From Oidiodendron maius Zn (lineage: Eukaryota; Ascomycota; Leotiomycetes; Myxotrichaceae), in contig KN832894.1 in the NCBI GenBank assembly GCA_000827325.1, forward strand, positions 62,001 to 126,000: DNA of 64,000 nucleotides, given 5' to 3'. Positions within the stretch are counted from its first letter, which is position 1, and each line of letters starts with the position of its first letter. Made by a program: the position numbers and the translations under genes. Below, in pieces: positions 1 through 64,000 of this stretch. The notes under the pieces are model-generated. The model ran no database searches. It was not told the DNA's origin and was given only the letters and a program-made list of their open reading frames with translations.

Positions 1-447
1 TACATTAAGAATTCCAAAAGAAGACTGTCGATATAACTTACTATTTTTCTGTTGGTAGGATCCAAACCATATAGGGTTAACATGAAAAGATATACCTTAG
101 ATAGATAATATCTTCTATGGCTATATAAAGTTCCCAGTGCTATTCTATATAGAGCAAAGATCTGTCTCTTCGATTTCTTGCAGAGCCTGGGCACTTCTTA
201 ACTATGCTATATTAGCCTTGCTATAGTCACTCTACCGTCCCGTTTGTAGTAGATTGCTTATACCTTAGTTCTGTGATATCTAAAGTGAGGGACTATTAAC
301 TATAGTTGCAAATTGTGCAAAATCTCAATATTATTGACTCTAAGGTACCCTTAAGAGTATCGCGTATGAGAATGTTGTGTAGTGTTTAGGCTCTTAAGAA
401 ATGCTTCAATTGACTAGTGAGCTATAGAGATTACCTTTCGCCCACCC

Positions 448-915
448 TTAGTCATCGTCGCTATCTATCAGATAGCTACCCTGAAACCTGCAGTTCACAT
501 CCTCATCATGATCAGCCACCACGAAATCATCCTCCTCGTATTCATCCTCTCCGTAATCCTCCTCTTCATCATCGTCATTATCCTCTTTCTCATCACTGTA
601 GTCGTCACAATCATTCTCCTCCTCGATGTTGCCTTCCTCATCCTCTTCGCAATATTCTTGCTCGCCCCAAGAGCTCCCATCTTCATCATCGCAATCCAGT
701 ATCCAACCCTCTTCCTCCTCGCTACCAGTTCCCTCACCGTCACTTTCCGCGGTGTGTTTATCATTCCCCGTAGTTGACTGGCAACGTGCTCGTGTGTTCG
801 GGCCATTTAAATTCCCAGAAATTTTATCCTTCGGGATTAGCCGAACAGTATTTGCAGCCCAAGGAAGACTTACTTGATGGGGAGTCATGTCAGCAATCGT
901 GGTTAGTACGGACAA
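448..915 (-). CDS. Very acidic low-complexity hypothetical protein
   Basis: I do not recognise this gene. The open frame codes for 155 residues; from about residue 60 to the end it is almost wholly Asp/Glu with scattered Tyr, Gly and Ser, ending in a DSDDD-type tail. The coding strand has a strong donor-like CAAGTAAGT close to the second Met, so the first 25-40 residues may be intronic and the true gene may have another 5' exon. Acidic tails like this occur in histone chaperones and nucleolar proteins, but nothing else supports such a role. The opposite strand is also open, as expected from GA/TC-biased sequence. It may be only a low-complexity stretch. Confidence 0.35.
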   Translation of the reverse strand: MSVLTTIADMTPHQVSLPWAANTVRLIPKDKISGNLNGPNTRARCQSTTGNDKHTAESDGEGTGSEEEEGWILDCDDEDGSSWGEQEYCEEDEEGNIEEENDCDDYSDEKEDNDDDEEEDYGEDEYEEDDFVVADHDEDVNCRFQGSYLIDSDDD

Positions 916-1275
916 TCGTAAGCGGACAAGATAAAGAAATTAGCTTTTGTTGCCTAGCCATGGGATTATGGAGCCCGGCCCTTAAGAATAAATGGAAGAG
1001 CAGCCTTAAGCATCATTACCCAAAGTAGATTTGACTGAATAGGCATTTTTCCAAAATAGGCAATCGCCCCTGAAATAGGCGAGCACTCCAAATAAGCGAG
1101 CAGCTAAAATAAGCTTTGGCACTTGCAGATGTTCTAGAACCCGGCCACGGGGCGTCTATCTTATTATACCTACTAAGCACAAGCATTATTCTCACTCAAA
1201 TATTGCTCTATTCTTCACATGATATAAACGACGTTATATTCTTAAAAAAATTCGGTCACTTATGAGATACCGACC
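916..1275. other. Intergenic, probable promoter of the Sho1-like gene
   Basis: No gene was seen. Between about 1050 and 1115 there are loosely repeated AATAGGC / AATAAGC words. The 60 bases before 1276 are AT-rich with an A run, as expected of a fungal 5' leader. Confidence 0.3.
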
Positions 1276-1868
1276 ATGCCGTCTTACGGATCAGCACGTT
1301 CGCCGCTAATGCGCAATTTGAGTGAGAAGGCAGGCATCAACGACTACAAATCGTCCAGTGTACGCCTAGTGAGTATAGGTCGTATACTCCGGGACTCGTT
1401 AGCAGTATATTGTATCTCAATATCTATAGTACGTTGAGGTGTTTCTTATGCTGTGGTAACCACTAATGTTGTGTATTATTACAGCTTGCTTGGGTTATCG
1501 CGTTCGCCAGTTCGGTCGCTTGGACTGTTCAACAAGACACAAGCTCGTACCCAAACTATTTATGGTTTACCTTAGCCTTCGCTTTATGCCTGGTTGGCTG
1601 GATATTTGTGACTCTTGCGACTGGTACAGCTAAGAATTACCATGTGGCTATTGTTGGCTTTCTCGCCGCTGGGTTCATCCTGACTAGTTCGGCCGCCAAT
1701 AATTTATTATATACATCAGATATCTTACTGGAAATTGCGGCGGCCGGATTCATACTGCTCTCTGTGGTAAACGTATAGGATGCCAAGTTATACTACTCCG
1801 AGATCATGCTGATAGTAAAGTAGATAGTATGGATCTTCTACTTCTCCCAGTATTCTACCAGATCCTGA
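1276..1868 (+). CDS. Sho1-like four-helix membrane protein, no SH3 domain
   Basis: Exons 1276-1368, 1485-1772 and 1824-1868 join in frame to give 141 residues. From exon 2 on, the sequence follows the membrane part of the osmosensor Sho1: a first helix around LAWVIAFASSVAW, a PNY loop, a second helix, then VAIVGFLAAG, an LLYTSD loop and AAAGFILLSVVNIVWIFYF as the last helix. All four helices are present. Sho1 normally continues with a cytoplasmic linker and a C-terminal SH3 domain that binds the MAPKK Pbs2 in the HOG pathway; here a stop follows nine residues after the last helix. The N-terminus also lacks the usual GDPF start of helix 1. It is a truncated paralogue or decaying duplicate. Intron 1 has a CACTAAT branch-like site. 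Splice sites are my own reading. Confidence 0.75.
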
Positions 1869-2149
1869 ATTACTATTTCGGGTCACCGGGCTTCAAACCT
1901 ACCTAAATCCGGCCATAAGACCGCACTGCAATCAGTTTCGATATTAGTACTATAATTTCCCACGTCCCTGTTTGGACCTGTAGGACTGAGAGTCAATGCA
2001 AAGGCTGCTCAGGAAGGAAGTTTCGCTCAATGTGGAGCTTGGGATATTATGATTCTAAATATAGCAATAAAGTATCTGGATATGAATAGTTGAACTTCTA
2101 TTATGCTTAATTGTTTTAAATGCAGACTTTAAATTGCCAAGTTATTAAA
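1869..2149. other. Intergenic after the Sho1-like gene
   Basis: No open frame, SH3-coding sequence or repeat was seen between the Sho1-like stop and the inverted repeat at 2150. Confidence 0.4.
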
Positions 2150-2194
2150 TAACGTCCATCCCTGCGTGCCGAAAAAACCGGTGTGCCGAAAAAA
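2150..2194 (+). repeat. Left 45-bp terminal inverted repeat
   Basis: The 45 bases from TAACGTCCATCC onward are the exact reverse complement of 11703-11747. The repeat contains the word GTGCCGAAAAAA twice (GCGTGCCG.. and GTGTGCCG..), like paired transposase binding sites. Both copies are flanked outward by TA, the target duplicated by Tc1/mariner/pogo elements. No transposase sequence lies next to this copy. Confidence 0.8.
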
Positions 2195-3554
2195 ATAATA
2201 GGTACTTTGATTTGAAGTATCTTAAAATCTGTGCACACCTTATTATCTCCTATAATTTTTTTATAAGTTATGTTCCATAGCCACTCCCAGGTATCCTAAA
2301 CCCCTTCTACTGGAAAATCGCATTTACATCATCGCCCTTACGCCTGATTTGCGAAAGGTCTCTTTTTATAATATAATAATATTCCTTTACCACAACTCTA
2401 CCACCGAACTTATGCTATCCCTAATATTTCTAAAGGAGTCTTATCCGAGCTCTAAGGCCTTACTATTATACAGGAAATCGTCATTAGTCTTGTGGTGCTG
2501 TGGCGGGCAAATTCAAGTAAGGTTGCCACGCGGATCAGTACCTCGGCTGCCAATTTTGGTTTAGTGCAAAACAGCCCCGCACGTCCCATAATATTTACGC
2601 TGTAATTTCATTTATAAAGCCTTAGGCATAAAGGCCAACAGCGGCTGGAGATACTGCATGGTGTGCCACATTTAGCTTAGTAATGTAGTACATTATATTG
2701 ATGTCACGTGAAGTGTGGCGTTGTGTCAGCCCTGTGGAGCGGGTTCGGCAACCGTCCAACCGCCGTCCGCGAACGCGATGGCAGCAAGGGATTGGACGTC
2801 AACAAACTGCTTAACTCGGTGGACCGTGTCCCTTTTGCTACGTATACTTTTCGGCCGTCTTATTCAAGATAGTTCAATGTACGACATTGGGTTTCTCTGA
2901 TTCTCCCTTCTCATCTTCATGTGCTTGCGTATTTACTGTTGAAGTGTGCCTGGCGGCCTGAGGCTGCTTAGCACTTGTTTCAAGCACGTCTGACTTGTAG
3001 CCCTTATATGTGGCCAGTAGCCCTCTGTAGTTTGTTCTGTACAGTTGACAATATACTTGATTTGCCCTAATTGAGTTCTGCCTGTGATTCTTGGTTGCAT
3101 TGATATCGTTGAGCTGGAAACGTCGCATTCCAACATTTACCAATCATGAGTGAAGGTCACGTGGATAAGACGTTTGGCAAGTCAAGTGATCTGTGGCCAA
3201 GGCCACGGTGCATGATGCTGACTAACCGCGATCGAACCGAAACTCGGTCAGGTTTCGCCTGAGACTACCTAAATAGGCAAAGCGCCGACGGCGTCAATGC
3301 CGAGGAATCTTCTTGATTATATTATCATCGCTCCCGAGCTAACAGCAGTACTGGGCAGATTCAACAGCAAACTAATAGTTGTTACCATTCAGATTATAAT
3401 TCCACGTCACATGCTATGCCACGCTAGAATCAGCAGCTCTCCTTCAGCAGTAATTCCACGGCGCGCGCTACGGGCACACAAGAGTCTATGCGCTTCTTAA
3501 TGACCTAGGGGTTCGAAGGTCTCTGTCTTCCATCAACGATTAGCAACCGACAGC
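2195..3554. other. Non-coding stretch inside the left inverted repeat
   Basis: No convincing gene. The open frames here are short and lack family features. The segment is AT-rich up to about 2450 and of ordinary composition afterwards; the last few hundred bases are probably the promoter of the bZIP gene. Confidence 0.3.
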
Positions 3555-5127
3555 ATGGAAGCTCAAGATAACCAATTACTTTCAGCTTGTTACTATCAAG
3601 AACCTGAGCCCTTTCGATCAACAGAGCAGCAGCCTCTCAGGAGGCAGGGAAATACCCTTTCAGCGGACGTGGACGAAGATAATGGGATGACAATGAATGA
3701 TGCCAAGGAGAACCTCGAAAGTCCAGAGCACGAGGTCATGGGGACAGGCCGAAGCCGACAACTCAGAAAGCGTGGCAGGCCAAGGCTTGATTCTCCCGGC
3801 GCAGCAGTATTATCCTCGGTAGGTGAACTCCATGATGTTTGCAAGAGCTCAGAGTCTCATAGGTTGTACACAACAGAATCGTCGAGTACAGATTCGACAG
3901 GCCCAGAAAACATATAGGCTGAAGAAAGAAGCGACTCTCGAAAGCGGCAAGACCCGTATGATCGGTCTTGAACGGAGGATGAAGAAATTGGCCGAATCAT
4001 TCGCTGAATGTTACGATAGTGCTGTTCGGTCGGACTTGCATGTGACCCACCCAGCACTCTACACGCATCTACGTGGAATGCGGGGTCATTTAGCTCCTGA
4101 GATTGAGGAACTCAGTCGAACTTCGACGATGACGCATGAGAGCCCGATCATCAGTACCGATCCAGATGAAAGCGCTCCACAAGAATGTGGCAAGGGTAAC
4201 GAAAGTCACAACACCCAGCCTGCCACGAGCTTCGGTTATCAAGTTCCAAACCAATCTAGTATGAACGGCTTTGACGGGGCTTCGGCGGCCCAGGATACAC
4301 AACGTCAAACATCTCCAGTAGAGAGTCATCTTTCCTTGGGTCCCGTCAGTAAAGGCTGCTTAGAAAGATCTCACTTTCCTGGCTTATGGTATCTTGAAGG
4401 GCCACCTAGAGGAAGTATTCCTATTACATATAGTTTCCATGAGACAACGTTCTCCCGCAGACTCCACCGTTATTCTCTAGAGTATGCATACCGCCTGTTC
4501 ATCGATTCCCACTCAGATCCAATAGTCACCTACCGAATTTTCCGATTAGTTCCCTGCATACGCGACAAAACCAAGATGTTGCCCTATTTCCGGAAGCTTG
4601 TCTGTGCTGGAGTGGAAGATGCGTTGGAAATTCCGTCGCTGCCTTTCTATTGTATTGGAGGAGCTGGAGCACACTACCCACACAAGGATCACTGTGGACA
4701 TCTGACTTATCCTTCGAACACGAGACTTCCTAGGCGGATACTTGGCATCTTACCAGGACCTAAAACTTCACGTGAAACTGGATCACTAGATCCTCAAAGT
4801 CATCTCAAACTATTCGGATTTGATGGCGAGTGGTTTGACTGTCAAGATGTTCAAGGGTATCTGGAAGAGAACGGGGTCATTCTGGATCAGTCTTCCTTAT
4901 TTGCAGAGGTGCATATGCCTGCGTTCTATCAATCGACCGGTGTGGGTGTTGACAGTCTGCTCGACAAACGGCAAATGAGTATCCGGGGTCCAAGGGCTAC
5001 CAACAATGATCGTATCAATAGTGGGTTTGGCTCCTACGGCGACGAGGTAGTAGCCGCAGACAACGCCCAAATAGGTACGAATCCGGCATTTCCGTTCATG
5101 ACTACGCTTGAAAATAATGCTGACTAG
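3555..5127 (+). CDS. bZIP transcription factor with DUF3425-type C-terminus
   Basis: Exons 3555-3818 and 3877-5127 join in frame (58-bp intron, GTAGGT...CAACAG) to give 504 residues. The basic region NRRVQIRQAQKTYRLKKEA (residues 89-107) follows an RKRGRPRLD stretch and is trailed by a weak heptad region and HPALYTHLRG. The C-terminal third carries the conserved block of this fungal bZIP class: TTFSRRLHR, EYAYRLF, FYIGGAGTHYP-like YCIGGAGAHYPHKD, then GFDGEWFDCQDVQGYL. The class is nuclear and is often found beside secondary-metabolism genes. The intron interrupts the basic region, so the exact acceptor matters; a shorter intron ending at an upstream CAG is possible. It is not damaged. The neighbouring ECH and MpaB-like genes are candidate targets by position only. 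Confidence 0.85.
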
Positions 5128-5594
5128 CATTAGAAACGAACAGGATGGCTTCATCTCCAAGCCCACTGCGGCATATTCTTGATGTGGAATGCTTCCTCGC
5201 CAGTAAGTCTAGTCACAAGCAATGGCTCCTCGGTTTGATCGTGGCAGCCTCCATTAACCGATATAAGTGCTCTTAGGCGGGCTTGCCATTCTAGGCCGCG
5301 CCCCAGGCTTCAGGCGATCTGACGTAGAGGCCGCCTATAAATCCGCGTTGCAGATCCAGAATCTAGAGTGATCTCTAGGCATTCTCTCATTCCCCGCTGT
5401 GTTGAGGGGTCATAACGGTATACGAAGCCTCCGGATAATCGTCTCGCCGAAATACCATCTGCCAGCAAGCTATGAGCTCAAAAAAAGCGTATGTCGCACT
5501 GATATCATACCGATATAGTCTCTTGATGTTCAATTCGTAGCATAGTGACGATAGAAATATCTCAAATTCTGCTGGATCTTTGTAGCTCAGCACT
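5128..5594. other. Convergent intergenic region between bZIP and ECH genes
   Basis: 3' flanks of two converging genes. A 97-codon minus-strand frame (5387-5680) overlaps the end of the ECH gene in another frame; it shows no family features, so I treat it as chance. Confidence 0.4.
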
Positions 5595-6621
5595 TTAAAG
5601 CTTATTGGTTCTCTGTTCCCGAGACTCCTCTCGATGGGTAACGTTGAGAGGCGCCCACCACGGCCAGTCAAGAGGGGCATCCTCCTTCATTGTGCCTTTA
5701 AAGTCCGGCTCCCTTTTCTGCATGAAACTCTTCATACCTTCTCCACTATCCTTTGACCGTAGCATCTCCAGGAAGATTTTCGAGTCTAGCAAATGAGCTT
5801 CTTCTGCGGTCGATGGACCTCGGTACATCAAGTCACGCATTACCTTCGTGCTCACGATCGACGTTTGCGCTGCAATCTCTGTAGCAATGGCTAACGCTCG
5901 AGAAACTGTATCCTCGGGTGTCGGAAGCAGTTCTGAGAACAGTTGAGTGAGCAGCGGATCCGATGCAGTATATGTGGCACCGGTGGTCACCAGGTGCAGC
6001 GCGCGCGACATCCCTACCAGTCTGGGGAGAAAATAGGAACTGGCGGCCTCCATAGTGAGACCGCGCCGAGCAAATGCAAAGCTGATTTTTGCACTTAAAT
6101 AGGCAATGCGGATCGTGGCGGGAAGTGTAAATGTTATCCCAAACCCTGCGGCTGGCCCGTTGATGGCAATAATTGTCGGTTTCTGACAATTGTGCACTGC
6201 TAGTGTTACCCTGCCACCACTAAGATAGAAATCAGAACATGTTCCAGATCATGAGGAAATATAGCGCAGCTAAGTAGGGAAGAACATACCCGTCTCTGTA
6301 CGAATTTATACTTGATGGACCCCCGTCCAGCGTTTTCAGAATCTTAGAGAATCCAGCCTCAAGGTCGGCGCCGACACAGAAAGCTTTTCCAGTCCCGGTG
6401 ACCACGACTGCCTTGATGCGATCATCGGCGTTGAAATATTCATATGCAGTCACCAGTTCTTCAATCATCTGCTCGGTGACAGCGTTGAACTTTTGTGGTC
6501 GATTCAGCTTCAGTAGGAGTACTGGGGTGGGCGTGGGCGACGAGACTGGGACGTGAGAAATCGAAATATCCTTGAAAGGGAGTGACGAGTAAGAAGCTGG
6601 CAGAGGAGTGGATGTTTCCAT
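5595..6621 (-). CDS. Enoyl-CoA hydratase/isomerase (crotonase) family
   Basis: Exons 6621-6290 and 6219-5595 on the minus strand (70-bp intron, GTATGT...CTTAG) give 318 residues. The crotonase fold is clear: LNRPQKFNAV near residue 40, DRIKAVVVTGTGKAFCVGADL (first oxyanion-hole segment) near 70-90, then NGPAAGFGIT (second oxyanion-hole segment) near 125 and FARRGLTMEAASSYFLPRLVG with the acidic catalytic-type Glu near 160. Members hydrate or isomerise enoyl-CoA in beta-oxidation. The C-terminal tripeptide is NKL, a non-canonical but plausible peroxisomal PTS1 signal. It is divergent from the MpaB-like gene across about 530 bases. No frameshift or missing core segment was seen. Confidence 0.88.
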
Positions 6622-7152
6622 CTTGACGTGTGACTGCTGCTATCTGCCAGGAACTTGCCAGAATAAGGGGTGAACAAAATATGCAGGGTTATCATCGCCC
6701 AACAGCATCTCTTTTGTATTAAGACGACAAACGCTCCACATGAAGAAGAAGCATGGAGCCCATAACCTCGGCCCGGCAAGAGCCGGAATCTTTGAGATTT
6801 CTTGGGTATTATAATCAAGTGTTGAAGTATGGCCCCAACAACACCTTCTCCAGCGTGATAGCCGGTATATTATAATCAAGTGGGTAGTAGCCTCGGCCAG
6901 TCCACCTGTGCCCCCACTGTAGCGGTCGGACTCTGACTTTGCCGATTGCTTGGCCTGACATTGAGTCCCGCACCACCTAACTCAGGGGATAGCCTAAACC
7001 GCCAACAATTGCTTATGTCCCGGATTTGACATGTGTGCACGATACTACTATTCACGAGCACCCAGATATATAGGTCATACAGTCTTCCATTCTATACTCA
7101 TATCTAAACCATTCATATGTTTGCTTTACGAGACTCCGGATCTTCTTTCGTC
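6622..7152. promoter_or_regulatory. Divergent promoter of the ECH and MpaB-like genes
   Basis: About 530 bases separate the two divergent starts, a layout that favours shared control. A direct repeat TATTATAATCAAGTG occurs near 6807 and again near 6870, about 60 bases apart; it is a candidate regulator site. No regulator binding is shown. Confidence 0.4.
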
Positions 7153-8535
7153 ATGTCGTCTTCACGATTGGCTATTGCAGCAACCCTTGACTCTCTGTGG
7201 AGGAGCTATCTCCCTTTGGCCACTTGCCTACTAGCATATCTACTTTTAGTCCGAACATTCCGGTACCAACGCGCAGAACAAATCAGTTCTGCTTTCGGAC
7301 ACGGGAAGAGACCACTATCAAGCATGGCCACAGAAGAGGTACACGATATCATGACTCAGCTGCAAGAGCTGGAATTTCCTCGTGCATTCAATAAAGCTCG
7401 GAAGATTGCTTTGCTGAAGGTTCGTCTACACTCTCAATATTGTACGTATATATCTTGACTGACGATCTAGGCTGGTGGAATCCCGACAATGTCAAAACTG
7501 TTTGCTGTTACCGGACAGAACAATAGGAGGAATGCCGGCAAGCGCGCTATTGACACAGAGATCCTGCTGCGAGAGGCGCAGTCCAAGGATCGAAAGTCAA
7601 TACGCTATATGCAGGCAGTAGCTCGAATGAATTATTTTCACCTCAGGTACCGCAAGGCTGGCAAGATCTTGGATGAGGATTTGTTGCATACTCTGGGCGA
7701 CGGCATGGTGGAAACGTTGCGAATCGTCAACGACCAGGAGTGGCGAAAGCTCACGGATGTGGAGAAGTGTGCGATTGGAATATTTCATAAGAATCTGGGT
7801 GAAGATATGGAAATTCCGTTTGCACCTCTCCCATCTTGTCAGACTGGCTGGGAGAATGGTCTCCATTTCGCGACAGAGCTTAGAGATTGGACAATCCGGT
7901 ATGAAGCGGCTGTGGCTAAACCAGTGGCGACGAATGACCAGTACGTCAGAGTATATGTTGACTCCGCAACTTCAGCCTTGCCTAAGGCTATTACTCAATT
8001 CTTGCGAAAGGTGCTCGGTTCTGAACTGGACAACACCATGCGGACTAGTCTTTAGTAAGTTCTCTATACCCGTACATAAGCAAATTGGCCCTGGTTAGCT
8101 GACATGAATTCCTTAAGCCTCGAGGCTCCTGGGCCAATCCTCAAACCAGCTTTGGAAGCATTTACAAATATTCGAAAGCTCGCTTTACGCCACCTAAGTC
8201 TTCCCAGATCCTCTTTCCTCGCGGTAAAAGTTGTGGAAGATGATCCGAACCCACTTTCAGGATTGTATAACTTCAACCATCCAAGCTTCCGGCCTTGGTA
8301 TGTCAAACCTACATTCTGGACAAGATGGGGCCCGGTGGCACTGCTTCTGAGAATGCTTGGTGGTAGGGCTCCAGGGACGGGCGGAGACAAGTACCATCCT
8401 CAAGGATACGACTTGAAGACTATTGGCCCGAAGCCCCAAGAAGGAAAGGGCCTCGATGAAATGAGAACAACAGTTGAGTTCTTAAAAGCTCGTGGCTCGG
8501 CTGGGTGCCCTTTCTCTCACGGAGGGAAAATTTAA
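7153..8535 (+). CDS. MpaB-like ER-bound oxygenase (DUF2236/rubber-oxygenase fold)
   Basis: Exons 7153-7419, 7471-8054 and 8118-8535 give 422 residues; an upstream in-frame ATG at 7117 would add 12. An N-terminal membrane helix (YLPLATCLLAYLLLV) is followed by a basic FRYQR stop-transfer, then ELEFPRAFNKARKIALLKAG / GIPTMSKLF, DEDLLHTLG, EWRKLTDVEKCAIGIF, GWENGLHF, the EAPGP segment at exon joint 2, RPWYVKPTFWTRWGPVA and a C-terminal PQGYDLKTIGPK...GCPF block. These match fungal relatives of MpaB', which cleaves the farnesyl chain in mycophenolic acid synthesis before peroxisomal beta-oxidation. Substrate here is unknown. Both introns (51 and 63 bp) keep the frame. The gene appears intact. Confidence 0.88.
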
Positions 8536-10450
8536 AGTTGCTCTGGGCCAATGACGGCAGGGCATGGCCTCACATAGAGTCAGCTCTCTATTTGGGCGGC
8601 TCTACTTATCTATGAAGAAGACGAATAAGCTCTGAGATTCGTGGGTGGGAAGGGCGTGTAGAGTTTGAAGTAGACTCGGGAGAGTCAACCAGATTGTCAA
8701 TATGGGTGGTTACCTTTCGTTCCCTTGGTTTCCAATCACTTTTGAGTAATGGGGTATATTAGAAGATCGTAATATACATAGTGAATCCAACAATGTATTT
8801 CTCATCTCCATGTCTGCATTGTGGTCTTGGGGTAATTTCCCCAGAAAACAGTTTCGTGATGTGATTGCAGCCCTACTAGCTCTTCTAGAATAAATGAAGA
8901 AAATAATCGCTTGGAATTTGATTCATGGCTTGAAAAGCAATGCTCTTTAAGGCTTTACACGACTTACGACACTATGAAGTCTTAATATGGCGCATCAAGG
9001 ATCCTTTTCGTGAGATGCTCCGTCGACATATCAACGACGGTAGACCGGAAAACGGATCGGGCCACCAGAGTCAGCCGCGTTTACCTCGCGGATTCATCTT
9101 CGTCCCACCCATCCTTCACTAAGTCCCAACCCCCATTCCCGAAACAAAGGCAATACGTAAGTCCAGCTGCCGGATATCGAGAAGCCCTATTTGCGTATAT
9201 GTAGGAGGCAAAACCCCCAACATAACGACAAGGGAGGATGAGCCATTCATATACCCTTTCCATCTGCAACGGACACTCTACTTGGAGCAGGATTGAGAGA
9301 GTTGTAAGAGCATGTTGGGGGTTAGGTACCACAATTAGCATGTTTCCATTGGTTCAGGACGACGCCTCTGATCTGATAATGCCGTCCTCACGATTCATGC
9401 ACGCTCAAAGGCTGTCATCCTAGAACTATGGCATGGCTTGATCTACTACAGGCCTAGAAGCTCTGAGAGTATCCGTGGAGAATGACTTGCAGGTCTAACC
9501 GTATGCCACTTGTACGTACGCGTGGTACTTTGCAGCTGAACCAGATAAGGCAAAGTCCCGAGTCAAAACTCAACTTGAATAAACTTATAAACTAGATTTA
9601 TAAAGAGAAATGGGGGTATCCAGGATACGCAGGATCATCCATGCTACGGGCAAAAAAGGTACAGGACCCATTATATCCCTGCCCAAAAGCCTTCACACAT
9701 TTCTCATTCGTGAACTCGTCCGGGCCGGGATTATACTCGCTCCACAAGACGCCCGCAACCAAACACTGTATAGAGTGGTCAACATCATTTTCAAATTAGG
9801 CAAAGTGGAAGTGGATGTAATACCATAGGTTGTGCTACTTGGTTTATGGTTGACACTTCTTTCCAAATTCGAGTCACCACTACACCCTTGACTTCATCGC
9901 ATAGGCTGGACAGCTTCACGTCTTTAGTTGTTGGATTTTCACAGCTGCAGATGTATTGAAGCCAGCTGTTATTTTGTTAACTAAGTGGCTCTTGACAAAA
10001 ACCTGTACTTATAGTAAGAAGAGACTTACTAAGGAACTCCGAACTGCGGGATGGCATTGGCTGCGGAGAACATAGCGGGGACGTAGTAGAACAACTTCAT
10101 TCTTAGAGTTAGAAGCTTAAACAGTATGTATCGAGTCTTTTTCAGATGCCTCCTAACAGAAGAACATATAAATATACCACACAACGTCCCGCGAATGCTA
10201 ATATCTAGGGGAGGTATTTATATAAGATACTAGTAGCCCCGATCTAGAACAAATGAAAACAACAAAGCCGAGAATATATTAAAGAGACCAATTAAACTAC
10301 CGATATTAAAAGCAATAAGGATCCGGGTAATTCGCGATTATATTTAAGATTGGAACATCTGATTCGCTATACAGTCCCACAACGATCCGGTTGCTAATAG
10401 GAATCAGCCTAAGATTTTTCGGCCCCACACATCGTCACACCACTCCCGCC
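8536..10450. other. Long gene-free stretch
   Basis: Only short frames without family features were found (for example 9610-9828, 72 codons, and 8940-9341 on either strand). Composition is ordinary up to about 9830 and more AT-rich after it. The part near 9830-10440 could belong to the damaged transposon at 10655-11747, but I could not read transposase sequence there. Confidence 0.35.
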
Positions 10451-10530
10451 CACGTCTTCCATCCATAACGTTCCGCCCAAACTTCCCGTCCACGTCTTCC
10501 ATCCACATCGTCCTGCTCAAACTTCCCGTC
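10451..10530. repeat. Two copies of a 40-bp tandem repeat
   Basis: CACGTCTTCCATCC followed by ...AAACTTCCCGTC occurs twice, at 10451-10490 and 10491-10530, with a partial third start after it and a diverged copy before it. The unit length is not a multiple of three. Confidence 0.8.
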
Positions 10531-10654
10531 CACATATACCACTATGCAAACTCAGATCACGAGTGGCTGCCTACTAGGCAGCTACAGTCTATTGTCTATA
10601 TAATAACACCTAGACAGCCAGCTTCTACAATCAAGCATGCTGCAACAATCAACA

Positions 10655-11120
10655 GGATAGCCGGATCTTCTAACACCTTTCCGATCACCTCAAACCAATA
10701 TGTTATCTTATCATAGATATTATTCTCGTGGCGTTCCCAGGCCATCACCCTCACTCGTCGTGATTTGAGTGCTGGATGACGCTTCTAAAAGGCTTGAGCC
10801 TAGTTTTTATTCGGAGGCTTGGTCGTTTTCTGCGTCGTGGAACGCTAGCGGGCGATAATAAAGGCGAGGGACGGCAAACACTTAATTCGCACAAGATTCC
10901 CGAGGTCAGCCATTAGTTTCAAATACTTTTCGAGGGCTTTCTCCTCCGGCGGAGTGAGATACTATTGGCCTTGGGCCTTCTCTTCTTTCGAGCGCCGCTC
11001 ATGATGACGATGATAAAGGGTAGTCAGAAGGACTCCACTGCGTTTTGATATAGCATCGTATGTTCGAGGCTCTCCCGGCAGGGAGGCCTCTGCCAGGGCT
11101 TTACTGGCGCGGTCGCTCAT
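10655..11120 (-). pseudogene. RIP-damaged pogo/Fot1-type transposase, 5' part
   Basis: Reading leftward from an ATG at 11120 gives MSDRASKALAEASLP, then TYDAISKRSGVLLTTLYHR (first helix-turn-helix), KEEKAQGQ, LTPPEEKALEKYL, IKCLPSLAFIIAR (CENP-B/Tc5-type binding domain) and KRHPALKSRR...WERHENNIYDK, and up to FEVIGKVLEDPAIL. This is the N-terminal DNA-binding part of fungal Tc1/mariner-pogo (Fot1-like) transposases. At least four in-frame TAG codons sit where relatives have Gln or Trp, consistent with C-to-T changes. Similarity stops near 10655, before any DDE catalytic core. The right inverted repeat at 11703-11747 lies about 580 bases upstream and is probably this element's 5' end. Confidence 0.75.
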
Positions 11121-11702
11121 AAGGCATTACTTCTGTACCTTACATAGAAATGGGGATGGGATTGAGTTGCGGATTGGCACGACGGGAGTGGCAACTCGGT
11201 GCGAGGGATTGGACGCGTGGCTTGTAGAACCTTCTAGAAGAATGCCACACTACGCCACGTCTCACGTGACATATAAAAGGATTTAGGATAAAATACGACT
11301 CACGTGGCTGTAAATACAATATTAGGTAAGGGCGATAAATCCTTCCTCGCTTATTAAGATACGGCATTTTATGCACCTCCCACCTTTGTCCGGATAAACC
11401 CGGCAGGCAGGTTTCCTTATACTCTATATCTTCAAACTTTGGAGCTATATTTAAACATAATAGAAGCTCTATACTACGGCCCCGAATTCCGAGGACAGGT
11501 TAATAGTCATAATAGAATAGGGGGTAATAGCTATAGCAGCTTTTAATACTCTTAACGGGACGATTAATAGCAGAGCCAAACTGTAGTATTTTTCTAACTA
11601 CAAGTCGAGCCCTTATAGAGAAATAGCTAAAGAACAATAGCAAACAGATTATAGCTTTATATATTTATGTGGTAGAGATTTGAGACCCCTAAACTATAAA
11701 GT

Positions 11703-11747
11703 TTTTTCGGCACACCGGTTTTTTCGGCACGCAGGGATGGACGTTAC
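11703..11747 (-). repeat. Right 45-bp terminal inverted repeat
   Basis: This is the exact reverse complement of 2150-2194, with a TA at its outer edge. It lies upstream of the damaged transposase, in the orientation expected for that element's 5' terminus. Confidence 0.8.
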
Positions 11748-11977
11748 AACAAATGTCAATACAAACGGCTTAGCCTATTCAATCATAGAGATTCCTATTC
11801 CGCCGCTTCAAGATTTGCAATTTAAGCTACAATCTCAACTTGATTTACGACAAAGTCTTATATAAGTGAGGTATTTAGCCATTCTGTAGATTTATAGAAC
11901 TAGGCGCAGCCCATGCCCATGTACGGCCCTGATAAACTACTTCGCACCAAAGAAAAAAGCTAATAGAAGCGGTCAAA

Positions 11978-12577
11978 ATGTCATCTAAGATCCGTTCTGG
12001 TAACGATAAGCAACTTGCTACCAACGTTTTCCAAAGTCATTCTCGCCCAGTAAGGTGCCAAATATAACTAATGAACCGGCATAACTAACAAAATCAAGTA
12101 TACGGGAGAGAGTCGCAGAGAATATCTCGCTCGTACATCCAAGCACGACAGCGAGATTGTGATGAGGGTCAAGGCCAGAGCACACTACCTTGACGCCGGC
12201 TTGTTTTCTTGTTGCGGCATCAAATTTGGGTTAAGCTCAGTCATCGGTTTCATTCCCATGTAGGTTTGAGTCCAAGCTGGCTTATAGTTTGCTGACCGCA
12301 AGCTAGTATCGGCGATATCATTAACGTGTCGATGGCCATTGTGGTTCTGAGGACCTGCTGGCAGGTTAAGGGTGGGATTCCATTTAGTATGACAATACAG
12401 ATGTGTTTCAACATCTTCATCGATTTCGCTATAGGGCTAGTACCCCTCATCGGGGACATGTTGGTGGTCTTGTACCGAGCCAACATGCAAAATGCAACTC
12501 TTCTCGAAAATTATATTCGTAGAAAGGCAGTTAGTGAAGAGTCAGGCGGGATCAGCCCGCAATGGTGGCAAGTGTGA
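11978..12577 (+). CDS. DUF4112 membrane protein
   Basis: Exons 11978-12049, 12099-12259 and 12307-12577 give 167 residues. After a short polar N-terminus come VKARAHYLDAG, FGLSSVIGFIPIIGDIINV, a turn with GGIP, then FNIFIDFAIGLVPLIGDML and YRANMQNATLLENYIRRK. The repeated G(L/F)(V/I)P-IGD motif with two hydrophobic segments is the hallmark of DUF4112, a family of small, probably membrane-bound proteins of unknown role. Introns of 49 and 47 bp have excellent branch sites (ACTAAC, TGCTGAC). The last 26 bases overlap the end of the convergent F-box gene. The gene appears intact, in contrast to the broken transposon just upstream. Confidence 0.85.
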
Positions 12578-13499
12578 GCGGGGTAATTTCACCCCTAGTA
12601 TAATATATGAAGGGAAAGTTGAAATGCTTGACATCTGTTGGTAGAATTGTGTCCCACAACACGTCTAGCAACATAGTGCGGGCTTCTTGTAGCTTCTTTG
12701 GATGCTTTTGACCAGGCGAAATTCCCACCCCGACCATATCGATTTTAGACGGCCTCTGATAGCGTACAGAGCGAAGAGTCCGTGCATAATTCTTGGGAAC
12801 TGATTCAATGATTAAAACTAGGCTCTCGAGTGCCTTACAGCCCTCGAGGAGCTTGAGAAGTCTTGGAATATCAGTTTTCTCATCAATATGAAGCTTGAGA
12901 TGCTGCATGAGCCATCTTGGGGGTGCATCGGGCCAGCATATCGGGTCATAGTAAGTGGACCTTCTCTCGTTTATGTTTGCCGAAGAGACCTCGAAAGTGA
13001 TGTGCTTATAAAAGACCTTTTCAGCCGCCTCCTTTAACTCCTTACAAGTTCCAAAGATCCCAAGGTGTAGTTGGTCAGGCGACTGATCAAGTAGCTTTAT
13101 CCGATCATTTTCGCGAAGTACAAGTTCCAATATCATATTAAAAATCTCTTTGGGGAACTTCTGAAGGTCCATATAGTTTTCCCGCTCTACTAGCTCCGTG
13201 TTACTGTATAATAGTTAGCTTGAGAACACCAACTTTAGTTACAATACACACAGTTTTATAGCTCTTTCGGCATCTTCAAGCTCGTATTCTAAATTCCATC
13301 TACGGTCTTGAGCGTCGTTCAATCTGAGATAGATTTGGTGACGAAGCTTTGTACACTTGTGAATCCGGGCACTGAGTTTTTGAATTTCGTGTTCTCGTTC
13401 CTTTTTCCACCTAAGATGACATTGTACCTGCGATTCTAAATCTGTCTTTGCCGCCTTTGCTCTGCTTAATTCATCCTGACGCTCACCTAACCAAGACAT
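12552..13499 (-). CDS. Coiled-coil plus F-box-like protein
   Basis: Exons 13499-13252 and 13203-12552 give 299 residues (48-bp intron with GCTAAC branch). Residues 1-90 are a charged coiled coil (LSRAKAAKTDLESQV, REHEIQKLSARI, LEYELEDAERAIKL). After the joint, FPKEIFNMILELVL is an F-box-like helix pair near residues 100-120, followed by GTCKELKEAAEKVFYKHITF, common in fungal F-box proteins. F-box proteins recruit substrates to SCF ubiquitin ligases through Skp1; that role is inferred. No leucine-rich or WD repeats follow; the remainder is unrecognised. The exon joint is supported by frame continuity. Confidence 0.65.
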
Positions 13500-13626
13500 A
13501 ATGTCAGGCCAGAGTGTAGATGTAGACGTGGTGGTTGCTGTATTCTGTCTCCGTTGTCTTTGTTGCGTGGTATTTGTTCAGTAAAGAAGAAACCTGAACC
13601 AGGAGGAGGGAGGATGTGACTCCTTC

Positions 13627-13935
13627 TTATACTTTGGCGTCTGTGCCTTCGGGGAATCCCTTTGCCACCGCATACCACCCGACTAGGGTGGCTATCCTTA
13701 AGCATGCCACCCTAACAGGATCTTCAGCCTTTGACCCTAACCGGGCAGCTCGGCCACCACCTCGTACGGCTGAGAGCTGAACGAATGACCCCTTACAAGG
13801 GACGTAATACTCCTCCAGGCTATCTTGTGACCCAGTTGGTGTCATATGTGCGTACTTTAAGGCCCAATCATAACTGTACAAGGGCACACCTTGCTCAAAT
13901 GGAGTGCAGCGAGTGGTTGGCTCAGCGTGCAACAA
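13627..13935 (-). CDS. Weak hypothetical ORF
   Basis: A 102-codon frame with ordinary codon composition, no known motif and no membrane helix. It lies upstream of the F-box gene on the same strand. It may be part of that gene's leader or chance. Confidence 0.15.
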   Translation of the reverse strand: MLHAEPTTRCTPFEQGVPLYSYDWALKYAHMTPTGSQDSLEEYYVPCKGSFVQLSAVRGGGRAARLGSKAEDPVRVACLRIATLVGWYAVAKGFPEGTDAKV

Positions 13936-14540
13936 GTTGGTCCGGATCCGCTCTAAAGGAATGAGGGGGCTGTGAAGCTGTAGAAAGGACTAAATACCTC
14001 TGCCACCCTCCTCTTCAACTTCTCTTCTCTCACACTCCTCTATATCTAGGAGGGAGCATTTCAAACTTTTGGGCGTTCTTACTGAGTAAGGTACTCAAAT
14101 TCCAGTCCTCACGCGAAGGATGCTGAATCCACAGGAGAAGCTAGGCTCGTATATGCAGTTTCCTGGGCGAAGGAGGGTGGCCAAAACAACTAAATGCGCC
14201 GCAAAACACACAAATAGCTGCCCGAATGACAAATATCAGAAGAATTCAAGGTGGGGGGGTGTCCTGCAGTTGGTTTTCAGCTGCGCCGAGGATATTCTGG
14301 CTCCGATTCACCAGATGATCCTTCCTAGTACAGATGAACATCCGGCGCAGGCCGCGTCATGAGAAGCACCGAATTCATGCACAGGCAGCAGCGGTCTTCA
14401 AGAGAAATCAGCCCTGAGGTGCATAAAAGGAGTCGCTCCCCTTCTCCGAGAGTACGATCTCGGACCCAGTTCATCTATCCACCGCTGGCACCATACCTTC
14501 GACACTTAAGCTATCAGCATTGGCTATTCACCAAGTGACA
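13936..14540. other. Leader region with an extra in-frame start
   Basis: An open frame from an ATG at 14359 (in frame with 14377) to a TGA at 14536-14538 codes for an Arg/Ser-rich peptide ending PPLAPYLRHLSYQHWLFTK. It looks protein-like and ends just before the ATG of the next gene in another frame. It could be a true N-terminus separated by a frameshift, or an upstream ORF. Confidence 0.3.
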
Positions 14541-15556
14541 ATGGACACAGACCTTGGAGACCTCTCGCAGTTCGACGCCTTTTTCGAGGATCCGATAGAT
14601 GGCCTGGCGGATGCAGAGGCTTTTGGCCCCACTTATATCGATCCAATGCCAACAGTAGGTGGCGAGTCTTCGGACACAGCTATCGTCGAATTTCCAACTA
14701 GCGTCACAGAAGCAGGCGAAAGAGCCACGTCAACATCCGTTCCAGGAGCAGAGGTATGATCGGCAAGCTCGTCCAGAGCTGAACCAGACTGACGACGAGC
14801 TAGAATGAGCAGGTACTACCGGAGATGGCACCCGGGTCCCCGAACACGAATTCAGAAGAAGCATCTCGACCAGTTAGAGGATCCAGCTCGCGCGGATCGT
14901 CTATTGATCGATCTAGCGAGACAAGTACAGCCCAGGAGACAGATACCACTAGATCCACGTCTCCCTCCGATACAGGTACGGCCCTATTTTAATAATTCTA
15001 GCCAGGTCCTGACTGGGAGATGCAGAACACCGCAAGCGAGATAGTGACGTTGGGCATAACTCGAGCAACAGCTTAGGCAAGAGCCGGAAACGAAAGCGGC
15101 CTAGGCATAGCGATCAGGTGGTGGCTGGGACAAGTCCTGGTATTTGAGACCCGGGCTCTGTGAGACGTACTTCACTAACTTGATATAGCAAAAGCTATAT
15201 TAATTGAGGATAATAGCCCACGCAAGCGAAACAAAAGGAAGGCCGCTGAAAATGCGCAGCGGACCTGGCAAAAGTATAAGAAAAATGACAGTCTATGGAT
15301 GGATGAGGTATTAAATATGGCCCGCCAAATGAGAGAAGTCAACGAAGATCAAGCTACCAACTTGAAGAGCGTGACAGACGAGATATCCGGGATGCTGGAA
15401 GGGCTATCTAAGCTATCCCGCCATGTGTCTCGAATGCTGAAAGAGAAAGACAGACAGAAAACTTATTTGACCAACCTCGAAACATATATGGAACAGTGGG
15501 GAGCGAAGGAAGAGGACGCCACAAGACAGCTGCAGCAAATAGGAATCAGGAAATAA
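14541..15556 (+). CDS. Basic/coiled-coil nuclear-type protein, unknown
   Basis: Exons 14541-14753, 14804-14975, 15020-15139 and 15189-15556 give 290 residues. The N-terminus is acidic (MDTDLGDLSQFDAFFEDP), the middle is Ser/Thr/Pro-rich, then come clusters SRKRKRPRH and SPRKRNKRKAAE (probable nuclear signals) and a long helix/coiled coil to the end (LNMARQMREVNEDQ, LSKLSRHVSRMLKEKD). I do not recognise the family. The overall plan (acidic and Ser-rich, nuclear signal, coiled coil) fits a DNA- or chromatin-associated protein, but no DNA-binding fold is visible. The third intron acceptor (GGGAG) is weak and is the least certain joint. An upstream Arg/Ser-rich frame may belong to it. Confidence 0.5.
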
Positions 15557-16592
15557 AGGGGATTGAAGTGTCTATTGTTCATGATGTGCCGAGGTTTGGA
15601 TTTGGTGTCGTCTAGAGTATTCGCTAAGATGCCTCAGAGTGGCTTAGCTCCAATTCCCCCCTTAACGCGTGATTCCACGCCTTGCTTTGGGAATTACTAC
15701 CTAAAAGTACCTCACGATTCGTCGCATGTAGCTACTTCTCTAGTACGGGTCTTTAGTATATACAATTATTATGTCAAGTGCTTCCTCCTTTATGGCCCTT
15801 TTCACCTTCCCATATATCTTGTGGCCCTCTCCACTCCTTTTTATCCACAACATTTTTATCTACACCCCCTTCTGGAGAGTCCGGCCTAAAATAAAATCAG
15901 GCATTCCGACGAGAAGAGTAGTTTGAGCTAGCAGGCTAAATTGGACCTGATGCTGTGGTCTAGGAAAGCTGCCGAATGAAATAGTTTGATCAGGAGTCAT
16001 CTACGGTCCTTCCGGATAGATGCCTAACCACTAAGAAATTGGAAAATTTGTCCCCAAATAGTCTCTATAAAGGCTGTTCTGATTCGATGAACTGTGCAGG
16101 TGAGTGCTTATCTGCTCTTCGGGTTGGACTTTTTGCAACCTATCACGGCTGCTGCATGCCATACAGGGGCTTTTGCTCCGGCCATATCCATAATACGAGG
16201 ATAACACGGCATAATTTTGTTTCATATTTAGTTACTTAAGGATTTCATTTCCTCCAACAGGCGTCGTGAATGACGCAACTGTGATCTTATCAATGATGAT
16301 CACTTTACTAGTACTAAATGGCGACGCCGTCGTAGTCGGAAGGGCAAAGCTGAACGGTCCATGCAAGCACTTCTTGCAGATACGAGCTGTAGTAGTTCTT
16401 GCAACTGGCTGGAATAAGCGTATCATCGCCACCAACCTGAAATTCTGGGTACAGGGGATGGGGATTGACCAGCATAATGGCAAGGCAGATTTGCTCTCTT
16501 TCCAACGCGACTAAGTCCTACAAATACCACCGAGATTCTCTATCCACCTTGCCCATTGCCATCTAACATTCCACCAAGGTCATCTGCACGTC
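15557..16592. other. Intergenic with one doubtful spliced ORF
   Basis: A possible small gene runs from ATG near 16087 over a canonical GTGAGT...CCAACAG intron (about 16100-16260) into a frame ending at 16514. It has one hydrophobic stretch but no recognised feature, and the opposite strand is equally open. The rest holds nothing I can support. Confidence 0.25.
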
Positions 16593-17637
16593 ATGACTTC
16601 CCACCCTGAATCCGGCGTTACCTGTGAGGTAGCAGATGGCGAAACGGTGCAAGTGTCAGACAAGTATTCCTCGTTGCGAATTATTTCTTATTAATTCTCT
16701 CTAGGTACATCGACTCCCCAACAGAGTCCTCTCTGCCGTTCTCAGATACATCCCAGTTGGTAAGTTATATATGGCCAAACAGAATGATAGCTGGCCTAAC
16801 GCAAGGCCAGGATCCCGAAGGAGATGCATCTCTTGGCGAAGATGCTCGACTTACTCAACTGCGCTGTGGGTATGCTTTCTTCCTACTCTGAGATACTTGT
16901 TAATGATCAGATCTACGTGATATTTTCCGAGACATGGTAGTTGATCACACTTACTTCTTATCTTCTGAGACGATCAAACTCCTCCCTATTATAGTAAACG
17001 GTATTATCCGTAAGTTGGCCAATTTACGACTAGTACATCATACTGATATATCATTTAGAGTTGTATAATGAAAAGGATCAACAAGTGGCAAGACAACGCA
17101 AGATAGTCAGGGATGCAGGAGCTGCCCAAACCATGCTCAAGACAGACAATAAAGGGTTGATAAGTAAGCCACATAACCCAATGTTATATAGACCAACAAC
17201 TAATACCAGTTGAGAACGTATAGACTTCCTTAAAGTCGATAACGCGTCCTTGCGGGGTGCGTAAGACCATTGCTTCGGCCAGAGAAAAAATATTAAAGTA
17301 AGCAGAAATCGTTCGCCAATTGAGAACGACGGAGGTCGAAAATATGCGTAAGTAATCGACCTCGATCCCTTCAGCTTCTAATCCTATACCTAGACCGTAT
17401 TACCCAGTTGCAAGATGAGGAATCCAAGCTTCGCAGTAAGTTAGTCTACTCTTCAAAGCCATCGTGATACTAATTCAGGTAGGCGAGAATGACGATTTAA
17501 GAGATCAGGTCGTTAGACTAAGACAAACTGTTACGCAGCTACAACCAGGGAGGGGTTCTCTGCTCGACGCGTTGGGACCGTCCCAGGTGCAAGACGTAGA
17601 GTCTAGCAAGAAGAGGAAACGCCCTATTGATGAGTGA
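16593..17637 (+). CDS. Eight-exon coiled-coil protein with C-terminal nuclear signal
   Basis: Exons 16593-16663, 16705-16759, 16811-16865, 16911-17009, 17059-17163, 17306-17347, 17394-17435 and 17483-17637 join in frame to 207 residues. The N-terminus is acidic and Ser/Thr-rich; the middle has hydrophobic helices (DIFRDMVVDH, IKLLPIIVNGII); from about residue 130 a continuous coiled coil (IVRQLRTTEVENMHRITQL, ENDDLRDQVVRLRQTVTQL) runs to a tail with KKRKRPIDE, a classic nuclear signal. Two 42-bp exons fall inside the coiled coil. I do not recognise the family; there is no basic region before the zipper, so a bZIP is unlikely. The intron at 17164-17305 is unusually long for the gene and may hide another micro-exon. 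Confidence 0.6.
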
Positions 17638-17907
17638 GCGACGACCTTGCGCGTCAGAAGAGACATGTCATTTGTTGATTTAGGCTAGCTAACTTGGTAA
17701 ATTTGGACTCGATCTTTTAATCCTTATTCTGATCCGGGTTTGAGTAGTAGAGGTATGGTTCTGGTATTGAAGCAAATTACTACGACTTTCTGGTTGTTTT
17801 TCTCCTGCTAGTTCCATTGCCCTTGAGCTCTGTCTACAGCCCTCGAAGGCGGCATATATCTAACCTGCCTGTCTACCTAGGCAGGCAAAATTTCCTAATG
17901 ATAGCGT

Positions 17908-19309
17908 CTACGTCTTCCTGGCCTCTATTTGCGAGTAATAGTTTCCGTGTAGTAAAGCAGACCAGAAATTATGTTTCGTTTCCCCCCAAAAGAGCTCTGG
18001 CGGACAATTTTGAAGCCAGTCAGTCAGAGCCTTCCCACAGTCGCCAGGGTTGGCAGGCTCGGTGGAACCCTCAACAGAATAACACTGCGACAGAACATAG
18101 CCTGTAATCTTGCATATCTTGACATATTGGAGAAAGAACTGCACGTGGAGGGGGTCTCCGGAAACCCCGTTGTCACTCTCGATAAAGTCATCCTTACAGA
18201 TCGACTCTACGTCATAGTCACCAGTACTTATGGATACAGGACGGCGTCGAGTAACGGCGATAGATCGATCGCGAGTGAAGAGCGTCCACCAGATGCGTTT
18301 CCAGAGCTTCTTTTGGTTTTTGTTAAGGTTGTCTCCATTCCGGTGCATGCCTATGCTGTATGCTCTCTTTGTGGCAAGACTTGTCCAGTAGAATGCATCC
18401 TGCGTAATGTCTTCTGCGCAATACCATCCCACTAGTACCAGGGCCTGGATGACAATCACTCGATTGCCCTCATAATTGGCATCATATAGTGCCTTTGCAC
18501 GCTTGTAGAAAGCCAAGCCTCTAGGAGCGGTCGGGTGGTTCGCATCTATAAGCTGGCTGTTAGTGCAGACCTTGGACCCAGCTAGTAGGACGGCCTGCTG
18601 TAGAAGAAGAGAAGGAGGATTCTTTATGTTATGGTACCGCCTCATGAATTGAGTCTTATTGATAACCGGTATGATCGGAGCAACCCATTTGAAGAACAAA
18701 TCTACGAGCTCGTCGCGAAGTGATTTCGGGGGCAACTCGAAGGCATCTACTTGGTGCAAGATATCTATCCTTTTTTGGTTAATCTCAGCGTCGTAGGCGC
18801 CCTGGGGCAACGGATAATGAACCATGCCTGTCATATTGTCTTTGCTAGAGACAAGCAGATGTAGGCCTGAAGGTGCAGCGCCTAGGTACGACACGAGGCC
18901 AACCCTGCTAAGCGGCGCTCTTGTAAGCATATTCTTCAGAGAATCCGTATCATTATCAAGTAGATGAGCTTTCCGGGGCGTATTAAGCCTATAGCTGTTA
19001 GGCGAGACTCAAAAGAGGATTCCGGTTCGTACTGATCAGACCATTTTGCTGTCATGCCTCCTTGTCGGAAGAAGAGAGTACATTGTTGCTTAAGACGTTT
19101 GCATTTATTGCAGGGGGGTCCACTTCTAATATCGCATCGACGCTACACGGTCTTAAGCAAACTTTTCACCTCAATGGGTAGGGAGTAAATACTCTTCCTT
19201 GACGACACCCCTATTTGATAAATTAATCAGCACTTGATGCGCAAAAAGTTATTCCGTCTATGTCACCTAGCCCATACAAAAGGTATTTATATCTTACCTC
19301 ACAAGCCAT
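17908..19309 (-). CDS. Zn2Cys6 regulator, short, zinc cluster on micro-exons
   Basis: Exons 19309-19298 (12 nt), 19210-19193 (18 nt), 19142-19042 and 18994-17908 join in frame to 405 residues. Joined, the N-terminus reads MACEGCRQGRRRCD then SGPPCNKCKRLKQQC: spacing C-x2-C-x6-C-x7-C-x2-C-x6-C, a complete Zn2Cys6 cluster. The large exon carries the fungal transcription-factor homology domain: PVINKTQFMRRYH, LLQQAVLLAGSK, DAFYWTSLATKRAYSIGMHR, KRIWWTLFTRDRSIAVTRRRP. This resembles the CTF1/amdR-type group. Such proteins usually exceed 600 residues; here the frame stops soon after SALLHGNYY, so the C-terminal half is missing. The micro-exons are inferred from the cluster spacing; without them the gene would look like a cluster-less fragment. 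Confidence 0.65.
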
Positions 19310-20083
19310 AAGAAAGATATACCCGAAGTGGGAAGCTTAAAGATGCTTAATGGCACTTAATGAGTTGGAAAGTGCAGAGAGATGGTAGCTGGATATCTAG
19401 GGGCATGGCGTAGCATTATATATTCCTCGAATTCTCCCCTGTAGACGCCTAAGCATCCTTGACGGATCAATTTCGAAGAGTGGGTAAGCAAAGTGGATCC
19501 CTACATGTTCAGCTGGTGGCATCATTGTTGTGGCCATGCAATGGTTACATGGTAGTGTTAGGAGAGAAATAGGGGAGGGCCGATTAACCTTGTAGCTGGT
19601 GGAGAAACCAGCCCGTACACGGAAGTGGAAAAGCGCAGACTTTCTTGCTGCTATTTCGGGCTTTCCATTCCGCCAATTTTTTATTGCAGTGCATTAGGGA
19701 TTGAAATGATGCTCATTACCGGTGCCTAAGCAGCAGGTCATAGTCCAATTATAATCACCGCAGTATGAAACTATATATTGCTATGAAATTCTCAGTTAGC
19801 ACGGTGTTTTTATTACTTCCAGGATAATGAGGAGCTAATTGTATTTGTGATATAATATTGCCACCAAGCAACAAGTTTCTCTGGGTCGTTCCTCCTATTG
19901 CTCTTCTCAATTCAACGAGCCGGCGATCGGAGGCTATATAACGCTGTTTTTAGCAAAACTGTTTTTAGCTACGAAAACAAACGAACTATTTAACAATGGG
20001 TAAATCGCAGACACGGCATTGTAAAGAACAACATTGACATTTCCAACGAGTGTGAGTGCAAATAGGTCCGGAAACCCAGCTTA
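19310..20083. other. Intergenic
   Basis: Nothing supportable. Between about 19955 and 19970 the word CTGTTTTTAGC/ACTGTTTTTAGC is repeated in tandem. Both flanking genes are minus strand, so this holds the regulator's promoter and the 3' flank of the Tra1-like gene. Confidence 0.3.
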
Positions 20084-23000
20084 TTAGCGCCTTCCAAGTA
20101 CATCCTCACCTCCAGCATTTAAGTGCTCAAACAATGATTTTGTTTTCCCGCCAGTGATCTCGGTTTCATATTGGCAGGCCAAAATTTCAGGGTCGTCGCG
20201 TTTTAGGAACGTTCCCCGGACCATTTCCTGAAGCGGCGTCGTCAAGACATCAGGCCTTACATCGGCAACATTCCGTACGACTTTTAAGACATTAACTATG
20301 CTGTTGGGTTCTTCCAGCAAGGTCTTGATGATATTTGATAAGTCAAGATCTCCCCAGCACTGAGGTTGAAGAAGGTTACGAAGAATGTGCAAGGAATTGA
20401 TTCTTTCCGTCGATTGAATTGGGTCATTGTTAAGGATGTATTCCACCAGATAATTAATCATTTCGGTGCGATCCTCTTGTATAGTCTCGTACTCGGACTT
20501 ATCTGCTGAAGATAAGTTAGTCATTGATAGAGCGGGTTAAGTGTCAAGTTGCTCACCTGAGCCCTCGCGCTTGTCTTCGATTAGCTGTTGTTCCCATTTC
20601 GAGACCAACCCCATTAATTTAAGAACCAATTCCCTGCGCTCATTCGGACGGCTTGAAGGGGGGGCGATCGTTCGAAGTGACTGCACAATAAGCGTGATAT
20701 ACTTTTCCCGATACTTGTAGAAAATTTTGGGATTGTTGGCTAAGAAATAGAAGACGAGAGTTTCACGCCCTCCTTCCGTAAGTATTTGGTGAGGTGCGGC
20801 TGCCCAAATAGGATTTCGATCATCTGGAGTGACACTGCACAACTTTGGCAAGACTGGAGCAATGAGCTCTAAAGCTTGCATTACTAATGCGCGAGCCTCC
20901 CGAAGATCCGATTCCAGAAGAGAAATGTAGACCGTTTGGATAATCTCGACTGGCACTTCATAATGTGCAACGCAATAACCAACGACGACATGAGCGGCAT
21001 GTTTGATGAGAATATCCTCACGCCGAATATATTTCCAGCAAAATTCGATGATATCCGGCCACATATCATGGAGAATTGGAGGACAGTACTTAACAAGCAT
21101 AGCAGTCAACTGAAGCACCTCCATTGTGGTACGATCGATACCTGGCTGTGTTAAATCATCGTCTGGACTGCCGACGCCGACCTTCCAAATCTTTGCACGA
21201 ATCGATTCAATCATAGCTTTATCCACTAGCCGGGGACTCTCGGAGCTTTCCTGCTTCGAATTCCGCCGGATGATAGGATGAACAATGTTGCGTATCAAAA
21301 AAGTCTTACTCTTCTGAGATGCAGTCGCATATGCCTCTATGCTCTGCATCACAAAGATTTTCCTGAATTGGATAGACTTTTCGCAGATAATGTATCGATG
21401 GATATATATACAAAGCGGGTGAGTTTCAGAGAAGTCATTTGTCGTCACAGATTCAACGAGGCGGAGAAGATCGTCCAAGCCTACAGGATGGTGGTATTCC
21501 AAGAACTTTGCGAAGATATCCATTAACTGTTCGCTAGCTTGCTCGGCCGCAAGATGTGATGGAAGGGATTTTTTTCGCACATGGGCTTCCAGGTTTTCGC
21601 CCACTCTCTTGAACCAAATGCTATCAATTTTCCCCATCCAATCTCTCTTTCCTTCCAACTGGCAGAGCGAGTGCATGATATGAATAGAGCTAATCATGGT
21701 TTGAGTGCCGTTTTCGGCACATTTGATCAGTATTTCAACATTTTCTCCGGCGACCTTCCGGAGCGGTTCACTGTTGGGATGTTCTAGAGTCTGGGCAAAG
21801 AAACGTCCATATTTTTGCACCTCGATCTTGCGATATAGAAGAGAGCAGAACTCTTCAGGGAAAAAATTCCAGAACTTGTATAGTTTGGCTCGCAAAGTGT
21901 TATTCCGAGTTCTGTGAACCGCTTCTTCGATATCAAGTAGCGCATCGATAGTTATCATAACGGAAGTTTCCATACAGTAGTCAGATGTGGCTGCGAAGAT
22001 GAGTTGCTGGAAAGGTCGAATTAATCTCATGCATAGCCAAGCTCGTACTCCACCTCCCCAAGTTTCACGCCTCTTATTTGGGTTATCCAATATCGTATCA
22101 ATAACGATCTTAACGGAGTGTTGTATGCAGAGGCTGGACGTGACTGCGAAGATGGGTTTTTGAAATGGTAAAATTAAGCTCTTGCATAGCCCAGCCAGGA
22201 ACGGACTATTCCGAGTTCCAAGAGTTCTGAGAGACCCCTTTTCCAAATCTGGCGGCTCGTCATGGATCCTCTCATAGGAGGGCTTCGTGTGGAAGATTAA
22301 CCTGGCTCTTAGTTTGATTGCTTGGAAAAACTGAGCTTTGCCTCCTCTATACTGACTTCCATGCTTTGTGGTATCTACTGCAGACCAAACGAGCAGATTA
22401 GCCCAGTCGCCAGTGTGCATGTCGAAGAACGGTTCGAGATCATTCATCTGCTTATACCGTTGAATGAGTGCGGGTAATATGTCTGGCAGTTCTGGGAAAC
22501 GATCTAGAGCTGATTGAATATCGTCAGAGAAGATTTCGTGTAATGTCGTTGGACCGATGCAGAGGAAGACGGACACAAGAGTCTTGGCCCAATGGTTTTT
22601 GAGATTGGAACGCAAAATATAGCTCTCGGCTATCAATTCAAGGGGGTTAGTGTATTGCGACTTGGTCGTGGCATTCTTATAATATCTTAAGAGGTTGGCC
22701 GCCCCACGAAACACTTTGCTAAAAACCTGAACCTCCTCCGCAATGAATCTGTATGGGCCAATTGGTGATCCGGCAGAGCATTCCTTCAGCACGTCGAAAA
22801 TACTCTTCAAGCCGCCCATAATGTCCTCAAACAACGTCTCGTTGTCAGCCACTAGATGAACCCCGCAACCTTGAGGATCCCTCTTGATTGGCTTGGCTAT
22901 GTCTGCCAGATAGTTGTCGGGAGAAGCACCGCTAAACTTCTGCATATATTGCCGGTTCATGGTAGCGAACTTTTCTCCAATCACACCGAGAATCATGATA

Positions 23001-24363
23001 AGGCAGTGGCGGGCTTTAACCTTGTTGGGCATCTTTGCAATAGAGATGGTTATTGTCAGCAGAAGCTTGACGCTCATTCTTTGAAGGTTGGTTGCCAGAA
23101 AGCCGTCCTGTAAACTCTTGGCGTAGACCTCTACCACCTTCTGAATTTGAGGGCCATTAAGAGTATCTCGCATGCAGGTGATGAAATCAGCCACCATATT
23201 CAATGCATGAAGTCGTAGAGTCTGGATAGCAGTCAGGCTGTCACCAATCAATATCCGCTCATCGAGTAATTCATCAAACTTCTTCATGAATATCGCTCTG
23301 TGGCTCTGATTTATAATACCTCTGGTCGTCCTCAAAAGTTCTATTCGTACATCCAACATCTCGCCGGAGCAATCTTTCAGTAGTCCGATTATTCTATCGG
23401 GTAGAATGGATAGCAGATCGTTGAGCTCGGTGAGTTGGGCAAGCTGTGACTCAGGGCCTTCAAGCAGATGTGCAAGAAGGCTTAAAGTATTAACTTGTGT
23501 CCTAATAAGTTCCCTGAACACTGCGATGTCGATCTCTTGTGCCTTTGCTTTAAGAAGGAGGACTCTTTTGATGGAGAGGAGGAAACGCTTGATATATAGA
23601 GAGACCAGTGACGGGTTAGCAAGGAATATTGATTTGGCAATGATGGGAAACAGTGCAAAGACCTTGAAAGAAGTCATTGCTTTCGGGGTAGTTTGCCGTT
23701 GTAGACCTAAACTAAGGTCAGAAATAGATTCAACTGATGAACCTTGCTGAGGGGAGCTTTTTTGCTTCTGGGAGCCTGCTTGTGGCGGTATTCCAGGTAT
23801 AGAGTTACAGGTTATCTGGTCGAACACATCTTGGGTGAGGTCAAGAAACGGTTTGAACTGATCTCCAAGAACTTTAGTCTGGTGTCCCACAATATTTTTC
23901 ATTACCTTCATGCATAGCATGGCAATTTCCTCATCGGCCATCCGCACTAAACCCGTCAACGAACGCACTACATCTTGTGCATATGGTTCGAAGGGCCCAG
24001 GAGGGCAGGCGGAGAGCTGACAGAGAATTTGGAGGAAGCAAATTCGAAGCTTCTGCTCGCAGGATTAGATGTTACTAATAGTTCAGCGTGGTGTTCTTAC
24101 CTTCTCTGAGTTGCTAGTAGAACCTAGTGGCCCTTTAAGGTAGTTGAAAAGGATCGGGGCAAGCTTCTCTAAAAGCCTAGCATATTTTTCACCATATACA
24201 TAGTGTTGAATGTTGTCATGAAGTTGGATTGCTACTCTTATTATAGTCTCGATATCTAGGTAAGAAAGTTAGGGTAGCAATCAATAGATCTGACGCTGGT
24301 GAGCGACATACCAGAATTGTCAGGGTCCAGTTGCTGCGCAAGGAGATCGAGATCGAGGGACAT
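20084..24363 (-). CDS. Tra1/TRRAP-related HEAT protein without FAT or kinase-like domains
   Basis: Exons 24363-24312, 24255-24101, 24052-20557 and 20505-20084 give 1374 residues. The N-terminal region follows Tra1, the activator-binding scaffold of SAGA and NuA4: EEIAMLCMKVMKNIVGHQ, KVLGDQFKPFLDL, then MTSFKVFALFPIIA, IRTQVNTLSLLAHLLE, DELLDERILIGDSLTAIQT and LIMILGVIGEKFATMNRQY. The rest is helical, HEAT-like sequence. True Tra1 is about 3,700 residues and ends in FAT and PI3K-like domains; both are absent here, as there is no further open sequence downstream. Around the middle, a segment with LILPFQKPIFAVTSSLC is followed by the diverged copy LIRPFQQLIFAATSDYC, an internal duplication. The frame is open with no stops, so it is probably expressed. 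Exon 3 acceptor is a CAG/GAGCAG choice. Confidence 0.8.
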
Positions 24364-25701
24364 GACGGCTGTGTATATTGCAGTATGCGTTGGAGTGTGT
24401 GCTGGAGTATGTGCTGGAGTATGTCCGCATTTTCCTTGGCGCCCGTATCTTATAGAGATTCTCCTGACTTGATGACAAGAAGCGTGGTGAGAAAAAAACC
24501 TGTCTCCGCTGAAAACAAGAAGCAGAGCCTCATTCTGACCGGAATAAAAGACGTAGTTCCCCGGATACAAGGTAAAATGTGATCACGCACACATGGAAAA
24601 CATTTGGGCTTATCTTCTGCACCGCCAATCATTTGTCTCTTCTTTCCCATTGGACCGATATACGGGATCATACTTCAGAGGCTGCTCAGCAGGACACATA
24701 CAGGCAAGCCTTGCAATATGTGGAACTGATAGCAGCCTCTCGTTGGGGGAAGGCGGACCATGCGTTATGCAGCTCTGGCTTATGACCTCAGCGTTAACTC
24801 AACTTTTGAGCAGACAAAATAATACAGCTCGATCTTGAATGGTAGTCGGCATGTCTTTTGCTGGTGTAGGAGGTTTAACGGAGCTCAAGTCTACGTATGC
24901 ATATAGCGGCACAGTACTCCGAGGGGCAAGTCCTAGCCTGTTGGAGAAAGTCATTCCATAGTATGGTGCAATTCCTCATGCCAAGATGGTGGGTCGGGGT
25001 GGTGTAGGTGAAATATCCGCAGGGAGCGGGCAAAGCGCTCTCCGCCTATCTCGGCGAGATTCAGGTCGATTATATGCACAAGTATCACATGGACGGCGAC
25101 AATGCAGCTTGATTGGCGATCATGTTTTAGGATGTAGGATTTAAGCAGAACTCTCGGTTTCCTCCCGTATCCTGCTCCCATCGTAAAGAGACCGCATATA
25201 CATGGCCTACTTTACTTGGCGCTGATCAGTGCGCAAGGGGCAATGAATCGCTTTCTTTAGCATCTATTGTACCAGTAGTGAAAGTATTGTGGATCGTTAC
25301 AGCAGATGATTCCTAATACCAATTTAGCCTCCATCTACATTAAAGGTTTCTAACTTCAAGCTTCAATTTCTACAGTAAATCCCCTACTATTCTCTCCAAG
25401 GCATTCATATCCTCTAAAATCGGCTTCTAAAGCTGCGAAATGAGATTAATGGCTGCTGCCCATCCATGACTTCACCCCGAACCTCCATATTGAGATTGTA
25501 CAGCGTTCATCCTCTCCAGACTCGAATGTCCGGGAGACACTTCTGAGTATCGTCGTATTCTATTCAACTTTTAATCGTCTAATGATACCTTCCCTTCCTT
25601 TGCAATGACTTCTCCGCCAGAAGCTCTTCTCTCCTCGGAGTTATCGGCCTCCAGAATACCTGAGTCTCGCGGTCGTTCGCAGGCCGTTATAGAGGAGGGA
25701 A
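24364..25701. other. Intergenic
   Basis: Near 24385-24425 there is a short tandem repeat of TGGAGTATGTGC in the leader of the Tra1-like gene. Elsewhere only short frames without features (for example 24951-25181). The last part, 25571-25701, is open in a second frame of the next gene. Confidence 0.3.
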
Positions 25702-26744
25702 TCACATTCGCTTTGTCACTAACATACTCTTTGAAGCTCGACTCATAAGTGACAACAGATTGTCGGACTTGGGACAGCGTAGTGAATCGCGTAAAACTCT
25801 TTCTGCGTCGTTCATGGTATTCTTTGGCTGCACCAGATAGACGAAGGTCAGAAGAAGTCATAGGCAGGCAGAGAGGTTGCATACCTTATAGATTTTCTTT
25901 AGGTCTAGAACTGTGCGCCTCTCAACCATGATACAATACCCTATCCCGATCTGTTCCCAGTCCTCCTGGTTTACTTTCTGCGCCTTCTGGTTTACTTTCT
26001 GCGCCAATTTGCCAGGTGATAGAAGGAGCTTCGACACAAGATACTCCACCCAATCTTCACGGACAGAGTCTGGAATAGAAACTAGAGTGTCGCGCATTTC
26101 GCTTTTTTTTGCCACGTCATTTTTTGTTACCTGCTTTGTTATCTCTTGTTCATCTGTCATTTGGGAGCGAAGGCATTCCTAGGTTGGTTAGAAATAGGTG
26201 CTCTCAGGGAGAGGAAGCTTACTAGGAGTTCAGTTAGTGTCTTTCTCACATGAGATATCTGGGCTCCGGTATAATCTTTATAGACACATTCAATGCTGCT
26301 GATCTGATCATCTGTAAAGCTAAACTCATTATATAAATCCGTCGTCTTGAGCACAGTGTTAGAACAGAATAAAAGAAGGTGCTCATGCGGGACCATCTCT
26401 GTGATAAAGCGAATGGCGAAGCCAACAAATGGACAATCTATCAACTGGAGTATCGAATTCAAGAGGCAATCGAAAATTTGGTCTGGAGGAAGCGGCTCAT
26501 TTGTATCATATAGTGAAGGTCCCGGGGCTGAGGTGTTATGGAACCCACATGCCGAGTCGCTTCTGGTCGGCGCTGCACCACTGTCTAGAGAATGGGATAT
26601 TCTTTTGGGGAGAGGGTCGTGAATTTCGGGACGAGGTTCGACTTTACGCTCGGTCCCACCCGTATATATCCGTTTCTTGCTCTCTTGGGCATCCCTGACA
26701 GCGTCTGTGGAACTTCGCTTTCTTAGCTTGCTGGAGTTAGGCAA
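25702..26744 (-). CDS. Unknown protein with basic N-terminus
   Basis: Exons 26744-26223, 26178-25885 and 25827-25702 keep one frame and give 313 residues. The N-terminus is basic (KLRKRSSTDAVRDAQESKKR, likely nuclear). A helical core with FDCLLNSILQLIDCPFVGFA and VRKTLTELLECLRSQM follows, then a region with DSVREDWVEYLVSKLLLSP and a duplicated heptapeptide-like AQKVNQK. I do not recognise the family. The last exon is uncertain: a different frame is open from the same place down to 25571, so the C-terminus could instead be a Ser/Glu-rich tail of about 85 residues if another splice site is used. The 21-bp duplication coding for AQKVNQK is at about 25968-26009. Confidence 0.5.
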
Positions 26745-27140
26745 TTGTAGGGTGCGCTGTGGGAGAGCTTTCTTGTCTTCCTAGCTGATATATTAGCGAA
26801 GAGAACATTTCTCTCTAAGAATCTAGTATACTCCTGTCAGCATGGTATCAATCCTCCTTTGTCAAGGGATAATAGAAGTTGGTAGTGAATAAGGCGAACA
26901 AGGCGAATAATGAGCGATGAGAGGAAGGGGTCGAATGATTTCAAGAAGAGCGAGGTAAGTCTGTGGAGTGCTACCATCCTTATGTACAAGCGAAAGTCAC
27001 TAAAGCCTCTGCGGTTCTTATATGCTATTGGATTAGTGTTATGGTCATAGGGTCTTTGAATAATTATAATCCAATAAAAGCTTTGTTTCAGAAAGTTTAA
27101 AGGCAATTGATTATAGGCACTGTTGATCAAATAAAAAAAT
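26745..27140. other. Intergenic
   Basis: Promoter region of the gene at 25702-26744 and 3' flank of the next one. No supportable gene or repeat. Confidence 0.3.
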
Positions 27141-27819
27141 TCATTGATTTACTTCTTTCACTCCGGGTTTAGAGCTACAGGCAGTGAATATCTCTTGTAT
27201 CGTCGCGGCTATCTGATCTTTTGCCAGTTTGGCGCTCTCCTCCTCTTGACCAGTCAGAGCATCGTCACATTGGCCTTGCCAGTATTTAAGCTTGTTTATC
27301 AACATAGTCAAATTTTCGCTACCCTCCACTTCCAAGTCATTGACTCTCACTGCCAACAACGCCCTATATGCACATCAGGTACTGCAATTCTTGTTCTGCT
27401 AGATGGGAGACTTACACCTGGAACCCGTCGGCCTGCTTATTAACCATGAATCCCTTGATAGGTCCGCATTCCGTTGCTAGGCCCCAGATCATATTTCGAA
27501 GCTTGGTTGGAAGAGTATTCAGCTGCGGCGTATCTTTCAGAAACGGAACGCCATTCGGCTTAGGGCGAAGGCCATCAGCGGTGAAATCTTGGATTGAGAT
27601 ATTATTGACTTGGATGTAAAATCGCAGTGGGGATCCACCGATTGTAGTACTATTCGAGCCATCATCACTCGCGGCGAAGTAGTGGATATCAAAGTGCTCG
27701 ACTCCCGGGCCTAGCGAGAGCTTTGTTAGAGAGTCGAGAGCTTTCTGGACAAGATTAGAAATTCCCTCGAACGTACAGACAGGGACGCATACATAGTAAC
27801 TCTTGCTTAACTGCGCCAT
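27141..27819 (-). CDS. Unknown 208-residue protein
   Basis: Exons 27819-27416 and 27363-27141 (52-bp intron, GTAAGT...ATATAG) join in frame. The first two thirds look like a compact alpha/beta domain (YYVCVPVCTFEGISNLVQKA, VEHFDIHYFAASDDG, RFYIQVNNISIQDF, LPTKLRNMIWGLATECG). The C-terminal 70 residues are a charged helix (ENLTMLINKLKYWQGQCDD, LAKDQIAATIQEIFTAC). No signal peptide, no membrane helix, no known motif. It has the same strand and promoter spacing as its neighbours, but I see no functional clue. Confidence 0.55.
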
Positions 27820-28575
27820 TTCAAACTTGTAGATTCACGAAATACTGAGACGGCGCGTTCGTACTGTAGGAATGTCTTGTTCAAGATATATTGGGACTGC
27901 TTGCAGCTGTAATGGAAATCCTCACTGGTAGTACTGTGTTTGCGTCCGGATGCTCGACTAATGGAAGCCAAGGTGTCAGATTTGCTTGGTGTATGAGAAA
28001 ATAGACACACGATGAGGTCCGGCCCAGCCTTTAAGACTCGGTAGAACTGAGAATTGGGAAGGTTGGTTGACGGGCGATCGCACCTTCGTATATGCTACCT
28101 GACCAATATTGAAGCCCCGTGGCTGCAGCATGGTGTGGGCGATCTGGCCAGACGATGCGTATCTGCGGGTTGCTCATTACTCTGCAGGAGCCGAAGCAGG
28201 ATTAAGGCGATCACGAGGCCAAGGAATAAAAGACAGTACTCGCGACTTGACAGCCAGTGGACCGGACTCAGGTATTAGATAAGATAGTAATTTCATGTCT
28301 TGGATAACTAGTATACAATGTCAACGAGATGGCTAGCTTATCGAGTGTTTGAAAATAGACAAGTCCTCCATGAGTCGGCATTGCCGCCGCCAATTCGCTG
28401 TATAAATGATAAGTATAGATCGGAGAAAAAGAAAGAAAGGATAAATTCTTCTGTCTCGGTCCTATACGCACAGAAATGTCGAACACTAGGGGCATCGAGA
28501 GTTTCTCCAATGTGTACCTTTAATCCCCCCGAAATACCAACTCTTAGGTTGGCTTCTTCGACATCAATATTCTTT
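27820..28575. other. Intergenic
   Basis: No supportable gene. Overlapping short frames on both strands at 28268-28617 look like chance. Confidence 0.3.
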
Positions 28576-30813
28576 CTACTCCTGATTGTAGCGAAGCTCA
28601 TAAAATCTGCGGGCTAAAGGCCACTGCTGTTCCTCCATTCGTTTAGAGAACGCGTAATATACTCTCGATATCGCAGGCCCATACCCAAGTCTATCGATCT
28701 CTGCCTGATTAGGCTTAAGGGGGTCATCGTCAACCTGGAGATGGCAAGAAGGAAAGCTCTTTTCGAGCGCTGCAGAGATCTTTGCAACGGATTGCCGATG
28801 GACCACTAACTCCCAAGAGTTGTCATGCCTCTTCACAAATCCTAGAAGGTCCTGGTGATCGCCAAGCTCACCATCAAGCCAGCTTTTAACAGTGAACTCG
28901 TCGCTCTCAATATTAGAGAGTCGTACAAACATATGCGAGCTGAGAATATCGTCATCCGTCATTCTAGTAACTATCAGCACCTACTAATTACATCGAGGGT
29001 AATATATACCCAACCAAAGTATTGGCAGAGGAGGATTCTCTCTCTGCAACAATGCCCGCGAACGGAAGTTCACAGTTGTCATTCTGCAGCTGGTGCCTAT
29101 CGTGATCCCGATTCTGCGGCAATGGGCAAGGGATAGGCTTTGATGGTATGCTCACTTGACTGTGACGTAGTTCAAGATCACCAATAGTGTTGACATGCTG
29201 GACGACCCCGGGACCATGAAGTCTTTCCATGCCGAATATTCTTGGAATAGAACAAACCCAGCCCCACATGCCCTCGAACTTACGGTTCATGGACACAGTG
29301 AATCCCGCATAACATGTTCTATTGGGTGTTGAGATCGTGGATCCTTTCCTCCAAGCCGGGTATGCCGCGAATCGGAAGACCTCAGCCACAAGCTCACGAG
29401 GTTCTTTCCCAAGCAATGGAGGCAGGTATGGGATCCCGGGTACAGGTTTGTTCCACTCTTCTGTTATCGCATAGCAATGGTCGTGAAATTCGACAAGTCT
29501 CCATGTCTTTGATTGTGGGTACCGCAATTCTATCCATTTGAGTCCTAAGAGCATGGCTGTAGTCGAGAAGAAGTCGCGTATTTCCCACGAGTACTACGGA
29601 AAGATGTTAGAAATAGAAAAAGCTGGCGCCCTTAGAGACATACCTGAGCAGTATTTATAATCCGGTCATATAGGTCTGGTCTGATATTGACGTAGTCTCG
29701 CACCATGTAGGACAGAAGGTTTGATTGGCGCAATACTATCTTGCTGGATCTAGTTACCGATTCCTTATCTTCGAAATCAGCAGGTTTAAACTGCGTATAC
29801 ATATCATACGCCCGATCAGCCATGCATTGAGCTATCTTTTTCAACTTCTTTCCTTCTGAGGAAATGAGTTCAAGGAAAGAGTAATCTCCAGCAAGAGTAA
29901 GCCAGTCGCCTTTATAACGTTCCAGCAACTTCGAGAACTGTCGATTGAGAATCACAAGGTGGTCAAGTTGGAATATATTCTTAGCGTAAAAGTCCCGGAC
30001 AGCGAAGATCAACGGCTTTAACACCTGCTCTACCTCAATTGTTGTCAGGTCCAAGCTCTTAGCAACAATCCAGTGTGCTATGCGGTCAAAGTGAGGTTCG
30101 CGCAGCTTCTGCTTGTCTGTCAGTATTACCCATCCTGCTGTTGCAAGGCATACCTTCTCCAGCTGCTTGTAGCCTTCTCTTGACTGCCTGGTGTATCGGG
30201 CTCGGAGAAATGCTGACATAGTGGATGCCCACTGTAAAAATTGTATTACGACTGAGTCCTCAATCCGAAATATATATCTCCCCCAGTCTTCCAAGCCTAT
30301 ATTGCAAAACGTATGGATAACGGTAGCATGAATATTTTCGGCGACAGTGGCAGGATGCTCGAAGTTGGGATTCGGGACCACCCATTCTGTAGGCCAGATG
30401 ACGCCCGATCGAGCAGGAAGCAGGAGCGTTACGAGTTCTTGGGCGAGATGTTGATTTTCTGTCGTAATAGCTGATAGTGATGCTCTCCTCTCCGTTGCCA
30501 ATCTCCTCTCTGTTGCCAAGAGGGCATCGAGTTCAGAATCCCACCGGGAATCGAGGACCTCTACCACGTCATCGTGATCTCTGATGGGAATGAACTGGAT
30601 GATGAGTTTTGTCTGAGCGCCGTCGGACTCCTGCAGGGCCTCTAGTCCCTTTTGCTTCCAAAAACGTATGCTGGCAGAATCGAGGTACGAAAATTCTGAC
30701 GATGGCGCCAAAAAAGGATCGTGTCGTTCAATGGATGGTGCTTGGGACATGGCAGATAGACGTTTAAACAGTACATGGACTCTTGCAGGTATATGAGCAG
30801 GGGGTGGCGACAA
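28576..30813 (-). CDS. Unknown 713-residue protein
   Basis: Exons 30813-29644, 29593-29010 and 28963-28576 join in frame (introns of 50 and 46 bp with CTAAC/CTGAT branch sites). A second in-frame Met about 22 residues in (MSQAPSIERHDPF) may be the real start. The protein is mostly helical: a helical/charged region with the duplicated LLATERRLATERRA (near residue 95), then a helical domain (VHTFCNIG-like segment, WVILTDKQKLREPHFDRIA, LLERYKGDWLTLAGDYSFL) and after exon 2 a region rich in Trp and Tyr (MLLGLKWIELRYPQSKTW, NRKFEGMWGWVCSIPRIFG). I do not recognise any family. The start lies 375 bases from the divergent gene at 31189, so the two may share a promoter. Confidence 0.6.
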
Positions 30814-31188
30814 GTTCTTGCTGTGAACGGGAAATAAGGCAAACGAGGCAGGACAGGTTAGAGAATGGATAGAGGAGACACTTAGTGGTTGCCTCGTTCT
30901 GCAGCGGCTTCTTTATACATTGAACCGAAACGCCACAAGACATACAAGCCTGGACGGAGCAATGTGAGCATGGAAGGCGATGAAATTGACGGCTGCCGTA
31001 AATACGGGGACATGTGATAGTTGGTGGGGACGCCTCGATAGATCACATTTTTGATAATTCAATAGTAGCGGATCGAGTAGCTAACCTCTTTGGGTGGTCT
31101 CAGTGAGACCGCCCAAAATGGTTAGTAGAAGTAGTGCTCCCGTCAAGAGATTGACTGCCTCACTTGGGCCTTTCACTACACTTGAGAG
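30814..31188. promoter_or_regulatory. Divergent promoter between two orphan genes
   Basis: The 713-residue gene and the 541-residue gene start 375 bases apart, facing away from each other. No specific site is recognised; GAGACC/GGTCTC words near 31096-31110 form a short inverted repeat. Confidence 0.3.
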
Positions 31189-33070
31189 ATGGGGTTTCGT
31201 CGCCGAATGTTTGACTTTAAAGGCGATGACTCTGCTTACAGCCATTACCTCGAGGCAAAAGTCTTGGAGCTGCAAGAGCAACTTCGTCAAGTATCAAATT
31301 CGGTGCCTCCTCTGTCAGCTCCGCAGTCTTCATCTCTGTCGCCGCCTTCTTCGTCTTCTTCGTCTCTACCCCAGCCTTCTTTATCGCTACTGCCTCCTGC
31401 CTTATGTCCACAGTCTTCATCTCTGCGACCTTCGCCTGCACGTTCTATTGCTACTGAAGGCGCTCCTCGGAGAAGCAGCGATGATGAATTTATCTGGAAT
31501 TCTCGCCCACCACCAGTTAAGAAGTCTCGACTGTCAGAACCGAGATGGAAAAGGGAAATAGACAAGATGTTAAAGGGCATCCCAACGGCGCAACAATGGG
31601 ATGATAAGAGAAGAAACCTGAACCTCTCCTCTTGGGACGACGTCTTACTTGCTTTCGACTTGATAATTGATCGTGACAACACCCTGCTAGCTACAAAGAG
31701 AGTCATTCGCGAGACAGATTCCCTAGCCTCCTTTGATCAGGCAGATGATGAGGCAGACAATCGAGCTGCTAGTCCTCTCTTAATTTCTGCCAGAGCCTAT
31801 GCTCGAAGAACGGTAGCCCTTAACGCTGAGGGAAGATTTACTACACATGTGCTGCAATTCCGCGAACTGGTCCTTATATCACTATGTATTGCGCTAATAT
31901 CAGACGGGATCGACACTACCGTCGTCAATTCAGTGATGAAGATCTTCATTACAGATTCCGAAGATGAAAGATACCTTCAACGGGTTCGTGATGGAGCCCT
32001 GTGGGTTAATAATATAATATCCAAACTTGTTAATACGGGCCTCGGCCATCGAGCCAGTGAGATTTTCGTGCTTTGTAAGTTGATTCTTAAAAATCTTATC
32101 GAAAGATGATCCTCTCAAGGCTTATATATATTGCAGGTAGTCAGTCGGTTGTACGGTACTATCGGTTTGCGCAGTCGAGAAAAGAGAGCTCTCAGTATTT
32201 TATATCTTCTTTATTACAGCGTTCCCATCCCAAGCGTGCGCCTGAAGATCTGGATTCACTCCCATTCTCGATTCCCTTCTTTATTAAGACCATAGCGACC
32301 GACCTAAGGCAAGTCTGCTCTGTAAATAGTTGACTTTATACTAATCATCGCAGCCTGTCCTCCATTTGTACTAGTCTCGGATACTCGAAAGATCACATCT
32401 CGAGAAAATACGACTACTTCTACAGAAATTATATAGCGAGACAGCTTCAATGGCGATTTGCTAGTTCTTGCGATGGATTGGGAGCAGACCTTATTGAAAC
32501 AGCTCTAGATAGGTTGACAGCCGTTGCGGATATTGTTCTCACTAGTGAGCAGCGGTCACAAACTTCTGCTATCGTTGCAACGGATGAAGATTCTGAGCCC
32601 GTGTCTTTGCGAGAATCGCAGAACCGTTAGTTTGCATGCAACATCCAGGAGAGCTTCGCTAATTAGTGTGCTTAGAATTGAACGCAAATCCATTCGACCT
32701 GCCGCTAGTGGTCGAGCCGCGCAATGATCAGCCGGAGCCATTTGTGCCAGACCAGCAGATACCAAGACGAGACTTACTGGCAGGATTGTCAGGCAGTCCA
32801 CTAGGTAGATACAAAGAGAATCGTCTTCAGTTCTATGAATCTGAGCTAATTTCTACTTGAAGCACAAAATCAGGTGCATACACAAGGGCCAGGGAGCCGC
32901 ACCATTGATGATTCGCGAGACGACAGCCAAGGTACTGAGAGTTTATATTTAAGACGATCCAGAATGCTAATGGTATCTTAGACACGGAGCAATTCTATTG
33001 TCAGCCTAATGACACTGATCTTGCGAGCTTCTTTGTCAACAGTGATCTCTCAAACTACTTCCATTTCTAA
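31189..33070 (+). CDS. Unknown 541-residue protein, six exons, GC-AG intron
   Basis: Exons 31189-32074, 32137-32308, 32354-32625, 32667-32804, 32863-32931 and 32982-33070 join in frame. A short coiled coil (YLEAKVLELQEQLRQV) is followed by a Ser/Pro-rich linker (about residues 40-90), a basic patch (PVKKSRLSEPRWKRE), and a long helical domain (residues 110-400) with WDDVLLAFDLIIDRD, FRELVLISLCIALISDG and FYRNYIARQLQWRFA. The C-terminus is polar and acidic. Intron 2 begins GCAAGT, not GT; no GT donor nearby keeps the frame. I do not recognise the family. Its plan (coiled coil, Ser-rich linker, basic patch, helical domain) recalls non-DNA-binding fungal regulators, but this is weak inference. 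Confidence 0.65.
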
Positions 33071-33368
33071 CCTGAACATATTGACGACACAATATTCAGC
33101 AACAGCCCCGAAACCCCTGCTGTCATGAATCTGGACGAGAGATCGCTAGGAAGTCCAATGACGGGCTGACTATGACCGAGGCTTTGATCAGCGTGGCCGT
33201 TCCAAGCTCGAAGGGCGTGTTCCCAAGGGTGGGCGTGCCTTTCAAGGGGCGCACGTTTATCAAATATGCCGGGCCTGTAGATACACTAACTGGCCGAGAT
33301 TCTCCAACAAGGAGGCGGAAAAAATTATATCCGGGGACTGGGTCCTAGTTTTGTTAGCTGAGTGTAAT

Positions 33369-33614
33369 TTAAGATGGGAACTCTATTACCTTCTTCATGA
33401 TAAATGGCATCTCCTTCACTAGCCGCCTAACGGCATCAAACAGCGCGAACGTAGGTTTGCAGTGATATAAATTAGTCGTTTCTTGTTCAGGTGTTGGTAT
33501 AGGAACCATATCACTGAGGTCTATATTCTTAAGCAAACCCACGATCTCTTCCACGATGTCCATTGCGCTACTGCTCAGCACTTCTATGCTTAAATTCTCT
33601 CCCGCAGTTGACAT
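33369..33614 (-). CDS. Small 81-residue acidic/helical protein
   Basis: A single-exon frame with a good start. It reads as an acidic N-terminal helix (MDIVEEIVGLLKNIDLSDMV), a short polar loop and an amphipathic basic C-terminal helix (FALFDAVRRLVKEMPFIMKK). It lies tail-to-tail with the 541-residue gene, 298 bases apart. A similar small minus-strand gene follows the 37970 gene. No family recognised. Confidence 0.4.
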   Translation of the reverse strand: MSTAGENLSIEVLSSSAMDIVEEIVGLLKNIDLSDMVPIPTPEQETTNLYHCKPTFALFDAVRRLVKEMPFIMKKVIEFPS

Positions 33615-34388
33615 GACGCAGTATCACACGGATTAATCAAGTGATGTTTCAAATATTGTAAATATATCTGAGTTATCTCCTCCTTGCGCAGCTCTAGATG
33701 TTTTATAGACATCTGCAAGGAGGTGCAGAGCGTGGTACTTGGCCGCCGTAACGAGGATAGCTAGCTATTTAAAAAGTTTTTCACTGCCTGAGGTTTTACC
33801 TGAGGTCAGCCTTCGCAATCAGACTCAAAAGTAAAGTCACGTGATGTTGCAGCTTATCTCCGATGGGTTCTTTTTAAGAGCTTTGTTGATGCTTTCCAGT
33901 ACTAACTGCAGTCGTCCAAGTTGTAGTAAATAAGAGTAGAAGGTTAGTATTTAGATATGGGTTTTCGCTGCAGGATTTAGATCACTTGATAACATAGAGT
34001 ATAGGGACGTAAAGACCGTCAACGAGTGCTTTTCACTAAGGAATGATATATTAATCGATATACGTAGACGTAACTCTAATTCATACCTGAGAGCGGAACA
34101 GCAGAATGCGCCTCCTTATATATTGAGAAGCAGAGCAAAGCTCAATCATATTATGCCTCGATAGGCCTGGGACATAAGCTTGGAGCAGGCAAATAATCAA
34201 TTGAAGCAAAGAGAAATTTTCACCACTTATAAATAAGAAACTAAGCTCGCAGTGTACCACAGCCCTAAAGCTCAATCTTGTGCTATACTTGTCCTGCAAT
34301 TCCCAATCCATAATGTCACGTCGACTTGGCCGTAAACCTCCTCCTAGTAGACAACTAGTTTTCTTGGTTAGAAAGTCTAAGGTTCGAC
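33615..34388. other. Intergenic
   Basis: A 76-codon minus-strand frame at 34081-34311 has one hydrophobic stretch but no other support. CACGTGA at 33839-33845 is an E-box-like word. Nothing else was seen. Confidence 0.25.
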
Positions 34389-34722
34389 TTAATTACTAGC
34401 GTTTGATCCGTTTGCATGATCTAAGAAAAGAATTGTTTGGTTAACAACGCTCACCAAGAGTAGTGAGTGACTTACTTGACATCGGATTAGTCCCTCCGGA
34501 TGTTAGATTGCCACTATTCATGTAACGCGCGAGATCCGTAACCCGGGAGCCCTGACTACTTGTTGGTTGAGAGCCACTAGTGCTTGATTGTATTTGAGAG
34601 CCACTGCTATTGGGTTGTGGTTGAGAGCCGCTGTTACCCGATTGTGTTTGAGAGCCGCTGTTACCCGATTGTGTTTGAGAGCCACTAGTACCCGATTGTG
34701 TTTGAGAGCCACTAGTACTCAT
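34389..34722 (-). CDS. Small Ser/Gly/Gln repeat protein
   Basis: Exons 34722-34476 and 34420-34389 give 92 residues. Residues 3-58 are six copies of a nine-residue unit, TSGSQTQSG and variants (NSGSQPQPN, SSGSQIQSS), coded by a 27-bp minisatellite. The tail has RVTDLARYMNSGNL and ends NHANGSNASN. It lacks a signal peptide, so it is not a typical secreted repeat protein. Such Ser/Gln/Asn-rich low-complexity stretches can be disordered or aggregation-prone; function unknown. Confidence 0.5.
34550..34712. repeat. 27-bp coding minisatellite
   Basis: Six tandem 27-bp units inside the small Ser/Gln gene, the two nearest the start almost identical and the distal ones diverged. Being a multiple of three, copy number can vary without breaking the frame. 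Confidence 0.8.
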
Positions 34723-35382
34723 GATTAATTTGGCAGTGATAAGTGGTCTGGTGATTTTAATCTATAGACGTTTGAAAATACTGGGCAAATGATGAAGATT
34801 ATGGTATGGAACATCAAGGAATCTGTGGTATCTTATATACTTCTATATCTTTTCGGCGAGGGCCTAATCCCGGACGTAATCAAAGGGGAAGAATGCCAAT
34901 AGAGGAAGCCAATCCTTCCACGATCACAACAGCTCAAGAGCGCAGCATCATGCAGGGACAGGCACACTTTGGAGGGTGGGGACCAGAGAAATGTTGGTGA
35001 AGAGTCGACATCATGCAGCCATATGTGTGGAAGTGGTCCAGAGATCTAGTCTTGTGAACCAATCATCATACAGGACGCCAACCACTGATTGAAAGATACA
35101 GACACGGTTGACGGGGAAGTCATTCTTACGTCCCCTGGCTGAGAAGCGGGCCACGGTTGCAGCATCACGCATTGACTTATTGGATGCTTCAAGGGTCGGT
35201 TTACGGCTGCATTATGCAGGCAACACGAGAGAGAAGGGCAAATATCTTATGTCTAGATCAGCTGTCAATGCTTGCTCCTTGCAGTCGCTATTGATCTACG
35301 CGTCCATGCACGAAGATTTTGCTTGCCCCTTAACTTTCCGCTTTATTTTTCTATATGACCTCTGGTTTCTAAATACCAATTA
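34723..35382. other. Intergenic
   Basis: Only short plus-strand frames without features. Nothing supportable. Confidence 0.3.
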
Positions 35383-35781
35383 TCAATATTGATAAACTGT
35401 AGATCCTTTACCTCGCCGTATTGCCGTATCCAGTGCTATCGGGATTTGTCCGTGAAAAAACACCTCAATTATGACGCTGACAGCTGTCACATCTGTAATG
35501 AACGTCACAAGTCCCCTGGCAGTATATGTTGGTAATATGATTATCGTGATTGCACTAGACGGGCTCATTAGAAAAGTCACCATATCCATTTAATATTAAA
35601 GGTAACTCCTAACCATGCAGCATTTCCACCGGGTATACGCATACGAGAAGTTATTCAATGATCCGGTTATATCCCGCCAATCGCCTCCTTGGCATAATTT
35701 CGGCAGTTCATTTCTAGATATCCTGTACATTGCACTGCTTCCTGAGTTGAAAAGTTGAAAGTTATGGGCACAGTTGGACAT
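35383..35781 (-). CDS. Possible small spliced gene
   Basis: Exons 35781-35630 and 35554-35383 join in frame (75-bp intron, GTGGAA...GTCTAG) to give 107 residues. The first exon is polar; the second has a hydrophobic stretch (AITIIILPTYTARGLVTFI, then VSVIIEVFF) that could cross the membrane. Each exon alone is an unremarkable short frame; frame continuity across a plausible intron is the only support. Confidence 0.3.
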
Positions 35782-35904
35782 CGATGAGAAGGTCTTTTGA
35801 ATTTCGTACCGAACGAGTTGGTATAATTTTGACGCTTGACAATAAAGGATAGTTAGGAGTGCTAAGTAAGGGAGTAAGAACTCATCTAATTATGCGTGAG
35901 GCAT

Positions 35905-36117
35905 TTATAAGGCAAGAATAGCATGTTCTTGACTTAATTTTGCTCTGTCCTCCTTAGAAAATATTCTTATGCTTGTTCCTTGCTGAATGCATTTTAGTAG
36001 AAGATTATTTTTCGCTGAAATATTAGGATATATCCAGGAAACTAATATCGACAGAATTGAGAAAAGTAAAGTTACAAAGAGTCCACGGATTATTCTCTCT
36101 TGCCTGTGTGCATGCAT
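35905..36117 (-). CDS. Doubtful single-helix membrane ORF
   Basis: A 70-codon frame with one clear hydrophobic helix (LFVTLLFSILSILVSWIY) after a basic start (MHAHRQERIIR), then a charged tail. It is short and has no recognised relative. It may be a small membrane protein or chance. Confidence 0.2.
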   Translation of the reverse strand: MHAHRQERIIRGLFVTLLFSILSILVSWIYPNISAKNNLLLKCIQQGTSIRIFSKEDRAKLSQEHAILAL

Positions 36118-36411
36118 CCCTAAGACAGTTCTACCCTAAAGCTGTAGGCTACTGACCTGCTTCGTAATAAGAGTAATCCACTTACAAACATATAGACACT
36201 TCTTGTATTCGGAAAGTATTGACAAGGATGTGGTTGTATTGTGAAGAGTTTGTGGCACGAGCATCTATGCACTAAGGCCGAGGCTTCCGGCCCCGTATGA
36301 GATCATTTATGATGTAGAGGTATAGCCATGGCACGGAGTGACACTGTCCTCAGAACAGCACGCCTTGAGCCTCCTCAAGACAAAAATAAAGAGACCAAAA
36401 ATAAATCACCA

Positions 36412-37224
36412 CTACCTCCCCACGCCACACATCCACGAGGTCACGCCATGCCAAAAATTCAATAGAATGGAAACGCCCGGCTCGTCAAATCCGCTTCGCA
36501 ATTCTATCATTTCATTTCGGGAAACTTTTCTGCTCTGTCCACTATCGCGTATCGGATAACTGACTGCATTGGGAGATCGTTGCGCGTAATACGCCATGTG
36601 ATCAAGTGCTGGAGGGAAAGATACTAGGTTCGGTTGTGTCAATGCTGGGCCTTCTGTAGGAATAGGAGTTGGGCTGCCGTCCTTCCACATATTTCCTACT
36701 AGGCTCGCAAAAGCTTGCTCAACGCCCGTGCCGTCCTTTGCAGATGTCTCAAAGAATGTAATTCCCCATTGGCTCGCCAAGTCCCATCCTTCCTTCTCAG
36801 TAACCACGCGTGCATCAGATCTATCTTTCATAGTTCCGACTAGTGTAACTTGAGATGGTAGTTTCATATCGTAGATGGCTTTCTGAATAAGTTTAAACGA
36901 CGATCTGTTGCAAGTACTATACACAAGAACAACTCTAACAGAATTATCGGTTGGCCGGAACTTCATCCAACCATGACCGTACCCGCAAGTGTCAAGGAGT
37001 TCCACGGCACATGGTTCTTGGTCAATCATTCCCCTCTTTTCGAACAACTTGTCTTCGAGTGTGTGATTGTACTGGGAAGAAAATTATAAGCACAGCCTTT
37101 GCAGGAGAATACATTGCAGTGTTCTCACCGCGCTCATAAATGAGTTCTCAACGTATCGTGTGACCAGGGCTGTTTTTCCAACTGCCTGGCCCCCTAGCAC
37201 CACTATCCTGTTGGACCGGGCCAT
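36412..37224 (-). CDS. Divergent Ras-like small GTPase
   Basis: Exons 37224-37129 and 37071-36412 give 251 residues. The P-loop GGQAVGKTAL (residues 10-19) and the start IVVLGG are intact, the switch I Thr is in YNHTLEDK, and the G5 box ETSAKDG is intact. G3 reads DTCGYG in place of DTAGQE, so the Ras Gln61 equivalent is Tyr. G4 reads GTMKD where GNKxD is expected. The C-terminus is a long Ser/Pro-rich tail ending CGVGR, without a CaaX prenylation box. It therefore probably binds nucleotide in an altered way, or hydrolyses it slowly. The last 60 residues are unlike Ras. The exon joint (57-bp intron) lies in switch I, a usual place in fungal Ras genes. Confidence 0.75.
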
Positions 37225-37969
37225 TAATAGTGATGTTAACAAGGCTGCCAAAGGTCATAAGTCTATTCAAATCCCAAAGGATGGAAGAGGCGAATGACAG
37301 CGCGGTGCCAAACTTAGATAAATGGTTTTTGAAGGCACGAGGCGCGCCAGCATCTGCAGGAAATGGGAGATGAAGATTGGAACAACGGTAAAGGAAGAAC
37401 AAGCACAAGTGATGAAGTAGAAAATAAGGCATGCAACGAAAGGCTGGCTGGATTGGAATGACTGGGAGGAATGCAGTTGCTGGTTGTCTCGTTCAGCAGC
37501 CCTCTCTTATACATTGAGCCGGCCCACCCCTCCCGCCAACATCTAATAGTTCCTTCCGCATCTGCTCCAGATAAGCTTCAATACTCTGAAAGAAGGTGGT
37601 TATCCACCACGACTAGAGACTATGGCTGGTAGATCTGGAGAGGGAATAGATAAGACATGAGGAAGATCTTTAGAAAAGATGTGCTCACTAAAGCACAGCG
37701 CGAGAACGAGCGGCAGGTTATTCTCCATCTTGACGAGATTAGATGTAGGAACGGCAGGCGAATGGGGTGCGGTCCGCTGCATGGGATCCCGTCGAAAGGG
37801 GGGGCCTGTTAGCGCTAATCCAAAACCATCAATCTCTCGTGGGTACTCCGTGAGATTGACGATTTTAGATTAGCGCCGTTCTGAGAAATGCGTGCCAACA
37901 GGATCCAAAGTTGGTAACGCCTTTCTCAGTAACATCGACCTCCTTCAACACCGTACTAGTCAATTCAGT
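37225..37969. promoter_or_regulatory. Divergent intergenic region
   Basis: This separates the Ras-like gene (minus) from the 535-residue gene (plus). Near 37812-37875 the word TTAGCGC occurs with its inverted form GCGCTAA (GTTAGCGCTAATCC ... GATTAGCGCCG), an imperfect inverted repeat about 60 bases apart. No gene was supported here. Confidence 0.3.
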
Positions 37970-40043
37970 ATGACGACTGTCGGTGGAATAATTTCTTATC
38001 TTCGACGGTATGATAAGAATCTTTCAGTCGAGAAGCTACTAAAGGATACGAAGGTGGGCAAATGTCTTATGAGGAAGGATAACCTGCTAACTCTACAAGT
38101 TTACAACTCTTCTGAAAGATGCCTTCGATTCCTTACCTGAACGATCAAAGACTGCTGTAAGGAAGGTAGTTCGTAAACATCGAAGTACCGCAGAGACGCA
38201 GACGTCGAGAACTTGGTGTCTGAACCCGATCCTCGAAGTAAAAGAAATTGGTCTGCCTGACGAGGTGCGAGAGATATTTAATGCTTGTAAAGCAAACCCA
38301 TCAAGATTTTGGAACACCCTCGGACACCAGCTGGACGTTACAGAAAATGATAGAGAATCAACCGGGCGTACTGATCTTATCGTTGTCCTCGCACAAGCCT
38401 ACCATGATCTCAAGGGACTTAGCACGAGACGGATATGGGATGCCGTTATCTGGAGATTTTACACAATCTTCTTCTACGAACTTGCTATGCTGTTAGGTGA
38501 TGGTAGTAGCCTCATTACTATTAACAGTCTCGACCGGCTTTTGGAAGCACTTACATCCTCGTCAGCGATTAACGATGGCCGTGAGACAATCAGCAATAAT
38601 CTAAAGAAATGGACTGCTGTCGGATCCAGATATTATAGATTGAGCTCGTCTTTGAGCGCTGGCGCACTGTTTTTACTTCCGCACTTGACGGATAATACGT
38701 ATGTTACCTCCTTCCATAATCGAGTGCCCTGCTTATAGTTAGGTGGGAGCATGCATCATTAACCGGCTTGATTTATAACAAGGCAATTGAGCATCTCATC
38801 GACTGCAAGATCAGCCAACTTTCAAAGGATATTGGGGCCGATGAGCTCGCTCTAGAAATCCGAGCAGCTTCTCTCGAACCTTTTCGATGGAACACCGCAG
38901 GGCTACGCTTGAATGGTGGGGTTTCTGAAACCCCCGGAAATTCTACCGTTGAAACAATAACCTTCGACGCGCAAGGCTATCATGAGTCTCAAACTGATAA
39001 TACACACGGTGAGGATCACAGTGACCATTCTTGATATATCTGACAGGAGACAAAAGATGATAGAATTAATATTCTCTGTGAGGCAGCAGCCCAAGCAAAC
39101 GAAACCGAGCAATTGTCTGGTATGTTGGTGCTCTTTCCATTCGTGGCCTATTACCCTTTTAGACCTGACTAACCTCAGTTCCAGGCAAGGAGCAGTCCAG
39201 CGTCCCAAGCACAACTTATGATCACCCTATATTAGAACAATATACAACCACAAGCCAGCAAGCCTCTGGGGGGGATTTAAACGCAATGAACTCAAATATT
39301 GCACAGTCGATCTCAAATCAAAATCTAGAAGGTGAGTTAGATGTTCTAAATATTTCCAAACAAACCTAAATCTATCAGATCAAGATTCAAGAGATTTCTG
39401 GCGGACTTCCTGGAACACCGCTGTTGATGCAATTCCTCGGAACGAAACTCTCATCTGGGAAACCGCTGTTGATGCCCACCCTCCAAACCAAAATCTCTGG
39501 AACACCGCTGTTGATGCTCTTCCTCCAAATCAAAACCTCGAGTGGAACACCGCTGTTGATGCCCACCCTCCGAACCAAAGTCTCTGGAACACCGCTGTTG
39601 ATGCTCTTCCTCCAAATCAAAACCTCGAGTGGAACACCGCTGTTGATGCCCACCCTCCGAACCAAAGTCTCTGGAACACCACTGTTGATTCTCTTCCTCC
39701 AAATCAAAACCTCGATTGGAATACCGCTGTTGATGCTCTTCCTCCGAACCAAACCTTCGTCTGGGAAGCCACTACTCATGCTCTTCCTTCGAATCCTACC
39801 TCCTTCAATGTTCCCCCATTGGCCTAAGCTCCCAGTAGCTACCACGCCCTGAATACTAGGCAGAGAACTTCTGGTTCTATAGACACATCTTCTGTGAGTT
39901 GTACATATGAGCCAACTTTCACTGCCGTGCCTGATATTGTTGCCGAACTGGTAGGTATGGAGAGCATCGATCCCGACACCGGGAGTATCGCAGTCTTCTT
40001 GAATCGGAAAGCTTGGAGCTTAGAGGCTTTACCACCGAACTAG
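37970..40043 (+). CDS. Repeat-containing unknown protein with in-frame stop before the last 71 codons
   Basis: Exons 37970-38053, 38100-38698, 38743-39008, 39057-39119, 39185-39331 and 39379 onward join in frame. A helical domain comes first (VEKLLKDTKFTTLLKDAFD, VREIFNACKANPSRFWNTL, RRIWDAVIWRFYTIFFYEL, ISNNLKKWTAVGSRYYR), then a polar linker, then nine units of WNTAVDALPPNQNLE / WNTAVDAHPPNQSL. The frame meets TAA at 39825-39827 (535 residues), yet the same frame stays open for another 71 codons, with good protein-like sequence (SIDTSSVSCTYEPTF, VPDIVAELVGMESIDPDTG), to TAG at 40041-40043. So a single nonsense change, perhaps CAA to TAA, or stop readthrough. No known family. Confidence 0.6.
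39411..39806 (+). repeat. Coding minisatellite, 42/45-bp units in an 87-bp dimer
   Basis: TGG codons opening each unit fall at 39411, 39456, 39498, 39543, 39585, 39630, 39672, 39717 and 39762. Spacing alternates 45/42, so the true unit of expansion is 87 bp (29 residues). The central dimers are nearly identical and the ends diverged, as in recent unequal crossing-over. All lengths are multiples of three. Confidence 0.9.
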
Positions 40044-40056
40044 TGTGACCCAAATA

Positions 40057-40287
40057 TTAGCTTATGGCACACATATCTTTGACATAGGCCCATACTTTTG
40101 ACCAGGGAGCGAATATCTCAATGAATTTTCGTGAAGCCCTCTCTAGCCCTTTGCTGTCGTCGCAAACTTCGTAATCATCTTGAGAGCGGAATCTAAGAGC
40201 GTCAGCCTGCTTTGCGCACTCCAGAGCCGCATCAAGCTCCTCCTTTGTCAAGTCAGCGACTCTCAGATGTTGAAATGTTGTGGCCAT
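40057..40287 (-). CDS. Small 76-residue charged protein
   Basis: A single-exon frame with start MATTFQHLRVADLT, an acidic/helical middle (KEELDAALECAKQADALRF) and an amphipathic C-terminal helix (RKFIEIFAPWSKVWAYVKDM). It begins tail-to-tail 13 bases from the extended end of the repeat-protein gene. The same layout, large plus-strand gene then a roughly 80-residue minus-strand gene, occurs at 31189-33614. No family recognised. Confidence 0.45.
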   Translation of the reverse strand: MATTFQHLRVADLTKEELDAALECAKQADALRFRSQDDYEVCDDSKGLERASRKFIEIFAPWSKVWAYVKDMCAIS

Positions 40288-41858
40288 GGTAGGTTGTACG
40301 TCGTAGTTGTAAACAGCTGTTTATCCTGGAGGAGGGGAAATTTCGGATAGTAGTCCAATTAGGCATAGCTTACTTGCCCAAAATTGGAACACGTCAGGTG
40401 ATCATGTGACTTTGACAACGCCATTAATTTCGGGTCGCAATCAGTGCCCAATGCGAAATTTAAAACGCTCCAACCCGTCTATACCACGAATATGAGATAT
40501 GCTGTTCCCTTCCTCATGACACATTAGAAGAGACGAAGATGTCAGATTTCTTGTGCGGCTTCGACGTCTCGCTAAGCGGAATTAGTGTGAGCCATGATAC
40601 AGCATGTGACTTCAGTGGATAATCCTTTCAACCTTGCTACTCGGCGAACAACCAACTTCAAAATATTGAGTCATAGGCTGGTCACGTAGCGGCATATCTA
40701 GGCATTCCTCATGCACGACATGGCCCCATCTCAGCACGCTGGTGGGCACACATTCCCTAATTTTCATGTGGGTTTGCTCGTCGCTAGTAATTGTTCCAAA
40801 CTAAACGTTTGCAGTGGTTGGCTGGATTTGATAGAGGTCTGAATGTATGAACGTGCGTGCATGATTCAATAGTATTACCAGTACTCACCCCTTCAAACCT
40901 GAGCAGATACGAGCCTCAATGTACAAGGTTCATCGTAACCATTAGGAGTTTTGCAGCAACTAACTATTTGATTTGCTAATTATCTCTCATCCTAACCTAT
41001 AATATGCTAAGAAGCTGCAAGTTGTGTGGACCTGCTGCAAGCTTCCTTATCCATTTCACTAATATCTCGTCAGGATGAGTTGGCTATGGCGCCTTGCATG
41101 AGGCTGCAGAAGGGTGAGCAAAGTGTTCAAAACGGACTGACAGGTGAGCATAAAGCCATGGCTAGAGTAGACCAAAATTTTAGCCATATATCTACAAACG
41201 CCTTTTCTCTTAGATGTAATAAATTTCTTTCCGAAAGTTGGCCAAGAACCCTTCGCCTCTTCGTTATAGCTTCTAACTCTTACCATCCCTCTCTCTAGCC
41301 TAATCGCGTAGGCGGTAGTACTTATCTCAGGACGATATAATACACTCTTGAGGTTTAGTATGTTTTTCAACTATTCTGAGGAAAAATGGAAGGTTTACAT
41401 CTGCTTATCTAGAACCCGAAGAGAATCAACGAAGGATGTGCGATAGAGATCTTAGTTCCCTCAAGCACACTTGCGGCCACCTCGTCCCAAGGCAGCCGGT
41501 AATGCGGCCATGTGTGAAGAACTGCGGTGTTTGGAAGGACAACAACCTCGGCTCACGGTCGGTAAAAGTGCCTTGTGGAGATTGTCTGAAAGAGTCTAAG
41601 TAAACGGAAACATTCTGGCGGTCATGGAGGTACAATGCCGTGCAGGGTGCAAGCTTGGATCCAATACAGATCATACATTCCTTTCCCAATTTGAGAGTAA
41701 ATTAAGCATTTGGTAGTAGGGAAATTACGTATAAAGTCACTCGTTTCTCTTATCTGCAGCTAGTGAATAGACTCGATTCTAGTCTCTCCTAACGCTATAT
41801 AGCTTTTAACGGTTCTTTTGCACTGCTGCTAAGTCAAGCTGAGTATATTTCTCATTTG
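40288..41858. other. Gene-poor stretch
   Basis: About 1.5 kb with only short, conflicting frames on both strands (41026-41298 plus, 41059-41370 and 41426-41689 minus). I see no family features or repeats. Confidence 0.3.
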
Positions 41859-42788
41859 TCACTTGCGAGCGGCATTACTATCAATAACTTTATTCGCGTG
41901 CAAGAACGCTTCGCACTCCCGAAGTCGGAGCCCCAGCTCTTGGTCGTCCACAATCGGTATGTCTTGGAAAACAGTACTCAAGTCTCTCGTAATGACATGG
42001 TCGAGCTCGGCGATTGAGCAGTATGTCTTTCGCCAGCAATTTTGAATGACCTCACCCAAAAATACACCATTTGTTGACGGAAAATCATTCCGGAAGAACC
42101 TCTGCACTTGATCTACTGCGTCTTGCAGAGGTTCAATCCCTGTTCCAATTGTAAAGATACAAGATCCGATGGCTAACTGCTCGCTGCCACAGCTAGCTAT
42201 GCCTGGCTGGAAGGTTTTCAAGTCAGAAACTTGAGAGAATCCCGGGGTTGCAGTTCGGAGTCGTTCGCCAGGTCGGACAGAGGCGTCAAAATCGCAAAGC
42301 TTGAGATGGTCTTGGTTTGTTAACAGGATGTTTGCAGGTCGTAAATCGCCATGTATATATCCAAGTTCTTCTAGATAAGCCTCTGCGCTAATGAGTTGCT
42401 TGACCCAGCGCTTTATGACACTCTCATCAACTGGCTCCTCCTCACGATTTCTATTTCGGAACTCTAGTGTGGTCGTAAGGCGCTCGAGAAATATGCCTTC
42501 TGGGATGGAGAGAATACAACAGAGAATGTTTGGATGTTTGGATTTGCGCTCATTGAGGACTTTGTAGATCGCCTTTTCGTGCTCTAGTGAGACAATTCCC
42601 GCGGCATGATCCGCCCTATCATTTGTATGAGGATTGTTGTAGCAAATAGGAACCTTCACCACTATAGCTGGGTTAATCGCATAGACATGCGCTGTGGCGC
42701 CTTCAGCGATGAAGTCGTAAGGCTTAAGTGATGGGAAAGGTATGCAAAGGGTTCGAGACGTATCGAATGTTGTGGGTGAGCGGAACAA
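41859..42788 (-). CDS. Atypical protein kinase-like protein
   Basis: A single exon of 309 residues. The kinase fold is readable: FIAEGATAHVY (glycine loop, degenerate) with VVKVP (ATP-binding Lys) near residues 27-50, a helix C region, GYIHGDLRPANILLT (catalytic loop, HGD in place of HRD, Asn present) near 145-160, and LKLCDFDASVRPGE (DFD in place of DFG). The metal-binding Asp is kept. The C-lobe is short, with GIASCGSEQLAIGSCIFTIGTG where the APE-to-helix F region belongs. Proteins of this sort are frequent in fungal accessory regions; activity is possible but unproven. No extra domains. Confidence 0.8.
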   Translation of the reverse strand: MFRSPTTFDTSRTLCIPFPSLKPYDFIAEGATAHVYAINPAIVVKVPICYNNPHTNDRADHAAGIVSLEHEKAIYKVLNERKSKHPNILCCILSIPEGIFLERLTTTLEFRNRNREEEPVDESVIKRWVKQLISAEAYLEELGYIHGDLRPANILLTNQDHLKLCDFDASVRPGERLRTATPGFSQVSDLKTFQPGIASCGSEQLAIGSCIFTIGTGIEPLQDAVDQVQRFFRNDFPSTNGVFLGEVIQNCWRKTYCSIAELDHVITRDLSTVFQDIPIVDDQELGLRLRECEAFLHANKVIDSNAARK

Positions 42789-43593
42789 GTCTTCTGTATG
42801 CCCCGATCCCTCGCTGGCTGTCCAACCCCCGCTTTTGTTATGATAGTGCTCGATTTGTGATGACCGTTGGACAGTTTCTTCTGGAGCGATGGTTGACCTC
42901 TTCTATTATGAGCATTATCTTATTAGCGACTGCTGTACATAAATAGAGAGGCTATACTTCTCCTGTATTACATACATGCGCATTGTTTTCATTGTGCCGC
43001 CCTCCACTGGGCTCCCTGCTAGGGAAGAGAGTGCTGTAAATACGTAACGGGAGATTTGATGACGGCCAAAAACGGAGTAATAGCACCCATAGCGACGTGC
43101 TGGATATAAGGCGGATGATACTAGTCGTGAACATGACTAACAAATGACCTACATTGATGAGAAAAGACCTGTTGGGCAGGTTGAATGAAATGACGAGAAT
43201 TAATGAGAGAGGCGCGTTGGATTCTGACGAGATCGACGTTATGCCTATTTCGGTTTCTTGCACGTGATCGTATGTCCCGCATACAGCCCCTTGGGGCGGT
43301 ATCTCGGGAATCAAGCATGTGCCAACTCTTTCCAAGGTTAATACTTCTTCGTCTACATCGTGCGTGAAATAAATGCTTTTATATGCAACTAACAATTGTC
43401 ACCCGTCCACAGCATTCTGTGCAGAGGGAAAAGAGCCAAATCCATTGTCCTATATAGCTATGTTACTGGGGATGCAGATGTCGTCAGATTATATCTACTC
43501 AAATGAACAGTTGAAAGCTAATACTCTCACATCTCGGATGTTGATGCTCAGTCTCACTATAGATGCACTACGCTTGCACTGCTCCTCTTGGCG
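42789..43593. other. Intergenic, with one doubtful hydrophobic ORF
   Basis: A minus-strand frame at 42952-43395 (147 codons) has hydrophobic stretches (LSLILVISFNLPNRSFLINV, HLLVMFTTSIIRLISS) but its N- and C-termini do not resemble a membrane protein family and nothing else supports it. Otherwise nothing. Confidence 0.25.
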
Positions 43594-45170
43594 CTAAGGC
43601 ATGCTCGAATTCAAACCCGCAGGGCCTCTAACTTGTTTTCGGGGCCGGCCTCGCTGCCTCTTCTGCGAGGTCTTGTCCGGTATATTGGTTCCTATAGCTG
43701 CCTGCTTATTTTGCACTGAACGTAGTCTCCGCGATGCACTCTTGACATTGAGTTGTGTCTGGCATCGTGCCTCGAACTTCTCTATCTGCTTGTCTGCATT
43801 TTGTAGTAAACTTCGGCGTACTAGCGTCTCGTCCCAACATATCCAAAAGTAATCCTCGCCGTCGATGACCTCTTTGCCTGTGATACGATCGAACGGCCAT
43901 TCCTGGGTAGAATCAACTAGTGCTGATGGAGCGATCGAGGTGTCCTGAGAATCTTGATTGTACTGATCATCCATGGCAGATAACGCATGCTCGTGACCGG
44001 CTTGGGGCTGTGTACTATCCGTCTCAGACTGCTTATTTGCCCCACTGTCAGGTCCCCTGATATGGGACGTAGTGTTGTGTTCATGCGGTGGCACGACGCT
44101 CTCAGCGGATGCAAATGTGAGATGAGATTTCCACCGTTTTGCTGATCGTACGTCTCCGGCAGCCGTATTATTCAAGTTATAAGAGTGGTCGCCCTCCTCT
44201 GGATATCGGATTTCAATACCAAGATCCTCAGCCCTAGCCTTGCGGCTCCGTTTATCTTTGCATCCCCCCCTTCCCATATCACTACCATCATTTTTTTCTG
44301 CAATCCGGGGCTGCAGCATCTCAGTTGAGCTACGTGGCTGCAATAATCCGGGTGAAGTAGGTAGAGGCAAATCATTCTGTTTCGGATCCTTAGCAGACTC
44401 AGAGATAAGGTTCTTACAAGGAGCGGGGCTTTTTTGGTGAGTGACGTGGTGTTGCGAGGAGTCTTGGACGGGAATAGAAACAGGATCCTTATGAGACCCA
44501 AGTCCGAGGCTTCTAGACTGCTCCTCAAACACATAACCTATATCTTCGACATCAAACCACCCGGCAGAAAGGCTCCTTGGGTCGCCCGACTTAGTAAATT
44601 GACCTTGATTCGGGAGAACCTCACGTGGATTCGAATCATGCTCAGCACTGCCAGCGCTAGTATTACGCCTGGGCTTAACACTCTGCTCGCTTTCGGTGTA
44701 ATCTGGCTCGTTATCTTCAAGGATAACTGGTCTGTCTAGGCGGGATTAGTAACTGACTTAATATTTATAGAGACTAGGCATTTACCATGGGTTTCACCAT
44801 TGTTTATAGTATTGTCAACTTGACCCAGAGCTTCTATAAAATCGCTATTGATCACATTATCCTGAGGGCCGCTAGGATTCTTGTTATAACCTATATTAGA
44901 TTAGAAGGCATCCTTCTTGAAATATTTGTAGCTATAAACTGTACCTTGAGATTTTAAGTCCTCTTCCACCTGGAGAGCTAAGTTGTGCCTTCTGAATTTA
45001 GGTGCGCCGTCGCGCTTGGATGTCGACTCTGCTTTGTTTTGTAGCCCATAAGAGCTGGTTACAAAAGTAAATTGGCAGTTGCTAAACGGCTGAGTTTTGC
45101 GTGGCTTCTGTGTTGCGGGCTTGGACGAAGGCCCATTGTAAATCCGGAAATTATCCACGGACACAGACAT
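43594..45170 (-). CDS. Chromodomain-like protein with C-terminal AT-hook
   Basis: Exons 45170-44945, 44890-44786 and 44735-43594 join in frame to 490 residues (an upstream ATG at 45185 would add five). Residues 1-380 are polar and disordered, with basic clusters (CKDKRSRKARAE). Near residues 385-440, EWPFDRITGKEVIDGEDYFWICW then LVRRSLLQNADKQIEKFEA resembles the fungal chromodomain-like fold (W-xxxxIxGK...G..YY..W). A KRQRGRPRKQVRG segment near the end is a canonical AT-hook (RGRP core). Such a pair would bind histone marks or AT-rich DNA in the nucleus. It lies next to the 12-kb AT-rich block. No family name is certain. Confidence 0.65.
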
Positions 45171-46740
45171 TTTAGCAAACTTCAATGTTGATAAACCTCG
45201 TTTGCAGCTTCAGCTCTCGATGGTAGCTAAATACTCTAAAGAGGGGATCCTTTGATTATATAGTTGCCGTTGGGTATACTATTACGACAGTAAACGCAAC
45301 TCCACCATATCTCCGTTCTCCACTCTACATTCAGGGAGAGGCTTAGCACTTCCTGTCCTCGTAAGCAGCATTACCTGCTGCGCTTCTTCGGGCCCAGCTT
45401 CCAAATCCAGAGCAGGCCGCATGCCACCTACAGCCCATCACCACCTGTCCCGCGATTTTCTCGCTGTCGAATGGTCCCTAGTTGCCACGACTGACCGACT
45501 TTCCTGCACGGGATGTAGATCAAATCTCTTTAAAGCGTCAAAAGCGGGAATCTCGTCACAAAGGGTCGGTTTCTTGTATTCATTCCTCAAACAGTAGCCT
45601 TAGCACTTCAGCCCATCCTGCAGACCTGCCCAAATCAAGGCATAGGCCGCGTATGCAGTTGTTTTAGGAAGCCGTCTTGGCATGTTAGATTCTACCAATG
45701 CAGTAATTGCCACTGTGGTAATTCGTCGTGATAATGGACGGTCTCTGCCGTGCTACCAATTAGGAAAACGTTGAATTCGGTAGCACTTCCTCCAACATAA
45801 ATCCCTCGGGACTCCACTCTGAATGACTCCTTTTGTCGATCTGGCCCCTGGTGAAGGATCCCATTCGTATCTTTCTACTGCACTCCCACTCTCGTTGCCC
45901 CAGGTGTTTGTAGCGTCTATTGGCCGAAATACGAGCACACGGTCTAGAAATGAGCTCAAACCCACATCCTCTCACCGCTGCTGCATGGGCTGACAGCAAG
46001 GCACTTTCGTATTCAGTCTGAAGGCCAGAAGCATGTGAATCGACCCGGCATAAGTCGGGTCGTCGGACTGTCACCCTTTTACTCCACACCTCAACCTGCC
46101 TGGTGCCAAATCAATGCCCTTTCATATCCTTGCGTGGTATTATCATTTTCGGTCAGTGGATTCAATCAGAAGCACTGCAAGACATCCGAGGCAATAAGTT
46201 GTATGCCAACCGCCGGATGAGGGGCAGATTGGTTCCGTGCGATTGTCGCAGACTGTCGGTGAGTCCGAGAAGAGGGGCGGAGCTGAGAGGAACTAAATCA
46301 AAATTGACGTGAATACGAGGGAGATCATGCGATAGGAGAGGGGAAAGGGAGACTGACGAGCAACATGAGCAAATCGGAGGCCAGCTCTCGCCCAGGAGGG
46401 GGAAATTTGAGGAGTGTTGCAGGCAATAGCGCCGGTCTTTTATTCGTAATACAGCCGAGGCTGTAGGGCGGCACAGGTAGTCTGGCGGAAGGAGCTCTGG
46501 TAAAAGCCTGCGATACAGTAGAAGGAGAGGGCAGCGGTCGAGGTGGAAAACAGCGATGGATTTATACTTGAGGTGGAGTACAAGCGAGTCTATTTAGGTC
46601 GCCACAAAGCAGCGAGGGCGCTAGAGCGGCCACCCCTGCAGGGGCTATAAGCGAGGCGCCTTCCCTGTTCAAGACCCCTCTTTCTAGAATAGAGTCTCCG
46701 CCAACAGAAAAATAACTATAGTTAGAATAAGGAGTATAGT
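45171..46740. other. Gene-poor transition into the AT-rich block
   Basis: Ordinary composition to about 46700, then an abrupt change to AT-rich sequence. Frames at 45753-46089 (both strands) and 46562-46747 have no features. CCCCTGCAGGGG at about 46635 is a perfect 12-bp palindrome. Confidence 0.35.
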
Positions 46741-47308
46741 AGAACAAGAAGAGTTAAGTATAGCTTATAAAGAGATATAGGGTATATAACTAGAAATCAT
46801 AACAAATATATACTTAAGGATAATTAATAGCTCTAAAAGGAAGTTAATATATAAGGTATAATAGATCAGTATATAACTTTCCTGCTATATAATCGCCTAA
46901 TATATATTAGTGCTTAATAAAAGAACCCTATTACTATAGTAGATAAGATACCTTAAACTCTCAATTTAGCTCTATATCTCAAGATTTTTAGAGAGCTATC
47001 CTAATTTAATATATTATCAGTCTATAAACTTATAGATCTTAGATTATATTAAGACTTGTTATTATCAGTTCACTTCCTTTTAGTATTAGTCCTAATAGTC
47101 TAGTTTATCACCTACAAGTATCAAATTATTTTTATATAAGCTAATACTATAAGATACTCGACTGTTCTATAAGCCTAATACTAGAATATTATCCTTGAAT
47201 AACTGCTTTATCTAGAAGCTAGTCTACTAAGTTTATTACTTTATATAACTATTAGTTAGCTAGACCTAATATCTGTTAAAGATAATAGAGTAAACTCAAT
47301 ACCTACCT

Positions 47309-47500
47309 CCTAAGTTATATATTTTGTCCCAGTTATATATTTTATCCTTCTCTCTAAGTTATATCTTTTATCCCTTCTCTCTAAGTTATATATTTTACCC
47401 CTTCTCTTCTAAGTTGTATCTTTTATCCCTTCTCTCTAGAGTTATATCTTTTATCCCTTCTCTCTAGAGTTGTATCTTTTATCCTTTCTCTCTTTAAGTT
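47309..47500. repeat. Minisatellite of about 28-bp units in the AT-rich block
   Basis: Some seven tandem units of AGTTATATCTTTTATCCC followed by TTCTCTCTA, diverged by single changes (A/G, C/T), lie in a pyrimidine-rich run. Confidence 0.8.
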
Positions 47501-48629
47501 AGTTCAATTATATCAGAAAGTAGAAGCAAGTAAAAGAGAGATAAAAAGGAGCTACTCTTGAAACTAAGACACTAGAACTTAAGAGCTATATATCAAGAGC
47601 TTACAATAATTTATAACAGTAAAGTTCTAGAGAATCGATATTAAATAAAGGATACTATCTAGAATCAGCTGAAGTTATTAAACAAAACAGCTTGTTATAA
47701 AGGTACAAGATCCTCTATATCTATATATACAAGTATACAAATATATATACTTACTCTTATTAAAGAATATATTAAGATAGTAACAGTATACCCCTAGCTG
47801 GTTTTTAGCCTAGGTATTCAAAGCTAGCTTCTAGTTATCAATAATAGAGAGATTATAATCCCTACTTACCCTTTAGTAATAGTATACTCTATAACTAATA
47901 GTCTTTATATCTCTTAGACTAGTAGTCTATATTTCAACCTAAGGCAATACTACTATTAACTAGTAGTAGAAGAAAGGGGGTTTTCAGGCTATATCTCTAG
48001 TAATAGCCCTTATAACCTTAGTATATTAGGCTATACACTTATTATCTCAGATAGAGATAGCTACAATAACGGTTATAAATTCATTAGTAAGCATATAAAC
48101 AGCTCTTATAGTATAAGCAGTATAGCTAAGGATAGCAATATTAGAAATAGTAACAATAGTAAAGTATAGTAGAGTTATTAGGTTTAGTACTAGAAGCTAT
48201 CTACAAATTCATTTTCTATCTATAGTTTTCTTAGTAGTATTTTAATCTTAATAACCTTTACTTATAGAGTATTATAACAGAACAGACTTTAAAACTTTAT
48301 ATTAGAGTAGATAGGCACTTATATCAGTATAATATAACAGGTTAGTAAAGGTTATACAAATTATCAGCTATTATATACTATAGATTGTTTTAATAAGGGT
48401 AACTAATAAAGGCATTATATATTCTAATAGTATATCTATATCTATACCTACTAATCCAATTATATAGAGTATAACGCTAACCAGGAAAATCCTGCTTTAA
48501 TAGCTAGTAGTTATAGATACAAATACTAAATATATAAAGGTATAAATATATACTATTACTAACTATTATACTAACAGGATAGGACTTTATACCTCTCTAT
48601 AATATATACTATTTAGTATTAACCTAGGA

Positions 48630-49110
48630 CTTTCTTCAAGATTTCTACAAGAAGGTTAATAATACCTATTAATACTCTAACTAGCTAGACTACAAACTTA
48701 AGTTTATATTACTTTTAGCTAGACAAGCTAATACCTCTATTTTAGAACTATAGCAAAATCTAGCTATTACTAGATTAAAGCTAGAGATAGAGTAGCTTAA
48801 AAGTAGTACAATTCAAGTAAAATTAGAATTCAAGAGGGAAAGATACAGAAAGGCAGATAAACAGGCTAGCCTTATATATAATACTCTTAAGAAAAGCTAT
48901 ATACTAATCGACTGCCTCTATAGCTAGGTCAATATACTTCAAGGGCAGGCAGAGGTATCAGATATAGCACTAATAACAGCAGAGATAATACTTAATCTCC
49001 TAGTAATAAAGGATAAATTAATATAGCTTAAGGAGTAGGTTATATCTAACTATTCTAATTATATTAAGTAGTAGTCTACTTCTACTCCTAAGATATAGAC
49101 CTATTCATCT
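48630..49110 (+). pseudogene. RIP-eroded coiled-coil gene relic
   Basis: One plus-strand frame here is rich in Glu, Lys and Leu codons in heptad order (LKLEIEQLKSS-type segments), broken by TAG/TAA codons at places that fit Gln. The gene it came from cannot be named. Confidence 0.35.
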
Positions 49111-52100
49111 CTACCCCTACTTTAGATAGCAATACCTTTCCTAAACTAATCAAGGGAACTATATATCAAGAAGATAATTGTTAAGGAGGTTACTTGGCTC
49201 TATATCTCAATTCAGAATAGTCTAATAGCCATCTAGTATAGCAGACTATCAATATTATACCAGCCCTCTACTAAAGGCTACTAACAATATAGTAGTAACT
49301 AGTATGATTTTCCTACTAACCCTTCTATCCTAAGCTAGAATCAGCTATATATAAGTTATAAAGCTAGCCCTCTTTACTTACCCTATTTACTTTAGTGTTT
49401 CTTAAGGGATCAATTACTAAGGTTTTATATAAATGTCCAAGCTACTAGTTATTAAAACTTCCCTAAGGCCCCTTTTAAGAGTACTATCCAAAGCTAGAAA
49501 GCCCTTAACAACCCCTTAGATAGCCTTTAAGCCTCTAGCAGTCAACTTACTCGATTACAGTATCTACTATAAGAATAGATTAATAATAGTACTTGAATAT
49601 ATAGTAAGTCAGCTCTATACTACTAAGCTTGAACCTATCTCTAACCTATAGACAAGGGTTAAAGAGCTTATAAGAGAGATAGAGTATCTATAACAGGAGA
49701 TCCATTTCTACTAGCAATGCTTTAAGATCCTATAAAGACTCTAATAGACTATATATAGTATCTACTAGCAACTCTTGCTTGTGTTTTACTTCCCTCCAAG
49801 TAGTAAGTACTTATAGGAGCTAATAGTCCAACTTTATTATATACTAGAGGACTCCGTTTAATAGAAGATTAAAGCAAAGGGTTAATAGAAAGCGTTCTAG
49901 AGTATAAAGACTAAAGAGAGCCTTATATATAGAGGGATAATATAAGAGTATATAAATTCTTTAGGTCTATTTATAGATTACTATAGATTATAGAACAGAT
50001 AGAGAGGGTTAATTGTTTACTATAGATATCCAAGTCAAAATCAGGATCCTCTTAAGTTCCTCTTTGCTTGTCTTCTTATAAACAAGATTTACTATTAATA
50101 AGGCATCTTATATATCTTTAAATCCTATATCTACTTTTAGTATTAGTACTTAATTATAGCCTTTCTAAGACAAACATATATATATCAAGTATATATAGCT
50201 ATTAAGTTATTATATAATTGTATTGCCTGTTAAAAACTCACCCCCCTTTCCCCTATATATAGACAGTATATAATAAGCTTGGTTTTATAGTTATAGCAAT
50301 ATAAATAGATATACTTAGGCAGTTATTAGGAGTTAACTTGATAGAAGTCTACAAGTTATTATAGTAGTATAATATTATAAGGGAGAAGGCAGATTATATA
50401 AGTCAAGGAATAGACTAATAAATTTATAGAACTATAGACTATAGACTTGCCTATAGTATCAGGCAATATAAATTTGCAATTATAATATTAGGCAATATAT
50501 AGGACTTAGTACTAGTACCTACTCTTATTACTATATATATTAGGTAGCCTCTATTAGGTCTCTTATACCTATAGTAAGCCTAGTAAGGTAGATATCTGCT
50601 TAACCTTATAAGGAGACAATACTAACTATATTCAAAATCTAAGAACCTATCCTGAATAATATAGCCTACTCAATTTATACACCTCTCTAAGGACTATCTG
50701 CTTATTCCAGAGAGTAGACCTCTATAGTATAATTCAAGATCGCTAGACAATATATAATTAGTACTATAGAAAGAAGACTAAAAATCCAACTCTATAAGGT
50801 ATAGTCTAGGATCTATATTAGACTAGATAGCTTGATATACCTAGTCAGTTATACTATTATTAGAGTAGACTATAGTAGCTTTTAGTATAGTTCTAATAAG
50901 ATAAGGAGAGCTTACCTGAAACAATTATCCTCTCTTTCCTTAACCTGAACTCTTTATAGAGAATCTCTTATATATCTAGAGTACTACCTATCTAATAGAG
51001 CTTATTATAATCGCTATAGCAAATAATCTCCCTGTTTACTATATAAGATTTCTTTATATTATCTATATTATTATAGCTATAACCTACTCTAAGAGCTCTA
51101 TTCTAAATATAGAGCTATATCTTAAGTATCTAAGAGGTATTAGTAGCCCTACTCTATAATAAAGAGAGTGTTATACAAATCCTGTATCTATCTCTATTAT
51201 CTTATCTATCTAGCGCTTCACCTAATCCTGATAATCTAGCCTTTATTAGTAAACAATATCTGCTAGAGAGGACGCTTACCTTTATTATTAAGATACTAGA
51301 TAAGTATAATATAACAGGTCTAGACCTTATAACTATTATATTCATAGACTAGGTCCTTTATATATAGGATATAGCTAGTAATACCTATACTAGTCGCAAA
51401 TATCAAGACTATTCTATACTCTCCAAGGCTATAGCTAGAGCTATATAGACTATTAATAAAAGCAAACAGGTCCTGGTTTATCAACCTAGTAAAGCTATAA
51501 GTGAAACCTTGTCTTGGTTTCACTAATAGAGAAATCATTAGGCTATTACTACTATATTCCTACTAGACAATTATAAATAAGTAGCCCTAGAAGGTTAATG
51601 TTAGCCTAGCAGCTAATATAGTAAGAAAGATCCACTCTCCTACCTTTATATTCTATAGCTACAGGGCCTTAATTGTTACCTATATAGCATCTAACCTTCT
51701 TATAATCCTTATAGTTATAAAAGCTCTACTAAGGGTTATATTCCTAAATACAAGATAGAGTATATAGAGGATAGTAATATCTATCTATAAATATACCTTA
51801 ATAAGCAGTAAGATCTTTATATCAGATATACTGACTAATAGATAAAACTATATCGCTACTAAGCCTATAATTATAAGCAGGAGATAGGATACCAAAAACC
51901 ACTTATATAAGGTATATTAGACAAAGCTTAAAGAAAGAATAACCAGAAGAATTAGCAAGGAGATTCCCTTTAATAGGTCAGCCTTATCTACTTCTAGAAA
52001 CAGCTTAAGGATATACTATAATACTAGACAAGTTAATCCTAGTCTAGATAAATACTAGCTTACTATAGATAATAGAGAGGACTATATATAAGAGAGTATA

Positions 52101-54429
52101 TATAATAGTAGTCTAACTAATCTACTTATAGAGACTAAGATATATATAGTAGTAGATACCTAGAAGCTAGATAATCAAGACAAGTCAAGGACTATAGAAT
52201 AGTAGGATAATATTAATTATAGATATAGTTGCTATATATATACTAATATCTATACTCTAAGTATAGAAGAGAGCAATATATAGGGTATTAATAGCGATAT
52301 ATAGCAAGATAGTAATAACCTTAGATCTTATAGTAATACCTATAAAACAAAGTCTCTAGAAGAGATAAGGGTATATAAAATACTTTAGTAGAAACAGTAA
52401 TATATATATCTAGACACTCCTAATTAGCCAAACTATAAGATATACTATTATCTATAGTATAAGTATATACCTGAATATAGCAGTATATATAAAAGGAATC
52501 GCTATATATATATAAGAGAAGGTTATATACTAGATAGGTATATTAGCTATAATAACTATCTTTACTCTAGCTAAAGATAGAATAGATAATATATTAAAGA
52601 AGGATAGATTAGAGCAGATATTAGATACTAAACGCTTATTATAGCAGCTATCTATTTGAAGGTAACTACTATATAGCCAAGTACTTATAGGGTTAGTTAA
52701 TACTTATAATAACTATAGTATTATAGATAAAGTAACTTACTAAAGAGTTATATAAGATCATCTATAGTAATCAAAAATATATAGTCCTTTAATAGTAAAT
52801 TATAAAAGACTAACTAGCACTATCAAGCTATAACACTATAGTAAAGAAGATATCAAAAAAGGCTACTAAGTATAGAGTATAGTAGATTAATACTATAGAG
52901 AGAAAAGCAATCAGAGAGAAGTTTTAAAGGTATAGAAACAGTTTCTTTAAGAGTATAACTATACTTAGCAGAGACTATAATACTAAAGTATATATTCTAA
53001 TCCTAAGACACAGCAAATTCTTTACTTTCAAGACTAAGAAATAATACAATTAGCCCCCTAGATAAGAAGAAATTATAACTTATCCCTTCAAGAAGCTATA
53101 TAAGGAGCTAATTATCTAAAGAGTTATAATCTAAACACCTAGTATAAGAATACAGCTATATATTTTATTAATAGTCTAGAGGAAGAAAAGAATAATAGTA
53201 TAGGCAAGAAACCTTTAGACTCCTTTCTAGATATAAGTATTCCTATACTACCCTAACTAGATACTTAGTCAAGTACTAGTATAGATACTATAATAGATTA
53301 ATAGATATAATAATAGAATAGAGCTATATAGTACTAAAAATAGAACAGTTTTCTATCTAGGCTTATAATCAAATACAAGGACTAAATATATATAGCTACC
53401 TTATAATATATTCTAAGTAGTAGTAGACTCTACTATAGCATTAAGATAAGATTACTAACACTACAATTATTATAGCTAGTATTATAGTTGTTAGAATACT
53501 ATAAACTTATTCTAGAGTAAGTATAATAGGATTTCTCTAACATTAATTCAAATCATTAAATCCCCTAATTATAACTATATAATTTATTATATAACTAGTA
53601 TATAGTACTAAACTATTACTAATTAACCCTTAAAGCTTAATTGATTAAGTAACTAGCCTTACTGAATATCTAGATATAGCTATAGCAGAAAGAAAGATAT
53701 AGTACCAGTAATAAACACTAGTACTACTGTTTTACTAGCTCTACTTAAGCTTACAACTTAGACAGCAGAGATATAGGTAGAAGATACAGGCTTTGTATCA
53801 ACAATAATACTAGAAAATAGCACTATAAGAATACTAGCAGCTAACTTACTCTCTAAAATCCCCAACTATTATACTAGGCTTTAACCCTTAGTGACTTGGG
53901 TATTTTATCAACTCAAGATAGAAGACTTATACTAGGACCTCTCTCTTTACCTATACTATAATTACTATATTAGGAGCGTTTATAATTCTAGAGACTACTA
54001 AAGTAGCTAGTACTAGTATAATTACAAGAGCTACTAGTACAGATTTCTTTATCTTCTTAGTATTATAAAGGCCTAAACCTATTTCTCTCAAGTATTTCTG
54101 TTCTAGAGGTTCAATTATAGGATATAATATTCTATCTATATATAGCCAGGTAAACTAGCTATCCGATTGTTACTAGGAGCCCGGATACTAATAGCAGGCA
54201 AATCGGAAACTAGACAGTCTAAAGTAGATAGCTAGTATATAACAAATATTATTTCAGTTCTTATATCTTTTATTAATAGACAACTATATAGAATAGCTAG
54301 AGGTAATAATTTCACTAAAAGCTATCAATTAACTATTACTAGTAAAGGCTCTTCTACCTATTATTCCTTGTTAAATTAATACTTATTAGTTCAAGGAAAT
54401 ATTAAAACACAAACAAGACAATTAGAGAA

Positions 54430-55510
54430 GAAAGAAGAAGGATAGCCAACTAGAATCTAATAATTACTAAAGATAATCTAGACTTACTTGAAAATAAGCT
54501 TAAAGTCACTAAGGCTAAATATAATAATCTTCTCTAGAAGTACAATAGTAGGAATAATAGCTTGAAAGAGACAGTAGAGGGATCTTTAGCAGGAATAAAG
54601 ACACTTAATAAAGTAGTAGTAGAGCAAGAAGCCAAAGTAGCTAGACTAAAGGGAAGTAATAGTAATAATATAAATATAGGAGACACTAAAGAGAAGATAG
54701 AGATAGAATCTATCAGGGAGAATTTAAGTATTACTAGAGACAACTTAATATAACTCCAGGGAGTACTTAGAGAAGCCAAGACAACCTCTAATAGATTTAC
54801 TAGCAAGTATAACAATAGAAAAAGGCTAGATATAAAGGTAGAATTCAACTAAGCAACAGCTAATTTCCAGAGTTTACTAGAAGAAGAATTAGAGTTGAAA
54901 AGGGAGGTAAATAAACTTATTAACTAACTCAAGAAGCTTAAGAATAAGGGTAGTATACTAGACAGGTAGAATAAAGGACCCCCTAACCCGAAAATTCTAT
55001 TAGAGATTAGTATAACTAGTACTAACAGAGACCCTATTAATAATATCAAGAGCGACCTAGAGGATCTTATAAGCCCTAAGATAGTATAGACAGATACTAG
55101 GCTTAGTCCTAACAATATTTATATAGAAGACTAGAGAGGAAAGAGTAGAAGACTGATTGTTGTTAGCTATAGGCCAAAAAATATATCAAGCTATAGGATA
55201 GAACAAGAATTATTATTATCTATAGTATTCATATATAATACAGAGTTAGATATCACCTTTAAGAAGACTAGATAGAGAGAAATGAAAAATAACAATAAGA
55301 AATATATATATAGCAAACCTAATAACCCAATTATCTAAGGCATTATATAGCTTGTTAATAAACCTACCTCTACTCTACTAGATATACTCAAGCTAGTACT
55401 AAAAGGAATATAAGAGGTAGCAAGGATAAAGATAGCTATCAAGGTCAAATAGACTATTAATAGTATAGTAGTTAAAAGCTAGGAAACTAGAACTATAGTT
55501 TAGTGACTCT
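54430..55510 (+). pseudogene. RIP-eroded coiled-coil gene relic
   Basis: A single plus-strand frame is readable over about 1 kb, with an open island at 54562-54753 (KETVEGSLAGIKTLNKV, VEQEAKVARLKG) and further heptad-rich stretches (LLEEELELKREVNKL) between scattered TAA/TAG codons. The ancestral protein was a long, charged coiled coil. It could be a transposon structural protein or a host-type gene; family unknown. Confidence 0.4.
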
Positions 55511-56270
55511 AGGGATACAAGATAAGTAATATATATATATATAATACTACTAAAAAGTAGAAGAAACAATATAAAGAATAGTTAAGCAAAGAGCATCTAT
55601 TACTAGATTAGTCATCTACTCCAAGAGATATCCCTTCTATACTAGAGGATATTAGTAGATTATAGCCTAGTCCTGCTCTACCAGCCTTAAGGCTGGCTCC
55701 CCCCCTACTAGGGCTGCTAGGGCTACTAGCTACTATAATAGAAGCGCTACCCCTCTATCTCTAGATTATAGTTAAGCAGGAAGGCACTATAAGTCCTATA
55801 AAATAGTATAAGCTTGACTAGTATAATTTTAATAAGGTTAATCTAAATAATATAATAGAAGAATAGTAGAATCTTATCCTATATTTATATAGAATACTTA
55901 TACTAGTAGTAGCCTAAACAACCTATTTATATTTGAATATATAACTCCTAGTATTCCCTATTATAGTCACTTCTAATCATTAAGGTATAATTTAGTATAT
56001 TATTTGTTTTATTAAGGCCCTTTATATTAATTCTTTCTATTAACTGTCTTAAATAGCTAGCTTGTCTTCTATTCCTTTATATTATATCTAAAACTATCCT
56101 TACTAATAAACTAGTAGTTATAAATATAGCATTAAGTTAAATTAATAACTATAGGCAATATTAAATAATAGATTATTATAAAATTTATAATTAGCTATTA
56201 TATATTATATAATATAAACCAATATTTCTAGCTAGGTCTATTTAGATAAGAGTAGGCAATAAAGGGTCAA

Positions 56271-56384
56271 AGCTGATAGTATAGTAGTATTACTGACCCT
56301 ATATAATATTTCGATAATATAATCAAGAGCTGATAGTATAATAGTGTTACTGACTCTATATAATATTTCGATAATATAATCAAG
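56271..56384. repeat. 57-bp tandem duplication
   Basis: A unit starting AGCTGATAGTATA and holding ATATTTCGATAATATAATCA occurs at 56271-56327 and 56328-56384 with a few transitions between copies. It is followed by a run of TAATATATAGGG-like words to about 56490. Confidence 0.8.
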
Positions 56385-58788
56385 AGCTAAGGCTAGACAC
56401 CTATAGCTAAATATAGAGGGTAATATATAGGGATAATATAAAAGGGTAATATATAGGGTTAATATATAGGGGTAATATATAGTAGTAACGTTCTGGATAA
56501 TATATACTCTTAGTATAGATAATATATAGAGATTGCTTCTTGCCCTATAAAGTTAGACTAGTCTAATAGATCTATGATTTATATCTTATCTTTTTGTTAT
56601 TATATAAAATTCTTATATTATATATATATCTTTTCTATATATACTTGTTCAGGTGTTTATAGCTCTAGCTTATAGTACTAAGCTCTTTAAAACAAGGTAT
56701 CTTAAGTACTCTAGCTAAAGAGTTTAACCAACAGCTTAAATATATACTTATTATACTTGATTACTTGTTTCTATAAAATTAAGCTGAAAATACACTTTCT
56801 TGACTTCACTAGAAGTATATATATTCTATAGTCTTAATCTCCTATATTCTACAAGAATGCTTATCGAAATATATATAGGCTTATTACTTTATCTACTTTC
56901 AACTCTCTAACTATATCTCTTGTTGCTCTATTATATCTAAACTCTACTACTCTAGCATTAGACAAGTTAATCTCGACTTATTATACACTGTCTTTCTATA
57001 TCTATTACTTACTACTAGAGCAAGAAAAGTAGAGTATCCAAAAAATCTGCTTTATAATTAGTATATTTATCTATAAATAGTATAATATCTGTATATTTAT
57101 AATCAAAAGTAATAGGAAACCAGTAGTAGCAATTTGTTTTATACTATCTAAAGTATATACTAGATCATTTATAGAGAAGCTTATCAGAATAAGCCTAGTA
57201 GTATAAAAGCCAACTATAGCTATATAATATAACTAGGCTATATTAGATATAATAACTGTAATAATACCTATAATAAGGCAGAATATATAACCTATAGTAA
57301 ACTAGGAGTAGTTAAAGTAGGGTTTTGGATTATTCTAAGTAGAGGAGATTATTGATCTAACTAGTATAATAACCTATATAAGCTAGTTAGGGTTAGCAAA
57401 GCAAAATAGTCAAGGAAAAGGTTATACTATAGAGGTTAATATAATGGAAAGTATATAGAGGTCTCTAAGTAAGTTATATATTGTTTTTAAGAGGATGCTT
57501 GGTATTTTATAACCTTTAATATCTCTCTATAGATTTATTTTACTAAATATAGTAAGTGAATTATAGAATGACTTGAAAAGGGCTACTAGTAAATTAGATA
57601 TAGATTTCTAGAGTCACTATATACAAGAATTAATAAATAATATAATATAAAGGAGCTAAGAGTAGGCTAAATAATAGAAAGTATACCAGTAGTATTACAA
57701 TAGCTAGTAGACTTAGGATATCTATTATCTAGTAAGTCTTTATATACCTAGTATAATACTTTAAATATCTTGTATATATAACTTTATCTTAATTTATTCT
57801 AGTTCTCTAAATATATCTTTTCTAGTAATATCTACTAATATCTTATAGAAACAAAGGAGCAAGAGGATCAGAAAGAGAAAAAAGATAGTATTTCAAAAGG
57901 TATATAAGCTAGGAAAGTTTCCGGAAATTAAGATAGTCTTAATTATCTTCTAGAATAGTTAATATTTCACATTTAATTCCACTAAAGATAAATCCTAGCC
58001 TCTATTAATAAAGGAAATTATAGGTAGAGTGGATAAATTTTCAAGTACCAAGCTAATATAATAGAATTAGCAGTCAAAATTTCCTTCAACTATTAAGATA
58101 TTAGTATATAAGCTAAAGAAGATAGTACTAGAAAAGAATATAGACAAGGATATAATCAAAACCTAATCCAGAGTTATAGTCACGAGTATATAGAGATATA
58201 TATCAGATAGTATACTAAATAATATTATTTATAGGCTTTAGCCTTTAGCTTAAAGGACTAAATCAAGTTAAATAATTTAAGAAGTAACTTAGTCTTTACT
58301 TGGAATATTTCTAATTAGAGGGGTAATTGCCTATAACTAAATATAATATATAAATGGAATTATAACTATCACTAATAAGCACTTCAGGAAATCCTTCTAG
58401 TTAGTTAGTATTTGATATTTACTGATATAGAGTACTTTACTGTCCTGATATCCTATATAAAGCATGAAGAAGTATCTTCCAAGAAGGTTTTCAATTCCAC
58501 CAACTACAACTAGAGAGATATAGGCACTAGCTTGCCTTCCGTCTGAATATCCTTCTAAATAATACTCTTTTATATCATTTCAAGGGCTAGGAGGCCAAGG
58601 ACCTAAGTACTAAATAAACCTGTCTCCTAACAATACCCAATATAGGCTTTTGCTATTAGCTGATATATTATATCCTGTGACCTAGAGGTAAGATACCTAT
58701 TTTGATGCAGCTATTTGAGGCGATAAAGACCTTTAAGCTGTCTAAGGCAGTAGACGCGACTCTATGCGCCAATAGGTTCTGTAAGCCG

Positions 58789-59457
58789 TCAAGCACCTAA
58801 CAAACTCAGTATATGCTCGTTATACGTCAGGCAGCTTACCTGGCTACAGACAGTAGACACGTGGACCTCCTCAAACGGAAAGGGGATTGCAATAGCTTGT
58901 CTTAGGGATACCTGTATAAATTCTAAAATGATTATCGTTTTGTTCTTGTATTTGTAGGCCTCTCTAAAATCAACTAAATTTTGATACGGAAACCTAAGAA
59001 TGTCTTCGAGTTGGATCGCTACACTGGCTACCTTCACTATCACCATCTTGACAGGTTCCGATCTGGTGCAGGCGACCTTTACCTGGCTCCCTTGTGCCAC
59101 ATTTCGCAAGGGCTTGTATATAAGCCAGGGATTCTTGTGTCGGATAGCCACGACCAAAGCAGGCTGCGCCCGCTCAGTAGAACTAACAAAAAGTGTATCA
59201 TCACTATCTGATCCACTTTCTAGAATTGGGATGTGTAAGACTGGGGTCAATTCTTTCTGTCTCGCTGGTGCTTCAAGACTTTTCGCGGTAGGATGATTGA
59301 ATTGGGAGTTTGAAGCTCCTGGAAACTGAGTCTTTCTCTTGCCATCCGCGCCATTGTTTCTAGGAGTATTCAACTTTGGTATCACCAGACCCCGCCGTTC
59401 GTCCTTCCCAGGGAATCGAGTTGATCTCTTATTGTCAGGGGACGGCTGTGGCATCAT
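58789..59457 (-). pseudogene. Truncated kinase-like gene (N-lobe only)
   Basis: The 222-residue frame starts with RSTRFPGKDERRGLVIPK and a polar region, then a degenerate kinase N-lobe: PALVVAIRHKNP (strand region), SEPVKMVIVKVASV, FPYQNLVDFREAYKYKNKTI and IILEFIQVSLRQAIA. These are the marks of a group of fungal atypical kinases that lie beside DUF3723 genes. The frame ends just after PFEEVHVSTVCSQV, where the catalytic loop should begin, and the AT-rich block starts within 60 bases, so the C-lobe was lost or eroded. No catalytic Asp motifs are present. It is head-to-head with the DUF3723 gene, about 250 bases apart. Confidence 0.65.
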
Positions 59458-59708
59458 TGGTCTCGTGACTTCACTGAGCAGTCTCCTACTATTGCAATAA
59501 ATTCGGCAAGTTGGCTTACTAAATCTCTTTTTAGGTCCGGTGGATTAGGGGGGTCCTTGTAATGTAGATGGCCCTCAAAATATGAATAGCCACCGCGATA
59601 TAGCTGGCCACCACGTTATAGCCAAGCAGAGTGCTAGCTTACTTTAAAACGACTGCACCTTATGCGATATGAATACTAACTGCATTTATTCTATATCATC
59701 TCTTTTCT

Positions 59709-62138
59709 ATGATGAATCGTTTGGGTCTAGAGCTTCTGGCATCATTAGAGCAGAGGTTTGCTGACAGCAAGATCGCTCACCTCAGAGGCACCGCACGCGT
59801 GCGATTATCGCAGCTACAGTTCATGAATCCAATTCGCCCCGTCGACCTTAAAATCGTAAATGCTCTCAAGCGGGATTTCAAAGCTGAGGGTTGTCTTCAA
59901 CACGAGGTCGACTTTAGCGTTCCGGCTTTGATTGATGAAGCGTCTCTCTCGTCAGCCTTGGCGATGCTTCACATTAGCACTGAGACATTCAAGGCCACTT
60001 CAGCTCTCAACCCAGCAGAATTCGAGCTTCCAGGCAATCTACAACTTGATTGTCTTCACGGCCAGCACAGGATCCTCGCTGCTGCCGAGTTTCTCCCCCC
60101 GGGCGATAGATGGTGGCTAGTGGATATATACGGAGACGGCCAGTGTATAAACTCCTCTGCAAGGCGTCCCGCTGAAGAATTCTCTAGGACTCAGCGAAGA
60201 AGCGAGACAGGTTTTTCGAGAGGGCCACTCCTACTCGACAAATTTTACGGATGGTGAAACCTTTCGCCAGCTACGGGTCTGTCAGTTTAATGGCGATAGG
60301 GCTGGCGAAGACCGCTGCCGAGCGCGGATCACCGCCAACAAGGAACGAGATCTTAATAAATTACTGAAGCGGGGACTACTCGTTAACGCGCTGGACTCCC
60401 TCCTGCCAATGAAAGGTCACTGGCCCCCCTTTTATCTCGGGTCTATGGATGTATTCCTCTCGATGAGATGTGATGAGGTGTGTTCGTCTTCCTCCTATGA
60501 TATCCGCTTACCGACTGTATGTTGCGTAGGAGATCGCCTGCTACATTGATCTGATACGTAAGACTTGGGGTGGGATTCTTGGAGAGCAACGCCCCTCTTT
60601 TCAACACGTAGATCAGAGAACCGTCGAACTAGTTCAGTTGCGAGTCCCTGGGGTCTCCGCGCTCGATGCCGCGTTCCTCAGGGGAAGTATGCAGTCAGGC
60701 CACTTGTTTCCAGAGATACGCGACCCTACTATGCGAGCCGGAATTGAGCAGCGTCTTCTCAGGATTGAGCATCCTATCCCTAGCATATATACCTTGTTCA
60801 AAGATCTCAGGTATTTAGAACCGGCAGCTAAAGCAGTAAAGGCTCTCCTCCCTGGCCTTGCGAAACAGACACTCCGTCAAAGCCTTCGCTTCATCTCTTC
60901 TCTTCCCGCAACTGCGGCGACGTCAACTTACTCGCTTGCGATTCAAGATAGCGAGATCACTTATACGACGATTTCGGGAAGTTTCCCCTATCTATTTGAT
61001 CTTGCCATTCGCCAGTTGTTCCTCTGTGCCCTGCGATACTTTACAAGCCCGGCAAACGTATCCTCCAAGAAGGACATGAACCCAGTTAAGCAGACTATGA
61101 ATGGCCCGAAGAGGTTCCTCGGCTTCAAATTAATGGAGCTCGCTCATCGACTAGGCTTTAAGATCCCAGAGGTCGACGAGATGCATCAAGACCCAGGGGA
61201 GAGGCTGTTGGCCGATATGCTCAATGGTCTACTGAAGGAGATCTTTAGATCCGATGGGATGGTACCAGAAAACCTGTCCACCTCTTTCCGAGAGTACCTT
61301 TCTAGTTCTACTATAGTGGTTGAAGGTAACCTGCAGCCGTCTATTACCACGCCTGGCGCCGGAGAACCCTTGTCCCGGAGATACAGACGTGGTTGTGGAG
61401 TAGCCCCAGATGATAACGACTGTCTTTATCTCTTCCTTCGCAGGATGTATATGCCCCTAAACGACTTCTAGAAGGGGGGTTATGGAATCAGCTCCTTCTA
61501 CATTAAGAAATCCATATACCTAGTATTCTTTGGGCCTACTCAAGTCCTAGAGCCGTTAATGTGGGGGGGCAGGTTTCTCAACGGGGAATGGTTCCAGAGG
61601 CAGAACGCCGAGACAGCCACGAGTAATAGGCCTGCTGGCGCTAGACAACTATTAGTACCGAATCCTAGTATAGAGCTGCTTAGTCCTGGCAATGCGGGAC
61701 CTAGCCTGGAGACCCAGGACTTCGGAGTTCCCCTTGAGGTATGGCACTTGTATTCATTAATTAAGATATATTAATAAGGCAAAACAGGGAGTTACTTGGA
61801 CTGATTTGGGGATGGTAACCTTCTAGTATGAAAATGGTCGCGTCATTAGCAAGGCGTCATTAAATTGCGACACTATTGAGACTGAGGCTAGACTACTTGC
61901 AGAATGTGGGTTTTCGCTTATGGATGAGTGTGGAAAACACTGGCTCTGGAGTCAATACTATAACGTATTAGTAGAGACTAAGACCCTCTCTTTGATAGCT
62001 GTAAAACCGGTCACCGATGATACATCTGTAGCTACTTCTCTACTAGCTAGGCCGGCGATAAGAAAACGCTGTCGTCTAGAGGTTACAGCTGGATTGGAAA
62101 GCTCGAATCGCCCTGATGAGGCATATAAAAGATATTAA
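59709..62138 (+). pseudogene. DUF3723 protein gene, broken by frameshifts and stops
   Basis: Successive frames follow DUF3723: ARVRLSQLQFMNPIRPVD, LDCLHGQHRILAAAEFLPPG and DRWWLVDIYGDG (59709 to about 60145), then after a frame change near 60150 SLGLSEEARQVF, FTDGETFRQLRV, ITANKERDLNKLLKRG. An intron (60478-60529) leads to EIACYIDLIRKTWGGIL, ELVQLRVPGVSALDAAFL, DLAIRQLFLCALRYF and FKLMELAHRLGFKIPEVDEM (to 61471). Another frame change leads to SFYIKKSIYLVFFG (about 61490-61774), then a last piece at 61800-62138. DUF3723 proteins are of unknown function and are known as frequent cargo of Starship elements and other fungal accessory regions. The two frame changes make a working product unlikely unless introns were misread. 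Confidence 0.75.
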
Positions 62139-63635
62139 GCTAGTGAAGTTGAACTGGCCCACAAAAACAGAGGCTAAAATACTACAAAAGATGTAACTTC
62201 TGTTCCCCTGGCTGCTTCTTGGCGGCATATAGGCCTTCGGGGAGCTATAAGGGATTTGACTAACTATAGCAGTGGCCAAACTACTACAATAGAGGCAGCT
62301 TTTCCCTTGGAAGAGGAAGAGGAGCAGTTATGAGGATAGAAATCTCATATTTGAATGTCGCTTAATTTTCTACCCTATGATATATAATAATAAGGAAGAT
62401 GGTATACTCTTATGAACATGCACTTGCCTTTCCGTGGGCGCTAATTGTAAAAGGTACCTATTAATTTGGGGGAGCTGTTCTAAAGTGTAGTGTAGTTGGA
62501 CACGGGTGCTTATGAATGAATTGGGGACCAAGTCTAGGTTGGTTCTGATGATGTGTCGGTTCTGTAGGTTGGTAGTTCTGACGGCTTGCTGGTTCTGTAC
62601 CGTGGTCGGTTCTGTAGACGGCCGGTTCTGATAATAGGTCTGCTACTGGTTTGAAGGTAGTATGGCTGGCTGCAAACTATAACAATCTTGAAGGGTAGCT
62701 TGTATCTACCTGTAATATCTCTAGAGGAAGATTATTCTCGCTGTTTATATTACTAGTTGTCATTAAACTAATGTACTGTATTGGTCGGTTAACAGTATAT
62801 AAAAGCTTGCAGGAGCGATCTCTAGTTTAAATACTGTACTGGTTATAGAAGAGAGCGTTGTTTTTGGGTTCAGATGCTACTTATCATAATGAATTTAATG
62901 GCCCTGCAACCATAAATTCAACCTATAAGACTGGATTCAAAATTTAAAAACAGTAGCAGTCTAGTCTATCTCGAAGTTTTCTTAGGGTTGGACTATACTT
63001 AATGAAAATACTGAATAGGGATGGCTGCGGTTTGCACAAGTTGTATTTCAATAGGTCTTGTCTAGATTCCATAGACACTAATCTTGGTACTAATTACCAA
63101 TTCCCTTCTATTTAACTTTGTTAAATACTCCAAACACTGGAAGGACTCTCCCTCCTAATATCATTTTGTTTTAGGGGTCTATTTACACTCCAAGGAGCCT
63201 CAAGTCTAAATGTCAAGATAGGATAGACTTGCACTCTTGTTATGGACCATAACTATCTCTTGCTTAAGCTTCTACCTCTGTTATCTGCTGCTAGTGCTCT
63301 GGTTCAGCTGTACTAATAAACTCTCTATCCTTCTGCTTCAGTTGCTCTAGCCTTTGTTGCCCTAACTTAGCTTACCTTGTATTATCAGCATTAGGCATTA
63401 GTAGGAGATCAATATTATCATTCCAGGTGACACATTTTGTCTTCCTGAAGAACAAAAGGTACACGGACCGCTATACAAGAAACGATATAATGCCATTGCC
63501 TCGTTCATTTCCCCCTTTATATAGATTAGCTATATATAGAAATTTGCTGTCCTCCTTATGGCATTGTTAGTCTAGGAAGCTGCATCTCTTGCTTGATGCG
63601 TCAATATTATCGGAGACGAGAGTTGGATTTACTCT
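62139..63635. other. Intergenic between two DUF3723 copies
   Basis: No gene. It contains a GGTTCTG minisatellite (listed separately) and an AT-rich part from about 62900. Confidence 0.35.
62541..62640. repeat. GGTTCTG minisatellite, six units of 16-17 bp
   Basis: Units begin GGTTCTGATGATGTGTC, GGTTCTGTAGGTTGGTA and so on, with a conserved GGTTCTG(T/A) head and variable tail. Confidence 0.75.
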
Positions 63636-63992
63636 CTAGACTGGAAGAGGAGTCGCTGTTGAAAATAGCCCTATTATTTGTTGGATGTGTATCTCGAACA
63701 TAGCTTCGTCATATATATACCGGTCGTGCCTCCGAGCTATTAGCAGGGCTATACTTGCAATCTCCTGGTCTGGGGATCGCTTCTTCAGGTCATTGATCTG
63801 TGGCGACTTGAATCCTAACTGATCGGCAAGATCTGTAAACTTGTATAGCGTTACTTTGTTAGCTCTTACACTCCTAGCCTTTGCTAATGTATCCTTCTTC
63901 GCCTTCTTAGGCACTGGTGGGAGCTCGGGGTAATAGCGTATCGTATAAAGCCACAGTTGCTGGTAGCCCATCTTAAAGCGATCGTTTTCCAT
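63636..63992 (-). pseudogene. Second DUF3723 fragment, running to the window edge
   Basis: A 118-residue minus-strand frame has GYQQLWLYTIRYYPELPP, LYKFTDLADQLGFKSPQI and a tail with RHDRYIYDEAMFE and IQQIIGLF: the C-terminal third of the DUF3723 domain, equivalent to the RQLFLCALRYF...LGFKIPEVDEM part of the first copy. The start shown may be internal; the rest of the gene lies beyond 64000 or is lost. It is called a fragment because the domain's first half is not in view, though the gene may be intact outside. Confidence 0.65.
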
Positions 63993-64000
63993 CCCTAGCC

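Follow-up and report, generated by a model that had tools for sequence, protein, structure and literature searches.

Two maintained headless Tra1 paralogs downstream of captain-type genes in Oidiodendron maius Zn

Tra1 is as a rule encoded by a single, very large gene, and the protein needs its head to be placed in SAGA and NuA4. The locus described here raises the question of what a gene might do that resembles Tra1, is little more than a third of its length and ends before the head. The window, that is the whole stretch of 64,000 nucleotides analyzed, corresponds to C25:62001-126000 in a genome of 45.9 Mb in 58 contigs. A first-pass annotation had placed a stop-free relative of Tra1 of 1,374 residues at 20084-24363, and these limits were confirmed by a gene model in which the gene runs from 24363 to 20084 on the minus strand, with four exons, three GT-AG introns and 1,374 codons without a stop (with an alternative acceptor 3 bases further on, the product has 1,373 residues). 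The positions of introns 1 and 2 are common to this gene and the full-length Tra1 gene of the same genome. The parts of the gene, in window coordinates, are as follows.

24364..24847, minus strand: upstream region, parts of which are conserved ahead of the sister gene on C44
24312..24363, minus strand: exon 1, with the start ATG at 24363
24101..24255, minus strand: exon 2
20557..24052, minus strand: exon 3, residues 70-1234, with the Tra1_central and Tra1_ring Pfam matches
20506..20556, minus strand: intron 3, with no counterpart in full-length Tra1, where a linker with PNAKKRK is coded
20084..20505, minus strand: exon 4, the C-terminal part up to the stop; its full-length equivalent ends at approximately 2245
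22501..24363, minus strand: part of the gene before the junction
23038..23338, minus strand: block of residues 308-408, with Thr361 (codon start 23179) as the equivalent of yeast H400
21940..22501, minus strand: junction, residues ~587-774, in place of ~887 Tra1 residues
20084..21940, minus strand: C-terminal block, split by one intron, with homology to the second half of the Ring (full-length ~1537-2245)

Kinship with Tra1, also proposed in the first-pass annotation, was borne out by family and structure searches. A Pfam scan of the large exon (E<=0.001) gave Tra1_central at 191 bits and Tra1_ring at 308 bits against a cut-off of 27, and no other family. Ten distinct PDB sequences matched the protein; nine are named Tra1 or TRRAP, and the tenth, 9ynu, was judged Tra1-like from its alignment to the full-length Tra1 of this genome. 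That full-length gene is intact at C9:598514-586637 on the minus strand, with three exons and 3,917 residues, and includes a single open frame of 3,846 codons. A sister short gene, which the first-pass annotation had missed, lies at C44:44512-48931 on the plus strand and encodes 1,419 residues in the same four-exon layout; both short genes are spliced at GT-AG sites. Among the matches listed, a Tra1_central profile search of the genome gave four matches at three loci, and the C44 short protein used as query gave eight matches at the same three. FAT family matches were found at only three places in the genome, on C9 (Tra1), C6 and C1, with none at either short Tra1 locus. The genome holds two genuine, maintained, headless Tra1 paralogs beside one intact Tra1.

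Alignment to the full-length protein revealed which parts are kept. In both short proteins the alignment covers full-length residues ~1-650 and then ~1537-2245, the equivalents of yeast Tra1 ~1-711 and ~1574-2220. The middle ~887 residues (full-length ~650-1537) are absent from both and are replaced by a joining segment of ~187 residues in the window copy and 160 in the C44 copy, which is poorly alignable and of uncertain origin; Ring and Clasp are incomplete in both forms. The C-terminal ~1,670 residues are likewise absent, since the short genes stop at the equivalent of ~2245, and with them the FAT, FRB, pseudokinase and FATC head, as seen from the end of the alignment and from the genome search for FAT. 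The first-pass annotation had described a protein that keeps the N-terminus and part of the HEAT superhelix and lacks the FAT and PI3K-like domains. The absence of the head stands, as does the confinement to HEAT parts, but the kept region is not continuous: it consists of two separate blocks around an internal deletion that had gone unnoticed.

According to the excerpts used of the structure paper, the N-terminal half of the Tra1 Finger holds determinants for Gal4, Gcn4 and Rap1 and touches Ring H31-H38, and the contact of Tra1 to SAGA is made by FAT T1-T7 plus H41-H44. The same excerpts place other activator sites at H25-H26 (Gcn4/Rap1) and in the head (VP16), and these parts, H25-H26 and head, are missing from the short forms. 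When the deletion layout is mapped on the Tra1 structure, the kept blocks are the elements that meet at the activator pole, with the anchor mostly gone. An AlphaFold2 model of residues 70-1234 of the window protein, built on a four-row alignment, was mostly helical and of low confidence (mean pLDDT 54, pTM 0.39), with the N-terminal part best and the junction least confident. When this model was compared with known folds, 842 of 1,000 chains aligned, and the best 50 rows were mostly armadillo or HEAT solenoids over residues 1 to ~535. No Tra1 stood among these 50 in a comparison that excluded chains over 3,000 residues and so dropped most Tra1 chains. The predicted fold matches are generic and neither support nor contradict a Tra1 fold.

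The best reading of this build, which we hold tentatively, is that the short genes encode Starship-associated, anchor-less, putative Tra1 activator-docking modules, perhaps decoys. The first-pass annotation had suggested a decoy or a new role, and this suggestion is partly supported. A short Tra1 would fold as an alpha-solenoid whose ligands would be transactivation domains or else other factors that the HEAT region of Tra1 binds, and once docked would be unable to bring SAGA or NuA4. Without such recruitment it would compete with full-length Tra1, and this competition would dampen or redirect some transcription factors, perhaps through their retention outside the nucleus. Decoy action or re-routing of activators is our best guess at function, and we infer it from the retained parts. 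A stronger version, in which a mimic of Tra1 borne by a mobile element sequesters or re-routes host activators and an arms race is visible in the activator-binding region, is improbable in our estimate.

The residues that would contact activators complicate the picture. Residues 308-408 include the positions that correspond to yeast D397, H400 and S404. H400, on which Gal4 binding by yeast Tra1 depends, is His in all four full-length Tra1s of the comparison (the one of this genome, 9ynu, 5oej and 5y81), and is replaced by Thr in the window copy and by Asp in the C44 copy. The same block evolves fastest, with a dN/dS of 1.06 versus 0.51 elsewhere (NG86); it ranked top of 11 blocks, and although none of 200 random 100-codon sets reached its ratio, it was chosen as the highest of the 11 and the value is uncorrected. 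Together the loss of H400 and the fast block argue for changed binding, and speak against a simple copy-cat decoy. They are also what would be expected of a neofunctionalised HEAT scaffold that has acquired other partners (chaperone/TTT or an element-encoded factor, for instance) and has given up binding activators. Such a scaffold is a credible competitor that we nonetheless consider doubtful. It gains from shared replacements: of the sites invariant in three full-length Tra1s, 15 of 170 in the N block and 19 of 110 in the C block have changed to one and the same residue in the two short copies; random reuse of Tra1 pieces would not, on the other hand, predict that those retained meet at the activator pole.

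A pattern scan for nuclear signals bears on where a docking module would act. Full-length Tra1 has two class-I-like signals. One is at residue 925, in the middle that is missing from the short forms; the other, PNAKKRK at 2033, belongs to a linker that is absent from both short genes and at whose place each has a small intron. In the window copy the scan returned a single weak class-I-like basic match, KKLR at 69, and in the C44 protein no class-I-like signal, so that by pattern neither short form appears to have an obvious nuclear signal. Yeast Tra1 is itself described, in the portion of PMC5982823 consulted, as having no obvious nuclear signal and as possibly entering the nucleus with SAGA/NuA4. 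If Tra1 is imported in this manner, a headless form would remain cytoplasmic unless another carrier exists, and a cytoplasmic location is our prediction for the short proteins.

The neighbourhood of the two genes, which also had escaped the first-pass annotation, provides the grounds for the Starship association. A search of the 45.9 Mb genome for DUF3435 gave 22 matches, grouped manually into 13 loci, 12 of them over the family cut-off. One such gene precedes each short Tra1. Contig C25 also holds a frame like FRE, which in Starship gene lists we take to be ferric reductase. The features concerned are listed below.

C25:44574-45849, plus strand: DUF3435 captain-type gene, starting 37.5 kb upstream of the window short Tra1 and facing it
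C25:53145-53993: FRE-like (ferric-reductase-like) frame, on the basis of a FAD_binding_8 match at 5e-8, with Ferric_reduct just below cut-off
59892..61534 of the window, plus strand: DUF3723 gene or remnant of this Starship accessory family, with two TAG inside one match
C44:12914-14277, plus strand: DUF3435 captain-type gene, starting 31.6 kb upstream of the sister gene and facing it

In the excerpts used, DUF3435 is given as the captain recombinase family of Starships, with DUF3723 and FRE common in these elements (PMC12134995; for DUF3723 also PMC11623301). The DUF3723 gene or remnant of the window belongs to a group of DUF3723 frames, some with stops, at C25:121892-129537, which reaches past the window end. 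The chance that both short genes would fall within 41.8 kb downstream of a captain is approximately 1.2e-4 for random positions, or 5.0e-4 allowing either side, values that would rise if accessory genes cluster. The full-length Tra1 (C9:586-598 kb) is far from any DUF3435 match, that on C9 being at position 1,796 kb. With a captain-type gene 32-38 kb upstream of each short gene, the pair is most likely Starship-associated, as cargo or former cargo.

The two loci have little else in common. Their captains are distant, with one local match of 26% over 81 residues. When the 259 C44 frames of at least 60 codons were compared (at E<=0.001, with the Tra1 gene and its upstream block set aside) with C25:43001-47000, the window and C25:46301-62000, one weak enoyl-CoA hydratase match was obtained (31% over 70), with no protein match in C25:46301-62000; comparison of the loci at the DNA level added three short repeats of 48-205 bp. 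In family searches C44 had no DUF3723 match, and neither C25 nor C44 was among the 28 listed patatin matches. With distant captains and little shared besides the short Tra1, either two elements or an exchange of cargo would be needed, and cargo exchange between Starships with distant captains has been reported (PMC11623301, in the excerpt used). These observations also suit a gene of the host that lies in a rapidly evolving accessory region, with no tie to Starships and with solo captains close to it, a reading compatible with any function. DUF3435 genes are more usually solo according to a published passage, and AT-rich, RIP-like stretches adjoin both short Tra1 regions. We consider this reading unlikely, given that each copy has a captain upstream, 32-38 kb away and facing it, and that the C25 island carries FRE-like and DUF3723 genes in addition.

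Selection on the pair was judged from the two short genes, which differ at 960 of 3,480 aligned bases. Comparison of the short forms with the full-length gene is saturated at synonymous sites (dS over 3), and for this reason only pairwise dN/dS values were used; a free-ratio model, with its synonymous sites saturated, gave 0.57 for the window branch, 1.54 for the C44 branch and 0.06 for the rest. Maximum likelihood gave dN 0.349 and dS 0.427, a ratio of 0.82 (LRT against 1: 4.9), with 0.998 in the N block (LRT 0.0) and 0.67 in the C block (LRT 9.9), and NG86 gave 0.296/0.545 = 0.54. The ML ratios overall and in the N block also fit relaxed constraint, which counts against the best reading. The dN/dS check proposed in the first-pass annotation gave a rate of change that is fast, close to 1 in the N block by ML, in a frame that is under selection.

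An N block ratio near 1 would be expected of a slowly dying paralog, in which constraint was relaxed after head loss and the frame is open by chance or recent origin. Several features of the pair make this very improbable. In neutral simulations with 568 substitutions per branch the mean numbers of stops per branch were 16.9 and 18.0, and the fewest in any run were 7 and 8 (500 runs each, 1,000 in total), whereas none is observed. At the DNA level 31 of 33 indels between the short genes are multiples of 3, and the remaining two (16 and 11) sum to 27. Replacements were milder than in all 200 stop-purged neutral runs, with a mean BLOSUM62 score of -0.34 versus -0.59 and a highest run of -0.45. 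Splice sites are intact, and upstream blocks are conserved between the copies, as judged without a statistic, one of them at 79% over 67 bp (24781-24847). Neutral evolution of the frame, which the first-pass annotation had set out as an objection, is contradicted by these findings: the short pair evolves fast, and its reading frame is kept by selection in a fold-compatible manner and is not decaying. The block at 24781-24847 was considered as an exon of 17 residues, a reading made unlikely by stop codons that lie close to it in each copy.

A fault of gene model or assembly, with the short gene as a fragment of a sole Tra1, was also raised in the first-pass annotation and is refuted by three distinct loci, the intact Tra1 on another contig being only ~50% identical to the short forms.

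With regard to origin, the window and C44 short proteins group together in the tree. In the joint tree the pair falls outside full-length Tra1 and the 9ynu chain (bootstrap 83; C block alone 92), and in the N block tree alone it stands beside the full-length gene (72). AU tests, run with 2,000 replicates, fewer than the program advises, did not separate these two placements (p 0.85 and 0.19 under LG+G4, 0.85 and 0.21 under LG+F+G4). Placement beside 9ynu was rejected at 0.016 (LG+G4) and 0.020 (LG+F+G4), and LG+C20 separates no placements. Long-branch attraction likely affects the position of the pair, and we consequently make no claim of recent duplication, old duplication or transfer. A scan of viral_contigs with the window short protein found no relative.

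Compared with known systems, the window gene shares two intron positions with Tra1/TRRAP and differs in its missing middle and FAT, FRB, kinase-like and FATC parts, its much faster evolution and its intron where Tra1 has a linker. Dominant-negative TRRAP fragments, which are laboratory constructs and not natural genes, follow the same concept of an incomplete Tra1 that can bind an activator and not the complex. Duplicated Tra1 genes within one genome are known from S. pombe (Tra1/Tra2) and plants (TRA1A/TRA1B), which the excerpts consulted describe as SAGA or NuA4 subunits, whereas the extra copies described here lack the anchor. The resemblance to Starships would lie in a captain-type gene upstream of the short Tra1 and facing it at both loci, and in FRE-like and DUF3723 genes at one. 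In the literature searched, with most subscription journals and all preprints outside its scope, no protein of this build was described, and no paper linking Starship, DUF3435 and Tra1 was found. The two maintained headless genes provide a natural experiment on which Tra1 parts bind activators. If the Starship link is true, coactivator mimicry may be a means by which a mobile element influences host transcription, in addition to its transport of resistance, virulence or metabolic genes. Within the junction of the window gene an internal duplication of 112 bp was observed, with 71% identity between 22084-22195 and 21931-22042.

At the position where full-length Tra1 carries a linker, both short Tra1 genes, the window copy and its sister on contig C44 of the same genome, were found to have an intron (20506-20556 in the window copy). 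The same linker is coding sequence in full-length Tra1, and the intron of the short genes was perhaps derived from former coding sequence.

The window contains an AT-rich stretch at about 45000-61000 (C25:107001-123000), with a GC content of 0.28-0.41 in 4-kb bins and RIP-like dinucleotide ratios. The short Tra1 gene itself does not have RIP-like dinucleotide ratios. Comparable AT-rich, RIP-like stretches were observed at each of the two ends of C44.

Perfect 45-bp inverted repeats lie at 2150-2194 and 11702-11746, with a spacing of 9.6 kb. When up to 3 mismatches were allowed, 19 sites were recovered genome-wide, among which five pairs were in opposite orientation with 4-10 kb between partners, which makes it probable that the repeats form the termini of a family of DNA transposons. 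Other features of the window, and those near the sister gene, are as follows.

5598-6639, minus strand: enoyl-CoA hydratase gene, enclosed by the 45-bp repeat pair
17908-18930, minus strand: Fungal_trans transcription factor domain frame, adjoining the short Tra1 gene
36415-37083, minus strand: Ras-family frame
39410-39753: tandem repeat, period 87 bp, 4.0 copies, 91% matches
41859-42788, minus strand: protein-kinase frame
C44:26597-38561, in the vicinity of the sister gene: frames for a Zn-cluster/Fungal_trans_2 regulator, an amine-oxidase-like protein, a pyridoxal decarboxylase and an enoyl-CoA hydratase

The frames on C44 resemble a small biosynthetic cluster. Five DNA relatives of the Fungal_trans frame (66-68%) were located on contigs C1 (two), C14, C33 and C8. 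The Ras-family and protein-kinase frames are possibly partial genes. The tandem repeat lies within open frames on both strands.
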